Assembly: GCA_003193925.1 (NCBI GenBank)
Contig: PSPG01000001.1
Location: 62,001-126,000 of the forward strand
Origin: Candidatus Thalassarchaeum betae
GTDB taxonomy: Archaea > Thermoplasmatota > Poseidoniia > Poseidoniales > Thalassarchaeaceae
Direction of reading: 5' to 3'
DNA: 64,000 nucleotides
The notes under the pieces were generated by a model that was given only the letters and a program-made list of their open reading frames with translations, made no database searches and was not told where the DNA came from. Of the stretch, positions 1-64,000 are shown piece after piece; within the stretch, counting starts at the first letter, position 1; every line of letters starts with the position of its first letter. Position numbers and translations under genes: made by a program.

Positions 1-2
1 CC

Positions 3-464
3 CTGACCAACCCGAGGACCGGCACTGAGATTGTCATCAAGGATGTCATTGCTGATGCAATGTTACAACAAGTACTGACCCGACCAGCCGAATACAGTGT
101 TCTGACAACGATGAATCTCAATGGGGACTACATCTCCGACGCTCTGGCCGCCCAGGTCGGCGGCATCGGCATCGCTCCGGGTGCCAACATCAACTACGAC
201 ACCGGTGTGGCAATCTTCGAGGCGACCCATGGTACGGCACCGAAGTACGCCGGCCAGGACAAGGTCAACCCCGGAAGCCTGATTCTCTCGGCCGAGATGA
301 TGCTGCGCTACATGGGCTGGGCGGAGGCTGCCAATCTCATCATCAGGGGTATGGAGGGCGCCATCGGTGCCGCCACCGTGACCTACGACTTCGAACGCCA
401 GATGGACGGTGCGACCCTGCTCAAGTGCAGTGAGTTCGGTGCCGCCATCATTGCACATATGTGA
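3..464 (+). CDS. icd: Isocitrate dehydrogenase (NADP), C-terminal part, truncated by window edge
   Basis: The reading frame is open from the window edge, so only the last 153 residues are present. The fragment matches the C-terminal end of the bacterial homodimeric isocitrate dehydrogenase, which oxidatively decarboxylates isocitrate to 2-oxoglutarate in the TCA cycle. Diagnostic stretches are [18 protein letters not shown], the cofactor-site run [21 protein letters not shown] and the ending [18 protein letters not shown], all nearly identical to the E. coli-type enzyme. The HGTAPKYAG loop is typical of NADP-dependent members. The gene ends 9 bases before a helicase gene on the same strand. 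Start and promoter lie outside the window. Confidence 0.95.
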
Positions 465-473
465 GTTGACCCC

Positions 474-1823
474 ATGGATTTCACTTCTCTCAACCTCTGT
501 CAGCCCCTGCTGGATGCCCTTGACGAGATTGGTTACGTCTCGCCGACGCCGATTCAAGCCCAGGCCATCCCCTACCTCATTGAAGGCCGCGACATAATCG
601 GTTGCGCCCAGACGGGCACAGGGAAGACCGCCGCATTCGCCCTACCAATCCTCGATGCGATGGCCAAAGATCCGTGGGTGGGCTCACGCCGCATCCGCGC
701 TCTGATGCTGTGCCCAACACGCGAGCTTGCAACCCAGATTCACGACAATATCGAGCAATATGCTCGACACCTCGACATCCGTTCGATGGCTATGTTTGGC
801 GGAGTATCGCAGCGCCCTCAGGAGAATATTCTGCGCCGCGGCGTTGACATCTTGGTCGCCACCCCCGGTCGCTTGCTTGACCTCATCTCACAGGGATACG
901 TTGACCTGTCCTACGTGCAGTTCCTCGTTCTCGATGAGGCGGATCGCATGCTCGACATGGGTTTCATCCGAGACATCCGTAAAATTCTAGCACAAATTCC
1001 AAAGAACCGCCAGAGTCTGCTATTCAGTGCCACCATACCGCGCTCGATTGTCGATTTGTCCCGTGATATGCTCTATGATCCGGTAAGCGTCTCCATCACA
1101 CCCGAATCAGCCACCGTAGAGGCCATCGAACAATCTCTTATGTTCGTCATGAGGAGCGACAAGCGTGGCCTCTTGACTTACATTATCGAGGAGAAGCGAC
1201 CCGATAAGGTGCTTGTGTTCAGCCGCACCAAGCACGGTTGCAATCGCATCGTCAGACAACTTGGACAAGACGGTATCGAAGCCCTCCCAATCCACGGCAA
1301 CAAGAGTCAGGGCGCGCGTGAGAATGCCCTCCGCCGATTCCGCAATGGTACCCTCCAGGTACTAGTCGCCACCGACGTGGCGAGCCGCGGCATCGATGTC
1401 TCCGACATCAGTCACGTCATCAATCTGGATCTGCCTAACGAGCCCGAGGTCTATGTGCACCGCATCGGACGTACGGGACGTGCAGGCCAAGCGGGCATCA
1501 CCATTGCTTTCTGTGATGAGAACGAAGGCGAGTATCTGCGCGAAATCGAGAAGATGATTCGTCAGGACATCCCAGTCGATGAGGATCACCCTTTCCACTC
1601 CGAGAAGGCTCGGTCGCGCAAGGGCAACAAGGCGCCCAAGAAGCAGCAGAATCGGGGCCGCGGCCGTCACCAGCCTCGCAATGGCAAATCCGACGGCAAG
1701 CGCTCGAATGGCAAATCAAATCACCAGTCCAACGGTGGACGCAATGGCCGGCGTTCAGGCCGCGGCCGAAGCCGCAAGCAACGCAAGCAACGCAAGCAAC
1801 GCAAGCACCGGACCCGTTACTGA
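474..1823 (+). CDS. DEAD-box ATP-dependent RNA helicase, RhlE-like
   Basis: This 449-residue cytoplasmic protein has the full DEAD-box core: the Q-motif region near the N-terminus (SPTPIQAQAIP), Walker A AQTGTGKT, PTRELA, TPGR, the DEAD box VLDEADRMLDMGF, SAT, and the second RecA domain with HRIGRTGRAG. The last roughly 75 residues form a basic Arg/Gly/Lys/Asn/Ser-rich tail ending in a short KQRKQRKQRKHR repeat, as in RhlE and cold-shock helicases where such tails bind RNA. It probably unwinds structured RNA in mRNA turnover or ribosome assembly. It starts 9 bases after icd. Its end overlaps the end of the opposing small gene by 7 bases. Confidence 0.93.
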   Translation: MDFTSLNLCQPLLDALDEIGYVSPTPIQAQAIPYLIEGRDIIGCAQTGTGKTAAFALPILDAMAKDPWVGSRRIRALMLCPTRELATQIHDNIEQYARHLDIRSMAMFGGVSQRPQENILRRGVDILVATPGRLLDLISQGYVDLSYVQFLVLDEADRMLDMGFIRDIRKILAQIPKNRQSLLFSATIPRSIVDLSRDMLYDPVSVSITPESATVEAIEQSLMFVMRSDKRGLLTYIIEEKRPDKVLVFSRTKHGCNRIVRQLGQDGIEALPIHGNKSQGARENALRRFRNGTLQVLVATDVASRGIDVSDISHVINLDLPNEPEVYVHRIGRTGRAGQAGITIAFCDENEGEYLREIEKMIRQDIPVDEDHPFHSEKARSRKGNKAPKKQQNRGRGRHQPRNGKSDGKRSNGKSNHQSNGGRNGRRSGRGRSRKQRKQRKQRKHRTRY

Positions 1824-2155
1824 GTTAGCACGTACGCAGCTACTACTACGACAGCAGCAATTACGGCGTACTTGATCATGTCCGCACTGCCCTCGCCCGA
1901 GCCTGAGCTCACACGGAGAACACTGTCATTGGGTCGGACCCTCTCAGGGACCTTGATTCCGATATCATCTCCGGCTCCGGCCGAAGTAACTTGTTCCCTT
2001 TCTATCTCTATCGAATCTACCACAATCTCGAAGTCCGTGGTCGCTCCGACGAACCTGATCCTATCCCCAACGGAGAGGTCTGCGGTAAGCTCCAGCGCGG
2101 CGACCCCGACCTTTCGGAAATAACGGTCGACCCGGCCTACTTCTTCGTCTGACAC
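1817..2155 (-). CDS. Small EF-Tu domain-2-like beta-barrel protein with C-terminal membrane anchor
   Basis: The 112-residue protein opens with VGRVDRYFRKVGVAALELT and continues with VGDRIRF, TTDFE and IGIKVPERVRPND. This pattern belongs to the small translation-factor-like proteins related to EF-Tu domain 2, often found alone or next to U32 peptidases. After about residue 85 a Gly/Ser linker leads to a hydrophobic C-terminal helix (IKYAVIAAVVVVAAYVL), so the barrel would be tail-anchored facing the cytoplasm. The start is GTG with a GAGGTGA ribosome-binding site just upstream. Function is unknown; a barrel of this kind may bind RNA or a nucleotide-modifying partner. The membrane anchor is the unusual part. 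Confidence 0.75.
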   Translation of the reverse strand: MSDEEVGRVDRYFRKVGVAALELTADLSVGDRIRFVGATTDFEIVVDSIEIEREQVTSAGAGDDIGIKVPERVRPNDSVLRVSSGSGEGSADMIKYAVIAAVVVVAAYVLTQ

Positions 2156-2304
2156 ATTTTCACCTCGTCGACCGAGCAGGGCAATTGGTCATCAAGTTAC
2201 GGATTCACGGAAATTGGGTATTATTGAGGGAATCTCCCCGGTGATAATCGCACTCTCTGACTCTCGCAATAGCGTTCAAACACTGTTTCTCTCTCTCCTT
2301 GAAG

Positions 2305-2314
2305 TTTAATTATA
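2305..2314 (+). promoter_or_regulatory. Candidate archaeal TATA box of the beta-oxidation operon
   Basis: TTTAATTATA stands out in a GC-rich genome and lies 18 bases before the thiolase ATG. With usual archaeal spacing the transcript would begin at or very near the ATG, so the mRNA may be leaderless. No ribosome-binding site is visible in front of this ATG, which fits. The rest of the 177-base gap back to the divergent gene at 2155 shows nothing else distinctive. Confidence 0.45.
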
Positions 2315-2324
2315 GCACTGATTA

Positions 2325-2341
2325 GGCGGGCTATGCCCGCC
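2325..2341. promoter_or_regulatory. Perfect dyad over the thiolase start codon
   Basis: GGCGGGC, a 3-base spacer, then GCCCGCC form a perfect 7-base-pair inverted repeat. The ATG at 2333-2335 begins in the spacer and ends in the right arm. It could be an operator at the transcription start or an RNA hairpin that masks the start codon. It could also be chance in GC-rich DNA. Confidence 0.35.
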
Positions 2342-3457
2342 GTAATCGTCGGATACGCGCGTTCACCCTTCACACCCGCTAGAAGGGGCGCCCTCGCTCG
2401 AACGAGGCCCGATGACATCGCAGCAGCAGTCGTGAACCAACTCATCTCGGATGTCGGGGTCGATCCCTCTCTGGTCGAGGACCTCATCGTCGGGTGCGCC
2501 TTCCCAGAGGGCGAGCAAGGATACAACCTGGCTCGGGTCATCACCTTCCTTACCGACCTGCCTGAGACTGTGCCCGGAGTGACAATCAATCGTTTCTGCG
2601 GCTCGTCGATGCAGTCGATTCACGATGCCGCAGCCCGCATCGCCGCAGGTCAGGGTCACGCCTTCATCGCTGGGGGTGTCGAGTCTATGTCGCGAATCCC
2701 GATGACCGGGTTCAATCCGCTTCCCAACCCCACGCTAGACGAGGAGGCAATGACGTCGATGGGCACCACTGCCGAGAATCTCTCCAACATGCACGGCATC
2801 GACCGCGAGGCCCAAGAGGCATTCGCTGTTGAGAGCCAGGCGAGAGCCGCCGCCGCTCGTGAGTCCGGTGCGTTTGCTGACGAGATCGTCCCAATCGAGA
2901 CCAGTGATGGGATTGTGGACACCGATGGCTGCATCCGAGCTGGGACCGACGCAGAGACGCTAGCAGGACTTCGCCCTGCGTTCGATGCCAATGGGACGGT
3001 CACCGCCGGAACCTCGTCTCCGCTGACTGACGGGGCTGCATTCGTCTTCGTCTGCTCCGAGGAGTTCGCAGCAGAGCACGGGCTCGCCCCTATGGCCCGA
3101 ATCAAGAGCGCCGCCGTCTCCGGATGCGCGCCCGAGATCATGGGCATCGGACCCGTGCAGGCGACGAGGAAAGCCCTAGAGCGGGCCGGTCTGACTCTGG
3201 ACGACATCGACCTCATCGAACTCAACGAGGCCTTCGCCGCGCAGTCGCTGGCGGTGATAGGAGAGCTTGGCCTGGACAGGGACAAGGTCAACATCGAGGG
3301 CGGCGCCATCGCACTCGGCCATCCCCTAGGCGCCAGCGGAGCGAGGATTACCGGCAAGGCGGCTCAACTGATGCAGAAGAACGGGGCCGAGCTCGCTCTG
3401 GCCACTCTGTGCGTGGGAGGCGGGATGGGCATGGCCACCGTGCTCGAGAGGGTCTAG
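2333..3457 (+). CDS. Acetyl-CoA acetyltransferase (thiolase)
   Basis: This 374-residue thiolase cleaves 3-ketoacyl-CoA to acetyl-CoA and a shortened acyl-CoA in beta-oxidation, or condenses acetyl-CoA in reverse. The nucleophilic cysteine is Cys89 in NRFCGSSMQS. The other active-site elements are NEAFAAQ, GHPLGASGAR and the C-terminal CVGGGMGMA. It is slightly shorter than the usual 390 residues but looks complete. It is the first gene of an operon with the hydroxyacyl-CoA dehydrogenase/hydratase fusion (8 bases downstream), acyl-CoA dehydrogenase and acyl-CoA-binding protein, which supports a role in fatty-acid breakdown. The start is ATG, preceded by an AT-rich TATA-like element and lying inside a dyad. 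Confidence 0.94.
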   Translation: MPAVIVGYARSPFTPARRGALARTRPDDIAAAVVNQLISDVGVDPSLVEDLIVGCAFPEGEQGYNLARVITFLTDLPETVPGVTINRFCGSSMQSIHDAAARIAAGQGHAFIAGGVESMSRIPMTGFNPLPNPTLDEEAMTSMGTTAENLSNMHGIDREAQEAFAVESQARAAAARESGAFADEIVPIETSDGIVDTDGCIRAGTDAETLAGLRPAFDANGTVTAGTSSPLTDGAAFVFVCSEEFAAEHGLAPMARIKSAAVSGCAPEIMGIGPVQATRKALERAGLTLDDIDLIELNEAFAAQSLAVIGELGLDRDKVNIEGGAIALGHPLGASGARITGKAAQLMQKNGAELALATLCVGGGMGMATVLERV

Positions 3458-3465
3458 GTGGTAAC

Positions 3466-5805
3466 TTGTCGAGCCCCATACAGCGAGTCGCCGTCATCGG
3501 CAGCGGCGTGATGGGTGCCGGGATAGCCGCCCATTGTGCCAACGCCGGCTGCGACGTACTTCTCCTCGACATCGTCCCGGACGGCGCAGAGGACCGCAGT
3601 GTAATCGCCAAGGGCGCGATTCAGCAGATGCTCAAGTCGAACCCCGAGATGCTGATGCACAAGCGAAACGTCAAGCGCATCAGCGCCGGGAATATCGAAG
3701 ACGACCTGTCAAGGTTGGGTGATTTCGACTGGGTGGTCGAGGTGATTATCGAGAACCTCGACATCAAGCGCAGCCTCTACGCTAACCTCGCAGAGCATAT
3801 CGGACCAGATACGATCGTATCGTCCAACACATCCACTCTGCCAAGGTCAGAATTGGTCGAAGGAATGCCAAAAGAGATGGCCTCTCGCTTCCTCATCACT
3901 CACTTCTTCAATCCCCCTCGATACCTGCCCCTGCTCGAGGTCGTCACAGCCGCTGAGGTAGACGAGTCAGCGACCGAGCGATTCAGCTCGTTCGCCGACG
4001 AGCGACTCGGCAAGAGAGTGATAATGTGCAACGACGAACCTGGCTTCATTGCCAACAGGCTCGGCGTCTATTTCATCCAAAGGGCGTTCAAGGCGACGAT
4101 CGACCACGGCTTCACCGTCGAGCAGGCAGACGCCATGCTGGGGCGGCCCATCGGGGTCCCCAAGACCGCGGTGTTCGGTCTGATCGACTTGGTCGGCGTA
4201 GACCTGTCCGGCCACGTGATAGAGAGCCTGCTCTCGCACCTCCCCCCGGATGACCCGTTCCACGACATCGTGGGTACTGGGGAAGACATCATTCAGGCAA
4301 TGATCGCGGACGGATACACCGGCCGCAAGGGCAAGGGCGGCTTCTACCGTCTCAACAAGGAGGGCGGCAAGCGCGTCAAGGAGGCTCGAAGCCTAACCAC
4401 AGGCGAGTACTCCCCGGCCGACCGCAAGGCCACGTTTCCCTCTGCCAAGATGGGCAAGCAGGGACTGGGCCCGCTGATGGACTACCCCGATGAGGGAGCC
4501 GCTTTCGTAACCGAAATCCTGCTCGACACGCTGTCCTACGCGGCGCACCTCGTGCCCGATGTCAGCGACGACGTCTATTCGATAGACAGCGCGATGAAGG
4601 TTGGCTACAACTGGAAGCGAGGCCCCTTCGAGATGATAGATTCGATTGGTGCTAGCAACTTTGTCGAGAGACTCAAGACAAGCGGACGCAGCGTGCCCGG
4701 CTTCCTCAAGACTGCCGCAGGCAATGGAGGCTTCTACTCGGTCGCGGACGGGGAGATCCAGCGACTCACCCCCGACGGCTCCATGGTCGCCGTCGAAAGG
4801 CCCGAATCCACTCTCACCGTGGCCGACCTCAAGCGCCGGGGCAAGGCGCTCAAGCGCAATGGCTCGGCAAGCATCTGGGACATGGGCGACGGAATCATGC
4901 TCGTCGAGTATCACTCAAAGATGAACGCAATGGACCCGATGAACATGGAGATGCTCGTCAACGCAGTCGACCTCGCTGAGTCCGAAGGCTGGGAAGGGAT
5001 AGTCATCGGCAACGACGCGCCCAACTTCTGCGCCGGAGCGAATCTCGGCTTGGTTCTATTCGCGGTTAATCTCGCGGCATGGAAGGACGTCGAGGACTTC
5101 ATCGCCGCCGGACAGGACACCTATCAGGCTCTCAAGTACTGCGAGGTCCCCGTGGTCGCAGCTTCAGCTGGACTGTGCTTAGGCGGTGGTGCCGAGGTGC
5201 TCATGCATTGCGATGCTGTTGTTGCCCATGGCGAATCTTACGTCGGACTCGTCGAGGTCGGGGTCGGCATCGTCCCGGCCTGGGGCGGCTGCAAGGAGCT
5301 GATGGGTCGCCTGCGCGATTTCGGCCTCGTCGAGGAGGGGCCCATGCCACCTGTGATGAAGGCGTTTGAGTATATCGGCACAGCTCAGGTCGCGAAGTCA
5401 GCAGAACAAGCGCGTGACATGGGTTTCATCGCACCTGACGACCGCATCACGATGAATCGCGACCGCCTGCTCGCAGACGCCAAGGCCCGCGCGCTCGAAC
5501 TCTCTGAGGATTACAAGCCTCCCGAGCCGCGAACCTACATTTTGCCCGGGCCATCGGGGAAGGCAGCACTAGATCTCGCGGTCAGAGATTTGGCTCTGTC
5601 TGGCCAGGCCACCGCTCACGATGTGGTAGTGACTGGCGAACTCGCTTGGGTTCTCTCAGGGGGCGAAACCGACTTGATCGAGTCTGTTGACGAAGACTAC
5701 ATCCTCGCCATGGAGAGGGAAGCGATAGGCAGACTCGGCCGGCTCGAGGCCTCGCTTGATCGCATGGAGCACATGCTAGAGACCGGCAAGCCATTGAGGA
5801 ACTGA
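3466..5805 (+). CDS. 3-hydroxyacyl-CoA dehydrogenase / enoyl-CoA hydratase fusion
   Basis: The protein performs two steps of beta-oxidation: hydration of the enoyl-CoA and NAD-dependent oxidation of 3-hydroxyacyl-CoA. The N-terminal half is the dehydrogenase: Rossmann motif VAVIGSGVMGAGIAAHCANA, SSNTSTLP, HFFNPPRYLPLLEVV and GFIANRLG, then the C-terminal dehydrogenase domains. The second half is a crotonase fold with NFCAGANL and GLCLGGGAEVLMHCD for the oxyanion hole and VEVGVGIVPAWGG with the catalytic glutamate. Dehydrogenase before hydratase is the archaeal order and the reverse of E. coli FadB. I place the start at TTG 3466 because AGGTGGT lies 3-9 bases upstream and the NAD-binding strand begins seven residues later. 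The frame stays open further upstream into the thiolase, but that part is a shadow. Confidence 0.93.
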   Translation: MSSPIQRVAVIGSGVMGAGIAAHCANAGCDVLLLDIVPDGAEDRSVIAKGAIQQMLKSNPEMLMHKRNVKRISAGNIEDDLSRLGDFDWVVEVIIENLDIKRSLYANLAEHIGPDTIVSSNTSTLPRSELVEGMPKEMASRFLITHFFNPPRYLPLLEVVTAAEVDESATERFSSFADERLGKRVIMCNDEPGFIANRLGVYFIQRAFKATIDHGFTVEQADAMLGRPIGVPKTAVFGLIDLVGVDLSGHVIESLLSHLPPDDPFHDIVGTGEDIIQAMIADGYTGRKGKGGFYRLNKEGGKRVKEARSLTTGEYSPADRKATFPSAKMGKQGLGPLMDYPDEGAAFVTEILLDTLSYAAHLVPDVSDDVYSIDSAMKVGYNWKRGPFEMIDSIGASNFVERLKTSGRSVPGFLKTAAGNGGFYSVADGEIQRLTPDGSMVAVERPESTLTVADLKRRGKALKRNGSASIWDMGDGIMLVEYHSKMNAMDPMNMEMLVNAVDLAESEGWEGIVIGNDAPNFCAGANLGLVLFAVNLAAWKDVEDFIAAGQDTYQALKYCEVPVVAASAGLCLGGGAEVLMHCDAVVAHGESYVGLVEVGVGIVPAWGGCKELMGRLRDFGLVEEGPMPPVMKAFEYIGTAQVAKSAEQARDMGFIAPDDRITMNRDRLLADAKARALELSEDYKPPEPRTYILPGPSGKAALDLAVRDLALSGQATAHDVVVTGELAWVLSGGETDLIESVDEDYILAMEREAIGRLGRLEASLDRMEHMLETGKPLRN

Positions 5806-5814
5806 GGTGATTGA

Positions 5815-7620
5815 ATGGTAGTGTGGGATGCCCCGATACGCGATTACGAGTTCCTCTTCAACGAGGTGTTCGACTCCATCGAGACCGTGCAGCGCCTCGG
5901 CTACGACGACTTCGACGCAGACTACCTGAGCATGCTCATGGAGGGCTGGGCCGAGCACGCCAAGGAGGTATGGCTGCCCATCAACGCCCTCGGTGACCAC
6001 CGTGGGCTGAAGTTCGAGGATGGCAGGATCACCATGCCCCAAGAGTTCCGTGACGCATACCGCAAGGGCATCGACGAGGGCTGGCTTTCGACCTCATGCA
6101 GGCCAGAGCACGGCGGTATGGGCCTGCCGATATTCTTCCAAGCGGTGACTTGGGCCGAGTTCGGAACCTCTACCTGCATGGCGCTCAGCGTCCTCCCGGC
6201 GCTGACCATAGGCGTTTACGAAGTCCTCGCGGCGAACGGCAGGCAGGACCTCATCGACTACTTCGCGACCAACCTCGCCTCGGGCGAGTGGGCCGGCACG
6301 ATGTGCCTGACCGAGCCGCACGCGGGCACCGATCTCGGCATCATCACCACCAAGGCTACTCCTCAGGACGACGGCACCTACCGCGTCTCTGGCACTAAGA
6401 TATTCATCACCTACGGTGAGCATGACATGGCGGAAAACATCGTACATCTCGTCCTCGCCAAGGCACCGGACGCCCCCGAGGGGTCAAGGGGCATCTCACT
6501 TTTCCTCGTCCCGAAGCATCTCCCGAAGGAGTGGGAGTCAGGCGGCATGGGGGGAATTTCCCACGATCTCTCTGGCGAGCTCAATGGAATCACCTGTTCC
6601 GGGAGCGAGGGGAAGATGGGGCTCCACGCTTCGCCTACCTGTGTCATGAACTTCGACGACAGCGTCGGCTGGCTCGTCGGCCCGCTGCACGGTGGTATGC
6701 CATTGATGTTCCAGATGATGAATCGCGAGAGGGTCGCTACTGGAATGATGGGTCTAGGACTCGCTGAGATAGCCTACCAGAACGCGCTCGCGTGGGCGCG
6801 CGAGCGCCGTCAGGGCCGCGACATCAAGGGCATCCGCGAGCCGAACGAACGCGCAGACAACATCCTCGTCCACCCCGATGTCCGCCGAATGCTGCTCGAG
6901 GCCAAGGTCAACAACGAGGGCTGCAGAGCTCTGGCATCTTGGACCGGTCTGCTGCTCGACCAGATGCACAGCGACGACCCCGAAGAGGCCGAGCGGGCCA
7001 CTGCCCTAGTCGCTCTTTTCACACCTATCGTCAAGGCGCACTTCACCGATTTGGGCTGCGAGACCACCAGTACGTGCATGCAGGTCATGGGCGGTGCTGG
7101 ATATATCACCGAGTTCGGCGTTGAGCAGTTCTACCGCGATGTGCGTATCTCGAAGATATGGGAGGGCACTAACGGAATCCAAGCACTCGATTTGGCCGGG
7201 CGCAAAATCACCCAGAACATGGGGAAGAACCTCCGTCACCTGATGTGGCCACTGACAGAGTTCATCGAGGAGAACCGCGAGATTCCCGAGATGTCTGAGT
7301 TCAACAAACCCCTCCATCAGGGAGTGCGAGGACTCCAGCAGATCACACTCCTGATGATTGCCGAGGGCATGGCAAACCCTCACTTCCTCGCAGCCGGCGC
7401 CACCGACTACTGCCGCTACTTCGGCAACATCCTGCTCGGCTACATGTGGGCGAGGATGGCTAGGATCTCCCTCGAGAAGAAGGGCGAGCCGTTCTACGAC
7501 GCGAAACTGGCCAGCGCTCGCTTCTTCTTCACGCGGATATTCCCTGAGACCATCGGTCTCGCAGCCAAGATCCAGTCCGGTCCTAAGCCGCTCATGGACT
7601 ACCCAGCGGAGTTGTTCTGA
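5815..7620 (+). CDS. Acyl-CoA dehydrogenase, large (about 600 residue) type
   Basis: This 601-residue FAD enzyme introduces the 2,3 double bond into acyl-CoA. Recognisable parts are CLTEPHAGTDLG (FAD/substrate contact), GTKIFITYGEHD, a middle beta domain, and YRDVRISKIWEGTNGIQALD with the Glu-Gly-Thr-Asn loop expected to carry the catalytic glutamate. The length and the extra C-terminal helical domain match the FadE5/DmdC-like group rather than the 380-residue short-chain enzymes. That group also includes an enzyme of DMSP breakdown, so the chain length and nature of the substrate cannot be read from the sequence. It lies 9 bases after the dehydrogenase/hydratase, with GAGGTGA just before the ATG, and its stop overlaps the next start. 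Confidence 0.93.
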   Translation: MVVWDAPIRDYEFLFNEVFDSIETVQRLGYDDFDADYLSMLMEGWAEHAKEVWLPINALGDHRGLKFEDGRITMPQEFRDAYRKGIDEGWLSTSCRPEHGGMGLPIFFQAVTWAEFGTSTCMALSVLPALTIGVYEVLAANGRQDLIDYFATNLASGEWAGTMCLTEPHAGTDLGIITTKATPQDDGTYRVSGTKIFITYGEHDMAENIVHLVLAKAPDAPEGSRGISLFLVPKHLPKEWESGGMGGISHDLSGELNGITCSGSEGKMGLHASPTCVMNFDDSVGWLVGPLHGGMPLMFQMMNRERVATGMMGLGLAEIAYQNALAWARERRQGRDIKGIREPNERADNILVHPDVRRMLLEAKVNNEGCRALASWTGLLLDQMHSDDPEEAERATALVALFTPIVKAHFTDLGCETTSTCMQVMGGAGYITEFGVEQFYRDVRISKIWEGTNGIQALDLAGRKITQNMGKNLRHLMWPLTEFIEENREIPEMSEFNKPLHQGVRGLQQITLLMIAEGMANPHFLAAGATDYCRYFGNILLGYMWARMARISLEKKGEPFYDAKLASARFFFTRIFPETIGLAAKIQSGPKPLMDYPAELF

Positions 7621-7889
7621 TGTCTGACGGCAAAGCGGGACGCAGCCTGAGGATGCGCTTCAAGCGCGCCACCAAACGCGTTTGGGAACTCCCGACCAGA
7701 CCGTCGAACAAGAAGTTACTCGAGATGTACGCGCTGTACAAGCAGGCGACTGAGGGAGACTGCGAGGGCAGGGCACGGGGGGGACTGAGGGACCGTGCCA
7801 AGTGGAAGGCTTGGAAGGGCGTTGCCGGAACTTCCGAGGCCGATGCCATGGAGCGATACTGCGAAATCGTCGACTCACTGATGGTGTAG
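7620..7889 (+). CDS. Acyl-CoA-binding protein (ACBP family)
   Basis: This 89-residue protein has the four-helix ACBP signature: PSNKKLLEMYALYKQATEGD, then AKWKAWKGVAGTSEADAM and the final Tyr-containing helix (ERYCEIVDSL). In this family the Tyr and Lys of YALYKQAT and the Lys of KWKAW bind the acyl-CoA headgroup. It would carry or buffer long-chain acyl-CoA esters in the cytoplasm for the enzymes encoded around it. The start ATG overlaps the stop of the acyl-CoA dehydrogenase (TGATG), so translation is probably coupled. ACBP is common in eukaryotes and sporadic in prokaryotes. The first 20 residues are more basic than usual. Confidence 0.9.
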   Translation: MSDGKAGRSLRMRFKRATKRVWELPTRPSNKKLLEMYALYKQATEGDCEGRARGGLRDRAKWKAWKGVAGTSEADAMERYCEIVDSLMV

Positions 7890-7893
7890 TCCC

Positions 7894-8394
7894 ATGCCGA
7901 TAGACGAGACCAAACTGGTCGCTGAGTACCGAGTTCTTCTGGGTGCAGTCAAGTTCCGCCTTTTCTCGGCTCTCTCCATGCCCACTGCTAGGTTCGCAGG
8001 ACTTCGTATGAATCGCATCGACGATGAGGTCTGCGTGACCTCTATTCCCGGTGGATGGCGCTCCCAGAACCCGTTCAAGACGATGTACTGGGCCGTACAG
8101 GGCATGGGCGCAGAACTCGCAACAGGCGCAGCACCGTTCGCCATGTCGCGCGCCATGCCCGAAAAACTGCGCATGTTTGTAATCGACTGCAAGGGCACGT
8201 TCACCAAGCGCGCCAAGGGGCGCATCACCTTCACCTGCGACGGAGTCGCAGCCGCCCGCCAAGCCATCGAACAGAGCATGGCCACCGGCGAAGCGATTGA
8301 TTGCGAACTCAGATCGGTTGGGAAGGATGCATCGGGCGACATCGTCTCCGAATGGGTATTCAAGTGGAATTTCCGAGTGCTGGATGGCAGGTGA
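7894..8394 (+). CDS. DUF4442 hotdog-fold protein, probable acyl-CoA thioesterase-like
   Basis: This 166-residue protein resembles DUF4442 proteins, relatives of PaaI/YiiD thioesterases. It has an N-terminal helix, the NPFKTMYWAVQGMGAELATG segment corresponding to the central hotdog helix, and a C-terminal strand ending VSEWVFKWNFR. It lies 4 bases after the ACBP gene and overlaps or abuts the following oxidoreductase, so it belongs to the beta-oxidation operon. It may release free fatty acid from acyl-CoA or act on another CoA thioester. Catalytic residues of this family are not well enough defined for me to confirm activity. Confidence 0.75.
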   Translation: MPIDETKLVAEYRVLLGAVKFRLFSALSMPTARFAGLRMNRIDDEVCVTSIPGGWRSQNPFKTMYWAVQGMGAELATGAAPFAMSRAMPEKLRMFVIDCKGTFTKRAKGRITFTCDGVAAARQAIEQSMATGEAIDCELRSVGKDASGDIVSEWVFKWNFRVLDGR

Positions 8395-8398
8395 GTGG

Positions 8399-9397
8399 TT
8401 GGTAAGCACGAGGTTCACCGAGGACGCAGGGGTCGAGTACCCGATCATCTGTGGTGCGATGTACCCGTGCTCGAACCCGGAGTTAGTGGCCGCAGCAGCC
8501 GAGGGCGGCGGCCTCGCTATCATGCAACCAGTCTCCATGACCTACGTGCATGGTCATGACCTCAGGGAAGGCATCCGTTTCATGCGCACGCACACAGACA
8601 AGCCGATCGGCTTCAACGCCCTCATCGAGAAAGGCTCCAAGAAGTACTTCGAGAAGATGTCTGGCTGGATTGACATCGCCCTCGAGGAAGACATCCGTTT
8701 TTTCGTGACTTCTTTGGGCAAACCAGACTGGGTCTGCGACAAGGTCCACGCATTCGGAGGAGTGGTCTACCATGATGTCACCACCCGCAAATGGGCCGAG
8801 AAGGGCAAGGATTGCGGGGTCGATGGCCTGATTTGTGTTAACAACCGTGCCGGTGGGCACCTCGGCCCATCGACGCCGGAGGAGATGTACGAGGAGTTGT
8901 CCGACATGGGACTGCCTTTGATATGCGCCGGTGGAGTTGGTAGCGAGGCAGAACTCAACAGAGCGCTGGAGATCGGCTACGACGGCGTGCAGATGGGAAC
9001 GAGGTTCATCGCCACCACAGAGTGCAACACACCTGAGGACTACAAGGACGCCATCGTAGGTGCAGGAGAGGAGGACATCACTTGGACCAATAGGCTGACT
9101 GGAGTGCCGATTTCGGTAATCAAGTCGCCCGGCTTCAAGCAGGAGAACTCATGGCTGATGCGCAAACTCCTCAGTAGCAGATACAAGCACACGGCCCGAA
9201 TGATGCTGAACGCGAACTCGTTCATCCGCCTGAAGTACCTCTCGAGGAGCAAGAGCAAGAACACGGCGAAGAAGAAGAAGTTCTACTCCGCGGGCAAGAG
9301 CGTCGAGACGGTGCGTAGCATCGAGTCGGCCACCGTAATCATGCGCCGCCTAGGCGAGTCCCTGGACTCCAACCCGAAACTTGCGGAGGAGTGGTAG
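8399..9397 (+). CDS. FMN-dependent nitronate monooxygenase / FabK-like oxidoreductase
   Basis: This TIM-barrel flavoprotein is in the nitronate monooxygenase (2-nitropropane dioxygenase) family, which also includes enoyl-ACP reductase FabK. It starts TRFTEDAGVEYPIICGAM and carries the FMN phosphate segments AGGHLGPS, ICAGGVGSEAELNRAL and DGVQMGTRFIATTEC. I chose TTG 8399, which puts the family-typical TRFTE four residues from the start and has AGGTGAG just upstream; ATG 8384 is the alternative. Its place at the end of the beta-oxidation operon suggests handling of an unsaturated acyl-CoA, but that is inference. The C-terminal 60 residues are very basic. Its stop codon directly abuts the stop of the opposing PIN-domain gene. 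Confidence 0.85.
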   Translation: MVSTRFTEDAGVEYPIICGAMYPCSNPELVAAAAEGGGLAIMQPVSMTYVHGHDLREGIRFMRTHTDKPIGFNALIEKGSKKYFEKMSGWIDIALEEDIRFFVTSLGKPDWVCDKVHAFGGVVYHDVTTRKWAEKGKDCGVDGLICVNNRAGGHLGPSTPEEMYEELSDMGLPLICAGGVGSEAELNRALEIGYDGVQMGTRFIATTECNTPEDYKDAIVGAGEEDITWTNRLTGVPISVIKSPGFKQENSWLMRKLLSSRYKHTARMMLNANSFIRLKYLSRSKSKNTAKKKKFYSAGKSVETVRSIESATVIMRRLGESLDSNPKLAEEW

Positions 9398-12300
9398 TCA
9401 GAGGACGCGGCTGTTTAGCTGCTGGGCATCACCCACCACGCCGAACCCGTACTCCTCCTCGAGCGCGCGAGAGACCAGCCTGAAGTCGGAGTCGCGTGTG
9501 GCAACTAAGATGCTGCCGACGTCGTTGATGCTGGTCGAAGCGAGAAGTGCGGCATCGCACATGATGTCCCGATCCCCTCTTTCCGGGTAGATCTCCTCTC
9601 CGCCGATGGACGTCCTCTTCGGTGCTTTGCCACCTCTCCTCTTCTGCTCGTCGACCAGTTGGAAGACCTCACGGTGCCTGACGAGGAACTCGTCCAGCCC
9701 GACGTCGGTCTTGTTCCCCTCCGAGCCGGAGTGCTTCCAGTCACCGAAGGCCGTGCAAATCGCCTGCACCCTCTCCTGGAGGAACTCGGCAGTGATTTTC
9801 TCACCCCACATGCCCTTGTCGATGTACACGTCCTCGAACAGTCCCAAGACGGAGTCCGGGCTCTTCGCCCGATGCAGGAACTCGCCCTTGGCGGCAGGCG
9901 GTATGTGAAGATGAACACGATCTTCCCCTCTCCTGCGTCTCAGCATCCAGTGGAAGGCCCTCTCCACCGTCCAGTCCAGACTTCCTAGGCTATCCACTGA
10001 TATCTCCATCAGCAGGTCGTCTTTCAGCGCCCCGATCAGAATGTTGGTATCGACCAGTATCAGCGGTCTGAGGGACAGGTTCCTCAGCGTCCTCCTGTCC
10101 TTGACCGGTATGGTTCCGCTGTGGCTTCCGAAGAGAGCTCGTTGGGTCCTCTTCAGAGTATTCTTCTGCTTGGCATTGAGGCTGCCAGATTCGATGGCCT
10201 TCTCTAACATCCAGAGTCCACGAAGCGGGTCATCCTCTGTGACTTCCATGCAGATGAGTGTGATTTCCTGAGTGTCCTTCTCCCCCCTCATCTCAATCAG
10301 GAACCTCCTCTCCAAATCGGATTGACGACTAGTCTCGGAGCTCCTCAGCTCCTGAAGAGCGGCCCTGACTCTTCCTTGGAACGGGTCCAGGGGGAGGTCA
10401 TGCTCGTTGGGATACCTCTGCAGGGTCTCCAGAGCCTCGAGGCGCCTCGCCTTGACTCCGTTCCCAGCGCCGTTCCTCGTACGCTCCTCCTCTCGAGCGG
10501 CGAACTCTATCAGGCGACTGCTGGCAGCCTCCTTCTTGCCTTCTTCGTGGTCCCTGCAGATTCTGAGGTAGAGTTTGAATCGGTTCGTGACGGAGCTTGA
10601 GAGAACAGGATGGCCATCGATTAGGGCCACCGCTTCCCTCCACCCCGCGGCGTGAGCGAACTCGATGAGCGACTTGCGCAGTATCAGAGCCGAGCGCTCA
10701 AAGTCCAAGCGTAGTTTCATCGCAGCATCTTTGTAGGCCCGGGCCGCGTTCATACGATCGTCGTTGCCTCGCAGGATGGCGGCCCTGACTATCTGAAACT
10801 CCGCCCCTGACCTGTCGTGGTTGCTATACCACTTCTCCAGAGGCCCGACTCCTACATTGTGCTCGATAACCAGATTGGTCGCGCCACCGATGATGCGCAT
10901 CGACGAGTCTTTGCGACCACAGAGACGACCCAAGGACTCAGCCGCGCTCTCCTCGCGCTCCGTAACTCCACTCTGCAGGTCCATCGCAGCGCGGTTCAGT
11001 AGCAGCGCATCGATGAGAGCGTCGAACAGCCTACTCTCCAGACGGGTGAGTTCGGCGATTTCGATGGAATGTCTCAGATCCTCTATTCTAGCCTCTCTGA
11101 CGACCCCGTCACCTTCGGGAGACAGGGCCCGCCTGACCTCGTTGAGAGCCCTGAGTCCGTCCGAGTCGAGTTTCTTATGCACCGATTCGATGTCTTGCGG
11201 GATTCCGTCTAGCAGGGAGATCAGGGCGATAGAGGCATCCGAGAGGATTCCGTCGTCGACGGAGCCCTCGATCGACATCAGCGCTGACTTTCGCAGCGCT
11301 GACAGATTATCCTTGGAGCCGATGGCGTCCTTCCCACTTATCAGGTGCCAAGCCAGCAGGACCCGATGAGGGTAAGCACGAGCGAGTGACGGGTCTTCCT
11401 TGAGAACGCCAACCAGACCACCGATGTCAGCCGCACTAGTGAACATGTTGAGTATCTCGTCGGTGTGCCTGATGGAGTCCATTTCGGAGAGCCTCCTAGC
11501 GGCCTGCAGTCTGATTCGAATTGGGACGCCATCATGCCTCATCACGAGGAGGGCTCCATCCCCGTCCATGGTGGTCACCGCTTCGGTGACGGAATCGCCG
11601 AGAGCCTCCGAGTCTACCGTCACGAGGATGTCCAAAGCCGTGGAGACTTGCAAGGACCCCTCGATGCCAAGCTTCTCGATGTGCTGAAGCGCTTCGCTGG
11701 CCTTGCCTTCTGAAACCAGGCTCGAGGCGAGGCTCCACTTCAGCGCTTCCGGTATCACCTCACCAACTTCGGCGAGGACCGCGGATCCTGCGAGCAGGTC
11801 TTGCACCGATAACTCAACTCCAGAGTCTTCGACGCGCCGCCAGGCTGCGACTCTGAGTGCCCTAGACAAGCTACCGTCCCCGCTTCGCTTGGCGCAGGCC
11901 TCCCAGTCAGAGAGGTTCCCAGAGCGGATTCTGATCAGCATGGAGTGCCTGCCGGACAGTTCTCCCAATGCGCCGCCCTCCAGTACGTCAAATACTCCTA
12001 GAGCTTCGTCGCTCGAGGCGGATGCTAGCAGGATTCCCTCCAGAAGAGCCCCCTCCTCCCGGAGTCCCCTCAGCGATGGTCGCATAGAGCTGAGCCATCG
12101 ATTAGGCCTCACTCGACCCCCCGAGAGGTCGCGTTTGATGCTCTGCAGGACCGAAGCTTGCTCGGAACTGGTCTTGAACGGCAGATCCACCGAGAGCCAC
12201 ATCTTGAGCTCATTGTGGTCAAGCGGGTCGAAGCGGGCCGCTTGGACCCAGTCCGTGGAGTCGACGACGACAACTTCTGGCTCGACTACTGGGAAGCGCC

Positions 12301-12808
12301 CCATCTCTGCAAGTAGAGGCGCCTCTCTGGCCAACCGCTCCCATACAGGGTGGATACCCTGCTCGCATTCTGATCGGAGAGAGACCATTTCACCATCCCA
12401 CGATGAATCCCACGACGCGCCCATCCGCTGCTTCTGAGCTGCCAGCACAGCGAGTTTGTATGCGGGCGGCTCGCTTGAGCACAGGGCCTCGGCGGGGGTT
12501 GCTAATCGGTCCTCCATGCTCCTGATCTTCCCCCTGCCGCCGCGTCGGCCGAGCCTAGGGCGGCGTCTGCTTGTCGCACCGCTAGGACCAGAGGGGACCT
12601 CGATGCCAATCGCCTCGGGAGCCGCCTTGGTCGCGGCTAGGAAGGCCAACGCCTTCCATTCGAGTGGCAGCAGGGACCAAACCCGAGAATCCCGCACCTC
12701 CTTCCGGCGCCTGCCGAGATCGTCACCGGCTCTCTGAAGGAACTCGAGACACTCGTGAAGATAATCCTCCATCGGACCCCCCGGTAGGTCGGGTCCATGC
12801 ACTTCCAT
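9398..12808 (-). CDS. Large helical-repeat-like protein with C-terminal PIN nuclease domain
   Basis: The 1136-residue product is not recognisable over its first 900 residues. These are Ser-, Leu- and Glu-rich and look alpha-helical, like a degenerate TPR/HEAT solenoid (for example YKDAAMKLRLDFERSALIL). From about residue 915 to the end it is a PIN domain: LILVDTNILIGAL with the first acidic residue, AAKGEFLHRA, DRDIMCDAALLAS, and LVATRDSDFRLV with the last aspartate. All four acidic positions expected for Mg-dependent RNase activity are there. It has no signal peptide, so it is cytoplasmic. It stands alone between convergent and divergent neighbours. Its role is unknown; RNA cleavage directed by the large N-terminal scaffold is one possibility. 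Confidence 0.8.
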   Translation of the reverse strand: MEVHGPDLPGGPMEDYLHECLEFLQRAGDDLGRRRKEVRDSRVWSLLPLEWKALAFLAATKAAPEAIGIEVPSGPSGATSRRRPRLGRRGGRGKIRSMEDRLATPAEALCSSEPPAYKLAVLAAQKQRMGASWDSSWDGEMVSLRSECEQGIHPVWERLAREAPLLAEMGRFPVVEPEVVVVDSTDWVQAARFDPLDHNELKMWLSVDLPFKTSSEQASVLQSIKRDLSGGRVRPNRWLSSMRPSLRGLREEGALLEGILLASASSDEALGVFDVLEGGALGELSGRHSMLIRIRSGNLSDWEACAKRSGDGSLSRALRVAAWRRVEDSGVELSVQDLLAGSAVLAEVGEVIPEALKWSLASSLVSEGKASEALQHIEKLGIEGSLQVSTALDILVTVDSEALGDSVTEAVTTMDGDGALLVMRHDGVPIRIRLQAARRLSEMDSIRHTDEILNMFTSAADIGGLVGVLKEDPSLARAYPHRVLLAWHLISGKDAIGSKDNLSALRKSALMSIEGSVDDGILSDASIALISLLDGIPQDIESVHKKLDSDGLRALNEVRRALSPEGDGVVREARIEDLRHSIEIAELTRLESRLFDALIDALLLNRAAMDLQSGVTEREESAAESLGRLCGRKDSSMRIIGGATNLVIEHNVGVGPLEKWYSNHDRSGAEFQIVRAAILRGNDDRMNAARAYKDAAMKLRLDFERSALILRKSLIEFAHAAGWREAVALIDGHPVLSSSVTNRFKLYLRICRDHEEGKKEAASSRLIEFAAREEERTRNGAGNGVKARRLEALETLQRYPNEHDLPLDPFQGRVRAALQELRSSETSRQSDLERRFLIEMRGEKDTQEITLICMEVTEDDPLRGLWMLEKAIESGSLNAKQKNTLKRTQRALFGSHSGTIPVKDRRTLRNLSLRPLILVDTNILIGALKDDLLMEISVDSLGSLDWTVERAFHWMLRRRRGEDRVHLHIPPAAKGEFLHRAKSPDSVLGLFEDVYIDKGMWGEKITAEFLQERVQAICTAFGDWKHSGSEGNKTDVGLDEFLVRHREVFQLVDEQKRRGGKAPKRTSIGGEEIYPERGDRDIMCDAALLASTSINDVGSILVATRDSDFRLVSRALEEEYGFGVVGDAQQLNSRVL

Positions 12809-12881
12809 ACATCAACACATCGCCTTGCTCTGCAAGGCGCGGGGGGCGAGAACTCAAGGCTTCACAGCCGCAGCACCGGCT

Positions 12882-13349
12882 GTGGAAATCGCTCGCACGG
12901 CCGTGATGCTGCTACACCCGATTGCAGCGCTGACACTGATATGGCTGTTTGCCAAGCAGCGCCGCTGGAGGAAAGAGGGACGTTTACTGAAGGGGGCGGA
13001 GAGGTCCGCTGCACTGGAGTCACACCAGGTCACTGGTGACCGGATGATGGCAGCTGTCTTGGGGGTGATAGCACTGGCGTTCACTGCGCAGTTAGCCAGA
13101 GCCCAGTTCGACGGCGTCGATGCCACCGCCTACCTCGTTCCGGGGCACTTCCACGGCTGGGCGGGGTTGCTCGGCCTCGCCCTGATGCTGAACCTCTGGA
13201 GAATGGGACGCAAGACCCGTAACCAGAAGGCCGAGGGTCAGTCGTTCGCACGCAGCAAGGAGATGCACGGTAAAATCAGCGATCTGATGATGACACTGGT
13301 CTTCATCCACGCTTTCCTGGGCTTCCTCTACCTATTCGCGATCCTGTGA
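12882..13349 (+). CDS. DUF4079-like integral membrane protein
   Basis: The protein has about four hydrophobic helices. The first begins MLLHPIAALTLIWLFA; the others are VLGVIALAFTAQLA, GWAGLLGLALMLNLW and LMMTLVFIHAFLGFLYLF. Conserved-looking histidines occur in LHP, PGHFHGW, EMHGK and FIHA. This resembles DUF4079/cytochrome-b-like four-helix proteins in which histidines might ligate heme, though no heme is proven. The start is uncertain: GTG 12882 gives a short lead before the LHP motif as in relatives, while ATG 12906 and ATG 12825 are in frame. The stop abuts the stop of the opposing DHH gene (TGATCA). Confidence 0.7.
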   Translation: MEIARTAVMLLHPIAALTLIWLFAKQRRWRKEGRLLKGAERSAALESHQVTGDRMMAAVLGVIALAFTAQLARAQFDGVDATAYLVPGHFHGWAGLLGLALMLNLWRMGRKTRNQKAEGQSFARSKEMHGKISDLMMTLVFIHAFLGFLYLFAIL

Positions 13350-14330
13350 TCAACGCTCCGCCCACATCTCGAGCCAGACCTCCAGATTCGCCTCGATGTC
13401 CCCGTGCTCCACCGGCCGCTTCACGCTGCCGCCTTCCTCCAGCGCCCGAATCCTGCAGCCACATGCATTGGCGTGTCCTCCGCCGTCGAGGTCGAACCTC
13501 GTGGCGAGCCTCGTCAGATCGTATATCCCGCCGGAGGTGTGCAGGAATGAGTTGGTGTAGAACGATGCCGAGACAGGGTATCGCCCCTCTTCTCCGAAGG
13601 AAGCACCGACATCTCCGTGGACCACTATGCAGGCATCGCAGTCGTCGCCGACAAGCGCAGTCACATGATAGCCGTTGGAGCGAACATCCCGGTCCTCCAA
13701 CCTGACGATTGCTAGACGGTCCACGACATAGGTGTTCTCGGCGATGACCGAATCCATCTCGGCCTGCTTTGCCCGCCTTTTCTCAAGTGCGGGCTCAACG
13801 ACTGTATCACTCAGTATCTTATCGACTGAAACGCCGTGCTGCAAGGCTTCGAGTATGTGATTTGCAATACCCGCCTCGATATCAATTACCCGTCCCAGCC
13901 AGATTACCGGGTGGTCGGAGAGGAACTCCTCGCGGTTGATCCCGCCTCCGTCCAGCTTGTCCACCCAGACCAAGAGGTCTTCGAGGTCGCTGAGATCCAC
14001 TTCACCGGCGAGCATATCGTACGCGATTCGAGCCGCGGACGGGGACTCCCTCCAAATGATGACGACACCATGGTCATCGCCCTCACTTGGAGCATTGGAC
14101 TGGTGGTGATCGATGCTCAGCCCGCAGTCCGGGTGTCGGGGCAAATCGCAGACTGCGGTGTGCCTGTCGATATGCTCGTCTAGCAGCCCGGCTCGCAATT
14201 CACCTGGGTGGCCGAAGACCACCTCGGCCTCAGGCCACCAGCGCCTCAGTATCGCTGCGGTGACGACTCCGTCGAGGTCGCTGTCAGTGACTATCCTGCG
14301 AATATCCAGTGCCAGCGCTTCGCGCTCCAT
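13350..14330 (-). CDS. DHH-family phosphoesterase
   Basis: A protein of about 326 residues with the DHH motifs: TDSDLDGVVTAAIL (motif I), the aspartate of AVCDLPRH and SIDHHQSN (the DHH signature). A DHHA1-like C-terminal domain has GGHANACGCRI, which corresponds to the GGGH motif. These enzymes use two Mn ions to hydrolyse phosphodiesters: single-strand exonucleases of the RecJ type, oligoribonucleases or cyclic-di-AMP phosphodiesterases. Length suits a NrnA/archaeal RecJ-like cytoplasmic enzyme; the exact substrate is not clear. I prefer ATG 14330, with GGTGCGGAG upstream, over GTG 14351. It is divergent from the Nudix gene across about 95 bases. Confidence 0.85.
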   Translation of the reverse strand: MEREALALDIRRIVTDSDLDGVVTAAILRRWWPEAEVVFGHPGELRAGLLDEHIDRHTAVCDLPRHPDCGLSIDHHQSNAPSEGDDHGVVIIWRESPSAARIAYDMLAGEVDLSDLEDLLVWVDKLDGGGINREEFLSDHPVIWLGRVIDIEAGIANHILEALQHGVSVDKILSDTVVEPALEKRRAKQAEMDSVIAENTYVVDRLAIVRLEDRDVRSNGYHVTALVGDDCDACIVVHGDVGASFGEEGRYPVSASFYTNSFLHTSGGIYDLTRLATRFDLDGGGHANACGCRIRALEEGGSVKRPVEHGDIEANLEVWLEMWAER

Positions 14331-14426
14331 CTCCGCACCAGCCCTAGCCACCCCCCCATTGTGCTTTCGCAGTCGAATGCGGCGAACTCATCAGGATCCG
14401 ATGGGCGCCCTAGTGGCAATTGAGAT

Positions 14427-14864
14427 ATGCATGGCCCCTTTGCGAATCCCATGGAGACTTCGTGCGGCTTCGTCCTCGTCAACTACGACAGCGTCCTTCT
14501 ACTGCAATATCCACAAGGCCACTGGAGCTTCCCGAAGGGGCACGTCGAGGCCGGTGAGACCAACCATCACATCACGGCCTCGCGCGAGCTCGCCGAGGAG
14601 ACTGGCATTAACGGGGTGGCGATTGACGACTCGTGGGGGTCGCGCACTCACTACACCTTCCGGAGGAAGGGCAGGGAGATCCCCAAGCAGGTCTACTGGT
14701 ACCTCGCTGAGACGAATGAGTTGGATGTCACCCTCTCCAAGGAGCACACCAACTACCTGTGGCTGGACTTCGAAGGGGCCGAGGCCCAACTTACCTTCGA
14801 CCAGGAGAAGGACCTCCTGCGCTCGGCGAGGGACCACCTGAGGTCAGTCGGAAGGTCGATTTGA
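14427..14864 (+). CDS. Nudix hydrolase, Ap4A-hydrolase-like
   Basis: This 145-residue protein carries the complete Nudix box, from GHVEAGE through to RELAEETGI, which binds the divalent metals and the diphosphate. The lead-in GHWSFPKGHVEAGE and the later KQVYWYLAE and YLWLDFEGAEAQLTF match asymmetric diadenosine tetraphosphate hydrolases. It would clear Ap4A or another dinucleotide made by aminoacyl-tRNA synthetases. It stands alone, and its stop abuts the stop of the opposing adenosyltransferase gene (TGATCA). An in-frame ATG at 14451 is a weaker start candidate. Confidence 0.9.
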   Translation: MHGPFANPMETSCGFVLVNYDSVLLLQYPQGHWSFPKGHVEAGETNHHITASRELAEETGINGVAIDDSWGSRTHYTFRRKGREIPKQVYWYLAETNELDVTLSKEHTNYLWLDFEGAEAQLTFDQEKDLLRSARDHLRSVGRSI

Positions 14865-15473
14865 TCACTCCTCGCGCTTGCCCAGAGGGGTCCATAGGAC
14901 CTCTTCCTCCCCTGTGTGGGAGGAAATCCAGCGCCCGAGGACGAACATCCAGTCCGAGAGCCTGTTGAGATAGGAAACGACCTCTGCCCGTATCGCCTCA
15001 TCTCCGTCCATCTCACGCATCGAACAGGCGTGCCGCTCGGCTCGGCGTGCCACTGTGCGGGCCACGTGGAGAGTCGCTACCGGCGGGGATCCTGTGGGCA
15101 TGATGAATGACTCCAATGGCTCGAGATCCTCCAGCCAAATGTCCATCTCTGCGACCAGCCTGTCGCATGCGTCAGAGCCGATGAGAACCATCTGCTCAGG
15201 CAGCCTGCCAGGCGTGCAGGAGCACTCCCCACCGATGTCGAAGAGCTCCTGCTGGACCCCGCCCATCGCTTCATCCGCGGCGTTGCGGACCTCGAGCGAG
15301 ATGCTTGGCATCCGGTTGAGCTCCATTCTGACGACGCCGATTTGCGAGTTGACCTCGTCAATGGTCCCAAAGAGCCTCACTCGGGGATGCTCCTTGCCGA
15401 CCTTGGTCCCATCGAGCAGACGGGTCTGGCCCGTGTCGCCGGCTCCGGTGTGGACCTTGGTTATTCTAACCAT
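14865..15473 (-). CDS. Cob(I)alamin adenosyltransferase, PduO type
   Basis: This 202-residue enzyme transfers the adenosyl group of ATP to cob(I)alamin, making coenzyme B12. The ATP-binding N-terminus TGAGDTGQTRLLDG and the following VRLFGTIDEVNSQIG are diagnostic for the PduO family, as is the helix VARTVARRAERHA whose arginine and glutamate contact ATP and cobalamin. The presence of this gene implies a B12-dependent enzyme such as methylmalonyl-CoA mutase elsewhere in the genome. A candidate vitamin importer S-component lies at 54.5 kb. It is separated by 28 bases from the upstream membrane protein gene on the same strand, with no clear operon partner. Confidence 0.93.
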   Translation of the reverse strand: MVRITKVHTGAGDTGQTRLLDGTKVGKEHPRVRLFGTIDEVNSQIGVVRMELNRMPSISLEVRNAADEAMGGVQQELFDIGGECSCTPGRLPEQMVLIGSDACDRLVAEMDIWLEDLEPLESFIMPTGSPPVATLHVARTVARRAERHACSMREMDGDEAIRAEVVSYLNRLSDWMFVLGRWISSHTGEEEVLWTPLGKREE

Positions 15474-15501
15474 GCTGATTCTCCGATTAGGTTCGGTGCT
15501 A

Positions 15502-16218
15502 TCAATCGTCCCGAAGTGAGGTCGGCTTCGTTTGACTCAGCGCCTTTTCCATGGCACCGATCCACGCTTCGTCGACGGATTCCCAGCCGCCTGCCTTCTC
15601 CAGTTCGAGAATGTGCTCGCGCTCCTCCTCCTGGTTGCCCGCATGGCGGTGAATCAGTGCGAGAGCGGCGTGGCTCATCGCGTTGATCCAGGGATTCTCC
15701 ATGTCCCACGAACGCTCGAAGTGCGAGATGGCTCCATTCGGGCCGTGAATCAGGCCACGCCGAACTTGTCTCAGACCCGATTTCGACCATGAGATGGCTT
15801 GGACACCGACCACGAGGCCTCTGAAAGCCAAGTAGATCTCCAACAGGACCAGGATCGAGGCCACAGTGAATGATCCGATCTGCTCCGTCTGGCCCATGTC
15901 TGCCCACATATCGCCCATGAGGCTGATTGCGCCCATGCACAGCAGGATTCCTCCGAAGGGCGCGACCACGACGTCGTCGCGAAGAACAGCCATGTGGATG
16001 ACCCCGATGACCACGGCTACGCCACCGATGAACGCGGCTACGATTGCCGGGACCGACTCGGTGGTCGGACGAGGTGCCGTGGTCGAGATCCAGAGGACGA
16101 TGCCGATTATGATCAGGACAGCAGCGAACCTGCCGCTGATCTCTGGGAATGGCTGATGACGAGAATAGTACAAGGTGATGACGCCGAGGGCGATGAAGAG
16201 CGCGATCCAGAACCACAT
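15502..16218 (-). CDS. Membrane protein with C-terminal helical cytoplasmic domain, unknown function
   Basis: The product is about 238 residues. Four hydrophobic segments fill the first 145 residues (WFWIALFIALGVITLYY, FAAVLIIIGIVLWIS, VAAFIGGVAVVIGVIHMAV, APFGGILLCMGAISLM) with another near FTVASILVLLEIYLAF. The last 75 residues are soluble and helical, with a motif like a single tetratricopeptide-type unit (NAMSHAALALIHRHAGNQEEEREHILEL split over two helices). I do not recognise the family. ATG 16218 has GGGAGGA about 10 bases upstream; GTG 16227 would overlap the preceding gene by four bases. The two genes are very likely co-transcribed. Confidence 0.7.
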   Translation of the reverse strand: MWFWIALFIALGVITLYYSRHQPFPEISGRFAAVLIIIGIVLWISTTAPRPTTESVPAIVAAFIGGVAVVIGVIHMAVLRDDVVVAPFGGILLCMGAISLMGDMWADMGQTEQIGSFTVASILVLLEIYLAFRGLVVGVQAISWSKSGLRQVRRGLIHGPNGAISHFERSWDMENPWINAMSHAALALIHRHAGNQEEEREHILELEKAGGWESVDEAWIGAMEKALSQTKPTSLRDD

Positions 16219-16223
16219 GGGAA

Positions 16224-16547
16224 TCACTCCTCCCTTGGTTCGTCACGCCATCCCGGCTTCCAGAAGTCCTCGTCGTCGAGCCACTTCAACCACTCGTCAG
16301 CATCGGCTCGCAATAGCCTGAACGCTCTGCGGTCCAGACCTTCCAGCAGCGACTCGTCAACCTCCCCCTTGCCGTGGGACTCGGCCCACTCTGCCTGAAT
16401 TTGCCTGACTTGGCGATGACCCTCAGCGGAATCGTCGAAGCAACGCTCGCAGACATCCCTGAGGTCCTGGATCCACATCCGGGCGCCTCGCATGTGTGGG
16501 TCTTCGACGAGGGGCTTCTCCCTGCGCTTGAACGGCCACCACCCCAT
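16224..16547 (-). CDS. Small soluble hypothetical protein
   Basis: A protein of 107 residues rich in Trp, Arg, Asp and Glu, beginning MGWWPFKRREKPLVEDPHMR, with two probable amphipathic helices around QDLRDVCERCFDD and RRAFRLLRADADEWLKWL. There is no signal peptide or membrane helix apart from the short N-terminal GWWPF stretch. I do not recognise the family. It lies directly upstream of, and almost touches, the membrane protein gene, so the two may work together. GTG 16568 is an in-frame upstream start, but ATG 16547 looks more natural. Confidence 0.6.
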   Translation of the reverse strand: MGWWPFKRREKPLVEDPHMRGARMWIQDLRDVCERCFDDSAEGHRQVRQIQAEWAESHGKGEVDESLLEGLDRRAFRLLRADADEWLKWLDDEDFWKPGWRDEPREE

Positions 16548-16570
16548 CTCTATCACTAACCCCCCCACAG

Positions 16571-16607
16571 CCGACTTTCTTGATGCTTTGCGAACCGCTC
16601 AAGTCGG
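16571..16607. repeat. Inverted repeat in the divergent promoter region
   Basis: CCGACTT at 16571-16577 and AAGTCGG at 16601-16607 are perfect reverse complements separated by 23 bases. They lie in the 179-base space between the small hypothetical gene and the giant surface-protein gene, which diverge here. It could be an operator or a weak hairpin. Nothing else distinct is visible in this gap. Confidence 0.3.
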
Positions 16608-16726
16608 TGGTCGGGCACCAAGCGGCCTATGATACCCGGATAGCGCTGGTGATACGCTTGCGCACGCGCGGGGGGTTCTGTTGATAAGCGGGGCGAATTT
16701 GACGGGCCACTTCGGTGGTCGGCACG

Positions 16727-19700
16727 ATGGACGAGACAAGCACTAGAACAATGAGAGACAGGAGGAAGAACAACTCTGCGATAGCGATGGTACTGCTCAT
16801 GCTGATGAGCGCGCAGCTGTACAGCTTCCAGGATTTCGAGAGGGATGATCCCGAGGAATCCGAATGGGGTGCCGTGCCTCAGAGGACGGCATACCAGCAG
16901 ATGAACCAGGCTTCGGGACCAATGTCAGGAGACTCCCAGGGTCAGCCAGCAGCGGGGTTCGCGTGGGACCAAGTCAGTTTCACCGATCCAAGGTACCACG
17001 ACCCCGCTTCGTTCTTCGGCAAGGTATCGGACCCCTCCATCCTCAACCTCGATGCCGGATACGGTTTCTTCCTCGAGCAGACTCGGACCCAGGACCACGA
17101 CAACGACGGTATCGACGACCTGAATGACCTCGATGACGACAACGACGGAATCAACGACCTCCTCGAGCGCTTCGACGGCTGCTACGGCACCGACCCGTTC
17201 GACCACGATAACGACGGCATCCTCGACGAGTTCGACTGGGACGACGACAGTGATGGCATCCTCGAGGGGCCGATCGACTACTCGCAGGGCACCGACCCGC
17301 GAAACGTCAGCGCCGACCGCTACGTCGAACCCTCCACCGTCCACCCGTGGACCGGGACTCCTGTCGGCACCGGCTACCTCGTCGACCAGAACCCGATGGA
17401 CCACGACAACGACGGGATAACCGATGAGGACACCGACGGCACCGGCCGCGGCTCCTACGACGAGGACGACGACAACGACGGTCGGATTGACCAGTTCAAG
17501 TGGCCCTGCGACTTCGACGGCGATGGCTTGCAGGACTACTTCGACCTCGATGATGACAATGATGGCGTGGCTGACCTGTGGGACGAGCACCCGTGGGACG
17601 CCACGAAGACCGGCAACATCACTGCCACGGCTCCCCTTTGGGAGGGCTGGGTGGTGTGGTCCGCAGGAGCCACTACTCACAACGTCAACATCGTGAGTGG
17701 GGGCTACATCTCGAGTACATTGAACATCAACGCAGGCGACACCGTGGTATGGACCAACACCGACACCGTCGATCATACGGTCACCCACTCCGGCACGACC
17801 TTCGACAGCAACCCGATTTCGCCCGGTGGCACCTTCAGCTACACATTCACCACTGCTGGGACTTACAACTACTCCTGTCTGCTACACCCCACGATGACCG
17901 GCCAAGTGGTCGTCACATCCTCGGGGACGACGGCTAATGTCTACTCGCACTTCGTCGGCGGCGTCGACTACGTGCAGCGCGAGACCATGTGGCACCCGCG
18001 AAACCAGAGCTTCACCATGATTATCGACGGCGACCTCGACGGTGACGGGATCCCTAACTTCCTCGACCCCGACGACGACAACGACGGCACGCCTGACTCA
18101 GCCGACACCGACGACGACAACGACGGCCTGTTGGACATGTACGACGTCGACGACGACAACGACGGCATCCCGGACACCTGCCATCAGATCGACACCAACA
18201 ACGACGGCGTAGGCGACTATCCGATTCCCTACACCAGAATAGAGGTCCCCGGCATCGACTGCGAGATGGATTACGACCGAGACCTCGACGATGACCGGTA
18301 CCGCCCCATAGACCAAGATTACGACTTGGTCTGGGACTGGTTGGACCCTGACATGGGGGGAACTGCTCTCCCAGACAATCCACTCGGTGGACCCGCCTTC
18401 GACGCCAGCGACATCCCATTCGACCTCGACAACGATGGCTTGTTGAACGAGGAGGACCCATTCATGATATCGACTTGGGACGAGGTACAGACTTGGAACT
18501 GCCCGAGCGTAGACAACCCGAACCCGGTCAACTCGCACGAGAACTGCGTGCTGATGCGCAAATCGTACACTGGCAACAACGACTGGGACGGTGATGGGAT
18601 CAACAACTGGGAGGACGTCGACGACGACAACGATGGCATCCTCGACTGGCTCGACCTCGACCCCGATTGCGACTTCGACGACGACAACGACCTCCACCAG
18701 CTGAACGGCTCCATGTACCGCGACGACGGTCCCAACGACATCGACACCGACATCGACGGTGACGGCCTGCCGAATGATGTGGACTGGGACGACGACAACG
18801 ACGGCATCCCCGACTACTACGACCCGGATGACGGCAACTGCGGGATAGTCGACTCAGACAGCACCGACCCGTTCAGCAGCTACTACTACTCACACGGAGA
18901 CGGCGATCCCATCGACGGCTCCGACGACAGTGACATGTACGCTGATGACACGGTGCACACTTTCTACTGGAACCAGAGTTGGATGTTCAATCCGTTCAAT
19001 CTGGAGAACAATTTCGTCCTCGACTACAACGGCTACGTCAACGACGCCACCGGTGTGGTAACCGGCAAGGTGCCCGAGATGTACTGGTACGTCATCATGA
19101 AGTGGAGTCCATACAACGGTGGCAACTACTTCGACATCGACATGGATGGCGACTCCTTAGTCAACGGCATAGACGTCGACCAAGACGGAGACGGCCTGCC
19201 TGACTGGTGGGACCAGGACGAGGGCAATGACGGAGTCCTCGATGTGGACGACATCAAGATGGGGGGCTCCTTCGACGAAGGGACCTGCGGCTCCACATTA
19301 TTCCTAGTCGTCTATCAGATTGCACTGTCCGATCACGCATGCGGCCTCGATTACGCCTGGCTGTACGGTTGGCCTCTCCAGAGGGCTACCCAGACCCAGC
19401 AGAACATCTACACCTCCCCTTACAGCTCCAGACCCGATCCGGAGCACGACGAAGGCGCTTACAACGGGAGCAATTCGCAGGGGCAGTGGACCTGCAACAA
19501 GAACTGCTTCTGGTTCGACTTCTTCGGCAATCAGGACATCGGCCCCAGCTCTGCTGTCACCTACAACCAGATCAAGGACAACCGCGACCTCTGGATTGCC
19601 TACGTCGGCATCAACTACGGCCTGTTCTCCTGGAACTCCGACGGCAACGGAAACATGTTCCCCGACGAGCGAGCCGACCTGTTGAACAACGACGTCGACC

Positions 19701-22700
19701 CGGACGACGACTGCGGCGCCCCCGTCGCGGGCAATATGGAACCGCAGTGCATGTTCAATGACACTGCTGACCTAGATGACGACTTCGATGGCATTTACGA
19801 CCATTGGGACATCGACGACGACAACGACGGCATCTGGGACTACTTCGAGGTCGACAGCAACGACGACTTCGACGACGACGCAAACACCGAGCCTCCGGGA
19901 GCGTTCTTCATCGGCTTCAATTGCGAAGATGGCGACGATGACGGTACCGACACCGACCCCGACGGAGACGGCTGGTATCAGGCGGTCTGGGACAAGGGCG
20001 TACTAGGACAGGCCATGCTGCATCCGAAGTACTACGACGTCGACAACGACAATGACGGCGTGCCCGACGGGGAGGACCCCGACGACGACAACAACGGCCT
20101 CGATGACGAGCAGCAGGAGCTCCTGTGCTTCGTCGGTGAAGAGCAGTCCCCGTGGGACCACGACAACGACGGCGTCCTCGATTGGGTCGATGACGACTGG
20201 GACGGCGACGGCATCGTCAATGTCCTTGAACTAGCCTCTGCGACACCGTGGATTACCCCTTGGGATCACGACAACGACGGACTGCGGGACGACGTCGACC
20301 TCGACGACGACTCTGATGGCATGTTGGACGTGGACGAGATCATGCTGTGGCCCTCGAGGTTCGGAAGCGAGTCGACCAACCCATGGGACCACGACGACTT
20401 CGGTGGCGGTGAGGGCATTGCCAACCCATCCGACCCCAACACCGGCCCGGATGCGATCGATCAGGATGATGACAGCGACAACCGCACCGACCTCGACTGG
20501 GACCACCTCGAGGAGGGCTGGACTTCGGACAACTGCACCAACGGAGCAGAGTCCAGCGACTGGGACCACGACAACGACTGCATCCTCGACGAGGATGACA
20601 AGATTCCGACTAGAATCTCCTTGACCGTCCCGCCTATCCTCTGGCTGGACAATCGGTACGCTGCCAGATTCAACGGGACCGTGAACTGGCTCGACCCCGA
20701 GCAAGGGGTGTTCACACCAGCCCCTGACCTCCCCGTGCAAGTGCACATCGAATGGGCGAGGAACGGTACCTCAGCTGTCGAGACCATCGACGTGCTGACG
20801 AATCAGGATGGGGTCTTCGTGGTCGGGCAGTTCCTGTTCCCCGAGGACATACACGTCGGTGACAACACGACATACATCGTGTACGCTGAAGTGACCGAGA
20901 TGTTCGTCCACGACGGCGCGTCGACGGAGCCAGTGCCCGTCGAAGTCCGTGCCAACACCACTATCGACTACGTCGCGTGGACCTACTTCCGAAGCGACGA
21001 GCAACCGCTCTTCGTAGATTACAAGGTCCACTACACGGCTGACTGGGAGCGCGGCATCTTCGGCAACAGACTGTCTCACGCCCCGGTCTCGTTCACCATC
21101 AGCGGAGGCCTCTTCGGCAACACCACCCACCCAACCGTGTTCGACGGCTACGGCTACGGCTACAGAGCCGATTCCGGTGGATGGGTATCACTCACCTTCG
21201 TCCAGAGCAGTGGCACTCAGGGAGTCTGGAAGCAGGTCCAATGGAACTCGTCGATGGACAACGGGCCGGGCAAGGTGCCTGGGGGCTACGAGGAGATCGT
21301 CTGGGACAACTTCTCCAAGACCCACAGCGTGTTAGACCGCTACAACTACACTAACACGAGCCTGCCGACCGGAGACTACGCCTTCGTCGGCTTCTCCCGT
21401 CCCGACTTGGGCGCCGAATGGCCCTGGCCTTTCCTCGAGGGAGAGAGGACCGACAGCTTCGGCATCCGCTCCATGCATCGGATGTACGTTGAGGCGGACA
21501 TCATCACGCCGTCCATCCGCCCGGTCTACTTCTGGGACAGCACGCAGTTCACAGGCTCCTCCTTCGGAGCGTGGCGAGCCATGTTCCACGGACCATCGCT
21601 GGTCAATGCCGGTCTCGACTACACAGACGTCAGCCTCGGCAAGCCGTACGCGATGCTTTGGGACGGGTCACCAGCCGGCCTGACTGGCGAGGCAGCCCGG
21701 CTCAGGCCGTTCATCAGCTCCAACGGCACACACTGGTTCATCTCGATGCAGAACGGAGGCGACTTCAACGTGCCACCGTGCGGGCCTGTCAACCCGTTGG
21801 ATCCTAACAGCGATGTGCGCTGCGAGATCGTCCCGGAGATGTTCACAGGTGAGACGTACCGTGTCATCGGCACCGTGTGGAACCGCACGATGACCGCTTG
21901 GCCGCACGACCCGATGGCCCTGCAGGTCGACGTCGACCACAACGGCGTTTTCGCCGGCTCCTCCGAGACCGGTTACGCCCGAGTGCCTCAGATGGTCAAT
22001 GGCGAGGCACGGTTCGACTACAACTGGACCTGGTACTCGCAGTACGCCGCCGGCGTCTTCGGCATCCGGGCCGACTTCACCAACTCGAACTACTACTTCA
22101 CTGGAAACCAGACATCAGTGCTGGCTCCGACAGGAGCATACGTCAACGTCTCAGTGATCGGGACCACCGACTTCCAGCTAAACAACATCCCGCGTCTCTA
22201 TCGCGGTCAGAACACGACCATCGAGGCGCGGCTAATCGACAACGCGTACCAACCGGTGCGCGACGCCCCGGTCAATTACACCTGGTCGGCGGATGGTACC
22301 AGCGACATCACCGTCACCGACCACAATGGCGTGTTCGCGGTCAACCTGACCATCGGCGAGCTGCACGATCTGGGCAACTTCACTCTGAGTTACTCGTATC
22401 CGGGAGACCCCTTCCACCAAGGCAGCTCCTCCGAGATCTACCTGTGGGTTGTCTCGAGGACGCTGATCTCGCTGCAGAGCGCGACCTCGGGCTCCATGTC
22501 GAGCGGTGACATCTGGGAGTTCTCGGCCCAAGTGACCGATGACAACCGGACCCCGAACCCCACAGTGTTCGACCCGGGTCAGGCCTTGGACGGCTGCGGT
22601 GAGAACGGTGGCGAGGTGCTCATCATCTTCGAGGGCACCGACTTCGAGGACCGCACCCATCGTCAGATAGTCGAGGCGACGTGTCCGAGCGCCGGCTCGA

Positions 22701-24709
22701 TACACCACGACATCACGCTCGACCCGCAGTTGTTGCGTGACGACCCCGAGTCCTTCCTGCCGGACGGCTTCGGACCGGTCAACGTGATTCTGAGATTTGG
22801 GGAGAACCTGCCCCACGAGGGATGCGAACTCCTGGATGACGACATGCTGCGGACTTCCGGGGCGTGGGACCCGTGTACCCAGATAATCAACAGCGAGCAC
22901 TATCGCAAGGTGCTGCAGTTCAACGCGCAGGGATTCTACCTCATAGGCCGCACCAACTTGGTCGTGGACGACCAAATCGTCTACACATCCGAGATTGACC
23001 CAACCACGGGTCAGCCAATCGAGAAGCCGATGATGGTCACCGGGCAGCTGCTCGACGAGCTGGGCAGCAACCTGTCTTACAGGGCCATCCGAGTCGAATA
23101 CCAGATGCTCAACATGGACATGGGCAGCCAGGTCTGCATACCCGGAACCACCAATGGCGACGGATTCTTCGAGATCATCTGCCCGCTCTCCGGTGTCGAA
23201 GCGGGACAGGCCATGGTGACGATATCGTACGACCCGTACGAGAGTCTCGACAACTGGCGTTACAGAGCAACGAACATCACCAAGATCTTCCCGGTGTTCT
23301 CGAACTCCACCATGCTGATCCAGGAGGTAGGTCCGTTCCGAACCGATGTGGACACCTACTCCTTCGCAAACGGCTCGATCTTCCCGGTCCTGTACCTCAA
23401 GGAGTCCTTCCACATCAACGCCTTGCTGACCCAGACCAACGGCAACCCGATTGGCGGCAAGTGCCTGAACATTTACCTCGACCCCATGACTAACACGCGC
23501 CCGATCGCCACTACGATCACGATGGATGGCACAGGTGAGGTCGGGTGGTTCTCGGGCGACCCCGAGGACAACCCGAGCCGGCGAGGGGTCGAGCCCAACG
23601 GCGAACAACTGGAAGGCTTCAGGACGGTGCGCGTGGCCTACGAGCCCAACAAGGAGCTGCCCGGAGGCTGCCGCGCCGAGACCACGCCAGTGGTCAACGG
23701 CTCGTTCATGGACATCGAGGTGCTCGTGCGCAGCCGCGTCGACATCCTGCTGAAGGACCACTGGGCCAGTTCTGTGGGCTACCAGCCAGGTGACTCGATC
23801 ACCGGCGCGGTTTCGATCCTGAGGGACCGTCTGGACCTGTCGGTCGAGGGCGAGACGGTGATATTCACCTTCCAGTACTGGAACGGCACAGGCTGGGTGA
23901 CCAACGATGTCGAGTACGCCGTGACCAACGAGCAGGGAACTGCCAACTTCAGTTACGAGTACTCGGGCGAGGACATACCTGGCGAAATCGAGTGCGATGC
24001 AGGAGGCCCCTGCGCGCAGAGCGGCAGATGGCGGGTACTGGTGCACTTCCAAGAGTCGTCATTCTTCCAAGAGGAGTTCCTCAACAGCACCCCGATCATC
24101 TTCCTCGGAGAGCCCATTGTCACTCAGAGGCAGAGTTTCTTCACCATGCGTGTGATGATTGTTTTGGGAGTCGCCCTGGCTTTCACCGCCCTCATCGGCG
24201 TCATCATGTACCGCAACTACACCGAGCGCCGGCGCATCGAGATCATCCGCGGGATACTGACGGACTCGCTGATGTCGCTCAAGGCCTCGAACGACTACAT
24301 CCAGACCATCTTCAACTGCTACAAGGACCTGGTGAGGTTCTTCAGGTCCAGAGGCGCCATGAAGAAGGTCTACGAGACCACTCGAGAGTTCGAGGACGCA
24401 ATCAACTCGATGCTGGGCGGAATCGCTCCGCCCGAGGACCTCGGCGAACTCTTCTCGATATTCGAGGAGGCGCGCTACTCCGACCATGAGATAGGTGCGG
24501 ACCAGCGTGACAGGGCCATCGTCGCTCTGCAGGCAATCGTCAACCACCTGACCTCTGCTCTGGGCGACAGCATGCTGAGCAGGTCGTACGTTGACGAGTC
24601 GACCCTGTACGGCGCCGTGATTAAGGCCGGAGAGTTCGTCGACTCGGAGGGCCAGACCAGGATTGCAGGCATCGACGAGGACAGCCCGGACGATGGCTTC
24701 CGAATCTGA
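16727..24709 (+). CDS. Giant surface protein: aspartate-rich (TSP3-like) repeats, cupredoxin insert, Ig-like domains, C-terminal DUF4129-like tail
   Basis: A 2660-residue protein with an N-terminal hydrophobic segment (AIAMVLLMLMSAQLYSF) acting as signal or anchor. From about residue 120 to 1295 it is packed with DxDxDG-type calcium-binding units (DHDNDGI, DDDNDGI), as in thrombospondin type-3 repeats. Inside this array, around residues 320-400, sits a cupredoxin domain with VDHTVT and CLLHPTM, giving the His-Cys-His-Met set of a type-1 copper site. Residues about 1300-2460 look like Ig/MG-type beta domains with many N-glycosylation-type Asn-x-Thr/Ser sites. A membrane helix (MIVLGVALAFTALIGVIMY, about 2475) precedes a 165-residue cytoplasmic tail with TTREFEDAI and FSIFEEARYSDHEI, as in DUF4129. 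I prefer ATG 16727, with GGTGG upstream, over GTG 16715. Role is probably adhesion, surface structure or polymer handling; unproven. Confidence 0.88.
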   Translation: MDETSTRTMRDRRKNNSAIAMVLLMLMSAQLYSFQDFERDDPEESEWGAVPQRTAYQQMNQASGPMSGDSQGQPAAGFAWDQVSFTDPRYHDPASFFGKVSDPSILNLDAGYGFFLEQTRTQDHDNDGIDDLNDLDDDNDGINDLLERFDGCYGTDPFDHDNDGILDEFDWDDDSDGILEGPIDYSQGTDPRNVSADRYVEPSTVHPWTGTPVGTGYLVDQNPMDHDNDGITDEDTDGTGRGSYDEDDDNDGRIDQFKWPCDFDGDGLQDYFDLDDDNDGVADLWDEHPWDATKTGNITATAPLWEGWVVWSAGATTHNVNIVSGGYISSTLNINAGDTVVWTNTDTVDHTVTHSGTTFDSNPISPGGTFSYTFTTAGTYNYSCLLHPTMTGQVVVTSSGTTANVYSHFVGGVDYVQRETMWHPRNQSFTMIIDGDLDGDGIPNFLDPDDDNDGTPDSADTDDDNDGLLDMYDVDDDNDGIPDTCHQIDTNNDGVGDYPIPYTRIEVPGIDCEMDYDRDLDDDRYRPIDQDYDLVWDWLDPDMGGTALPDNPLGGPAFDASDIPFDLDNDGLLNEEDPFMISTWDEVQTWNCPSVDNPNPVNSHENCVLMRKSYTGNNDWDGDGINNWEDVDDDNDGILDWLDLDPDCDFDDDNDLHQLNGSMYRDDGPNDIDTDIDGDGLPNDVDWDDDNDGIPDYYDPDDGNCGIVDSDSTDPFSSYYYSHGDGDPIDGSDDSDMYADDTVHTFYWNQSWMFNPFNLENNFVLDYNGYVNDATGVVTGKVPEMYWYVIMKWSPYNGGNYFDIDMDGDSLVNGIDVDQDGDGLPDWWDQDEGNDGVLDVDDIKMGGSFDEGTCGSTLFLVVYQIALSDHACGLDYAWLYGWPLQRATQTQQNIYTSPYSSRPDPEHDEGAYNGSNSQGQWTCNKNCFWFDFFGNQDIGPSSAVTYNQIKDNRDLWIAYVGINYGLFSWNSDGNGNMFPDERADLLNNDVDPDDDCGAPVAGNMEPQCMFNDTADLDDDFDGIYDHWDIDDDNDGIWDYFEVDSNDDFDDDANTEPPGAFFIGFNCEDGDDDGTDTDPDGDGWYQAVWDKGVLGQAMLHPKYYDVDNDNDGVPDGEDPDDDNNGLDDEQQELLCFVGEEQSPWDHDNDGVLDWVDDDWDGDGIVNVLELASATPWITPWDHDNDGLRDDVDLDDDSDGMLDVDEIMLWPSRFGSESTNPWDHDDFGGGEGIANPSDPNTGPDAIDQDDDSDNRTDLDWDHLEEGWTSDNCTNGAESSDWDHDNDCILDEDDKIPTRISLTVPPILWLDNRYAARFNGTVNWLDPEQGVFTPAPDLPVQVHIEWARNGTSAVETIDVLTNQDGVFVVGQFLFPEDIHVGDNTTYIVYAEVTEMFVHDGASTEPVPVEVRANTTIDYVAWTYFRSDEQPLFVDYKVHYTADWERGIFGNRLSHAPVSFTISGGLFGNTTHPTVFDGYGYGYRADSGGWVSLTFVQSSGTQGVWKQVQWNSSMDNGPGKVPGGYEEIVWDNFSKTHSVLDRYNYTNTSLPTGDYAFVGFSRPDLGAEWPWPFLEGERTDSFGIRSMHRMYVEADIITPSIRPVYFWDSTQFTGSSFGAWRAMFHGPSLVNAGLDYTDVSLGKPYAMLWDGSPAGLTGEAARLRPFISSNGTHWFISMQNGGDFNVPPCGPVNPLDPNSDVRCEIVPEMFTGETYRVIGTVWNRTMTAWPHDPMALQVDVDHNGVFAGSSETGYARVPQMVNGEARFDYNWTWYSQYAAGVFGIRADFTNSNYYFTGNQTSVLAPTGAYVNVSVIGTTDFQLNNIPRLYRGQNTTIEARLIDNAYQPVRDAPVNYTWSADGTSDITVTDHNGVFAVNLTIGELHDLGNFTLSYSYPGDPFHQGSSSEIYLWVVSRTLISLQSATSGSMSSGDIWEFSAQVTDDNRTPNPTVFDPGQALDGCGENGGEVLIIFEGTDFEDRTHRQIVEATCPSAGSIHHDITLDPQLLRDDPESFLPDGFGPVNVILRFGENLPHEGCELLDDDMLRTSGAWDPCTQIINSEHYRKVLQFNAQGFYLIGRTNLVVDDQIVYTSEIDPTTGQPIEKPMMVTGQLLDELGSNLSYRAIRVEYQMLNMDMGSQVCIPGTTNGDGFFEIICPLSGVEAGQAMVTISYDPYESLDNWRYRATNITKIFPVFSNSTMLIQEVGPFRTDVDTYSFANGSIFPVLYLKESFHINALLTQTNGNPIGGKCLNIYLDPMTNTRPIATTITMDGTGEVGWFSGDPEDNPSRRGVEPNGEQLEGFRTVRVAYEPNKELPGGCRAETTPVVNGSFMDIEVLVRSRVDILLKDHWASSVGYQPGDSITGAVSILRDRLDLSVEGETVIFTFQYWNGTGWVTNDVEYAVTNEQGTANFSYEYSGEDIPGEIECDAGGPCAQSGRWRVLVHFQESSFFQEEFLNSTPIIFLGEPIVTQRQSFFTMRVMIVLGVALAFTALIGVIMYRNYTERRRIEIIRGILTDSLMSLKASNDYIQTIFNCYKDLVRFFRSRGAMKKVYETTREFEDAINSMLGGIAPPEDLGELFSIFEEARYSDHEIGADQRDRAIVALQAIVNHLTSALGDSMLSRSYVDESTLYGAVIKAGEFVDSEGQTRIAGIDEDSPDDGFRI

Positions 24710-24764
24710 TTCGGACCCATCCTGATGGGAGGGCACTTCCCTGCATCCTCCCACCGCAGTGATT

Positions 24765-24779
24765 CGCCCCTTCGGGGCG
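24765..24779. terminator. Short hairpin after the giant surface-protein gene
   Basis: CGCCCC, TTC, GGGGCG form a perfect 6-base-pair hairpin 55 bases after the stop of the giant gene. There is no U-run after it, so in an archaeon it may be a 3-prime end or processing signal rather than a classical terminator. It could also be part of the ribosomal-protein leader. Confidence 0.4.
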
Positions 24780-24802
24780 CCCCGTAGCATTGATAACACC
24801 GC

Positions 24803-24825
24803 CTCGGGTGGCCGCGCTACCCGAG
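24803..24825 (+). promoter_or_regulatory. Leader hairpin before the ribosomal protein operon
   Basis: CTCGGGT at 24803-24809 and ACCCGAG at 24819-24825 make a perfect 7-base-pair stem with a 9-base loop, ending 18 bases before the L18e start. Ribosomal protein operons are often autoregulated by a leader structure that mimics rRNA; that function here is inference. Confidence 0.4.
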
Positions 24826-24843
24826 TAACGCCGAGGGAGTCAT

Positions 24844-25209
24844 ATGACTAAGAACAAGAGAAAGACCAATCAGGCCCTTGTCACTCTAATCGGTGAACTC
24901 AAGGACCAGAGCAGATCGACTGGTTCTGCGCTGTGGCGAGACGTTGCTATGCGGCTCGAGTCGAGCCGCAGCAACTGGGCTGAACCTAACCTGAGCCGTC
25001 TGTCGCGTCACGCCGCGAACGAGGACTTCGTACTGGTTCCCGGGAAGTTGCTAGGCAGCGGTGATGTCGTCGGCAAACCGAGCGTCGCAGCCTACAGGGT
25101 CAGTGCCGGCGCCCGCTCAAAGATAGAGGCAGCCGGTGGCCGAGTCATGACGATCCGCGAATTGATGGACGAGAATCCCAAGGGCAAGGGGGTGAGGATA
25201 CTTGGCTGA
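24844..25209 (+). CDS. rpl18e: 50S ribosomal protein L18e
   Basis: This 121-residue protein has the archaeal/eukaryotic L18e pattern: KTNQALVTLIGELKDQSR at the start, then ALWRDVAMRLESSRSNWAE, FVLVPGKLLGSGDV and VAAYRVSAGARSKIEAAGG, which match the L15/L18e fold. It is a component of the large subunit, absent from bacteria. It heads the conserved archaeal cluster L18e-L13-S9-RpoN. Its last codons overlap the TTG start of L13 by 8 bases, so translation is coupled. Confidence 0.95.
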   Translation: MTKNKRKTNQALVTLIGELKDQSRSTGSALWRDVAMRLESSRSNWAEPNLSRLSRHAANEDFVLVPGKLLGSGDVVGKPSVAAYRVSAGARSKIEAAGGRVMTIRELMDENPKGKGVRILG

Positions 25210-25687
25210 AGCTGGAACGCTGGTCTATGATGCCAAGGACAAGATCCTCGGACGCCTCGCGAGCCACGTGGCCAAGCAACTCATGGTGGCCCGCAAGTCC
25301 GGCCGAGAGCAGCGCGTAATCATCTACAACGCGGAGCACGCCGTAGTCTCCGGGCCGAAGACCAAGGTATTGGCCGATTACGACTTCAAGTACAAGCTCA
25401 ACCACCCGAGGAAGGGACCCTTCTTCCCGAGAATGCCGGACCAGATTCTCAAGAGAACCGTCCGCGGAATGCTTCCTTACCAGAAGAACAGCAGCGGCCG
25501 TGGGGCACTGCGCGACCTGAGGGTCGTGATAGGCCTGCCAGTCAACCTCTCCGGCGACGACCTGCCAGAGGGCCACGCCTGGGGGGACACCTCAGGCATC
25601 GAGAGGCCCCTGCCGCTGAAGTTCGTCCGCCTCGGGGAGATTAGTTCTTCACTCGGCGTCGACGCGAGTCGATGGGGTGGTGAGTGA
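25202..25687 (+). CDS. rpl13: 50S ribosomal protein L13
   Basis: A 161-residue L13 protein: [13 protein letters not shown] near the N-terminus, then HAVVSGPK and the basic [19 protein letters not shown] that contacts 23S rRNA. It is the archaeal L13 form, longer than the bacterial one at the C-terminal end. The start is TTG with GGTGAGG 4-10 bases upstream inside the end of the L18e gene. It overlaps that gene by 8 bases and ends just before S9. Confidence 0.95.
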
Positions 25688-25689
25688 AG

Positions 25690-26130
25690 ATGGCCAAGAA
25701 ACCGAAGAAGAAGACCGCCGTCAACATGAGCGGCAAGCGCAAGACGGCCATCGCCCGCGCCACCGTGCGCAAGGGCAAGGGGCGCGTTCGCATCAACAGC
25801 AAGCCGATTTACATCATGGAGCCCGAACTCGCTCGCCGCAAGGCACTGGAGCCGGTTCAGATCGCCGAGGCGATGAACCGCCTCACAGACGTCGATGTCG
25901 CAGTCAATGTCGAAGGCGGCGGACAGATGGGACAGGTCGACGCCATTCGCACCGCCATCGCCCGAGGGCTGGTCAAGTGGAACGGCGGAGCCGAGGGCGA
26001 TGACGAGGAACTCCGGGACGAGTACCTGCGCTTCGACCGCAGTCTGCTCGTGAACGACCCGCGCCGCAAGGAGCCCAAGCATCAAATGGGGCGCGGTGCT
26101 CGTGCGAAGTGGCAGAAGTCGTACAGGTGA
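25690..26130 (+). CDS. rps9: 30S ribosomal protein S9
   Basis: This S9 (uS9) protein of 146 residues has [22 protein letters not shown] near the N-terminus and the conserved basic C-terminus [17 protein letters not shown], whose tail reaches the decoding centre in the small subunit. I place the start at ATG 25690 rather than GTG 25684; GGTGAG lies just upstream in the end of the L13 gene. An insertion rich in Glu and Asp ([13 protein letters not shown]) precedes the C-terminal part. It is the third gene of the archaeal L18e-L13-S9-RpoN cluster. Confidence 0.95.
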
Positions 26131-26138
26131 GTGAGGAT

Positions 26139-26345
26139 ATGTTGATTCCAGTAAGGTGTTGGAGTTGTGGCAAGGTCATCGCCCACGTCTACGAGCAATA
26201 CAAGCAATCGGTCGCTGATGGCGAGGATTCCCAGAAGGTCCTCGATGACCTCGGCATTGAGAGATACTGCTGCCGCAGGATGTTCGTCGGCCATGTCGAC
26301 CTCATTGATGACATAGGCCCTTTCAGCATAGCCAGAGAGTTCTGA
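26139..26345 (+). CDS. rpoN: DNA-directed RNA polymerase subunit N (Rpb10 homologue)
   Basis: A 68-residue protein starting [21 protein letters not shown] with the zinc-binding CxxC and the later [15 protein letters not shown], which together are the RpoN/RPB10 signature. It is a small assembly subunit of archaeal RNA polymerase. The start ATG 26139 is set by this family-typical N-terminus and by the GGTGAGTGAGG just upstream. The reading frame extends ten codons further up, but those codons overlap the S9 end and are not expected in the family. It closes the ribosomal operon and is followed by tRNA-Pro after 53 bases. Confidence 0.96.
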
Positions 26346-26398
26346 TTCCCCGCTCCGACAGGGCTTTGACGGTCTCCTGTCTCGCTCCGAGGGCCCAA

Positions 26399-26476
26399 GG
26401 GCCTGTAGGTTAGTTTGGCCTATACTTCGCGGCTGGGGGCCGCGCGACCCAGGTTCAAATCCTGGCAGGCCCACCA
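26399..26476 (+). tRNA. tRNA-Pro(GGG)
   Basis: A full cloverleaf can be folded. The acceptor GGGCCTG pairs with CAGGCCC, followed by discriminator A and an encoded CCA. The anticodon stem CGCGG/CCGCG holds the 7-base loop CTGGGGG with anticodon GGG. The T-arm is CCAGG-TTCAAAT-CCTGG. The D-stem is weak. No intron is seen. Confidence 0.95.
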
Positions 26477-26507
26477 CTTTCGCTTCTGATCTTTCCATTT
26501 TTTGAAA

Positions 26508-26532
26508 TTTAGGAGCCCTACGGGCTCCTAAA
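26508..26532. terminator. Perfect 11-base-pair hairpin between tRNA-Pro and ligA
   Basis: TTTAGGAGCCC, loop TAC, GGGCTCCTAAA. A T-run (CATTTTTTG) lies just upstream. It could end the tRNA/ribosomal transcript or form part of the ligA leader, whose start is 37 bases downstream. Confidence 0.55.
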
Positions 26533-26568
26533 CCACAGGTTGAAGGGTGTGGGCCCACTTCGCTTACC

Positions 26569-28686
26569 ATGGTAGCGGAGCGGCCGAGCGAAGCCGGCGA
26601 GCAGGCTCTGGTAGAGTGGCTCGCCGGGCAGATATCACATCACTCACATCTCTACTACAACGAGGCGAGTCCGGAGATCTCCGATGCAGAGTTCGACGAG
26701 CTGTGGGATGAGCTGAGGAGCCTGTCTCCCGAGCACCCCCAACTGCTGAGGGTCGGCACAGACCCGCCTCCGGGCTCGGTCAAGGTGAATCACCTGTTTC
26801 CCATGCTCAGCCTCGACAAGGCGAACACCGAGGAAGAGGTAGCCCATTTCATCTCCGAGACCACGGCCCAAGGGAGGAGGTTCGTCTGCCAGCCTAAGGT
26901 AGACGGCTCCGCTCTCTCACTCGAGTATCGCCGGGGGCGCCTCATCAGGGCCGCGACTCGCGGTAGCGGAACCCGTGGTGAGGACATCACCGCGAACGTC
27001 CGCAGGATACCGAACGTCGCAGAGGCCATTGGCTGGGACGGGGATTGCCACGTTCGCGGCGAGGCTGTGATGCCCCTGGCCACTTTCCGAGAGAAGTACG
27101 CCGAGATCGCACCCAACCCCCGTAACCTAGCGGCAGGCTCACTCAGGCAGAAGCACGCAGAGGCCGGCAAGGGGCGCGCCGAGGACCTCGTGTTCCTCGC
27201 GTACGGAGCCGAGTTCCCAGCTGGTGCCTCGAGGCACCCAGACAGCCCCGAGCCTCCGGCTTTCGAATACGACTCGGAAGTGATATCATGGCTGCAGAGC
27301 ATAGGGGTGGAGGTCGCAGGCAACGAAGTCACCGGCGGTGCGGATGACGACTCCACCTGCTCCGCTGTCCTCTCGGTAGTCCAAAATTGGACTGATAGGC
27401 GCGAGAGCGCGAATTGGGAGATCGATGGCATAGTGGTCAAGTTGGACCGTCTCGACAAGCGCGAGCTCCTCGGTATGACCGCTCACCATCCGAGATGGGC
27501 TCTCGCCTGGAAGTTCCCTCCCGAGGAAGCGACGACCGTGCTGATGGACGTGGCCTGGCAGACCGGCAGGACGGGGAACGTGACCCCCGTCTCCAGAGTC
27601 GCTCCGGTGATGGTTTCCGGAGTAACGGTGGAGAACACCACCCTGCACAACAGGGGGGAGGTTGAACGGCTGGGGATTCAGGTCGGCGACAAGGTCAGAG
27701 TGGTTCGCAGGGGCGATGTCATCCCGAAGATAATCGAGGTTCTGGGACCCGCAGCAGCCTCGGATCTGGAGGGCAGGCGGCACTCCGACGGCACCCCTTT
27801 CGCAGAACTGCTACCAAGGAGGATGGAGGTGACTGTACCGACCGAGTGCCCACGCTGCGGGACCACACTGATCGAGGACGGCGCTTTCATCCGCTGCACC
27901 AACCTAGACTGCCCATCACGGCTCGAGAGAGCAATCCTCTACTGGTGCAGGTACCTAGAGATGGACGGCGTAGGTGAGAAGCTGGCCGAGCAGATGTGCG
28001 AAACAGGACTCGTGACGACGCTCGCCGATCTGTACAAGCTCGAGCGCGAGGACATCGAGGGCCTCGAGAGGATGGCTGAGAAGTCTGCGAGCAATGTGAT
28101 CGACCAACTGGAGGGCAGCAGGAGAATGCCACTGAGTACCTTCATCGCAGCGCTCGGACTTCCCAGGATAGGCCCTGAATTCGCTTCCGTGATAGCAACC
28201 GAGGCCGGCAGCCTCGACGAGCTCCTGGACCTGGTCTCGAAGATGGACGAGGACCCGGGAGTCGACGAGTCGGGCAAACCGAACAAGCACAATCCTTCGA
28301 TGAGCAGACTCATCGCGATCGAAGGCGTCGGCGAGACGGTAGCCCGACTGCTCTTGGAGGGACTCGCAACGCGCTCCGAGATTGTAGCGGAACTGAGCGA
28401 GGAACTCGATATCACAGAGGAGTCCCCCAAGCGGGAGGCAGGCCCGCTACAGGGACAGACCTTCTGCATCACAGGCACCCTGAGCCGCCCCAGGAAGGAG
28501 ACCGCTCTGTCGATTAAGGCCGAGGGCGGCAAGGTGGTCTCCTCCGTCTCAGGCAAGTTGGACTTCTTAGTCGCAGGGGCATCAGCGGGCTCCAAGCTGG
28601 AAAAGGCGAACAGGCTCGGCGTCGGTGTCCTGAACGAGGCCGAACTCGCCGAGATGTTGCGTCCTGAGCCCTCGGAGCAGCACTAG
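26569..28686 (+). CDS. ligA: NAD-dependent DNA ligase
   Basis: This 705-residue LigA seals nicks in DNA using NAD. In order it has the Ia domain with HHSHLYYNEASPEISDAEFDEL (split) binding nicotinamide, the adenylation motif CQPKVDGSALSLEY with the catalytic lysine near residue 110, the OB fold, a four-cysteine zinc finger (CPRCGTTL then CTNLDCP near residue 425-450), helix-hairpin-helix repeats (ALGLPRIGP, IEGVGETVA), and a BRCT domain from about residue 625 (QGQTFCITGTLSRPR). All domains are intact and length is normal. Most archaea use ATP-dependent ligase for replication, so this gene was probably gained from bacteria at some point. It is monocistronic, after the tRNA-Pro hairpin. Confidence 0.95.
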   Translation: MVAERPSEAGEQALVEWLAGQISHHSHLYYNEASPEISDAEFDELWDELRSLSPEHPQLLRVGTDPPPGSVKVNHLFPMLSLDKANTEEEVAHFISETTAQGRRFVCQPKVDGSALSLEYRRGRLIRAATRGSGTRGEDITANVRRIPNVAEAIGWDGDCHVRGEAVMPLATFREKYAEIAPNPRNLAAGSLRQKHAEAGKGRAEDLVFLAYGAEFPAGASRHPDSPEPPAFEYDSEVISWLQSIGVEVAGNEVTGGADDDSTCSAVLSVVQNWTDRRESANWEIDGIVVKLDRLDKRELLGMTAHHPRWALAWKFPPEEATTVLMDVAWQTGRTGNVTPVSRVAPVMVSGVTVENTTLHNRGEVERLGIQVGDKVRVVRRGDVIPKIIEVLGPAAASDLEGRRHSDGTPFAELLPRRMEVTVPTECPRCGTTLIEDGAFIRCTNLDCPSRLERAILYWCRYLEMDGVGEKLAEQMCETGLVTTLADLYKLEREDIEGLERMAEKSASNVIDQLEGSRRMPLSTFIAALGLPRIGPEFASVIATEAGSLDELLDLVSKMDEDPGVDESGKPNKHNPSMSRLIAIEGVGETVARLLLEGLATRSEIVAELSEELDITEESPKREAGPLQGQTFCITGTLSRPRKETALSIKAEGGKVVSSVSGKLDFLVAGASAGSKLEKANRLGVGVLNEAELAEMLRPEPSEQH

Positions 28687-28703
28687 AGTGTGCTCGCGGA
28701 GTT

Positions 28704-29504
28704 CTAGCCGTACATCGAACTGGGAGCGCCGCCGCTCTCACTCGGCGGATTGAGGTGCACTGCCATCATCTCGCGGATCTCTCCTTCTATCCTCTGGGCC
28801 TCGGCCAACAGTGGCTCGGGGTCAAGATGCACCGCAGGAAGCAGGTTGTCCAAGCACTCGATAATTCGAGCCGCCGCACGTGCGTCAGGAAGGCTGCCGC
28901 CGATATCGCCGTCCGATTCCGCTAGAATCGCCATGGCATCGATCTCTCTCCTTCTGCACTCTCCCATCATCACTCCGGTGATGCCCCCGACCACCCCCTG
29001 CTTGAGCAGAGGCACGCCGAGACCGGCCAGAGTCTCGTGCGAGGCGTCTGTCGAGCCTATTCCGAGCATCGTCTCCTCAGACTCGTCATCGTCGAAGATC
29101 GAGTGCTGTTGGCCGATTCCTTGGGCGTAGGAGTCGATTAGAATAATCGCGCCCACGCCGTTCTCCGAGCACCAGTCCAGCAGGGTGGTCGCGAGGGGCA
29201 GGTTCAGCTCTGGAATGACCTGTATCTCGGAGGCAATCAGAACAATCTTGTCGCAGCGCTCCATGTTGCAGAGCGGCTCGCCGGAGTAGAATCTCATCGG
29301 AGGAAGTGGCTTCCCATCCTGAACTAGGCAGACCGGGGGGAGCTTAGGGTGTCTGACGCCGCCCACCAGTTCCAAGTCCAGTTTGTCGACGAGGTAATGC
29401 GCCACGATACTGCTGACGAAGCCAATTGACGGGAAGCAACTGACGACCAGAGCGCCGGTGGCGTTCAAATCAGGGTCGACCTCTACCTTCGGTGGCTCCG
29501 ACAT
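28704..29504 (-). CDS. PAC2-family protein (proteasome assembly chaperone-like), copy 1
   Basis: A 266-residue protein with the PAC2 fold: ALVVSCFPSIGFVSSIVAHYLVDKL at the N-terminus, RFYSGEPLCNM, DKIVLIASEIQVIP, and GVAHA-type central residues replaced by GIGSTDASHETLAGLGVPLL followed by GGITGVMMGECRRREIDAM. Archaeal PAC2 proteins are related to eukaryotic proteasome assembly chaperones PAC1/PAC2, though their archaeal role is not settled. A second family member is at 34773-35543, and such proteins form multimers. It is divergent from the RecB-like nuclease gene, with about 70 bases between the preferred starts. Confidence 0.85.
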   Translation of the reverse strand: MSEPPKVEVDPDLNATGALVVSCFPSIGFVSSIVAHYLVDKLDLELVGGVRHPKLPPVCLVQDGKPLPPMRFYSGEPLCNMERCDKIVLIASEIQVIPELNLPLATTLLDWCSENGVGAIILIDSYAQGIGQQHSIFDDDESEETMLGIGSTDASHETLAGLGVPLLKQGVVGGITGVMMGECRRREIDAMAILAESDGDIGGSLPDARAAARIIECLDNLLPAVHLDPEPLLAEAQRIEGEIREMMAVHLNPPSESGGAPSSMYG

Positions 29505-29551
29505 CGACGGGGAGTGTACCTACGATGCTGTTAACCGTTGTCACACCCGGT

Positions 29552-29567
29552 CCCTCCCTAGGGAGGG
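29552..29567. promoter_or_regulatory. 16-base perfect palindrome before the RecB-like nuclease gene
   Basis: CCCTCCCTAGGGAGGG is a perfect palindrome in the divergent space between the PAC2 gene and the nuclease gene, ending 8 bases before the preferred GTG start. Its right half, GGGAGGGG, could also serve as the ribosome-binding site. An operator for both genes is possible. Confidence 0.4.
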
Positions 29568-29575
29568 GAAGTAGG

Positions 29576-30730
29576 GTGGAAGACGGCTTCAAGGCTCATC
29601 AGTTGTCACCCTCTTCGTGGAATAGGTTCGAGGAGTGCCCACGCAAGTACTGGCTGTCCCGCCAACGGCTGCCGCGCAAGGCCAGCATGCCGGCTGCCAT
29701 GGGCACTGCCGTGCACAACTCGGTCGAGGACCTCTGTAATCTCGACCTCTCGGACAAGGACGACTCCGAGGACGGTTGGCTCCCTCCCACAGCCAAAGCA
29801 GTTCTCGACCGTCACTGGACACTCGAGCGCGACATCTTCCTCGCCACGCCCCGCCATCCTAGATGGAAGGACGAGATGATCACCAAGGCCCACGATGGAC
29901 TCGTCGGCGCACTCAACATCCTTTTCTCCAAGTCCAACATGGGCAAGGTGGGCCTTTCCGAGGTCTCCGTGGCTCAGTGGAAGCAGGTCCAGAGCATCGT
30001 CCTCGCCAACGAAGGCACACTGGTGTCCGAGTGCGGCCGTCTAATGGGTCGCTTGGACCTACTGGTAGCCGACCTCGACGAGAACGGCGACTCGAAGGGC
30101 TGGATTGTCGCCGACCTGAAGACCGGCAACCCACCGAAGCAGAAACTCAACGAGAAGGTGAGTCGCCAACTCAGGTTCTACCGCGACCTGCTGAAGGCAA
30201 TCAATCCCGACCACCCCCCGGTTTACGCCGAAGGCTGGTACTCCTCCAACCAGACCATCCACCGAGCCGATGGACCTTCGGTCCTCGACGAGGCCTTCGC
30301 AGCTTGGGAAGGCATGAGGCCCACCGAGGAGCCTCTCGAGGGCACCCCGGGGGATGTGCAGTGCGGCTTCTGCGAGTGGAAGGCCTGGTGTCCAATCTGG
30401 TGGGCTGCTCGCAGGGACGGCACCCTCTCGCCGGGCAGCATGTTCCGCGACGAGGTTGTGCGAGCAGTCAGGTTCGACCGGGAGTCGGGGGCTGCTCTGT
30501 TCGAGCGCATGCCACCCCTCGGCGACGAGGGCGAACTGGCCCATTCCGACCATCGCTTCGGTGCCATACTTCGCGATCAGGCGCTCGACCAGATGCGCGA
30601 ACTGATGGACTCCGGTTACGAGGGAGCCATTTTCCTCGGCAGCGTCCGAGTCGACGGCAAGATCGTGCATTTGGGGGACTGGTGCGAGGTCCTGCCGTGG
30701 ACGCCGCTACTCAAGTCAATACGAGAGTGA
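29576..30730 (+). CDS. RecB-like PD-(D/E)XK nuclease domain protein
   Basis: The 384-residue protein begins with the RecB-family N-motif LSPSSWNRFEECPRKYWLSR. It then has GTAVHNSVEDL (the histidine helix), GRLDLLVADLD and IVADLKTGNPP (the D...DxK catalytic core). The C-terminal FCEWKAWCPIWW, together with the N-terminal cysteine, fits a 4Fe-4S cluster as in AddB and Cas4. It is a stand-alone nuclease without helicase motifs, likely acting on single-stranded or broken DNA. Cas genes and a CRISPR array are absent, so it is not a Cas4 of a local system. ATG 29525 and GTG 29492 are alternative starts. Its 3-prime end overlaps the opposing exonuclease gene by 15 bases. Confidence 0.85.
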   Translation: MEDGFKAHQLSPSSWNRFEECPRKYWLSRQRLPRKASMPAAMGTAVHNSVEDLCNLDLSDKDDSEDGWLPPTAKAVLDRHWTLERDIFLATPRHPRWKDEMITKAHDGLVGALNILFSKSNMGKVGLSEVSVAQWKQVQSIVLANEGTLVSECGRLMGRLDLLVADLDENGDSKGWIVADLKTGNPPKQKLNEKVSRQLRFYRDLLKAINPDHPPVYAEGWYSSNQTIHRADGPSVLDEAFAAWEGMRPTEEPLEGTPGDVQCGFCEWKAWCPIWWAARRDGTLSPGSMFRDEVVRAVRFDRESGAALFERMPPLGDEGELAHSDHRFGAILRDQALDQMRELMDSGYEGAIFLGSVRVDGKIVHLGDWCEVLPWTPLLKSIRE

Positions 30731-31294
30731 GTCGAGAAAGTCGTCAACAGGCCCCTTGAACTTCCTCGGATAAGCCTGCATGATCCTCCACAGGAGCAGC
30801 AGGGTCGCACCCGCGTCGACGTCGGCCTGGTGGCTTCTGTCCATTCCGATTCCGAAGCGCTCGCACAAGTGCCCCAACGTGTGCCGCCCGGGTATGCCGA
30901 GCCTCCTCGCCAGAACCAGCGTGTCGATGATGGCGCGCGGGCGCGGGGTTTCCACACCCGCGCGCATGCACTCCATCTCGAGGAACCTCCAGTCGAACTG
31001 CACGACGTTGTGCCCGACTATGACGGAGTCCTCCATCATCATCGCGATGTCTGCCACGTGCTGACTGAACTCACCCGCACCCCTCACGTCATCGTCGGTG
31101 ATGCCATGCACCCGCGTGGTGTTTGGATCGATGGGGACTCTGGGGTTGACCAACGACTGCAGATTGATGTGACTCCCGTCCACATCACTACCGATCAGCG
31201 CGAACTGCACTATCCTGTCCGACCTGTGATCGAAACCCGTGGTCTCTAGGTCGAATCCGAGAACGCGATAACCACTCAGCATTCCTTCAGACAT
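30716..31294 (-). CDS. DnaQ-like 3'-5' exonuclease (DEDDh)
   Basis: A 192-residue exonuclease of the DNA polymerase III epsilon family. The DEDDh residues are visible in GFDLETTGFD (Exo I), VGHNVVQFDWRFLE (Exo II) and HQADVDAGATLLL (Exo III with His and Asp). HTLGHLCERFGI is the typical stretch before Exo III. It would proofread or trim 3-prime ends of DNA or RNA; the polymerase partner, if any, is not in the window. Its gene ends inside the end of the RecB-like nuclease gene, putting two nucleases in a convergent overlap. GTG 31300 is an alternative start two codons upstream. Confidence 0.92.
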   Translation of the reverse strand: MSEGMLSGYRVLGFDLETTGFDHRSDRIVQFALIGSDVDGSHINLQSLVNPRVPIDPNTTRVHGITDDDVRGAGEFSQHVADIAMMMEDSVIVGHNVVQFDWRFLEMECMRAGVETPRPRAIIDTLVLARRLGIPGRHTLGHLCERFGIGMDRSHQADVDAGATLLLLWRIMQAYPRKFKGPVDDFLDSLSY

Positions 31295-31318
31295 GGCCAC
31301 CCCTGCGTGGCACCGTCC

Positions 31319-32563
31319 ATGAACTATCGTAAACCTCGCAGCACCGAGCCGGTTTCCAACAGCCCTATGAGCGGTCAGTATCGCAGTGTCTCTGTGACCA
31401 AGCGCCCCAGAGGGATGTGCTGCGCAATCATCGTGATGCTGCTTGCAACCAGCCTAGTTGGCTGCTCGGGACTCAGCTCCACCACGCCCAACGCCCGAAT
31501 CAGTGCAGACAGGCAGGAGATCAACGTCGGCGAGACGGTGAATTTCGACGCCAGGGATTCGACCACTCCAGACCCCACCATCATTGACGAATACCGCTGG
31601 AATTTCGGTGACGGCGAGACTCGAGACACCAAGCAGGGAATCGTCGCCCACACCTATGAGATTGCAGGCTACCACGAAGCAGAGGTCATGGTGGTCAATG
31701 ACAACGGTGAGAGCGATACCGCTTCGCTTGCCATCTTCGTGAACTCGCCTCCTACTATCGAGCTTGAGATGCCCACCTACATCCGGGCCGGGGACACGGC
31801 GAGGCTGGACGCGAGCGGCTCGATTGACCCCGAGGGAGGCACTGTTGAGTTCATCTGGGACTTCGACTTGGGCTCGGACTCGGACGGCGATGGCGACCAG
31901 GCCAACGACGCCGATGCGACTTCTGCTTTCGTCGACCTGACGATTGAAAGTTCGGGCAATCGCACCGGCTCCGTCTCGGTAATCGATGACAAGGGAGCCG
32001 TGGACACTATGGTGTGGAGCCTGATGGTCATATCACGCACCTTCAACGTGGTCTGGGAGGAGCAGCACATCAGGGTCGAGTGGTCGGGCTACCTCGAGCA
32101 GGGGCAGAGTTACGAAATCAGCCACGAGCCTAGCGCGGGTGCGAGGATGATACAGGTCAACGCGACCCTCATACTCGCTCGTGACATTCTCCCGATCATG
32201 TGGCCCGAGGACAACTTCACCCTCTCACTCAACGTCCCCGAGACGGGTTGGAGCATATTCGCATCGACTCACCACGACAACCTCACCGAGAACGCGAGCG
32301 CATCCATCGACAGGGGAGACATGAACTCGCACCCCGAGAGTGACTACACCATCACCGCAGACTCGTCAGAGGGCTTGGTCGAGAACCTGCTCAACGAGCC
32401 CGGGGAGCGCTTCGGACAAGGCACCTGGTATTGGACGATAACCGCAGACCAATGCGACCCGGACCTGCCCGTGGACGATGTCGACCCGGACCAGGGCAAT
32501 GACTGGAAGCTCGTGGTCGAGTTCGTCATCCTGATTCCGAGGGTCAGCGAGATTGGCGTGTGA
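31319..32563 (+). CDS. Secreted lipoprotein with two PKD domains
   Basis: A protein of about 414 residues with a long N-terminal region, a hydrophobic signal (IIVMLLATSLVGCSG) and a lipobox cysteine, so it is probably anchored outside the membrane by a lipid. Two PKD-type beta domains follow, with the hallmarks YRWNFGDGE and FIWDFDLGSDSDGDGDQ; the second carries a short acidic Ca-binding-like loop. The remaining 200 residues have no recognised family and contain repeated Asn-x-Thr/Ser sites. The start is uncertain: ATG 31319, ATG 31367 or ATG 31415, the last of which would give a signal peptide of normal length. It is divergent from the DnaQ-like gene with only about 24 bases between starts. 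Confidence 0.78.
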   Translation: MNYRKPRSTEPVSNSPMSGQYRSVSVTKRPRGMCCAIIVMLLATSLVGCSGLSSTTPNARISADRQEINVGETVNFDARDSTTPDPTIIDEYRWNFGDGETRDTKQGIVAHTYEIAGYHEAEVMVVNDNGESDTASLAIFVNSPPTIELEMPTYIRAGDTARLDASGSIDPEGGTVEFIWDFDLGSDSDGDGDQANDADATSAFVDLTIESSGNRTGSVSVIDDKGAVDTMVWSLMVISRTFNVVWEEQHIRVEWSGYLEQGQSYEISHEPSAGARMIQVNATLILARDILPIMWPEDNFTLSLNVPETGWSIFASTHHDNLTENASASIDRGDMNSHPESDYTITADSSEGLVENLLNEPGERFGQGTWYWTITADQCDPDLPVDDVDPDQGNDWKLVVEFVILIPRVSEIGV

Positions 32564-32615
32564 TGCGCTCGCGGTCGTTGGCGAAGGGCTTTGAACTCGC
32601 CCCCGATGGCGATGC

Positions 32616-32969
32616 ATGGTCAAGTCCATGGAGATAACCAAGGTCTCCCTGCGCAAACGACTGATCGTCGACGCCGAGGTCTGGATGAACGACCCGAAGG
32701 ACTACGACTTCTCCCCTAGAGTAGACATCGAGGGCAACACTCTGAGCCTGAGGAACGAGGGTGACGAAGGTGCCTCGACCAGCATCGTGCTGGACTCTGA
32801 GCAGATGAACGTAGCCGAGCGAGACCGCATGCTGGAGCTGCGCGTCAAGTTCGCGGTCGAGGGCATGCACGGTGTGCTGACTCACAAGATCAAGAACACC
32901 AGAATCGCCCCCAACGCCAAGAAGCTGGCCGAGCCGAGGTGGAAGACCGTGCTCCCGCTGAGCATGTGA
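32616..32969 (+). CDS. Conserved-looking hypothetical protein
   Basis: A 117-residue soluble protein starting MVKSMEITKVSLRKRLIVDAEVW. It alternates short strands (DFSPRVDIEGNTLSLRN) with charged turns and ends in a basic stretch KNTRIAPNAKKLAEPRWKT. There is no signal peptide or membrane helix. I do not recognise the family. It lies 52 bases after the PKD lipoprotein and before the two tRNA-Arg genes. ATG 32628 is a possible internal start. Confidence 0.6.
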   Translation: MVKSMEITKVSLRKRLIVDAEVWMNDPKDYDFSPRVDIEGNTLSLRNEGDEGASTSIVLDSEQMNVAERDRMLELRVKFAVEGMHGVLTHKIKNTRIAPNAKKLAEPRWKTVLPLSM

Positions 32970-33022
32970 TTGCCGCCCGATACCGTCGGGGTTAAACAGA
33001 GGCCGCCGGTGGAAAACGCGCT

Positions 33023-33099
33023 GGACCCATAGTGTAGCCTGGATATCACATGAGCTTGCGGAGCTCGTAACCCGTGTTCGAATCGCGGTGGGTCCGCCA
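33023..33099 (+). tRNA. tRNA-Arg(GCG)
   Basis: The acceptor GGACCCA pairs with TGGGTCC, followed by discriminator G and an encoded CCA. The D-stem is GTG/CAC. The anticodon arm TGAGC-TTGCGGA-GCTCG gives anticodon GCG, reading CGC and CGU. The T-arm is CCGTG-TTCGAAT-CGCGG. No intron. It is 63 bases upstream of a near-copy. Confidence 0.95.
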
Positions 33100-33162
33100 C
33101 CCCGCACTCAGCGCATAGCATAGCGACCGATTCAATTAGGTGAGGTCCTTGGCCGCGTCACT

Positions 33163-33239
33163 GGACCCATAGTGTAGCCTGGATATCACTCCAGCCTCCG
33201 GAGCTGGAAACCCGTGTTCGAATCGCGGTGGGTCCGCCA
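33163..33239 (+). tRNA. tRNA-Arg(CCG)
   Basis: Identical to the preceding tRNA-Arg in acceptor, D and T arms and in the encoded CCA. It differs only in the anticodon arm and the variable region next to it: CCAGC-CTCCGGA-GCTGG with anticodon CCG, reading CGG. The pair clearly arose by duplication. It lies 43 bases before the thioesterase start. Confidence 0.95.
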
Positions 33240-33282
33240 CTCCGCTCACAGCGTTCAAGCACCTGATGCCCGACCCGGCTGC

Positions 33283-33699
33283 ATGACCTTCACCTCGGCG
33301 CGCCGGGTCGACTTCCCGATGATCGACATGGCTGGCATCATCTACTACCCCCAGTTCTGGGATTTAGCGCACAGGTTCTACGAGGAATCCTGGGAGCACT
33401 CCTGCGGGATGCACTACGACGTCATCCTGAACGAGCACAGGATTGGCTTCCCCCTGGTTCACAGCGATGCCCAGTTCCTCCATCCGCTGAGTTACGGCGA
33501 CACCGTTCATTGCACGATCACCGTGCCACGCATCGGCAACACCTCGGTGACGTGGCGCTACGAGTTCCGCAACCAGGACGACGTTCTGTGCTGGACCTCG
33601 GACCAGGTCACCGTCTGCGTGGACATGGAGGACGTCAAGCAGAAGATTCCAGTCCCAGATTGGATGCGCGAGGGACTCGCGAAACTCGCACCCCAGTGA
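33283..33699 (+). CDS. Hotdog-fold acyl-CoA thioesterase (4-hydroxybenzoyl-CoA thioesterase/YbgC-like)
   Basis: A 138-residue single hotdog domain. RRVDFPMIDMAGIIYYPQFWDLAHRFYEE is the YbgC/4HBT pattern (here too long to be one motif: RVDFPMIDMAGIIYYPQF followed by the central helix), with the catalytic-type aspartate in the first loop. The later strands are SDAQFLHPLSYGDTVH and VTWRYEFRN. It would hydrolyse an acyl-CoA or acyl-carrier thioester in the cytoplasm; the substrate is unknown. The start at ATG 33283 is chosen because the frame further upstream lies in the tRNA. Its stop directly abuts the stop of the opposing pentapeptide gene. Confidence 0.85.
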   Translation: MTFTSARRVDFPMIDMAGIIYYPQFWDLAHRFYEESWEHSCGMHYDVILNEHRIGFPLVHSDAQFLHPLSYGDTVHCTITVPRIGNTSVTWRYEFRNQDDVLCWTSDQVTVCVDMEDVKQKIPVPDWMREGLAKLAPQ

Positions 33700-34086
33700 C
33701 TACCGCCTCGGCCAATTCTTGGCGAGCGCCTTGCGAAGCGAGTCATCCATCTTGGCATCCCACCAGTTCGCATCGCGCCAGACCGCGTACTTGCCGCGGA
33801 TTCCCCGCATGTCAGCACCGTCGAGGCGCGCTCCTTGCAGGTTGGAGAACGATAGCTTCGCCTTGACCATCCTAGCCCCACGCAGGTCAGCACCGTCTAG
33901 AGCCGCCTTCATCAGATTCGCACCCCTCAATGACGCATTTCGCAGGTCCGCACCTGAGAGGTTCGCTGCCTCAAGGTCAGATCCGTCGAGCACCGCCCTG
34001 CGAAGGTCGGCACCGGCCAACTCGGCCCCCCTGAGGTCGGCATCGATATGTGATGTGAAGGACCAGTCCTTCGGCGGTTCTGTCAC
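33700..34086 (-). CDS. Pentapeptide-repeat protein
   Basis: A 128-residue protein. Residues about 15-95 are an A(D/N)LxG-type pentapeptide array (ADLRGAELAGADLRRAVLDG and so on), roughly 15 units, which folds as a right-handed quadrilateral beta helix. The last 30 residues (KYAVWRDANWWDAKMDD, then a basic helix) leave the repeat. There is no signal peptide. Some such proteins mimic DNA and protect gyrase, but this array is too short to say so. It lies 9 bases downstream of the next hypothetical gene on the same strand, so they are probably co-transcribed. Confidence 0.85.
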   Translation of the reverse strand: MTEPPKDWSFTSHIDADLRGAELAGADLRRAVLDGSDLEAANLSGADLRNASLRGANLMKAALDGADLRGARMVKAKLSFSNLQGARLDGADMRGIRGKYAVWRDANWWDAKMDDSLRKALAKNWPRR

Positions 34087-34095
34087 GGTATCAAC

Positions 34096-34638
34096 TCACA
34101 GCGACATCTTCTCGAGGTGGTCGATACCAGCGTCAGTCAAGACGACGTAGCGATTCTTCTCGGGCATGTCCTTGGGATATTCCAACATGGGTGACTGATC
34201 CGAACCCCCCTCTAGCATCCGGCTGATGTACAGCGACAGGTTCCACTTCGAAACGTCCTCTTCCGTCCACTTCTTGCTCTGGGAGATTAGTTTCCTCAGG
34301 TCGCGTGGAGGCGTGTCTGACTCCTTTTCGACGGACCTGAGGTAGTGGATGGCGGCTAGAATCACGTTGCTCTTCTTCTCGATACCACAGGTGTCGATCA
34401 GGCGCCTGAAGGCCGAGCCGCGCTCCGGTATGCCGCTCCTTATCGCGACTTCGCGCGCACTCTCGATGGCTTCCTGCCTAGCCACGCGTATTCTAGAGAG
34501 GGTCGACTGCCAAGTGTCCTGTTTGGTGATGTTCAGCCATGCGTCGTTCACTTCACGGGCGGAGCCCGAGAGGTCAATCTCCTCAGATCCCGCCCTGATG
34601 TATATTCTGCCCACGCCACTGCTTCTGATTCCGCCCAT
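34096..34638 (-). CDS. Hypothetical protein, possible C-terminal winged helix
   Basis: A 180-residue soluble, mostly helical protein. The N-terminus has MGGIRSSGVGRIYIRAG, then long charged helices (IRVARQEAIESAREVAIRSG). The end, YVVLTDAGIDHLEKM, resembles the wing and last helix of archaeal winged-helix regulators, so it might bind DNA; this is a weak clue. I do not recognise the family. It precedes the pentapeptide gene on the same strand by 9 bases and is divergent from the second PAC2 gene. Confidence 0.6.
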   Translation of the reverse strand: MGGIRSSGVGRIYIRAGSEEIDLSGSAREVNDAWLNITKQDTWQSTLSRIRVARQEAIESAREVAIRSGIPERGSAFRRLIDTCGIEKKSNVILAAIHYLRSVEKESDTPPRDLRKLISQSKKWTEEDVSKWNLSLYISRMLEGGSDQSPMLEYPKDMPEKNRYVVLTDAGIDHLEKMSL

Positions 34639-34731
34639 GCTACCCCCCGGCTATGCGTCTTCGATGTTAATTTGTCGCTGCGTTCCATAACAGGGAGCAA
34701 CGCGAATCCGGGGGCTATGGGAGTCATGTTC

Positions 34732-34756
34732 ATCGGGGGATTCAATAAACCCCGAT
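34732..34756. repeat. Inverted repeat upstream of PAC2 copy 2
   Basis: ATCGGGG at 34732-34738 and CCCCGAT at 34750-34756 are perfect reverse complements around an AT-rich 11-base spacer that contains CAATAAA. The pair ends 16 bases before the PAC2 start, which has GAGGGGAG between. It could be an operator over the promoter or a leader hairpin. Confidence 0.35.
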
Positions 34757-34772
34757 TGAGGGGAGCAGTTCG

Positions 34773-35543
34773 ATGGAAGAGTACTCGAGCGGCGCCTACC
34801 CTCTCGTGCTTCACGCAGGGGCCGATCCTTCTCGTCTGGGCGGTACCGCCGTGTGCGGCTTCTCCACCGTGGGGTCCGTAGGCGTCATAGCGACCTCCCA
34901 CCTCATCCAGACTCTGGAACTGAGCCCGATGGGCACAGTCATGCACCCTAAGTTCCCAGCCATCGCGCTGATTCACGATACCGTTCCGAAGCATCCTGTT
35001 CGCGTGTATCAGGGTGACGGAATCGGCGTCTTCACCGCCGAGATACAGTTCCCGAGCGAGAACGACGTCTACTTCGGAGAGACGGTCTTGGAGTGGTTCA
35101 CCAAGGGCGGCTTCGACCGTCTGATTGTAATTGACGGCGTTGTCAGCAACGATCTAGGAATCAAGGAGGACAGCGATCTTTGGGGAGTCGCCTCGACTCA
35201 GATGAGCCGGGACCAGCTCGACGATGCCGGCATCCAGCAGATCCAGCAAGGCATCGTCGCAGGAATAGCCGGCTACCTGATTGCAGAGGGCGAGAGGAGA
35301 GGACTGGATGTCACTGCTCTACTCGCCGAGTGCAATCCGATGTACCCCGATGCCAGAGCCGCGCTCATCGCGGTCGAGGGGCTGAGCGAACTGGTGGACC
35401 GGGAAATCCCCGTTCAGGGACTTCTGAACGACGCTCGCAACATCGAGGAGCGTGTGCGAGATGCCTTCGAGCGAGCACAGTCGATGGCTCTGCCGCCTCC
35501 TGATTCGGACGATGATGACGACAATGTCCCAATGGTCTCCTGA
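34773..35543 (+). CDS. PAC2-family protein (proteasome assembly chaperone-like), copy 2
   Basis: A 256-residue protein with PAC2 features: TAVCGFSTVGSVGVIATSHLI, VRVYQGDGIGVFTAEIQFP, FDRLIVIDGVVSN and IVAGIAGYLIAEGERRGLDV, followed by the helical part RAALIAVEGLSELVD. It differs considerably from copy 1 at 28704-29504, so the two may form a heteromer like eukaryotic PAC1-PAC2 or serve different jobs. The C-terminus is a run of Asp residues. One base separates its stop from the stop of the opposing nfuA gene. Confidence 0.85.
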   Translation: MEEYSSGAYPLVLHAGADPSRLGGTAVCGFSTVGSVGVIATSHLIQTLELSPMGTVMHPKFPAIALIHDTVPKHPVRVYQGDGIGVFTAEIQFPSENDVYFGETVLEWFTKGGFDRLIVIDGVVSNDLGIKEDSDLWGVASTQMSRDQLDDAGIQQIQQGIVAGIAGYLIAEGERRGLDVTALLAECNPMYPDARAALIAVEGLSELVDREIPVQGLLNDARNIEERVRDAFERAQSMALPPPDSDDDDDNVPMVS

Positions 35544-35544
35544 C

Positions 35545-36108
35545 CTAGTAGAATGGGTTAGTACCAGCAGCGTGGTCGGTGGCGTCGACGACCTCGGAGA
35601 TTCCGGGTACATTGTCAATGATCATGCCCTCGACGCCCTGCTTGAGGGTGACATCCACCATGCCGCACCCCTGACAACCACCGCCGAAAGCGATGATGGC
35701 CTTGCCCTCATCGACCCCTATCAGGTCGACGTGGCCACCGTGTGAGGCGACTACGGGGTTGACCTCGCTTGCGATAATCTCGGCCACGGCCTCGGAGAGT
35801 TCGTCCATCCACAGTGGGTTCGGGTTGTCGAAGCTGAAGCCGCCCCCCATGAGCGTCTCCTTGTAGTCGAGGGTGGTACCCTCGAGATACTTGGCGCTCC
35901 TTGCGGCGACCAGGATTCGCATGCCCTCGATTTTCAACTCGATGTCATCCTCCTTGGTATCCTTTGTCCCAATGAACTGCAGGTCGTACTGGAAGCCCTT
36001 GGGACCCCTTCCGATTATCTCGACTCTGAGGCACAGCTCGCTGGCCTCATCGGCCTGCGAGGCGAATTGGTCGAGCATCTCGCGTGCCTTCGGGCTGATA
36101 CTCAGCAT
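35545..36108 (-). CDS. nfuA: Fe-S cluster carrier NfuA (HesB/IscA-like domain plus NifU domain)
   Basis: A 187-residue protein in two parts. Residues 1-95 are a degenerate A-type (HesB-like) domain beginning MLSISPKAREMLDQF and lacking the usual three cysteines. Residues about 105-170 are a NifU C-terminal domain with FGGGCQGCGMVDVTLKQGVE, whose CxxC assembles a 4Fe-4S cluster between two subunits. This is the bacterial NfuA layout, a carrier that delivers clusters to apo-enzymes. The neighbouring moaA encodes a radical-SAM Fe-S enzyme and is divergent from it. I use ATG 36108; TTG 36117 is in frame. Confidence 0.92.
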   Translation of the reverse strand: MLSISPKAREMLDQFASQADEASELCLRVEIIGRGPKGFQYDLQFIGTKDTKEDDIELKIEGMRILVAARSAKYLEGTTLDYKETLMGGGFSFDNPNPLWMDELSEAVAEIIASEVNPVVASHGGHVDLIGVDEGKAIIAFGGGCQGCGMVDVTLKQGVEGMIIDNVPGISEVVDATDHAAGTNPFY

Positions 36109-36195
36109 GGGACTCAATAGCCGGCTGGTGCAGCCCTTTATTCAACCTGTCCGAGAACAGGCAAGCCTCATCACCGGAAGGCCCCACGCTGTAAC

Positions 36196-37206
36196 ATGAC
36201 CGACTCGGGAGTGCTCGACCAACTGGGCAGACCCCTCCGAGACCTGCGGATATCGGTCACTGACAGATGCAATTTCAGATGCAGGTACTGCATGCCCCGA
36301 GAGCGCTTCAACGAGGACCACACCTTCTTGCCCCGGCGCGCTTACCTGTCGTTCGACGAGATTGAGAAGGTGGTGCTCGCCTGCAAGCCGCTCGGGCTGG
36401 AGAAGGTCCGCATAACCGGCGGCGAGCCCCTGCTGCGCCCCGACCTGCATGAATTGGTCAGACGCCTTTCCTCCACCGGCGTCGAGGTCGCTCTGACAAC
36501 AAATGCCTCCCTGCTGCCGAGGCAGGCGGCCAGACTTGCCGAGGCCGGTCTCGACCGAGTCACTGTCAGCCTCGATGCGCTGGACTCGAAAATTCACTCG
36601 CAGATGACGGACAGCAGCATCCCGGTCGAGACCGTGCTCGAGGGCATCGATGCGGCACTGCGGTCCGGTTTGGCTCCCGTCAAGGTGAACTGCGTGGTGC
36701 AGCGCGGCGTCAACGAGACAGAGGTCGCACCGCTGGTCCGGCGCTTCCGCGGGACCGGGATTACTGTGCGTTTCATCGAGTACATGGACGTGGGCAGGAC
36801 CAACGGATGGCAGCTCGGGCATGTCGTCCCTTCCGCAGACCTGCTGGGATACCTGCAGGGCGAGTTCGACCTGACCCCGGTCGAGTCCGACAGGCCCAGT
36901 GATGTCGCCCGCCGCTGGGCTCACTCGGATGGCTCGGGCGAGATTGGCTTCATCTCATCTGTCACCGAGCCGTTCTGCGGAGATTGCGTGCGAGCGCGCC
37001 TGTCGGCCGATGGCAGGCTCCACACCTGCTTGTTCGCTTCCGGTGGCCATGACCTCAGGGCCATCGTAGAGAATGGGGCTGAGGGGCAGCAACTGACCGA
37101 GGCGATCGCTGCGATATGGAGAAGGAGAGCCGACCGTTACAGCGAACTGCGCTCGGAGGAGACGTCCGCCCTGCCTCGGATCGAGATGTCTTACATCGGC
37201 GGCTGA
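36196..37206 (+). CDS. moaA: GTP 3',8-cyclase, molybdenum cofactor biosynthesis
   Basis: A 336-residue radical-SAM enzyme that starts molybdopterin synthesis by rearranging GTP. The N-terminal cluster motif is CNFRCRYC (Cys25, 29, 32) after LRISVTDR, followed by RITGGEPLLRPDL. The C-terminal second cluster is held by the cysteines in FCGDCVRARLSADGRLHTCLF. The C-terminal Gly-Gly end of MoaA is present (SYIGG). It is alone, with no other moa gene in the window. Its 3-prime end overlaps trm1 on the other strand by 16 bases. Confidence 0.95.
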   Translation: MTDSGVLDQLGRPLRDLRISVTDRCNFRCRYCMPRERFNEDHTFLPRRAYLSFDEIEKVVLACKPLGLEKVRITGGEPLLRPDLHELVRRLSSTGVEVALTTNASLLPRQAARLAEAGLDRVTVSLDALDSKIHSQMTDSSIPVETVLEGIDAALRSGLAPVKVNCVVQRGVNETEVAPLVRRFRGTGITVRFIEYMDVGRTNGWQLGHVVPSADLLGYLQGEFDLTPVESDRPSDVARRWAHSDGSGEIGFISSVTEPFCGDCVRARLSADGRLHTCLFASGGHDLRAIVENGAEGQQLTEAIAAIWRRRADRYSELRSEETSALPRIEMSYIGG

Positions 37207-38522
37207 GGCTTGGTCGAGGCGCCTACGATCGCATCCCAGGGAGCATCGGTACGGAAGGCGGGCTTGCCGTAGTGCGCGACTGCCGCTCTATGACCAGCCT
37301 CGCGGAGAGCGTCGACCATGGCTCTCGGGCTGGGGGGGGAGCCGGAGCCGAGCCAACTCGACAGGTCATCGACCAGAATCAGGTGAGCAGCGTCGATGAC
37401 CTCTGCCTCCTGTGAGATGTGCCTGACACTGCGCGCGACGCGCCTGCACTCGTAATCGAAGTCCCGGTCCGACCAGCCGACTGGATCGTCCTCGGCAACG
37501 GGGGGGCCACACATCTCCAGAGCCCGCTCCTCGGTGAGCGAAGCCATCGCATCGCGCTGGCCGATGGACCCGATCCACAGCGGCCCGGAGACCCGCTCGT
37601 CAGAGCGTCCGATGGGGTGAGATAGGGGTAGAAAGCAGTGCATCGGCAGCGAGTCCAGAGAAGTCTGGGGATGCAACCCAGTTGAAATCGACGAGCCGAC
37701 CTCTTCTGCGGTCGGTGAGCTGACCCTCCAGCCAAGTGAGTCCTCGACTTCATTGGCCCCCTCGACGCCGCGCCTCACACAGACCGAGACCCTGAGGAGG
37801 TGGGAATCCCAGATCGACATCAGTGGCTCAATCGATCTCTCATGCCGCGCGGCCGCCCTCGCAAGCGTGGCCAGAAGCACCCGAAGGCCCGAGTCGTGCG
37901 CCAGCCCGTCCGTTCGCACACGCGCTCCATAGCGGCGCAGTAGCGCGCTTTTCGAAGAGCCGGTCAGAGCTGCGCTGTCCGTCGCGCTGACTTCCATCAC
38001 GCCCCTCCTGGCCAGTGACTGGATGGCTGTGTCGAGGAAGGGGAGGGGAGGCCCGTACGGGTCGATGTCGACCCAGTGCCGACCGTGCTCCAGCACGGCT
38101 GTTCTCAGGTCGCCTAGGTGCGCAATCAACTCGCCCTCGCCGTGCTCGGGCGGGAACTCCTCGTGGCACCTCATAGCCCAGTCCAGAGCGACAGGATCCA
38201 TGTCGCCCATCGTCGCGCTGATGCGGGCGGCGCTGTCCGCCGGGAGCTCGTTCAGCCAGCGTCTGGCCCGCAAGCCAGAAGCGGACAATCCGTCCAGAGC
38301 GTAGAGCGTTCCTTCACCGAGCAGGCCAGCCTCGATTGCATGCTGCATCAGCAGGACGCTGCGGGTCCTGCTGCCGGCCATCGCGGGGTTGTGGAAGACC
38401 GCTCCCTCACCCTTCGCAGCAGGTCCCAACCCCGCCCCCGCAGGATCGACTGCCAACCGGCACAGAGTACGCCCCTCGCGGTGCAGCACACCGGGCCAGC
38501 CTTCGGGCTCTGGCGATTCCAT
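37191..38522 (-). CDS. trm1: tRNA (guanine(26)-N2)-dimethyltransferase
   Basis: A 443-residue SAM-dependent enzyme that dimethylates G26 of tRNA, typical of archaea and eukaryotes. Visible features are VFHNPAMAGSRTRSVLLMQ near the start (family-typical FYNP region), LDGLSASGLRARRWLNEL (SAM-binding), WVDIDPYGPPLPFLDTAI (motif IV with DPYG) and EVSATDSAALTGS. The C-terminal part is less conserved. It lacks zinc-finger cysteines typical of some homologues. It lies 50 bases downstream of purM on the same strand, so they could be co-transcribed. Confidence 0.92.
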   Translation of the reverse strand: MESPEPEGWPGVLHREGRTLCRLAVDPAGAGLGPAAKGEGAVFHNPAMAGSRTRSVLLMQHAIEAGLLGEGTLYALDGLSASGLRARRWLNELPADSAARISATMGDMDPVALDWAMRCHEEFPPEHGEGELIAHLGDLRTAVLEHGRHWVDIDPYGPPLPFLDTAIQSLARRGVMEVSATDSAALTGSSKSALLRRYGARVRTDGLAHDSGLRVLLATLARAAARHERSIEPLMSIWDSHLLRVSVCVRRGVEGANEVEDSLGWRVSSPTAEEVGSSISTGLHPQTSLDSLPMHCFLPLSHPIGRSDERVSGPLWIGSIGQRDAMASLTEERALEMCGPPVAEDDPVGWSDRDFDYECRRVARSVRHISQEAEVIDAAHLILVDDLSSWLGSGSPPSPRAMVDALREAGHRAAVAHYGKPAFRTDAPWDAIVGASTKPQPPM

Positions 38523-38572
38523 GCTGGCCCGAGAAGCCTATCGCACAAGGTATTGACGACGCCGAAAACGGC

Positions 38573-39682
38573 TCAGTAGTGCTCGAAGACCACACTCTGA
38601 TCAGAGTGGGTGACCCTTCTGCCACTGTCCTTCACGACCCCTATCCTGCGAGTCCCCGGAAGCCGCTCTGCCAACCACCGTGTGACCGAGTCAGCCACAG
38701 TCTCGGAGACAGCGAGGACCATCCCCATCCCCATGTTGAAGGTGCGGTGCATCTCCCTGCTCTCGATCGAGCCTGCCTCGGCTAGCCATCCGAACTCGGC
38801 AGGCACAGGCAGTGGATCGTCGATGTGCCATCCCAGAGTCTCGTGCAGCCTCAGCAGGTTGGACAGGCCACCCCCGGTGATATGCGCCATCGCCTTGAGA
38901 TCGGCCGATTCGCAGGGCCCGTCGCCGTTCCTGCAGGCCAGCACTAGGTCGACCAGCGGGTCGACGTAGATCCGAGTAGGATTCAGAAGCACCTCTCCGA
39001 GGGTGATGGGACCCTCGCTTCCGCGACCCCGTACGATTCCTCGAGCATCGTGTTCTGGATCAAAGGGAGCAGCCTCGTCGAGTGAGGCGCCAGAGCGCTC
39101 GACCACCGCACGTACCAGTGTGTAGCCGTTGGAGTGGATGCCGCTGCTCGGAAGCCCAATCAGGACGTCGCCTCCTTCCAGCCCCTCACCGGTGATTGCA
39201 TGACCGGCGGGGAACCATCCGAGGGCGGTGCCCGAGAGGTCCAGTTCGGTGACTATCCCCGGAAGGGTAGCCGTCTCTCCCCCGGCCAGCGTAACTCTGG
39301 CCGCCCGGCAGCCTTCAGCCAGCGAGACCCCGAGTACCGAGTGGACCTCCGGATCAGTCTTGGGGACGGCGATGTAGTCGACGAAGGCGAGTGGCTCAGC
39401 ACCCACGCAGATCAGGTCGTTGACGTTCATCGCGACGCAGTCGATTCCGACCCCCTCCAATCTCCCCAATTCACTGGCCAACTGGAGCTTGGAACCGACC
39501 CCGTCGGTAGCCAGCGCGAGCGAAGAGTCTCCGAACTCGACGATGCCCCCGAATCCTCCTGGCAGAGGCACGGGCGCACCCTTCTGGCCCGGGGCCCTCG
39601 TAGAGGAGCCCAGAGAGTCAATCAGGCTGGCGACCGCACGGCTCTCGGCATCGATGTCCACACCGCTGGAAGCGTAGTCCAT
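38573..39682 (-). CDS. purM: Phosphoribosylformylglycinamidine cyclo-ligase
   Basis: A 369-residue enzyme of purine biosynthesis that closes the imidazole ring to give AIR, using ATP. It begins MDYASSGVDIDAESRAVASL, continues with FGDSSLALATDGVGSKLQLA, IDCVAMNVNDLICVGAEPLAFVDY (split here as two motifs) and LAGGETATLPG, and has ITGGGLSNLLRL in the second half. These match PurM, not the related SelD or HypE. The start ATG 39682 has GGTGTGGGAG upstream; the frame stays open a further 33 codons, which are not part of the family. About 200 bases separate it from the divergent importer gene. Confidence 0.95.
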   Translation of the reverse strand: MDYASSGVDIDAESRAVASLIDSLGSSTRAPGQKGAPVPLPGGFGGIVEFGDSSLALATDGVGSKLQLASELGRLEGVGIDCVAMNVNDLICVGAEPLAFVDYIAVPKTDPEVHSVLGVSLAEGCRAARVTLAGGETATLPGIVTELDLSGTALGWFPAGHAITGEGLEGGDVLIGLPSSGIHSNGYTLVRAVVERSGASLDEAAPFDPEHDARGIVRGRGSEGPITLGEVLLNPTRIYVDPLVDLVLACRNGDGPCESADLKAMAHITGGGLSNLLRLHETLGWHIDDPLPVPAEFGWLAEAGSIESREMHRTFNMGMGMVLAVSETVADSVTRWLAERLPGTRRIGVVKDSGRRVTHSDQSVVFEHY

Positions 39683-39834
39683 CGGCTTGTCTCCCACACC
39701 CCTCCGGGAGGGGCTGCACCCCATCATCCTCACTATCGCCGAACCTCGCGCAGGCCCCTGGGAACACCCGAAATCGCACATTTCTCGCCAATATTATTGA
39801 CCCAAACGGTTTACCTGTGGTAATACTCACGAAT

Positions 39835-39844
39835 CTCTATAACC
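39835..39844 (+). promoter_or_regulatory. Candidate TATA box for the Liv-type binding-protein gene
   Basis: TCTATAACCG lies about 41-50 bases before the ATG at 39885 in the AT-richer gap after purM. Transcription from about 25 bases downstream would leave a short leader that includes GGAGCGTGA as ribosome-binding site. A second AT-rich patch (CAATATTATTG, around 39788) could serve purM in the other direction. Confidence 0.4.
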
Positions 39845-39884
39845 GGTACACATTGTCGCGGGCGCCACTGGAGCGTGAAACGCT

Positions 39885-42800
39885 ATGGAAAATAAGAAAA
39901 TAATTGCAATGATGCTTACCCTGAGCATGCTGACGGCTGCGTTCGTCGGTTGCCTAGGCGGAGATGATGACGAACCGGAACCAGAGATGGTCATGGGTTG
40001 CACGGACGCGGCTGCGAACAACTACAACGCCGACGCGACGATGGACGATGGCTCGTGTACGTATGACCCGACATGGTCCCTGACACCTGCTTCAGGTGTT
40101 AGTGCTGTGTGGGTGACCTCGGACTGGGACCCCATCATCCCCAACCTGATTGCGGGAGATATGTGTGATGCTATTCTCTCGGCAATGACCAAGACGGATG
40201 AGAGAGACCTTGTGGTCGATTTCACTCGTGGCTACTACACCAGCAGCCAAGGAGTCATTGGAGCTAGCGGAGCCGCTGCCATCTCTGGCATCGGCGATTT
40301 GAACGCGGCTGGAACTACGATTGCCCTGCAATCTGGAACCACCTCAGACATCTACGCTCAGGATAACCTGGACGCAGCTACGATCCAAGCCTATCCGGAC
40401 TTCCCCTCGGTAATCGCAGCCATCAACAACGGAGATGCGGACTACGCACTCGGCGACGCACCTGTGCTCGCATTGGAGGGGACTCTTCTGACGACCTTCT
40501 CCGATGAGACATTCGGTCTGGCTATTCGCGAGGGCTCTGACGAGCTCGAAGATGCTCTGAACGTCGCGATAACCGCTCTAGTCGACGGTGGCCAGTACGA
40601 CGCCATCTTCGGAGCCTGGTTCGAGGGCGCGGTCGTCCTGACGGATGACAGAGACGCCAACACAGCGACGGCTTACCCGACACCCACTGAGGGCAGCACC
40701 CTAACCGGTGTCCTCGAGTCTGGTAACCTGAACTTCTGCACGGACCCGTTCTACCCGCCGTTCGAGAACCTCGACGCGGATGGGAACGCAGAGGGCTTCG
40801 ATGTCGATGTCGGCAACGCGATCGCTGAGGAAATGGCCGCCCACTACATGGGTGCGGCCAACCCCGATTTCGTACCGCCTGTTGTTGTGACCACGAAGAT
40901 CGGACTCCTGAACCCACTGACGGGCCCGATCGCTGTCTACGCACCGCCCTTCACTATCGCTGCACAGATGGCGATTGACGACCTGAACGCGGCGGGTGGC
41001 AACTTCGAGCTGGTCGAGGCCGACTCTGGCTGCAGCGGCGATGTCGCTGCTGGAGCCGCCCAGTCCCTAGTGGACGCGGGCGTGGTCGGCGTGGCAGGAG
41101 CTGCCTGCTCCGGTGCTTCGATGGCCGCTAACGCGGTCCTCCATGCTGCCGGTGTCGTGCAGGTCTCCTATGCGAGCACCAACCCCGGTCTGAGCGATGC
41201 AGATGCCTACCCAGGCTTCTGGCGAGTCGTGCCGAGCGATGCCATACAGGGCCCTGCCATGTCTGACATGGTGGCCGCTGCTGGTGCGTCCAACCCGGCA
41301 CTGATCCACATGACCAACGACTACGGTTCTGGTTTGGCAGACGCCTTCGAGGGCGCATGGGGCACTGACAACCTGTGCATCAAGGTCGGCTACGCGGACG
41401 ACCAGACCGACTGGACTGCCGAGGTTCAAGCAATAGGCGACGCTAACTGTGGCTCGGTCGTCATGGTGAGTTACTCCACTGATGGAGCAGCTATCCTTGA
41501 GACAATGGCCGTGGGAGGTATTTCACTACCTACTTTCGGTGCTGACGGCATCGCTGACGCCGCCTTCTTGGACGACTTCAGCGTACCTGCTATCGCTAAC
41601 GGCGTTATGGCTACCAAGCCGCGCGCTGGCTCGAGCGCTGGTGACTTCAACGAGCGCTGCGCTGCGGATGCAGACTGCGCTGGTGGTATCTACACCGCTG
41701 AGACCTACGACGCTGTGATGATGATCGGCGCCGCGTACAACGCGGGCGGCGACATGGCCGATAGCCTCAACTCGGTCGGAGTGGGCTATGGTGGAGCCAG
41801 TGGCTCCCACACGTTCCTTCCGAACGGTGATGTGGCTGGCGCTGGATACGACATCTGCAAGTTCGATGCCCTGTCATCTACTGACATCTACTTCACTTGC
41901 ATGCAGTGGTGGTCAGCGATCGACGGCATCCAGGACACACCCTTTGCGGGTATGACGGTGAAGATCGGCTTCCTGAACCCGATGACGGGCCCGATCGCGG
42001 TCTACGCACCGGGCTTCGGTGTCGCCGCTAACATCGCCCTAGGCATGATGAACATCGCCGGATGGGGCAGCGGACTGCAGTTCGAGTTGGTAATGGTCGA
42101 CTCCGGGTGCAGCCCCGAGACCGCTGCAACCGGCGCCCAGTCCCTACTGGACGCAGGCGTAGTCGGTGTGGTCGGAGCTGCGTGCTCCGGCGCAACGATG
42201 GCCGCCAACGGAATCCTCTCGGCTGCCGGCATCCCGATGATCTCGTACGCGAGCACCAACCCCGGACTCAGCAACGCTACGGCTTACCCGTTGTTCTTCC
42301 GCGTGGTGCCGAGCGACGCCATCCAGGGCCCTGCTCTGGCTGACGTGGTCACCGCCGACGGCGGTTCCGATGTCGCTCTGCTGTACATGACCAACGACTA
42401 CGGCTCGGGTCTGGCAGACTCGTTCGCAGCCGCATGGGAGGGCGCAGGCAACACCCTGTGCGCATCGATAGGCTACGAGGACACAACCACTGACTTCACC
42501 TCGCAGGTGCAGGCCGTGACGGACAACAGCTGTGGCAGCGTTATGCTAATCTCGTACGCTGCTGATGGTGCAGCCATCGTCGAGGAGCTCGCAGCTCAGA
42601 GCTTCTCCGGACAGATCTTCGGAGGCGACGGAATCGCTGAGGAGGGCCTGTGCGCATCTATGGCAGACCCATCCCTGTGCGACGGAATCGTGGCTACCAA
42701 GCCCGCTTCTCCGACGCCGAACGAGCGCTCGGTGGCATTCGGTGCCATCTGCGCTTCGATCCCGGACTGCGCTGGCGGTATCTACACCGCCGAGGCGTTC

Positions 42801-43040
42801 GATGCCATGATCATCCTGGGATACTCTGTGTTCGCGCAGTTGTCCAGCCCCGGAGCGACTCTGGCGCAGATGATCGGCGCCGTCGGTCAGGGATTCGTAG
42901 GCGCCAGTGGCGTCCACACCTTCACCGCTGATGGCGATGTAGGAGGCAGCGGTTACTGTGTTGGCACGTTCAGCATGGTCGACGGTGCGCCTTCCTTCGA
43001 CTGCACCCGCTCGTGGACATTGAGCGGCGGCATAATCTGA
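39885..43040 (+). CDS. Triple substrate-binding lipoprotein: permuted SBP_bac_3 domain plus two LivK-type domains
   Basis: A 1051-residue lipoprotein. Residues 1-23 are a signal with lipobox cysteine C23 (TAAFVGC), then an acidic linker and a marine-type Cys motif (GCTDAAANNYNAD, DDGSC, 38-58). Residues 76-248 match the latter three-quarters of an amino-acid-binding SBP_bac_3 domain: DWDPIIPNLIAGDMCDAILS, TDERDLVVDFT, ALNVAITALVDGGQYDAIF. The N-terminal quarter of that domain comes after it, at 273-320: LESGNLNFCTDPFYPPFENL and GFDVDVGNAIAEEM. This order is a circular permutation or a relic of tandem copies. Two type-1 (LivK, Peripla_BP_6) domains follow, about 337-690 and 691-1051, each with KIG(L/F)LNP(L/M)TGPIAVYAP and SYASTNPGLS. 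It would capture branched-chain or other amino acids for the permease encoded next. Confidence 0.9.
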   Translation: MENKKIIAMMLTLSMLTAAFVGCLGGDDDEPEPEMVMGCTDAAANNYNADATMDDGSCTYDPTWSLTPASGVSAVWVTSDWDPIIPNLIAGDMCDAILSAMTKTDERDLVVDFTRGYYTSSQGVIGASGAAAISGIGDLNAAGTTIALQSGTTSDIYAQDNLDAATIQAYPDFPSVIAAINNGDADYALGDAPVLALEGTLLTTFSDETFGLAIREGSDELEDALNVAITALVDGGQYDAIFGAWFEGAVVLTDDRDANTATAYPTPTEGSTLTGVLESGNLNFCTDPFYPPFENLDADGNAEGFDVDVGNAIAEEMAAHYMGAANPDFVPPVVVTTKIGLLNPLTGPIAVYAPPFTIAAQMAIDDLNAAGGNFELVEADSGCSGDVAAGAAQSLVDAGVVGVAGAACSGASMAANAVLHAAGVVQVSYASTNPGLSDADAYPGFWRVVPSDAIQGPAMSDMVAAAGASNPALIHMTNDYGSGLADAFEGAWGTDNLCIKVGYADDQTDWTAEVQAIGDANCGSVVMVSYSTDGAAILETMAVGGISLPTFGADGIADAAFLDDFSVPAIANGVMATKPRAGSSAGDFNERCAADADCAGGIYTAETYDAVMMIGAAYNAGGDMADSLNSVGVGYGGASGSHTFLPNGDVAGAGYDICKFDALSSTDIYFTCMQWWSAIDGIQDTPFAGMTVKIGFLNPMTGPIAVYAPGFGVAANIALGMMNIAGWGSGLQFELVMVDSGCSPETAATGAQSLLDAGVVGVVGAACSGATMAANGILSAAGIPMISYASTNPGLSNATAYPLFFRVVPSDAIQGPALADVVTADGGSDVALLYMTNDYGSGLADSFAAAWEGAGNTLCASIGYEDTTTDFTSQVQAVTDNSCGSVMLISYAADGAAIVEELAAQSFSGQIFGGDGIAEEGLCASMADPSLCDGIVATKPASPTPNERSVAFGAICASIPDCAGGIYTAEAFDAMIILGYSVFAQLSSPGATLAQMIGAVGQGFVGASGVHTFTADGDVGGSGYCVGTFSMVDGAPSFDCTRSWTLSGGII

Positions 43041-43077
43041 GTCCTAAAAGTGACTGAATGAAAACTGGGAACGTAAA

Positions 43078-43110
43078 GCACCACTGCGGGCTAACTGCCC
43101 GCCGTGGTGC
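43078..43110 (+). terminator. Strong hairpin between binding-protein and permease genes
   Basis: GCACCAC, one mismatch, GCGGGC, loop TAACT, GCCCGC, mismatch, GTGGTGC: a 13-base-pair stem 37 bases after the lipoprotein stop. It is followed by CCCCCC rather than a U-run. Such a structure usually protects the upstream mRNA or stops part of transcription, so that binding protein exceeds permease. Confidence 0.6.
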
Positions 43111-43125
43111 CCCCCAACAATGATT

Positions 43126-43155
43126 ACCGCACACAGACAGCGTCGAGCGTGCGGT
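43126..43155 (+). promoter_or_regulatory. Second hairpin just upstream of the permease start
   Basis: ACCGCAC at 43126-43132 and GTGCGGT at 43149-43155 are perfect reverse complements with a 16-base loop. The stem ends 8 bases before the GGTGA ribosome-binding site of the permease gene. Together with the hairpin at 43078 it could control read-through or translation. Confidence 0.35.
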
Positions 43156-43174
43156 AGCGCCGCGGGTGACGCCG

Positions 43175-46100
43175 ATGCTTGGACCAGTATTCGACAGGTG
43201 GCACTCGCTCTCCAGAGGGCAACGCAGGACAGCCATCGCCCTGCTGATTCTCATAGACGCGAACATCGGCCTGCTGTACGGTTCAGGCCTGCTCAATCAG
43301 TTCGATTCGATATCAGGAGGCAAGATACCCAACGACATGGTCTGGCTTCTCCAGGCCATCGAGTCGATATCCGGCGGATTCTTTCTGGTCAAGATCCTGT
43401 TCGACGACGTCGCGGCCAGTTGGCCCAGATCAATCGGCATCGCTCTGTCCCCCCTGTTCATCCTGTTCATCGTGGGAATGACCCTGGACAACCTGTTCAA
43501 GGGCCTAGATGACGATGTGAGGATCACACTCGATCTGATTTCCATCTCCACTTCCACTCTGACTTGGTCGTCGACCTACCTCGCGATTGCGGTCGGCCTC
43601 ACTCTGACCTACAAGGTCCAGCGCTACGGTAACTTCGCCCAGAGCGAGCTCTTCATGATGGGGATGTATCTCTCTATGGTGATGGTATGGAGCGATTACT
43701 TCTTCCCGCTGTACGACGCACCCAGAGACGGCACTCTGGCCTGGTCCCTGCTGCTCTGGACTGTGCTGGCAGCCTTCGTCCTGACTGGCATAGCTGGCAT
43801 AATCATCGACCGCCTGGTCTACCGGGGCTTCCGCAAGAAGGAAACCAAACCTCAGGTGATGATGATAGCGTCTCTGGGTGTCGCACTCATTCTCAGGGCC
43901 ATCGTCTACCTGCGCTTCGGGGCGGGCAAGAAGATGTTCGAGCCGGATGCGGACTGGAGGGTGCCCACCCTCAGGTGGGACATACCCACACATAAGCTGC
44001 GCCTCAACCTCGGCAACAGGGATCTCGAAGAGGGCCAGACGTACACCCACGGTCCCACCATAGGGGAATGCACCGAAATTGACGGCGCCCTTCAGCCAGA
44101 GGTCAGTGGCTCCACGCCCCTTTTCGATCTGTACAACGCGGCCAACGACTGCGTAACCGAGGCCACCACCGGCTACGCGTACTACAAGGGCGCCATGCCC
44201 CTGGTGATATTCTCCTCTGTCCTCCTTCTGCTAATCCTGCTGAGGAAGACCCGCTTGGGCCGCAGGATGAGGGCGGTCGCCGACAACCCCGACCTCGCAG
44301 CGAGCAGCGGCATCAACGTGGAGAACATCCAGATGACCAGCGCCTTCCTGTCCGCTGGCATCTCGGGAATGGGTGGGGCCATCTTCGCGATGACGCTGAG
44401 GTTCGCCCCCGAGACCGCTTTCACCCTCCTCTTGCCGTCGTTCGCCATCATCGTCCTCGGCACCATCGGCTCGATTCCCGGAGTCCTGGTCGGCTCGCTG
44501 ATCGTCGGATTCGTCAGAGCACTGTCTTCGCCGGTGCTGATTGCCATTGGCCAGCCCCTGGGCCGCTCCAATTACACCGCGCTCGACGGGGTGATGCCCT
44601 ACATCTTCCTCATAGCAATCCTGATGATCATGCCGAGCGGCATCGGCGCCGCCTACGAGAAGTGGAAGGTCGACAGGTTACGCAGACGAGCCGAGGAGCA
44701 GCCATCCAAGCGATTGGGAGGACTCCTCGCCATTTCCCCGTTGGGTGCTTTGGGGGCGCATAACTTCCAGCAGAGGAAGAATGCCCGCGGCGAGTCGATG
44801 ATGATAGTCTCAGTCGGCGCCTACGTATTCAGCAGGATCACCCGCTTCATCAGCGGCAACTCCTTCGCCGACGGCTCGTGCTCGAACGACTGCCAAGCCA
44901 GTGAGTCCTCTGCCACCAACTTCGAGATGGTGACCGGCAGGACGGAAGGCGACTTCATTCTGGAGGACTCGCCATTCTCCCTCTCAGACGTGCCAGACCC
45001 CCCCGACGGTCTGGACGCAACGTTGCACGACCAATGGCTCACCGACGCTCTGAGCGAACTCAACAACTCGTGGTTGGACCTGATGAACACCGAGCTGGGC
45101 CTCGTGGACAACCTCGTGAGCCTCGGCGACGCCCTGTGGCCCGCCGTGCCCCTCCTAGTATGGATAATCGCAGCATTCGAGGGACTTTACCTGCTACAGG
45201 GTCGTGACGAGGACGCCCTGCGGCCCGCGACCGAGTTCCTGAACAGTCTCCTGGCCCCCGTCATGCAGTCGAGAAACTCCGGCTCAGTAGCGATGACCCA
45301 GGCTCTCGGCTTGGCCAAGGCCCCCCTCGATTCGTTCCACACAGCGCTGTATGACAGTCTGGACAGGTTCCAGTCGGGCTTCGACCGTAATCAGAAGTAC
45401 ATGCTCCTAGCAGTCTTGGTGATAGTTCTAGTTTCGGAGTTGCCGCCGTTCTTCGGAAAAGCCCTCCTAGTGCTCGGCTTGCTCTGGCTCGTCGGACTAA
45501 CTATCCTAGCATGGCGCTCAGGCGAGGGGCCCTTGGGAGAACTGAGGCGCCTCTCCCCGCACGGCAGAGAGAGCCCCATCGGTTCGTGGGTGCTCTTCCT
45601 CTCGGTACTGGTATTCCTTCTGCTGTTCGTGGAGTGGCTGCCTGTGGCCGAGGTAGAGAATCATGACTTCATCAAGGCGCTCCAAGTCTCCAACGTCCTG
45701 ACCACTCTGGCCATCTTCACCCTGATGGCTTTCGCCCTGAATCTGCATACGGGCGTAACTGGAATGGTTAACTTCGGCATCATCTTCTTCGTTGGGGTCG
45801 GGGCGATCACCGTCGGCCTCCTCACCGCCCCCAAGGACCTGCACGGGTACGACTGGCCCGTTTTCTGGGCCGTTGTCGCCGCCGTGCTGATCTCAGCAGG
45901 CTTTGGCTGGCTGCTCGCCTATCCCACAGCCAGGCTGAGGATGGACTACTTCGCTATCGTGACGATATCCCTCGGCGAGATTGCCCGCGTCCTCTTGATG
46001 GGGGAGCCACTGCTCAGAGCAGGCTCGTGGGGCTCGGCGATCGGTATCTCGAGGTACAAGCTGCCGTTGAAGGACTGGTGGTTCTGCGGTAGCGGTGAGC

Positions 46101-47062
46101 ATCTGAGCGAAGCGGGAGGGTTACTTAGTTCGGATGAGTGCCGCGGGGTGGTGGGAATCGGCAGCCCGGCGGAGAAGCTCGGCCGCTCTGACATCCCAGT
46201 GCTCGATGACAGGGGAGGAGTCATCGATGGGGAGTTACTTTACGAAGCGACATGGTTCTCGATGGATCTTGGTGAGCCCGCGCCCTACATGATGGTGCTC
46301 GCCATCATCGGCGTCGTCAGCCTGATTCTGATCTGGTGGCTCTTGGAGACGCTGCTCAAGTCCCCGTGGGGGCGGATCCTGCGTTCGATCAGGGAGGACG
46401 AGGAGGTCGCTCAGCACCACGGGCACGATGTGCTCACGCACAAGGCGGCCAGCCTCGCTCTGGGCGCTGGGATAGCAGCCTTCGCCGGTGCCCTGTGGGC
46501 GTGGAAGCTCACCGGCTTCCAACCGTCCTTCATGGCCCCGGCGAAGTCGACCTTCCTGGTCTGGGCCGCGTTCATCGTCGGCGGGGCGGCCAACAACAAG
46601 GGCATGGTGGTGGGAGCGTTCATCATAGTACTCATGGAATTCGTGTTCAATGTCTTAGTTGCCGGCCAAGGCTCGTCAGACCTGCCGCTGCACGAGACCG
46701 CGGCGAAGATTGACCAGCTCTTCGAGTGGCTGGTCACAGGAAGCGATCTGTGGTTCTGGCCCCACACCACCCCGATCGAGACGTTCCTGCTGCTCGCTGC
46801 ATTGGGACTGTTGATCAACAAATCAGCGATGGTCGAACTAGGATTCTCGGGAGTCGCCGTGTTCATGGCAACCTACCTGCTTCTGGGCGAGCGCTCCATC
46901 GACGAGTCGTTCGTCGGCGGCAGCATCCTCGCCAACATGGCCTATGTCAAGGTCTTCCTAGTCGGGTGCCTCATCCTGCTCTCGCTGAAGTACAACGCCA
47001 GGGGCATACTGCCTGAGGTGCCCGTCAGACCACCGAGGCCAACGGAAGGTGATGCGGAATGA
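43175..47062 (+). CDS. Fused branched-chain amino acid ABC permease (LivH-LivM in one chain)
   Basis: A 1295-residue integral membrane protein combining both permeases of a Liv importer. The LivH part (about 1-500) has ALTLTYKVQRYGNFAQSEL-like LivH residues, VADNPDLAASSGINVENI and GMGGAIFAMTLRFAPE. A linker of about 280 residues with two or more extra helices follows. The LivM part (about 780-1290) has HTGVTGMVNFGIIFFVGVGA, MDYFAIVTISLGEIARVLL and SIREDEEVAQHHGHDVLTHK, the EAA-like loop that contacts the ATPase. Extra hydrophilic loops hold cysteine pairs (GECTEID with NDCVTE; WWFCGSG with SDECRG; DGSCSNDCQ), probably outside the membrane. The start is ATG 43175 with GGTGA 5 bases upstream. 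It overlaps livG by 4 bases. Confidence 0.92.
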   Translation: MLGPVFDRWHSLSRGQRRTAIALLILIDANIGLLYGSGLLNQFDSISGGKIPNDMVWLLQAIESISGGFFLVKILFDDVAASWPRSIGIALSPLFILFIVGMTLDNLFKGLDDDVRITLDLISISTSTLTWSSTYLAIAVGLTLTYKVQRYGNFAQSELFMMGMYLSMVMVWSDYFFPLYDAPRDGTLAWSLLLWTVLAAFVLTGIAGIIIDRLVYRGFRKKETKPQVMMIASLGVALILRAIVYLRFGAGKKMFEPDADWRVPTLRWDIPTHKLRLNLGNRDLEEGQTYTHGPTIGECTEIDGALQPEVSGSTPLFDLYNAANDCVTEATTGYAYYKGAMPLVIFSSVLLLLILLRKTRLGRRMRAVADNPDLAASSGINVENIQMTSAFLSAGISGMGGAIFAMTLRFAPETAFTLLLPSFAIIVLGTIGSIPGVLVGSLIVGFVRALSSPVLIAIGQPLGRSNYTALDGVMPYIFLIAILMIMPSGIGAAYEKWKVDRLRRRAEEQPSKRLGGLLAISPLGALGAHNFQQRKNARGESMMIVSVGAYVFSRITRFISGNSFADGSCSNDCQASESSATNFEMVTGRTEGDFILEDSPFSLSDVPDPPDGLDATLHDQWLTDALSELNNSWLDLMNTELGLVDNLVSLGDALWPAVPLLVWIIAAFEGLYLLQGRDEDALRPATEFLNSLLAPVMQSRNSGSVAMTQALGLAKAPLDSFHTALYDSLDRFQSGFDRNQKYMLLAVLVIVLVSELPPFFGKALLVLGLLWLVGLTILAWRSGEGPLGELRRLSPHGRESPIGSWVLFLSVLVFLLLFVEWLPVAEVENHDFIKALQVSNVLTTLAIFTLMAFALNLHTGVTGMVNFGIIFFVGVGAITVGLLTAPKDLHGYDWPVFWAVVAAVLISAGFGWLLAYPTARLRMDYFAIVTISLGEIARVLLMGEPLLRAGSWGSAIGISRYKLPLKDWWFCGSGEHLSEAGGLLSSDECRGVVGIGSPAEKLGRSDIPVLDDRGGVIDGELLYEATWFSMDLGEPAPYMMVLAIIGVVSLILIWWLLETLLKSPWGRILRSIREDEEVAQHHGHDVLTHKAASLALGAGIAAFAGALWAWKLTGFQPSFMAPAKSTFLVWAAFIVGGAANNKGMVVGAFIIVLMEFVFNVLVAGQGSSDLPLHETAAKIDQLFEWLVTGSDLWFWPHTTPIETFLLLAALGLLINKSAMVELGFSGVAVFMATYLLLGERSIDESFVGGSILANMAYVKVFLVGCLILLSLKYNARGILPEVPVRPPRPTEGDAE

Positions 47063-48084
47063 AGAACGCGCTGAAGGTCGAGAACCTGCGAATGGAGTTC
47101 GGCGGGCTGGTCGCTGTCAAGGACGTCTCCTTCGAACTCGGCGAAGGCGAGTTCGTGGGCCTCATCGGACCTAACGGATGCGGCAAGTCGACCATCTTCA
47201 ACTGCATCAGCGGCCTGCTTGACCAGACCACCGGAACGGTCGAGGTATTCGGTCAGGACGTCTCCGAGAACAGACCGGATGAGATTCAGAAGCTCGGCCT
47301 CACCCGAACCTTCCAACTCACCAGGCTATGGCGTCAGATGACGGTGGTAGAGAACCTCATGGTGCCTCCGAGAAAGCAGTTCCTCTCCCCCGAGTCCGAA
47401 GCTCCGATGCACCGCGCGTACTCCCTCCTCTCGGTCTTCGCCGTACTCGCCTCCCTCTCGGTAGTGGCGTATTATGCGATTGGGAACGGGGTGTTCTGGT
47501 CGTTGTTCAATCTCATAGCGGCCCTCGGATTGCTCACCGGCGTCATCGCATTCAGGCTGATCGAGGGTAAATCGGAGTTCGACGCAGCCACAGATCGGAT
47601 TGAATCGGCATTCCTCCCCCCGCTGTTCGTACTGCACGCTCTGTTTAGGCCGGGCAGCCGAGCCGCTGAGGAGGAGCGGCTGGCCAAGGCGTACTCGGTG
47701 CTCGACCAGCTCGAGATCCCCCACATGGCTCACAACCTGACCAGCGAGCTCTCCGGCGGTCAGAGCAAGCTCGTCGACATTGGCCGCTCGATGATGGGCG
47801 ACCCACAGTTGCTGCTGCTAGACGAGCCGGTGGCGGGAGTCGCTGGCCCGCTCGCACTGAAGATATTCAACAATCTGAGGAAGATAGTAGATGACACCGG
47901 CATCTCCGTGCTCATCATCGAGCACAACATGGACTTCATCCTCAGGCAGGGAGTCGACCGGATCATCGTCATGAAGGAGGGCGAGATACTGATGCAGGGC
48001 ACGCCCGACGAGGTCAGGGGCAACAGAGCGGTCATCGAGGCCTACCTCGGAGCCGCAGGAGAGCCCCAGGAGGTAGAGGAATGA
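47059..48084 (+). CDS. livG: LivG-type ABC ATPase with inserted hydrophobic hairpin
   Basis: A 341-residue ATPase, against about 255 in typical LivG. Motifs are Walker A GPNGCGKST (37-45), Q-loop Gln86, signature LSGGQ (231-235), Walker B LLLLDEP (251-257) and switch His289 in IIEHN. The extra length is between about 110 and 205, where the family has only a short helical stretch. It contains two hydrophobic segments, YSLLSVFAVLASLSVVAYYA (121-140) and VFWSLFNLIAALGLLTGVIA (145-164), split by IGNG. This looks like a membrane hairpin inside the helical subdomain that normally docks on the permease. The remaining core is intact, so it should hydrolyse ATP. It overlaps the permease gene and livF by 4 bases each. 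Confidence 0.9.
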   Translation: MKNALKVENLRMEFGGLVAVKDVSFELGEGEFVGLIGPNGCGKSTIFNCISGLLDQTTGTVEVFGQDVSENRPDEIQKLGLTRTFQLTRLWRQMTVVENLMVPPRKQFLSPESEAPMHRAYSLLSVFAVLASLSVVAYYAIGNGVFWSLFNLIAALGLLTGVIAFRLIEGKSEFDAATDRIESAFLPPLFVLHALFRPGSRAAEEERLAKAYSVLDQLEIPHMAHNLTSELSGGQSKLVDIGRSMMGDPQLLLLDEPVAGVAGPLALKIFNNLRKIVDDTGISVLIIEHNMDFILRQGVDRIIVMKEGEILMQGTPDEVRGNRAVIEAYLGAAGEPQEVEE

Positions 48085-48800
48085 CCAGAGTCCTGGAAAT
48101 CAAGAACCTTGAGGCAGGCTATGGCTCGGTACAGATCCTGCATGGCATAGACATGCATGTCGACGAGGGCGAGTTCGTCACCGTCATCGGTCCCAACGGC
48201 TGCGGCAAATCCACCCTGATCAAGACCATATTCGGGATCGCCACCTACTACCGCGGCGACATCGAGTATCGCGACAGGGACGTCTCGGGATGGAGGACAG
48301 ACCAACTCGTGAATCACGGGATAGCATACGTCCCCCAAGTCGACAACGTGTTCCCATCGCTTTCAGTCGAGGAGAACCTGCAGATGGGTGGCAACACGCT
48401 GGACACCAGAACGCTCAACGAGAGGATTGAGAGATCACTCACCATGTTCCCAGACCTGCGAAACAGGGTCCACGACCTAGCAGCCTCGCTCTCGGGCGGC
48501 GAGCGCCAGATGCTCGCCATCTCGCGCGCGCTCATCTCCGACCCGAACTTCCTGCTTCTCGACGAGCCCACCGCCGCGCTCTCACCGCTCTACCAGCAGC
48601 AGATCATCGAGCGCATCGACTCCCTGCGAAAGGACGGAATCACCGTTCTCATCGTCGAGCAGAACGCCCGTCTCTCCCTGTCGCGCTCCGACCGCGGCTA
48701 CATCATGGCCAACGGCAAAATCGTCCACACCGGCGATGCCCAGCACATCCTCACAGACCCTGAGATCGCCGAGTACTTCCTCGGCGGGACCTCCGACTAG
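48081..48800 (+). CDS. livF: LivF-type ABC ATPase
   Basis: A 239-residue ATPase of normal LivF length. It has Walker A GPNGCGKST, GIAYVPQVDNVFPSLSVEENL with the Q-loop, the signature LSGGERQMLAISRAL, Walker B FLLLDEPTAALSP and the switch His replaced by Gln in VEQNARLSLS, as is usual in LivF. It pairs with LivG under the fused permease to drive amino-acid uptake. It is the last gene of the importer operon, overlapping livG by 4 bases and ending 25 bases before the end of the opposing PPC-domain gene. Confidence 0.95.
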   Translation: MTRVLEIKNLEAGYGSVQILHGIDMHVDEGEFVTVIGPNGCGKSTLIKTIFGIATYYRGDIEYRDRDVSGWRTDQLVNHGIAYVPQVDNVFPSLSVEENLQMGGNTLDTRTLNERIERSLTMFPDLRNRVHDLAASLSGGERQMLAISRALISDPNFLLLDEPTAALSPLYQQQIIERIDSLRKDGITVLIVEQNARLSLSRSDRGYIMANGKIVHTGDAQHILTDPEIAEYFLGGTSD

Positions 48801-48825
48801 CCAGGCCGCTCGCGTAGGTGACTTT

Positions 48826-49263
48826 TCAGGGAATATCGCAGAAGGACAGCCTCAGGAACTCGCTGTCGGTAGCCACCCTCTCGAACGGACCCCGGTTTGC
48901 TCCACTAAGGTCCCTGAGGTGGATCTCGGCGGTCACCGCCACTATAGCACTGATGAGGTGGCCGCCGCGGACCACATGCCCATCATCGGACAGAACGACG
49001 TGGATGTGCGTGAAAGGGCCATCCGGTCCGGGAGCCAGATTCCCCTCAGTCGAGAGCAGTTCCATCGCGTCCACGTGAAGCGCGGTGCGGTAGGACCCAT
49101 CACCATCCAGATAGCCCATTTCCGTATCTCTCACGCGGCCGATGCCGCTGGTTATGGCGGCGGCCGTGATCCCATGCTGCGACAGACTGCGCAGCGACTC
49201 GTGCAACTCCTCGCCCGGATCAAGCCTGACGAAGACGTCTTTGCCGTCCTGCGCGAACTCCAC
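48826..49263 (-). CDS. PPC-domain (DUF296) DNA-binding-like protein
   Basis: A 145-residue protein matching the PPC/DUF296 fold: VFVRLDPGEELHESLRSL, ITAAAITSGIGRVRDTEMGYLD (two strands around a helix), THIHVVLSDDGHVVRGGHLI with the histidines that can bind zinc, and IVAVTAEIHLRDL. In plants this domain follows AT-hooks; in prokaryotes it stands alone and its role is unknown. The start is GTG. It is divergent from mcm, with the structured leader described below between them. Confidence 0.85.
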   Translation of the reverse strand: MEFAQDGKDVFVRLDPGEELHESLRSLSQHGITAAAITSGIGRVRDTEMGYLDGDGSYRTALHVDAMELLSTEGNLAPGPDGPFTHIHVVLSDDGHVVRGGHLISAIVAVTAEIHLRDLSGANRGPFERVATDSEFLRLSFCDIP

Positions 49264-49315
49264 GCACGCCCATCGTGCCCCGACGCTTGAATGCCACCCA
49301 ACGCCGATTTCCTAT

Positions 49316-49466
49316 GGGCCCGGCGGGCTTAGTCCGTGTTCTGCAGTGGAAGCCTCCAGTGCCTCATTCGCAAGCCCGCACGAGTCGATTCTCTCCACTG
49401 GAACAGCAGGGGTAGGAATTCCCTTCCGCACTGTTCATAGGCCCCCTTGACGGACCCGCAAGGCCC
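49316..49466. ncRNA. Candidate structured RNA / leader of mcm
   Basis: The 218-base gap before mcm can be closed by nested stems. GGGCC (49316-49320) pairs with GGCCC (49462-49466), GCGG (49323-49326) with CCGC (49456-49459), GTCCGT (49332-49337) with ACGGAC (49450-49455), GTTC (49338-49341) with GAAC (49401-49404) and CAGTGGA (49344-49350) with TCCACTG (49394-49400). Inside, GTGC (49359-49362) pairs with GCAC (49378-49381). GAACAG (49401-49406) can instead pair with CTGTTC (49431-49436), so two folds compete. It ends 15 bases before the mcm ATG. I do not recognise it as SRP, RNase P, 5S or a known riboswitch. The strand is not certain; mcm leader on the plus strand is the simplest reading. 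Confidence 0.4.
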
Positions 49467-49481
49467 GGCGGTAAGAAACGT

Positions 49482-51626
49482 ATGACGATGGCTGCTCACG
49501 ACTCATCGGCCCGGTGGCGCACATTCCTCACCGAGGCCAAGGAGGATGACATCGTCATGCTGGTCTCGAAACAGGCTCCCCCGTGCATAGAGATCCCCTT
49601 CCACGAGTTGCAGGGATTCGACCCCGAATTCGCCGATGACGTCCTCGAGCACCCCCGCCAGATCCTCAGCAGGGGCTGCCAGACTCTGAGCGAGATCTGC
49701 CGGGAGAGGGGCGAGGAAATAGACGCGGTGCTGCGCGTCGGAGAACTGCCTCGGGACAGCCGAAGGTCACTGCGCGACATCGGCGCTGCCGATATCGAGC
49801 GGCTGCGCAGCGTCGATGCCATCGTCACGAAGATATCCGAACTAAAGCCCCGTCTGCACCGGGCTGTATTCACCTGCGAGGTGTGCGACAAAATCATCGA
49901 GGTCGAGCAGGAGAACGAGAGGGAACTCATCGAGCCCCTCCAATGCCCGGGGTGCGAGAAGAGTGCAGGCCGCTCGAGAGAGACCAGGTTCACTCTGGTG
50001 GTCAACATCTCGAAGATGGTCAACAACCAGTGGATAGAGATTCAAGAGCTTCCCGAGAACGTTCCCAGTGGGGCTCAGCCGACAAGGGGCTCCGTCCTAG
50101 TCGAGGGGGATAAGGTCAACCGGCACCTCCCGGGCGAGAGGATAGTCGCCAACGTCATGCCCGTGGTCCGTAGCGAGGTCCGCCGCAACAGGAAGACGCC
50201 TATGTTCGACATCATCTATCATCTGGTAAGCTCCGAGCACGAGAACACGCCCTTCACCGAGTTTAAAATCAGCGAGGAGGAAAGGGAACAGATCCTAGAG
50301 ATCTCTCGCCGTGAGGACCTGCTGAGGCTCATGCAGCAGTCGATCGCACCGTCCGTCTTCGCGACCGGCGTCATGCACTACGTGAAGCGCTCTCTGGCCT
50401 TGCAGCTCTTCGGTGGTGTCTCGAGGATCAATCCGGACAGGACACGCTCCCGTGGTGAAATCCACGTCCTGCTGATGGGAGACCCTGGCGTAGCCAAGTC
50501 GCAAGTGCTCGATTACATGTCCAAACTCTCGCCCCGGGGCAAGTTGGCCTCGGGAGGAGGGGTGTCGCGAGCCGGGCTGACCGCGGCTGCGGTGAGGGAT
50601 GCCTTCGGTGACGGCAGATTCGCCCTCGAGGCTGGCATCCTGCCGCTTTCCGACCGCGGACTAGCCGCCATCGACGAGTTCGACAAGATCAACGAGGAGG
50701 ATCGCCGGGCTATACATCCGGCGATGGAGCAGGGGATGATACACATTTCCAAGGGGGGAATAACGGCCACGCTGCCTGCGAGATGCGCCATTCTGGCAGC
50801 CGCCAATCCGAAGGACGGTCGCTTCTCCAAGCGCGGCCCGAACCAGAGCGTCATACGCTCCTACAACGAGACCGGTCTCCCTCCCCCCCTCGCCTCCCGC
50901 TTCGACATCATCTGGATGATCAGGGATGAGATCAGGGTCGAGGACGACGAGAGGATCGCCAGGCACATCCTCGCGGTCCGTACTCAGGGAGTCAGCGAGA
51001 CGAAGGTCGATGAGTCTCTGGATCTAAATCCAATGGAGGGGCGGGAGGACCAGATATTCGCAACCGGGGCGGACGGAACCGAGCATCTCACCATTGAGTT
51101 CCTGCGCAAGTTCATCGCATACGCCAAGCGCAACATCCATCCCGACCTCAGTGAGGACGCCAGAGCCCTCATACTCGAGTACTACACGGACGAGCGACAG
51201 TCCTTCGGCCGTGAGGATCAGATGGGCGAGTCCGAGGTCATCCCGATTACCGCTCGCGCCCTCGAAGCTCTGATTCGACTGACGGAGGCCCACGCTAAGA
51301 TGCATCTCAGGGAGATCGCTACAGCCGACGACGCGAAGGTCGCCCTCGCCGTCTTCAGGCATTGGAGGGAGGAATCCGGAATCGAGGACGAGTCGGAGTT
51401 GTACTCCGGTGTCTCGGCGAGGGTTCGCAGTGCGAATGCCGTCGTGCGGCAGGTCATCAGGGACATCTGCGCCGAGCGGGACGGAATCGCCCACGTCACC
51501 GAGATCTACAACAGGGCCGCATCCAGAAACGTGCCTGACACCAACGTGGACGAGGTCCTTTCGAGGATGCGGATGAGCGGCGAACTGTTCAGTCCTCGCA
51601 ATGACGAGTATTCATTCGCCCGTTGA
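49482..51626 (+). CDS. mcm: Replicative DNA helicase MCM
   Basis: A 714-residue MCM, the hexameric helicase at archaeal replication forks. The N-terminal half has an OB fold with a zinc site (CEVCDKIIE then CPGCEKSAG). The AAA+ core has Walker A GDPGVAKSQ near residue 335, the helix-2 insert after GVSRAGLTAAAVRDA, Walker B AAIDEFDKI, sensor 1 AAANPKDGRF and the arginine finger in LASRFDIIW. A winged helix closes the C-terminus (AHVTEIYNRAASRNVPDTNVDEVLSRMRM in two pieces). No intein interrupts the Walker A or other conserved sites, where MCM inteins usually sit. It is followed closely by gatE. Confidence 0.96.
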   Translation: MTMAAHDSSARWRTFLTEAKEDDIVMLVSKQAPPCIEIPFHELQGFDPEFADDVLEHPRQILSRGCQTLSEICRERGEEIDAVLRVGELPRDSRRSLRDIGAADIERLRSVDAIVTKISELKPRLHRAVFTCEVCDKIIEVEQENERELIEPLQCPGCEKSAGRSRETRFTLVVNISKMVNNQWIEIQELPENVPSGAQPTRGSVLVEGDKVNRHLPGERIVANVMPVVRSEVRRNRKTPMFDIIYHLVSSEHENTPFTEFKISEEEREQILEISRREDLLRLMQQSIAPSVFATGVMHYVKRSLALQLFGGVSRINPDRTRSRGEIHVLLMGDPGVAKSQVLDYMSKLSPRGKLASGGGVSRAGLTAAAVRDAFGDGRFALEAGILPLSDRGLAAIDEFDKINEEDRRAIHPAMEQGMIHISKGGITATLPARCAILAAANPKDGRFSKRGPNQSVIRSYNETGLPPPLASRFDIIWMIRDEIRVEDDERIARHILAVRTQGVSETKVDESLDLNPMEGREDQIFATGADGTEHLTIEFLRKFIAYAKRNIHPDLSEDARALILEYYTDERQSFGREDQMGESEVIPITARALEALIRLTEAHAKMHLREIATADDAKVALAVFRHWREESGIEDESELYSGVSARVRSANAVVRQVIRDICAERDGIAHVTEIYNRAASRNVPDTNVDEVLSRMRMSGELFSPRNDEYSFAR

Positions 51627-51664
51627 GTCTATGGAACAGGGCCGCCTCTGCGCCCTTGAGCGCA

Positions 51665-53767
51665 ATGGAGCCGCTGGGTGACGTAACTGACTCGGGAAAC
51701 CTAGATCCAGTCGGACTGGGCTTCATGTGCGGGCTTGAGATACACCAGCAACTGGCTACGGGAAAGCTGCATTCCAGAATGCCCAGCAAGCTCTTCGACC
51801 ACAGCATCGATGAGGTCCCAGATGACTGGTCGCGTTCGAATCGGCGCCTCAGGGCCTCCGAGGGCGAGGCTGGACAGATCGATGTAGCCGCCCGCTTCGA
51901 GCAGCGCCGAAACCGCTCCTTCGTCTACGTCCAGCCGCCCAACGCCGGGCTGATCGAGTTGGACGAGGCCCCTCCGCTCGAGCACGATCCCGAAGCGGTC
52001 GACGTCGTTCTGACCATGGCCGCGATGATGGAAGCCAAACCGGTCCCTGCGCTTCAGGCGATGCGCAAGACCGTGGTCGACGGCTCCAACACCAGCGGAT
52101 TCCAGCGAACCACCCTTATCGCGACTGATGGCAGCGTAGTGACCCCAACAGGAGAGGTGGGCGTCGATGTGATATGCCTGGAGGAGGATTCTGCGAGGAG
52201 GCTCGACACCCAGTCTTCCTCATCTGGAGAGACCGTGGTTTACACCCTCGACAGGTTGGGGATGCCGCTGGTGGAAGTCGCAACCGCTCCAGATGTCCAG
52301 ACTCCGGAGCATGCCAAGGAGACCGCTCTCACTCTCGGAACTCTGCTGAGGGACACACGCAGGGTCAGAAGGGGTCTCGGCTCGATCCGCCAGGACCTCA
52401 ACGTGAGCATCGCCTGCGGAGACAGGGTAGAGATCAAGGGATGTCAGGATCTCGACTGGATACCACGGATAATCAGCCTCGAGATGGCTAGGCAACTGCA
52501 CATGTACCGACTCGCCAACCAACTGCGCGACGAGGCAGCCCTTCCGCCTCTGCCCCCGAACAGGGACGATGACGAGGTCCCAGTGGAGAATCGGGTGGCA
52601 GCGGCGGCAACCTCTCGTCTGCCTCTGGAGATTCACGACCTCTCGGACTTGTTCGCGAACTGCGAATCAGACGTGGTCCGGCGCTCTCTGGGTGACGGCT
52701 CGGTCATGCAGGGAGTGGCTCTAGCCGGCTTCGCCGGAAAGTTGGGCAGAATGGAAACCGACTCCGAAGGCGCCCAACTACCCCGGCTCGGCAGGGAGCT
52801 GGCAAGCGCGGCCAAGTTGGCCGGGGTCGCGGGGATCTTCCATTCTGACGAGTTGCCCGCCTACGGAATCACTGAGCCCGAGGTAGGCGCAGTGCGTGAC
52901 TCCCTGTCACTCGACGACTCGGATGCGTTCGTCCTGTGCGTTGCGCCGGCATGGCAGTCAGAACTCGCCTTGGAGTCAGCCATCCAGCGCGCGAGGCGAG
53001 CCTATCATCGGATACCTCGCGAGGTCCGCAACGTGGTCATCCGCAGGGGCCAGCCGGAGGACGGCACCACAACCGCGATGCGCCCCCTACCTGGTGGAGC
53101 CCGAATGTACCCAGAGACCGACATTCCTGTGCTGGAGATTACTTTGGAGCACTGGGACGGCATCCGAGAGAACCTCCCTCTCAACGGCGAGCAGAGGAGA
53201 GCGCGACTGCACAAGCACGACCTCTCTGACAACCAGGTGGAGGCGATTCTGGGTGCCGAGTTGGACGACGTCCTGATTACAGCAGTCGAAGGAGGTCCTT
53301 GCGGCTGTCCGCCCCTGCCAGCCAAGGCATGGGCATCGACTCTCTTGGAAAATGCGCGTGCGGGAGTCGCCGAAGGCACCGATCGCTCCGAGGACGAAGT
53401 CCCGTGGCCAGTCCTAACCCTAGCTGTGCACGCGCGCGAGGAGGACATCATCACCCGCGAGGGCTTGATCCCACTAGCACGCAAACTCTGGCTGGAGGGC
53501 CCCTCATTCACCGACACCGAATTCGATCAGCGACTCGAGTGGTTCGCCGCCCAGGCCGAGGAAGCCGGGTTCACCCCCGCCGACACAGGGGCCGTCGAGC
53601 TGGCTGTCGACGAAGCCATTGCAGAGAGCATGGACATGATCAAGGAACGAGGAATGAGTGCAATGGGACCATTGATGGGCTTCGTGATGCAGAAACTAGG
53701 GGGCTCAGCAGACGGCAAGACGGTGAGCGAAATCCTGCGTAGGAAGATATCCGAGTTGGATGGCTAG
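51665..53767 (+). CDS. gatE: Glutamyl-tRNA(Gln) amidotransferase subunit E
   Basis: A 700-residue GatE, the archaeal-specific tRNA-dependent kinase/amidotransferase subunit that converts Glu-tRNA(Gln) to Gln-tRNA(Gln) with GatD. It has the GatB/E cradle domain (FMCGLEIHQQLATGKL, NTSGFQRTTLIATDG, LEEDSARRL, PLVEVATAPDVQTPEHA), an AspRS-like GAD insertion in the middle (FAGKLGRME, LPAYGITEPEVGAVRDSL), and a C-terminal helical plus YqeY-like tail (GPLMGFVMQKLGGSADGKTV). GatD is not in the window. The frame extends upstream to TTG 51623, overlapping mcm by 4 bases; I prefer ATG 51665, but the longer form is possible. Confidence 0.95.
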   Translation: MEPLGDVTDSGNLDPVGLGFMCGLEIHQQLATGKLHSRMPSKLFDHSIDEVPDDWSRSNRRLRASEGEAGQIDVAARFEQRRNRSFVYVQPPNAGLIELDEAPPLEHDPEAVDVVLTMAAMMEAKPVPALQAMRKTVVDGSNTSGFQRTTLIATDGSVVTPTGEVGVDVICLEEDSARRLDTQSSSSGETVVYTLDRLGMPLVEVATAPDVQTPEHAKETALTLGTLLRDTRRVRRGLGSIRQDLNVSIACGDRVEIKGCQDLDWIPRIISLEMARQLHMYRLANQLRDEAALPPLPPNRDDDEVPVENRVAAAATSRLPLEIHDLSDLFANCESDVVRRSLGDGSVMQGVALAGFAGKLGRMETDSEGAQLPRLGRELASAAKLAGVAGIFHSDELPAYGITEPEVGAVRDSLSLDDSDAFVLCVAPAWQSELALESAIQRARRAYHRIPREVRNVVIRRGQPEDGTTTAMRPLPGGARMYPETDIPVLEITLEHWDGIRENLPLNGEQRRARLHKHDLSDNQVEAILGAELDDVLITAVEGGPCGCPPLPAKAWASTLLENARAGVAEGTDRSEDEVPWPVLTLAVHAREEDIITREGLIPLARKLWLEGPSFTDTEFDQRLEWFAAQAEEAGFTPADTGAVELAVDEAIAESMDMIKERGMSAMGPLMGFVMQKLGGSADGKTVSEILRRKISELDG

Positions 53768-53804
53768 GATTGTTCAATAACTTGTTTTACCGACCCGAAA
53801 CTCC

Positions 53805-54425
53805 GTGTCCGAACTAATCGGTCTGGCAGTTCTGCTCATCCTTCTATCTCTGGTCGTAGCCTCCTCCTCCGAGGAGGAGAACAGGCTCAAGGCGCTGTCA
53901 GTCGCATGGGTGGTCTTCTTGCTTCTGACATTCTCTACCATAGCCACCGAGTGGGCTAGGATGACCGCAGTGCTAGTCAATCAGGAGGATGACCCGCACT
54001 ACGGCCTGCCCGACCTCTGGGATGGTAAGCAGGTCGTCTGCCTCCACTTCTCGGGGGGCAACGTGCCCGCAGGTTTCGATGACGGGCGTCATCACATCGA
54101 CTACGACGGCACGGATTTCATGACCGACGTCGAATGGAACGAGACCGGGGCCTGCATCGGGGGCTTCTCTGGATTCGAGAACGGATGGGACCTGCTCGAT
54201 GCGGCGATCAACGCGACCGGCGATGACTTCGCCGTCACCACGACGTCCTACTCATTCGGGTTGATGATCGACTCCATCGCAGGTGTGGATCCGAGCACGA
54301 TGGCGGGCGAGTTCAACGGCGCCTATTGGTCACTGTATCACAACGGGGCGTTGTCTATGGTTGGGATAGCCGATCTCGAATTGGACCCAGACAGCGTCGT
54401 GACATGGCGTGTGGACACTTGGTGA
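53805..54425 (+). CDS. Membrane-anchored DUF4430-domain protein
   Basis: A 206-residue protein with two N-terminal hydrophobic segments (LIGLAVLLILLSLVVAS and LSVAWVVFLLLTFSTIA) and an external C-terminal domain. The end, FGLMIDSIAGVDPSTMAGEFNGAYWSLYHNGALSM in two pieces and then DSVVTWRVDTW, has the DUF4430 pattern (Tyr-Trp, Asn-Gly, final Trp), a fold shared with the C-terminal domain of cobalamin carriers such as intrinsic factor. Two cysteines (VVCLHF, TGACIGG) could form a disulfide. DUF4430 proteins often sit beside ECF-type vitamin transporter S-components, and the next gene looks like one. The start is GTG. Cobalamin or a related ligand is the best guess. Confidence 0.7.
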   Translation: MSELIGLAVLLILLSLVVASSSEEENRLKALSVAWVVFLLLTFSTIATEWARMTAVLVNQEDDPHYGLPDLWDGKQVVCLHFSGGNVPAGFDDGRHHIDYDGTDFMTDVEWNETGACIGGFSGFENGWDLLDAAINATGDDFAVTTTSYSFGLMIDSIAGVDPSTMAGEFNGAYWSLYHNGALSMVGIADLELDPDSVVTWRVDTW

Positions 54426-54472
54426 AACCAAACCATCAAGTGCAAGGCAACTCCACTGAGTAAGGGGCGCAT

Positions 54473-55129
54473 ATGTTCGATGCACACGCGGTGGCACTGG
54501 GACCCCATGGCATGCTCGCTGTCAACGTCGCAATGCTCTCGATCATCGGCTGGGCGCTGTGGAGGGCGGAGCAGAAACTCTCCTTCGGTAGCGATTGGAT
54601 CGCACTCTCCATGCTGGGCGTATTCGCCATCGCCGGACGCGTGCTGCTCGACCCCATACCGAACGTCCAGCCCGTGACAGTAATCGTCCTGCTGGTAGGA
54701 ATCCACTTCGGTGCGACCCGCTCGATCGCCCTGGCGACCGCCGTCGCGCTGGGCTCCAATCTGATTATGGGTCACGGACTGTGGTCCTTCTACCAAGCAA
54801 TAGGATGGTCTGCCGTCGGAATCGCAGGAGCTCTGCTAGCGGACCGACTCTATGTGGACGGACGCCTCGCTCTGCCTGCTCTTGCCGGGGTCGCTGCCAT
54901 CTCTGCCTTCGCCTTCGACTGGATAGTCTCCCTCAGTGCTCTCCACTCTCTGAGCGCAGACGTGTTCCTAGTGTACCTGATGGCCGGTATCCCGTACGAT
55001 CTCCTGCACGCCGTTGGCAATGTGGCCTTCGTCGCTTGGCTCGCGAACTCGCTCAGCGACATCATGACCAGGCACGTTGCAATCCCGGCCGCAATGGCGG
55101 TGAACGACGTTGCCACGAACCGAGTCTGA
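54473..55129 (+). CDS. ECF transporter S-component-like membrane protein
   Basis: A 218-residue membrane protein with about six hydrophobic helices (VNVAMLSIIGWALW, SMLGVFAIAGRVLL, VQPVTVIVLLVGIHFGA, IALATAVALGSNLIMGHG, LPALAGVAAISAFAFDWIV, VAFVAWLANSL). IAGRVLLDPIPNVQPVTVIVLL and GLWSFYQAIGW closely follow the pattern of ECF-family vitamin S-components (A-motif regions and the substrate loop). It needs an EcfA/EcfT energising module, none of which is in the window. It lies 47 bases after the DUF4430 gene, so both may form one uptake unit. Substrate could be cobalamin or another vitamin; not provable here. Confidence 0.72.
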   Translation: MFDAHAVALGPHGMLAVNVAMLSIIGWALWRAEQKLSFGSDWIALSMLGVFAIAGRVLLDPIPNVQPVTVIVLLVGIHFGATRSIALATAVALGSNLIMGHGLWSFYQAIGWSAVGIAGALLADRLYVDGRLALPALAGVAAISAFAFDWIVSLSALHSLSADVFLVYLMAGIPYDLLHAVGNVAFVAWLANSLSDIMTRHVAIPAAMAVNDVATNRV

Positions 55130-55136
55130 GATCACG

Positions 55137-55481
55137 ATGGTATTGGTCACGCGCAGTGACCTTGAGCTCTCGAGAGGCAAACTGGCGGCTCAATGCGGCC
55201 ACGCCGTAGCGGAATGCGTGCTCAAGGCCAAGCGCGAGGCGCCACGGATGCTCAAGCGCTACATGAGGGAGGGAGCGAGGAAAGTCGTCTGCACCGCTCC
55301 GAACCTCGAAGCCCTCAGGAGGTTGTTCGGTGATGCCAGAGTGTGTGGCTTGGTCTGCTACATGGTGACGGATGCAGGCCACACTGAGATTCCTGCTGGC
55401 ACAGTCACCGTCGTGGGGATAGGCCCTGGGCCGCGCTCTGAAATCGACGCCTTGACGAGCAGCCTTCCGCTAGTCAAGTGA
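55137..55481 (+). CDS. pth2: Peptidyl-tRNA hydrolase, archaeal/eukaryotic type
   Basis: A 114-residue Pth2 that releases tRNA from stalled peptidyl-tRNA. It starts MVLVTRSDLELSRGKLAAQCGHA, which holds the catalytic Lys and the QxxHA motif, and continues with RKVVCTAPNLEALRRL, VTDAGHTEIPAGTVTVVGIGP with the active-site Asp and Thr region. ATG 55137 is the family-typical start; the frame extends nine codons upstream over the end of the S-component gene. It is followed by two hairpins before the opposing gene. Confidence 0.95.
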   Translation: MVLVTRSDLELSRGKLAAQCGHAVAECVLKAKREAPRMLKRYMREGARKVVCTAPNLEALRRLFGDARVCGLVCYMVTDAGHTEIPAGTVTVVGIGPGPRSEIDALTSSLPLVK

Positions 55482-55494
55482 GAAACGAGAGAAA

Positions 55495-55527
55495 ACCCAC
55501 CGTGAGCGAACGCTCTAGACGGTGGGT
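55495..55527. terminator. Hairpin after pth2
   Basis: ACCCACCGT (55495-55503) pairs with ACGGTGGGT (55519-55527). Inside, GAGCG and CGCTC make a further stem with loop AA and a TAG bulge. It is one of two adjacent hairpins between convergent genes. Confidence 0.55.
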
Positions 55528-55536
55528 AATGCGGCT

Positions 55537-55564
55537 GGACTGGGAGGCGCTTGCCCCCCAGTCC
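55537..55564. terminator. Second hairpin between pth2 and the aquaporin-like gene
   Basis: GGACTGGG at 55537-55544 and CCCAGTCC at 55557-55564 make a perfect 8-base-pair stem with a 12-base loop. Lying 40 bases past the end of the minus-strand gene, it may end that transcript. Confidence 0.5.
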
Positions 55565-55604
55565 GCCTTACGTAATTCTGCCATTCCAGTTTCCCAGAAT
55601 GATA

Positions 55605-56162
55605 TCAGGCCATCTCTGCGATCTTGACCGAAGCCAAGGCGCCGACACCGACCAACACTCCGTCAACAAGCCAGTTGCTGACGGATGCTCCGATGTCCCC
55701 GCCGCTACCAACGAGGGCACCAGCCATGTCGGATGATCCCCCGACCATGGTACCTAGCGCCAGTACGACGAAGGCGGTGACCCATGCGTCACAGCGGTCA
55801 TAGACGGTCCACAGCAGTGCACCACCGGCAATCATGCCAAGCGCGCCCCACATGTCGAAGGACCACATGTCTGCGGCCACGACATCACCTACGTCACCAG
55901 AGTTCACCAGCATCAGTGCGAGCACTGCGCCGATAACCTGGCTGACAAGGCGTGTGCCGTTGTCCATCCAACCGTCCGAGTCACTTAGGTCGCCAGTCAT
56001 TATGTGGCCCCAAGTGATCATCGGCAGTATGTGGGCGCCGCTAATAGCCATCCAAGCCGCAGCTAGGACTAGGGCTCCCCCAAGGTCACCCACGCCACCT
56101 GCGAGCCAGGCAACCATGAAGGCCCCGCCCATTTCGTTCATCATTGTCTCTGTATTCATCAT
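55605..56162 (-). CDS. Aquaporin-like membrane protein with altered NPA motif
   Basis: A 185-residue, very hydrophobic protein with about six helices. The segment AISGAHILPMITWGHIMTGDL lines up with the first aquaporin half (SGAHxNPAVTxG), but the Asn-Pro-Ala is Leu-Pro-Met. It is followed by LVSQVIGAVLALMLVN, the usual next helix. The second half ends with GALVGSGGDIGASVSNWLVDGVLVGVGAL, in which no clear second NPA or the pore arginine is present. The N-terminus MMNTETMMNEMGGAFMVAWLAGG also suits the family. Transport of water or a small solute is therefore uncertain. The start has GGTGAGGAGG upstream and a TATA box about 50 bases further. Confidence 0.65.
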   Translation of the reverse strand: MMNTETMMNEMGGAFMVAWLAGGVGDLGGALVLAAAWMAISGAHILPMITWGHIMTGDLSDSDGWMDNGTRLVSQVIGAVLALMLVNSGDVGDVVAADMWSFDMWGALGMIAGGALLWTVYDRCDAWVTAFVVLALGTMVGGSSDMAGALVGSGGDIGASVSNWLVDGVLVGVGALASVKIAEMA

Positions 56163-56207
56163 TTTTTCCTCCTCACCTCAGTGAGTGGTTGCCGGCTTTC
56201 ATGGCGA

Positions 56208-56217
56208 TTTATAATAG
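56208..56217 (-). promoter_or_regulatory. TATA box for the aquaporin-like gene
   Basis: Read on the minus strand the bases are CTATTATAAA, followed about 25 bases later by a likely transcription start and then GGTGAGGAGG and the ATG at 56162. It is the most convincing promoter in the window. Confidence 0.6.
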
Positions 56218-56283
56218 AATCCTACGAAATCCGGAAACCAACCCCCCCTTGAGGGTTTTTTCCGAATGCCGGTGTTCCCAACA

Positions 56284-56338
56284 ACACCTGATTTTCTCCG
56301 CCACACCAGGTGTCTTTCACCACTTCGGTGCTATGCAC
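56284..56338. promoter_or_regulatory. Cluster of small hairpins upstream of cysteine dioxygenase
   Basis: The 255-base gap before the dioxygenase gene holds several dyads: AACCC with GGGTT followed by TTTT (about 56245-56265), ACACCTG (56284-56290) with CAGGTGT (56307-56313), and GGTGC TAT GCACC (about 56327-56339). This could be a terminator plus a structured leader. I match it to no known riboswitch. Confidence 0.3.
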
Positions 56339-56417
56339 CGGGCACGACTCCCCGCGATCCTGAATCAGGATTCCTGCTCAGTAATCGTCATGAGGGACCC
56401 GCCACCCTGACGGGACA

Positions 56418-56942
56418 ATGGTCACTCAGGTAGCACTCGAACCTGAGGCTCGAAACGAACTCCTCTCGGAGTGCTCAGGCCTTTCAGGCCTGGTGGAGTG
56501 GCTGGATTCCATCGACAGGAGACCCGGCCTCGATGAGTTGGACCAGCGCCTCAGATCGACCCAAGTCAACCTCCCAGCACTCAAGGAATGCATCGGCTAC
56601 GCCGATGTCGGCTACCAGAGGAACGTAATCAAGAGGTCCGAGTTCTACGAACTCGTCGTCATCTGCTGGATTCCGGGCCAAGAGACCCCCATCCACGACC
56701 ACGTCGGCAGCGACTGTGCCTTCCTCATCGTCGACGGGGTCTCGACGGAGACGATCTACGAGACCAACGAAGAGGGCCTAGCACACCCGATAACCGTCAA
56801 GCGTTATCAGCCCGGAGATGTATGTGCGGCTGAGGAGCCGGACATCCACAGGGTCTCGAACGACACCGACTCCGAACTGGTCAACTTGCACATCTACTCG
56901 CCGCCGCTGTCCGCGTACAACATCTACGCCCCTGCAGAGTAG
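56418..56942 (+). CDS. Cysteine dioxygenase
   Basis: A 174-residue cupin that oxidises cysteine to cysteine sulfinate with O2 and iron. The iron ligands are His93 and His95 in PIHDH and His144 in DIHRV. Cys100 (GSDC) and Tyr160 (HIYSPPL) stand at the places of the Cys93-Tyr157 cross-link of the mammalian enzyme, and Arg68 in YQRNV matches the arginine that binds the cysteine carboxylate. So it looks like a true cysteine dioxygenase rather than a mercaptopropionate dioxygenase. It is monocistronic, in front of an opposing aminotransferase gene whose stop codon abuts its own. Confidence 0.9.
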   Translation: MVTQVALEPEARNELLSECSGLSGLVEWLDSIDRRPGLDELDQRLRSTQVNLPALKECIGYADVGYQRNVIKRSEFYELVVICWIPGQETPIHDHVGSDCAFLIVDGVSTETIYETNEEGLAHPITVKRYQPGDVCAAEEPDIHRVSNDTDSELVNLHIYSPPLSAYNIYAPAE

Positions 56943-58190
56943 TCAGCATTCTACCCCGTGCTCCCTGAACAGCTCCTCGAGGCGAGTCAGCCCAAGGTCC
57001 ACGTTGTCGTACGGGGGTCCGAAGGAGAACCGCACCCACTGGCGGAACGGGCTCTCACCGCTTCTCTCACCTCCCGGATTGACGTCGAAGAACTCGCCGG
57101 GCACCGTCATCACCTGCCTGTCGAGGGCGGCCCAGAACAGCCCCATCCCGTCGTTGAGCGGCTCGGGCAGGTCCTCGACACATGCCCAGACGTAGAACGT
57201 CGCTGCCCCCGGCAGGCACCTCATCCCCATCTTGGTCAACCGCTCGACCATCATGTTCCGCTTCTTGACGAAGGCCACCCGCAGAGCACTCGTCTCCTGC
57301 TCGGCGTAGGCTGGCTCGAGCGCTCTGAGAGCCATGCGCTGCACGATGCGGCTGGGCCCGCCGTCGATGGCACTGGCGGCACGGCCGAGGGTCTCGACTA
57401 TCTCCGGTGGGCCGAGCACCCACCCCATCCTCCAGCCGGGGTAGCGGAACGACTTGGTCAGACCGTCGATGACGAGTACCGGGTCGATATCCGGGTCCTC
57501 CACGAATTGGGCGGAGGAGACAGGACCGCGTCCGGGATGGTCACCCTCGTAGATGAAGTGCGAGTAGAACTCGTCCATGATCAGGGTGCAGCCCTCGCGG
57601 CGGGCGGTCTCGCAGTAGGAGGCGAGTTCGTCGCCTTGGATGACGTGGCCGGTCGGGTTGCACGGGTTGGAGATGAGGAAGGAGTCGAGCCTCTTCGCAG
57701 CCTCAGCGAACTCGGCGGCAGGGATAGAGAAGTTGTTCTCCTCCGCTGTCGGGATGAGGACCGGCTCCAGCCTCGAGGCGGCGTAGTCCATCATGTCCTG
57801 ATAGGCGGTGTAGTCTGGGACCTGGTAGCCCATCCTGCCCTGCACCGACCCGAACACCCGGCTGAGCATCACCCGGCCGCCCTGTGAGATGCCGACGTTG
57901 GCAGCGGTGTACGGCTTCTTGCCGCGGCGGTAGTAGCGGTTGTAGTGATCGGCTACCGCCTGGCGCATCTCATCGGTTCCGTTGATCGGACCGTAGGCCT
58001 GGTCCTCGGGCTCGATGACCACGGAGCGCAGACGGTCTGGAGCACCCTCCATCTCGCCGATCTCCGGTTGGCCCTGACCGAGGTTGCACCAGTCCGGGTT
58101 GCCGTTCCAGAAGCCGCGCTTGTGGGCCTCGGCGACGACCCAGATGACACCCATGTAAGGGACCTCGCGGAACGCTCCATCCCCCGCCAT
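56943..58190 (-). CDS. PLP-dependent aminotransferase, class I/II
   Basis: A 415-residue fold-type I aminotransferase. It has NLGQGQPEIGEMEGAPDRL at the N-terminal part, GPINGTDEMRQAVADHYN, NVGISQGGRVMLSRVF for cofactor binding, LISNPCNPTGHVI, the Asp-x-Phe-Tyr of LIMDEFYSHFIY, and DGLTKSFRYPGWRMGWVLGP with the Schiff-base lysine. The specificity is not clear; aspartate or another amino acid is likely. The start ATG 58190 is chosen from the family length; the frame runs on upstream into the divergent gap. It abuts the dioxygenase gene end to end, so a link with cysteine sulfinate transamination is attractive but unproven. Confidence 0.9.
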   Translation of the reverse strand: MAGDGAFREVPYMGVIWVVAEAHKRGFWNGNPDWCNLGQGQPEIGEMEGAPDRLRSVVIEPEDQAYGPINGTDEMRQAVADHYNRYYRRGKKPYTAANVGISQGGRVMLSRVFGSVQGRMGYQVPDYTAYQDMMDYAASRLEPVLIPTAEENNFSIPAAEFAEAAKRLDSFLISNPCNPTGHVIQGDELASYCETARREGCTLIMDEFYSHFIYEGDHPGRGPVSSAQFVEDPDIDPVLVIDGLTKSFRYPGWRMGWVLGPPEIVETLGRAASAIDGGPSRIVQRMALRALEPAYAEQETSALRVAFVKKRNMMVERLTKMGMRCLPGAATFYVWACVEDLPEPLNDGMGLFWAALDRQVMTVPGEFFDVNPGGERSGESPFRQWVRFSFGPPYDNVDLGLTRLEELFREHGVEC

Positions 58191-58297
58191 GGCTCTCCGT
58201 GACGCTGGGGACAAATGAGTTTGACTTCTCGGAGCACGCAGCGTGCTCCAAGGGTGCACGAACAATTGTTAAATCTCGACAGGGTAGTCAAGGTGCG

Positions 58298-61200
58298 ATG
58301 CGCCGACCCACCCGACCCTCAAACGCCCTCTCGATAACCCTAGTCGTTCTGCTACTGGGAATGTCGGCCTCGCTTGCCATTGACTCAGGTGACAGAGCCG
58401 AATTGGCCGTTGACAAGCCCGTCCTTGAGACCCATTCGAATCTGTACTTCCCCGGGTCTCAGGAAGGCTCGATTTATTCCGATTCGACACTAGCCGCGTC
58501 CTCTTTTCACACATGTGTAGTGATGGACGATAAAAAAATGAAATGTTGGGGGGACGGAGTCTCCGGGAAACTAGGAAACGGCTCCTCCCTAGACAAGTAT
58601 GTGCCAGAATACGTCGCATTGGGAGCAAATGGTGGGCCATCTCTAGCCACCGAGCATTTCTCTTACGGGCATTTCTCCCTGGCGCGTATGATTGATGGTT
58701 CAATCCAAGGCTGGGGTGAGAACGGCCAAAACAATATCGGGTGCGATACCACTACCTGCTGGTGGGGAGGAGGACAAAACTTGCCACTTCAAACGAAGAT
58801 GCCAGCCACAAGAACAGCCATACAGGTCTCACCTGGCTTACACCACTCTTGCGCTGTCATGGATGACCTGTCGGTGTGGTGCTGGGGGCAGAACAACTAC
58901 GGGCAGGTAGGAAACGGATACGCCCCTCAGGATGTGACTCAAGGACCGACCAACATCCCCATGCCCACAGGCCGCACCGCCATTGCACTAGCAGGTGGCT
59001 CCCAATACTCCTGCGCCGTCCTCGACGACGGTAGTGCGATGTGCTGGGGCAGTAATGACTACGGCCAACTAGGCACTGGAAATTACGTTGATGTGGACGA
59101 ACCGACAGCAGTCACAGCCGTCCCTTCAAACCGTACTATAGCCGCGATTTCAGCAGCACAGAAGACGACTTGCGCAATACTGGATGACGGCAGTTTGGTC
59201 TGCTGGGGGCGCGGCGAACTCGGCCAATTCGGAGATGGAACCTACACATCATCGTCAACCACCGCTAGGTATGTCTCTCTACCAGCGGGCCGAACTGCGA
59301 TTTCGATTACTACGGGAATGGAACACGTCTGTGCAGTCCTGGATGACCACAGCGCTTGGTGCTGGGGAAACAACTCCTATGGCCAAATCGGTGATGGGAC
59401 CACTACAAACCGACCCATGCCGACTAGTGTCTCCTTCCCAGCAGGTCTGACCGTATCCGTTATCACTACAGGCAGTACTCACACCTGTGCGATTGCATCC
59501 AACGCCTCGGTGTACTGCTGGGGATCGCACGAAGAAGGAGAGCTCGGTTTGGGTCAGCTTAGCACTGGCTATAGAAGAGATAGCGACATCCCTGCGTGGG
59601 TCAACCTGTCGGGTGGAGGGGCTGGACCTGGAGCCCATGCCTCCGTGGGTGAGAGGGACCCTGACCACGACGGCATCATCTCGATCTTTGATTCGACTCC
59701 ATGGCCTGCCGATTCGTGCCCTCCGGGCCAGTATCTGTGGGACCTCCATTGCGTTGACGCGTCTCCGGGTCACTACGTTCCTTACCATGGTATGACCGAG
59801 GAATTCCCTTGCCCCGAGGGGACCTTCAACCCCGATACCGGACAGAGTTCGTGCTACGATACTACCCCCGGTCACTACACAAATTCAACCGGCTCCAGCA
59901 CCCAGACCGACTGTCCGCCAGGTACCTACCAACCGGACTATGGACAAACCTCGTGTTTGGATGTCGATCGCGGCCATTACAGCAATGCAGGTTCAGCCTC
60001 TGGGATACTCTGTCCACCGTCAACCTACCAGCCCGACACCGGACAGCCATCCTGCTCGGATGCCGATCCAGGGCACTACGTCTCCGAGACTGGGCAATTC
60101 GACCAGATCCAATGCTCGCCCGGCACCTACCAGCCGGTGGCCGGTCAGACCAGCTGCTTCTCAGCATCGGAAGGGTACTACGCACCGGGCTTCGGCTCTG
60201 CGGAACAGTTGGTCTGTGAGCCCGGGGCATACTCCCCCTCCACCGGCCTGGACTCCTGTTACCCTGCAGATCCGGGCTACTATGTATACGAGGAACTGGC
60301 GACTGGCCAGACGCCCTGTCCAAAAGGGTCCCATCAGCCTACTCCGGCATCGATAGGGTGCTCGCTGGTCAATCCCGGGCACTACGCTCCAGCACCGGGA
60401 ACCGCATTCGAGATTCCCTGTCCCGCGGGAACCTACCAGCCCGATTCGGGCGCCGACCACTGCATCGACGCCGACATAGGCCACCACGCATCCGGCCCTG
60501 GCAATTTCGATCAATCCCCATGCGATCCGGGAACCTATGCATTCGAGGGTGGCACGGGTGACTGTCTGGCCGCAGACCCCGGGTATTACGTACCCGACTC
60601 AGGGGCGAGCAGCCAGACAGCCTGCGAAGTTGGAGAGCACCAACCGGACTCCGGTGCCCCCACATGCTTGGATAACGAGATCGGGCACTATACCGACCAG
60701 ACCGGGACTGCGGAGCAGATACCGTGCTCACCCGGTACTTACCAGTCTTCGATTGGCCAAACCGCCTGTATAGAAGCCGACTTCGGATTCCACGTACCCT
60801 ACTCAGGCTCTGCTGGGCAGATACCATGCTCGCCTAGTACCTACCAGTCCTCGACCGGTCAGGTGTCCTGCACCGACGCCGAGCCCGGCTATTTCGTCTC
60901 CGAGCACGAAGCCTCAGTGCCATCCGCCTGCGAGCGCGGAACCTATCAATCGGAGGGCGGCCAGACCGAATGCGTAGACGCCGATCCCGGATACTACGTC
61001 CCTTCCATGGGATCACCTTCCCAGACCCCATGTGAGAGGGGAACCTACCAGACTTCAGGTGGACAGCACGAATGCATTGAAGCTGGGCCGGGGTACTACG
61101 TTTCCACGAGTGCAGCACTGTCCCCTACGTCCTGCAGTCCAGGGACCTATCAGGACAGCACCGCCATGATGAGTTGCAAAGAGGCAGATGTGGATCACTA

Positions 61201-61480
61201 CGTCGCTGAATCGGCTGCGGCTGGCCAGAGCAAGTGCGCCGATGGAGACAGCCAACCTGAAAGAGGGCAGACCAGCTGCATAGGGGCCGACAACACGATG
61301 CTCATCATGGGAGGGGTCGCGGTTCTCGCGGTCCTTGCCCTCACTGTGATGTACAGAAACTCGCAGAAGCAGAAGCCCGCGCCGAAGCAGCGGCGTAAGA
61401 AGCGACCGCCTGAAGGCAAGCAACGCAGGCGCAGGCCACCGAAAGGGAAGCGGAGAAAACGCCCTCCGAGCAGCGAGTGA
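58298..61480 (+). CDS. Giant surface protein: RCC1 propeller plus 15-16 cysteine repeats, membrane anchor, basic tail
   Basis: A 1060-residue protein with an N-terminal signal helix (LSITLVVLLLGMSASLAI). Residues about 60-440 hold seven RCC1-like units, each with (C/G)WGxxxxGxxG (CWGDGVSGKLGNG, CWGQNNYGQVGNG, CWGSNDYGQLGTG, CWGNNSYGQIGDG), enough for a closed seven-bladed propeller. A short acidic DPDHDGIISIFD spacer follows. Residues about 474-1000 are a 33-34 residue repeat of the form CxPGTYQPxxGQxSCxxADPGHY, with two cysteines per unit, similar to GCC2/GCC3 or ephrin-receptor-like modules. Then come a membrane helix (MLIMGGVAVLAVLALTVMY) and about 45 residues packed with Lys and Arg. ATG 58298 has AAGGTG upstream. 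Role is likely adhesion or binding at the surface. Confidence 0.88.
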   Translation: MRRPTRPSNALSITLVVLLLGMSASLAIDSGDRAELAVDKPVLETHSNLYFPGSQEGSIYSDSTLAASSFHTCVVMDDKKMKCWGDGVSGKLGNGSSLDKYVPEYVALGANGGPSLATEHFSYGHFSLARMIDGSIQGWGENGQNNIGCDTTTCWWGGGQNLPLQTKMPATRTAIQVSPGLHHSCAVMDDLSVWCWGQNNYGQVGNGYAPQDVTQGPTNIPMPTGRTAIALAGGSQYSCAVLDDGSAMCWGSNDYGQLGTGNYVDVDEPTAVTAVPSNRTIAAISAAQKTTCAILDDGSLVCWGRGELGQFGDGTYTSSSTTARYVSLPAGRTAISITTGMEHVCAVLDDHSAWCWGNNSYGQIGDGTTTNRPMPTSVSFPAGLTVSVITTGSTHTCAIASNASVYCWGSHEEGELGLGQLSTGYRRDSDIPAWVNLSGGGAGPGAHASVGERDPDHDGIISIFDSTPWPADSCPPGQYLWDLHCVDASPGHYVPYHGMTEEFPCPEGTFNPDTGQSSCYDTTPGHYTNSTGSSTQTDCPPGTYQPDYGQTSCLDVDRGHYSNAGSASGILCPPSTYQPDTGQPSCSDADPGHYVSETGQFDQIQCSPGTYQPVAGQTSCFSASEGYYAPGFGSAEQLVCEPGAYSPSTGLDSCYPADPGYYVYEELATGQTPCPKGSHQPTPASIGCSLVNPGHYAPAPGTAFEIPCPAGTYQPDSGADHCIDADIGHHASGPGNFDQSPCDPGTYAFEGGTGDCLAADPGYYVPDSGASSQTACEVGEHQPDSGAPTCLDNEIGHYTDQTGTAEQIPCSPGTYQSSIGQTACIEADFGFHVPYSGSAGQIPCSPSTYQSSTGQVSCTDAEPGYFVSEHEASVPSACERGTYQSEGGQTECVDADPGYYVPSMGSPSQTPCERGTYQTSGGQHECIEAGPGYYVSTSAALSPTSCSPGTYQDSTAMMSCKEADVDHYVAESAAAGQSKCADGDSQPERGQTSCIGADNTMLIMGGVAVLAVLALTVMYRNSQKQKPAPKQRRKKRPPEGKQRRRRPPKGKRRKRPPSSE
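59717..61300 (+). repeat. Tandem cysteine-rich repeat, about 102 bases per unit
   Basis: Fifteen full units and a partial sixteenth run inside the preceding gene, each coding 33-34 residues with a first cysteine in C(P/S/E)xGTYQ and a second in SC. The DNA of the units has diverged, so this is an old array and not a recent expansion. Confidence 0.8.
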
Positions 61481-61523
61481 GAGTCGAGCGCACTTGATAT
61501 GTGCGCGGTCCTCCGCGCCTTCC

Positions 61524-62573
61524 GTGCGAGACTACCCGAGCGACCGCGTCGACCTGCGAAGCGACACTGTCACGCAGCCCACACCCGCGATGCGCGAGGT
61601 GATGGCAGCGGCAGAGGTCGGCGACGACGTATTCGGTGACGATCCCACAGTCATAGAGCTACAGAATCGAATAGCAGAGATGCTCGGAAAGGAGGCTGCG
61701 TTGTTCGTGCCTTCCGGGACGATGTCGAACGCCGTCGCAATCAAATCGCAGACTAGGCCCGGCGATGAGATCGTCACCCATCGCAGGAGCCACATCTACA
61801 TGTACGAGGCCGGCGGCTATGCCGTACTCTCTGGGTGCTCGATATCTTTGGTCGAAGGCGATTGGGGAATGATGTCGCCTGAGGACGTCCAGAATGCCAT
61901 CCGCAAGGTCGAGGGCAGTGATTCGCACTACCCCGAGTGCACCCTGATCTGCGTCGAGAACACCGCCAACGTGGGCGGCGGCTCAATCTACGAGCAGGAC
62001 ACCATGGACGCCATCTGCGAGGTCGCGCATTCGAACGGATGCCGAGCCCATCTCGATGGCGCAAGGCTGTTCAACGCCGTAGTCGCAAGCGGAGTCGATG
62101 CCGCTCGGATGGTCAGGGACTTCGACACCATCTCGATCTGCTTCTCCAAAGGGCTCGGAGCCCCAGTGGGCTCAGTCTTGGTAGGTGACGCCGCGATCAT
62201 CGCAGAAGCTCACAGGTGGCGCAAGATGTTCGGTGGCGGGATGAGGCAGGCGGGTGTGCTTGCAGCTGCCGGGATATACGCCTTGGAGAACAACATCGAG
62301 CGGCTGGCAGAGGACCACGCACGCGCCCGCCGGCTGGCAGAGGCGGTGAACTCGATGGACGGCTACTCGGTGGACCTCGGGGCAGTCCAGACGAACATGG
62401 TATACGTCTCCTGCAAGGAAGGCGGTGCGAGAGCACTCGTCGCGAGCCTCGCTGAGCAGGGCGTCGATGTGCTCGACCTCGAGGAATCCACAATCAGGGC
62501 GGTAATGCACCTGCACATCACCGACGAGGACACCGACAGGGCAATCGCAGCCTTCGAGAACGCTCACATCTGA
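61524..62573 (+). CDS. Low-specificity L-threonine aldolase
   Basis: A PLP enzyme of about 349 residues that splits threonine or allo-threonine to glycine and acetaldehyde. It begins VDLRSDTVTQPTPAMREVM, has VGDDVFGDDPTVIELQ, LFVPSGTMSNAVAI, the cofactor segment HLDGARLFNA and the Schiff-base lysine in SICFSKGLGAPVGS. The frame is open from TTG 61494, but GTG 61524 puts the diagnostic DLRSDTVT close to the N-terminus, as in the family. It follows the giant surface protein by some 40 bases without an obvious link. Confidence 0.93.
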   Translation: MRDYPSDRVDLRSDTVTQPTPAMREVMAAAEVGDDVFGDDPTVIELQNRIAEMLGKEAALFVPSGTMSNAVAIKSQTRPGDEIVTHRRSHIYMYEAGGYAVLSGCSISLVEGDWGMMSPEDVQNAIRKVEGSDSHYPECTLICVENTANVGGGSIYEQDTMDAICEVAHSNGCRAHLDGARLFNAVVASGVDAARMVRDFDTISICFSKGLGAPVGSVLVGDAAIIAEAHRWRKMFGGGMRQAGVLAAAGIYALENNIERLAEDHARARRLAEAVNSMDGYSVDLGAVQTNMVYVSCKEGGARALVASLAEQGVDVLDLEESTIRAVMHLHITDEDTDRAIAAFENAHI

Positions 62574-62611
62574 CCCAAGCCTTTGAGAGCGGGACAGAGC
62601 GGCGATTCACC

Positions 62612-63505
62612 ATGCGAGGCCGCATAGCGCTCGTCCTCATCATCGTGCTGCTCACGCCCGCACCTGGGCAGGCAACCGAGGCAGTCGACCTCTCAGAGAG
62701 CAGAGGCATCGTGGGCGGCCTCGTCATCGACCTCGGACTCGGCGAGCAGGATACCTCGGTCAGTGCTCAGGCCGAGGACCTGCCTCGGGTGGTCGAGGTG
62801 TACACGGCTACGTGGTGCGCTAACTGCGTCGGCGCCGAGCACGCGCTCGACGAGGCGATTGAGGGCGAGAACGCCGTGGTCCTCTCTCACCACCGTTCGA
62901 TCGGCGAGGTCGAAGACCCCTTCGGCACACAGGACGGGGACTGGCGCTGGGAAGACCTGTACGGTAGTGCCTCCCAAGAGGTAACCGGGCTCATGAGAGC
63001 CGCCCCGACCATGGTCTTCGACGGCTGCAGGGTCAAGGTCGGGACCTCTCCCAGCGGAGACTCGCTACAGACGGATTACGAAGAACTCCTCGCATTGCCG
63101 ATGCCCGTTTCAGGTGCGGAGTCATCGACTCTGACTTGGACGGGTAACAACAACTCGGGCACGGTTGGCTGGGGCTTCTCCTTCGCCCCCGCGGAGACGA
63201 CCAGTTGGGTTCACCGGTTGATGGTCGTCGAGGCGGTCGCGAACTTCCCCGAGGGCAGCAACGGCTTAGAGGACTACACCACCGTCGTCAGGGAGGTGGT
63301 GACTCTCAATGGAGACGATGGCAGCATGGCGCTGGAACTGCCAGCGGCCTGGGATGGAGACGACCTCTATCTGGTTCTGCTGCATGAGTGGACAACTGTG
63401 GCTGAGGAGGCTGACGGCGGCATTCTCAGCGCTCTTCCAGGCCTTGGAATGCTCACTCTCCTGCCAATCCTGGCAGCTCTCCTGCCTTCCCGCAGAGAGC
63501 GCTGA
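62612..63505 (+). CDS. Secreted thioredoxin-like protein with C-terminal sorting-signal-like tail
   Basis: A 297-residue protein with a signal peptide (IALVLIIVLLTPAPGQA). Next is a thioredoxin-like domain around residues 58-160 with CxxC in TATWCANCVGAEHAL and a cis-Pro candidate in APTMVFDG. A beta-rich domain follows. The C-terminus, LPGLGMLTLLPILAALLPSRRER, is a Pro-Gly start, a short hydrophobic helix and arginines (given here as two pieces: LPGLGMLTLLPILAALL then PSRRER). That layout is like archaeal PGF-CTERM tails processed by archaeosortase. It probably acts outside the membrane on disulfides, perhaps those of the cysteine-rich surface proteins in this window. Confidence 0.78.
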   Translation: MRGRIALVLIIVLLTPAPGQATEAVDLSESRGIVGGLVIDLGLGEQDTSVSAQAEDLPRVVEVYTATWCANCVGAEHALDEAIEGENAVVLSHHRSIGEVEDPFGTQDGDWRWEDLYGSASQEVTGLMRAAPTMVFDGCRVKVGTSPSGDSLQTDYEELLALPMPVSGAESSTLTWTGNNNSGTVGWGFSFAPAETTSWVHRLMVVEAVANFPEGSNGLEDYTTVVREVVTLNGDDGSMALELPAAWDGDDLYLVLLHEWTTVAEEADGGILSALPGLGMLTLLPILAALLPSRRER

Positions 63506-63565
63506 TTTCTTACCTGCGGCTACTTCTCCTCAGGTGGGTTGAATAACCCCGCCTTGCCATTGCGC

Positions 63566-64000
63566 ATGCTCGGTGATGCCATGACTTCCACACCTCCACT
63601 TCAAGTGACCAGCGAGGAGGTCTCCCGCGGAGCTACCCCGTCTTGGCTGATGGAGCACATGATGCATCAGGCGCTGGGTCCGACGGACACCGAATCAGGT
63701 GGCTCCGGGCGAATTCTGGTAGTCTATCCGACTGAGGAGTCCCGCAGGCAGACCATGTCTCTGCTCGATGGAGCAGGCACCGCTGTCGACCGGACACTGC
63801 ATCACACGGTCGAGTCGCTGAAGTCCTCCCTAGTCGCAGACCTGCGACTGCCGAGGGTGTTGACCAAGGGGGGCGCCTTCGATCTGATTCTGCACGAGGC
63901 GTGCCGTCAGGGGGCGGCGGGACTCGCCTTTCCGCTAATCAACCCTCTGCCCGACATGAACTGGGGTAGGGGGAAGACGGCGGCTCTGGCAGAATTGCAC
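63566..64000 (+). CDS. N-terminal part of a probable UvrD/AddB-like helicase-nuclease, cut by window edge
   Basis: The frame is open from ATG 63566 (or ATG 63581) to the end of the window, giving 145 residues. The start, with TPSWLMEHMMHQAL, ILVVYPTEESRRQTMSLL, HHTVESLKSSLVADLRLPRV and FDLILHEACRQGA, resembles the N-terminal part of AddB-type or RecB-like proteins, in which the Walker A is degenerate. The identification rests on this weak pattern only; the C-terminus is out of view. Confidence 0.45.
   Translation, partial: MLGDAMTSTPPLQVTSEEVSRGATPSWLMEHMMHQALGPTDTESGGSGRILVVYPTEESRRQTMSLLDGAGTAVDRTLHHTVESLKSSLVADLRLPRVLTKGGAFDLILHEACRQGAAGLAFPLINPLPDMNWGRGKTAALAELH

Follow-up and report, generated by a model that had tools for sequence, protein, structure and literature searches.

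The window, the whole 64,000-nucleotide stretch of DNA that was analysed, contains at positions 58298 to 61480 (+) a gene for a propeller-on-stalk surface protein. The protein is genuine and apparently undescribed in its group within the literature searched, where no mention was found of RCC1 together with Poseidoniales, or of the module combination. A paper on Methanomassiliicoccales was set aside, as ‘RCC1’ is a strain name there. The source organism is a Ca. Thalassarchaeaceae archaeon (marine group IIb, Poseidoniales), and so an archaeon as originally noted. Among named relatives, Ca. Thalassarchaeum betae is the nearest, the protein being 80% identical between the two.

Marine group II archaea abound in surface seawater and are uncultured. 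What is said of their contact with particles, algae and each other is mostly a guess based on genes for flagella, thrombospondin and flotillin (PMC6461757, PMC6336850). This conserved and clearly delimited display protein, with its predicted rod and a head predicted to bind, offers something definite to express, to screen for ligands and to image. Judged from its sequence and structural models, the protein probably serves adhesion or ligand capture by the planktonic cell, not transmembrane signalling (probability about 0.55).

Architecture of the protein

The reading frame begins with an ATG at position 58298 and its stop codon ends at 61480, making these coordinates exact. It encodes 1060 residues of a type I membrane-anchored surface protein, as supported by full-length orthologues and profile matches. 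The parts follow in the order signal peptide, seven RCC1 blades, Asp-rich loop, Cys stalk, membrane helix and Lys/Arg tail. The head, stalk and anchor design of the original prediction is borne out by Pfam profiles, Cys spacing, hydropathy and predicted fold.

The signal peptide covers residues 1–27 (58298–58378, +), with a hydropathy of 2.3 at residues 10–28. Its L20-G21 and S25 are invariant in 13/13 aligned sequences, the relatives among which are 36–80% identical to the query. At the other end, the expected membrane helix followed by a Lys/Arg tail is present. The helix lies at about residues 998–1018 (61289–61351, +; hydropathy 2.39 at 1000) and is placed at 1007–1020 in the full-length AlphaFold2 model, within a region of low confidence. 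The last 37 residues (61367–61477, +) form a cytoplasmic Lys/Arg/Pro tail of (K/R)RPPKGKRRK-like repeats, containing 19 Lys or Arg and 8 Pro. This tail is basic in all aligned sequences, yet its length and sequence vary.

The propeller head

The seven-bladed RCC1 propeller occupies residues 62–440 (58481–59617, +), and is recognised by Pfam, AlphaFold2 and superposition on UVR8. Pfam matches RCC1 seven times (E 7e-43) and WD40_RLD with an E value of 2e-60. Both RCC1-like propeller profiles (PF25390/PF00415) score above their curated cut-offs, at 205.6 vs 150 bits for WD40_RLD and 145.4 vs 21.7 bits for RCC1.

The blades were delimited from the AlphaFold2 strands and the alignment, and all seven are kept in the 13 aligned sequences. 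Blade 1 spans residues 64–105 (58487–58612, +) and carries the invariant pair Cys73-Cys83. Blade 2, at residues 117–165 (58646–58792, +), is degenerate, having lost the Cys pair and gained a CxxxxC insert. The remaining five, all on the same strand and each with its pair, are blade 3 at residues 174–220 (58817–58957, +; Cys185-Cys195), blade 4 at 228–271 (58979–59110, +; Cys239-Cys249), blade 5 at 281–325 (59138–59272, +; Cys292-Cys302), blade 6 at 334–377 (59297–59428, +; Cys345-Cys355) and blade 7 at 386–435 (59453–59602, +; Cys397-Cys407). The query thus holds Cys pairs in six blades. Across the 13 sequences and 7 blades, both cysteines are kept in 87 cases, both are lost in 4 and one alone is lost in none. 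Such paired loss is the behaviour of bonded cysteines and suggests that the blades contain disulfides.

The head was modelled from 22 aligned sequences, comprising the window's own and the loci of named contigs. The model contains 28 strands (7 x 4), with a pTM of 0.81 and a pLDDT of at least 90 over most of the propeller. Foldseek placed it on the whole UVR8 propeller with a target TM-score of 0.92 over 374 columns and an rmsd of 1.7 A. The matches after UVR8 were RCC1, HERC2 and RPGR, and the ectodomains of ACR4 and CR4 also match the head by fold. As the ring can be superposed end to end on a closed seven-bladed structure, the model predicts a closed propeller. Seven WG-type RCC1 units had been proposed to suffice for this; the strand count and the UVR8 score agree, and the modelled ring matches UVR8 throughout.

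Both head and stalk are under purifying selection, with the head changing faster in the clade of the query. For the pair P0001-L009 the dN/dS is 0.56 (0.40–0.78) in the head vs 0.20 (0.15–0.26) in the stalk, and for P0001-L010 it is 0.44 vs 0.13. The low head dS of P0001-L009 could also reflect recombination. Other clades show little or no such difference, with none for L014-L015 and L024-L025.

The hinge and the Cys-rich stalk

Between head and stalk lies the sequence RDPDHDGIISIFDSTP. It holds an RDxDxDGIxSIFDxTP loop at residues 453–470 (59654–59707, +), in which all 13 sequences share R453, D454, D456, D458, I463 and D465. The conserved Asp pattern is that of a TSP3-like hinge of the calcium type, and the loop would be expected to bind Ca2+. 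This Asp-rich loop was absent from the original prediction.

The stalk extends over residues 474–996 (59717–61285, +), as defined by Pfam, Cys spacing and a match to the mastigoneme protein Mst1. It contains an N-terminal cap pair (474/485) and 15 full two-Cys modules of 33–34 residues at 505–994, which accounts for the ‘15-16 units’ first counted. Ephrin_rec_like is matched 11 times (E 9e-33), and the Ephrin_rec_like / GCC2-GCC3 profile (PF07699) exceeds its curated cut-off in 11 stretches (112.3 vs 23.1 bits). The cysteines follow a repeated 20/14 spacing with one exception (19). In autocorrelation, self-identity at lag 34 reaches 0.363 vs a maximum of 0.14 in 500 shuffles. Weaker peaks at 17 and 51 indicate that the 34-residue module is a pair of 17-residue hairpins. 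No DNA-level repeat was found by Tandem Repeats Finder, the modules having diverged in DNA.

In the full-length AlphaFold2 model every module shows two short hairpins, at a pLDDT of about 70. The rod is predicted to consist of some 32 small beta-hairpins, each 34-residue module supplying two of them and one Cys pair. The Cys-rich rod of Chlamydomonas Mst1 matches the stalk by sequence (E 1.5e-20), and mastigoneme entries match it by fold (E 6.5e-25). It has been reported that 678 Cys-rich residues of Mst1, with 26 disulfides, span 26 nm (PMC11015965). Scaled from this, the 521 residues of the archaeal rod would reach roughly 20 nm, its straightness and length being estimates given the moderate confidence of the model (overall pTM 0.44). 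In the 13 sequences, 31/32 stalk cysteines are invariant, the exception being one loss at the cap. This pattern, with that of the blades, suggests that modules and blades alike are disulfide bonded.

The length of the stalk is fixed. Measured between the outermost stalk cysteines, it is 519–528 residues, with 16 Cys pairs, in all 13 sequences, and the longer paralogues (1587–1766 residues, 58–61 Cys) also vary little. Three tandem gene copies in another family genome (L072, G025:C114:1500-13000) have 46 Cys each. Two tandem copies of the propeller-stalk gene occur at a further locus, L073. Tandem arrays tend to vary in unit number through gains and losses, and the constancy of this one points to selection on stalk length.

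Distribution and gene neighbourhood

Orthologues or their fragments are present in 12/13 genomes of the genus. The one genome with no match, G003, is 67% complete, and the flanking genes are also missing from its assembly. In a phylum-wide sample, 65/293 genomes match, 62 of them in Poseidoniales and only 3 outside that order. Ephrin_rec_like is found in 33/60 genomes of the order, chiefly Ca. Thalassarchaeaceae, and no close relative of the surface protein was found in several family genomes of genera g2, g3, g5 and g8. The combination, originally considered notable in an archaeon, is indeed archaeal, but it is widespread in one order and is not a lone oddity. Larger proteins are encoded by other members of the order, an example being L042 with 26 RCC1 repeats in 3511 residues.

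The query genome encodes one further protein of the type, a long form of 1635 residues (G000:C20, L038), located elsewhere in the genome. It shares the seven blades, the same modules and a C-terminal membrane anchor. It differs in its roughly 22 module pairs, an extra inserted domain and Asp repeats of TSP3-like type; its cytoplasmic tail is acidic, with a W/Y-rich motif at the end, where the query tail is basic. By reading, and with no profile match, a stalk insert of ~150 residues in this paralogue (L038:3190-8097, -) resembles a PPC-type domain. A separate open frame of 1717 codons (L066:2989-8139, -) contains 91 Cys in about 42 stalk-type steps and closes with a membrane helix; it runs off its contig, and no propeller is seen in the sequenced part.

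The gene order at the locus is cupin (CDO-like), aminotransferase, propeller-stalk gene, GntG-type aldolase and secreted CxxC protein. This order is kept throughout the genus and in some of the family, and the position beside the aldolase gene is conserved in the genus and several sister genera. A recent single transfer from eukaryotes is rejected, since orthologues run through genus and family at a conserved locus. A virus-borne gene was also rejected, as a search of IMG/VR with six peptide patterns gave no relative.

The aminotransferase (56943–58265, -) is 84–88% identical in L010 and L017, and about 27% identical in others at the same position. In most relatives a distant aminotransferase has apparently taken its place. 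The aldolase occurs in 51/60 relatives, including genomes without the surface protein, and often lies away from the surface gene. The secreted CxxC protein (62612–63505, +) is thioredoxin-like with a CANC motif (CENC or CTNC in relatives), and has no Pfam or NCBIfam match. Its C-terminal PG...RR helix resembles an archaeal sorting signal, and it is conserved in 57/60 relatives. It was rejected as a dedicated stalk oxidase, because it is so widely conserved and adjoins the aldolase in three genomes (G024, G034 and G059) where the surface protein is missing at that site. As the CxxC protein and aldolase are conserved without the surface protein at the locus, their link to it is one of position only.

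Other large genes were seen in the window. At 39885–47062 (+), a 1051-residue protein joins family 3 solute-binding, receptor-type and Leu/Ile/Val-type binding domains, and adjoins a 1298-residue protein with two permease domains; these are fused transport components. At 16715–24709 (+), a 2664-residue protein has a cupredoxin-like domain and DUF4129 near its C-terminus, and otherwise no profile matches.

Proposed function

In the favoured mechanism, the protein would be exported and anchored C-terminally by its one helix, with the basic tail inside. Disulfides, together with Ca2+ at the hinge, would stiffen the rod, which would hold the propeller outside the envelope at a height of roughly 20 nm above the membrane. 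One face of the propeller disc may then bind a ligand, which could be a partner cell, a particle polymer or another copy of the protein. The fixed length of the rod would set the reach, and the faster-changing head would set what is bound. The basic tail would make the topology positive-inside and might also cluster the protein laterally on acidic lipids or proteins. As there is no cytoplasmic domain, signalling is unlikely, and the simplest role would be in adhesion or ligand capture. Adhesion has been independently proposed to matter in Poseidoniales (PMC6461757).

The main rival, itself improbable, is that of a structural pillar of the envelope, where the fixed stalk sets the gap between membrane and outer layer and the propellers pack side by side as all or part of an S-layer-like sheet or polymerise in the manner of mastigonemes. 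The constant stalk length and the C-terminal membrane anchor are consistent with this, as is the homology of the stalk to the rod of Mst1, a polymerising protein whose Cys-rich domains provide the dimer interface (PMC11015965). However, a main S-layer protein is expected in every genome of its group, and several Thalassarchaeaceae genomes have no match. The faster variation of the head than the stalk in the clade of the query is also unexpected for a lattice-forming part. A related and more speculative idea, to be held with considerable doubt, is that the stalk is a molecular ruler, its selected repeat number fixing the distance from head to membrane. The 16-pair protein and its paralogue of about 22 pairs would then show propellers at two set heights on one cell, building a layered or filamentous envelope.

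The original prediction likened the design to eukaryotic-like receptors, and this is not supported. A receptor of the CRINKLY4 kind would pass a ligand signal from propeller via stalk and helix to the cytoplasm. The order of parts is the same as in CRINKLY4 (PMC4617170), and the fold matches of the head include the ectodomains of ACR4 and CR4, but all that is found inside the cell is the 37-residue basic, proline-rich tail, which has no domain and varies in length and sequence. Nor is a signalling gene found beside the propeller-stalk gene by Pfam and NCBIfam searches of its neighbours, which makes such a receptor very unlikely. Least probable of all is a display protein that binds substrate for the flanking aminotransferase, GntG-type aldolase and cysteine-dioxygenase-like cupin. 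The conserved gene order favours it, and it is countered by the wide and often distant occurrence of the aldolase, also in relatives lacking the surface protein, and by the apparent replacement of the aminotransferase.

Comparison with known systems

In its model, the head shares the complete, closed seven-bladed fold of the UVR8/RCC1/HERC RLD propellers (PF25390, PF00415). It differs from these in its predicted extracellular location and in the Cys pairs of its blades, and no evidence was found for Ran exchange, UV sensing or ubiquitin work by the archaeal head. The stalk is built of ephrin-type modules homologous to those of Mst1, and is likewise predicted to be an extended disulfide rod. 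In Mst1, which polymerises, the Cys-rich domains form the dimer interface (PMC11015965), and the rod is accompanied by Ig-like domains and a poly(hydroxyproline) helix. The archaeal modules are more regular (strict 34) and are joined to a propeller head and a membrane anchor. The rod runs directly into the transmembrane helix, with no poly-proline helix after it.

The plant receptor kinase CRINKLY4 (ACR4) has seven propeller repeats with C(X10)CWG, followed by a Cys-rich module and a membrane helix (PMC4617170). The archaeal protein has the same order, from an N-terminal seven-repeat propeller through a Cys-rich module to the membrane, a likeness of layout and not of membership. The ACR4 fold match is weaker than that of UVR8 (TMt 0.76). 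CRINKLY4 also differs in having a three-repeat TNFR module, as opposed to 15–16 ephrin-type modules, and a kinase inside the cell; no kinase domain was matched in the archaeal protein by Pfam or NCBIfam.

RCC1 propellers, held in the original prediction to be better known from eukaryotes, are frequent in secreted proteins of bacteria too, mainly in Myxococcota. No ephrin-type modules were found in the twelve genomes of RCC1-bearing bacterial matches, and in a wider sample they occur in 8/141 Myxococcota genomes. At least two Myxococcota proteins (L056 and L059) combine the same two module types as the archaeal protein. Their order is reversed, with TNFR/ephrin modules preceding the propeller, and L056 consists of an N-terminal lipobox-like signal (LLLGC), stalk and propeller. 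With order and anchor differing in this way, an identical architecture was not found to be widespread in bacteria. The same disc, rod and anchor design with opposite chain polarity suggests that the archaeal and myxobacterial versions were assembled independently. Archaea thus share the propeller-plus-cysteine-stalk layout of plant receptors, and myxobacteria have it with the order reversed; the modular parents of the archaeal protein are in plants, algae and myxobacteria.
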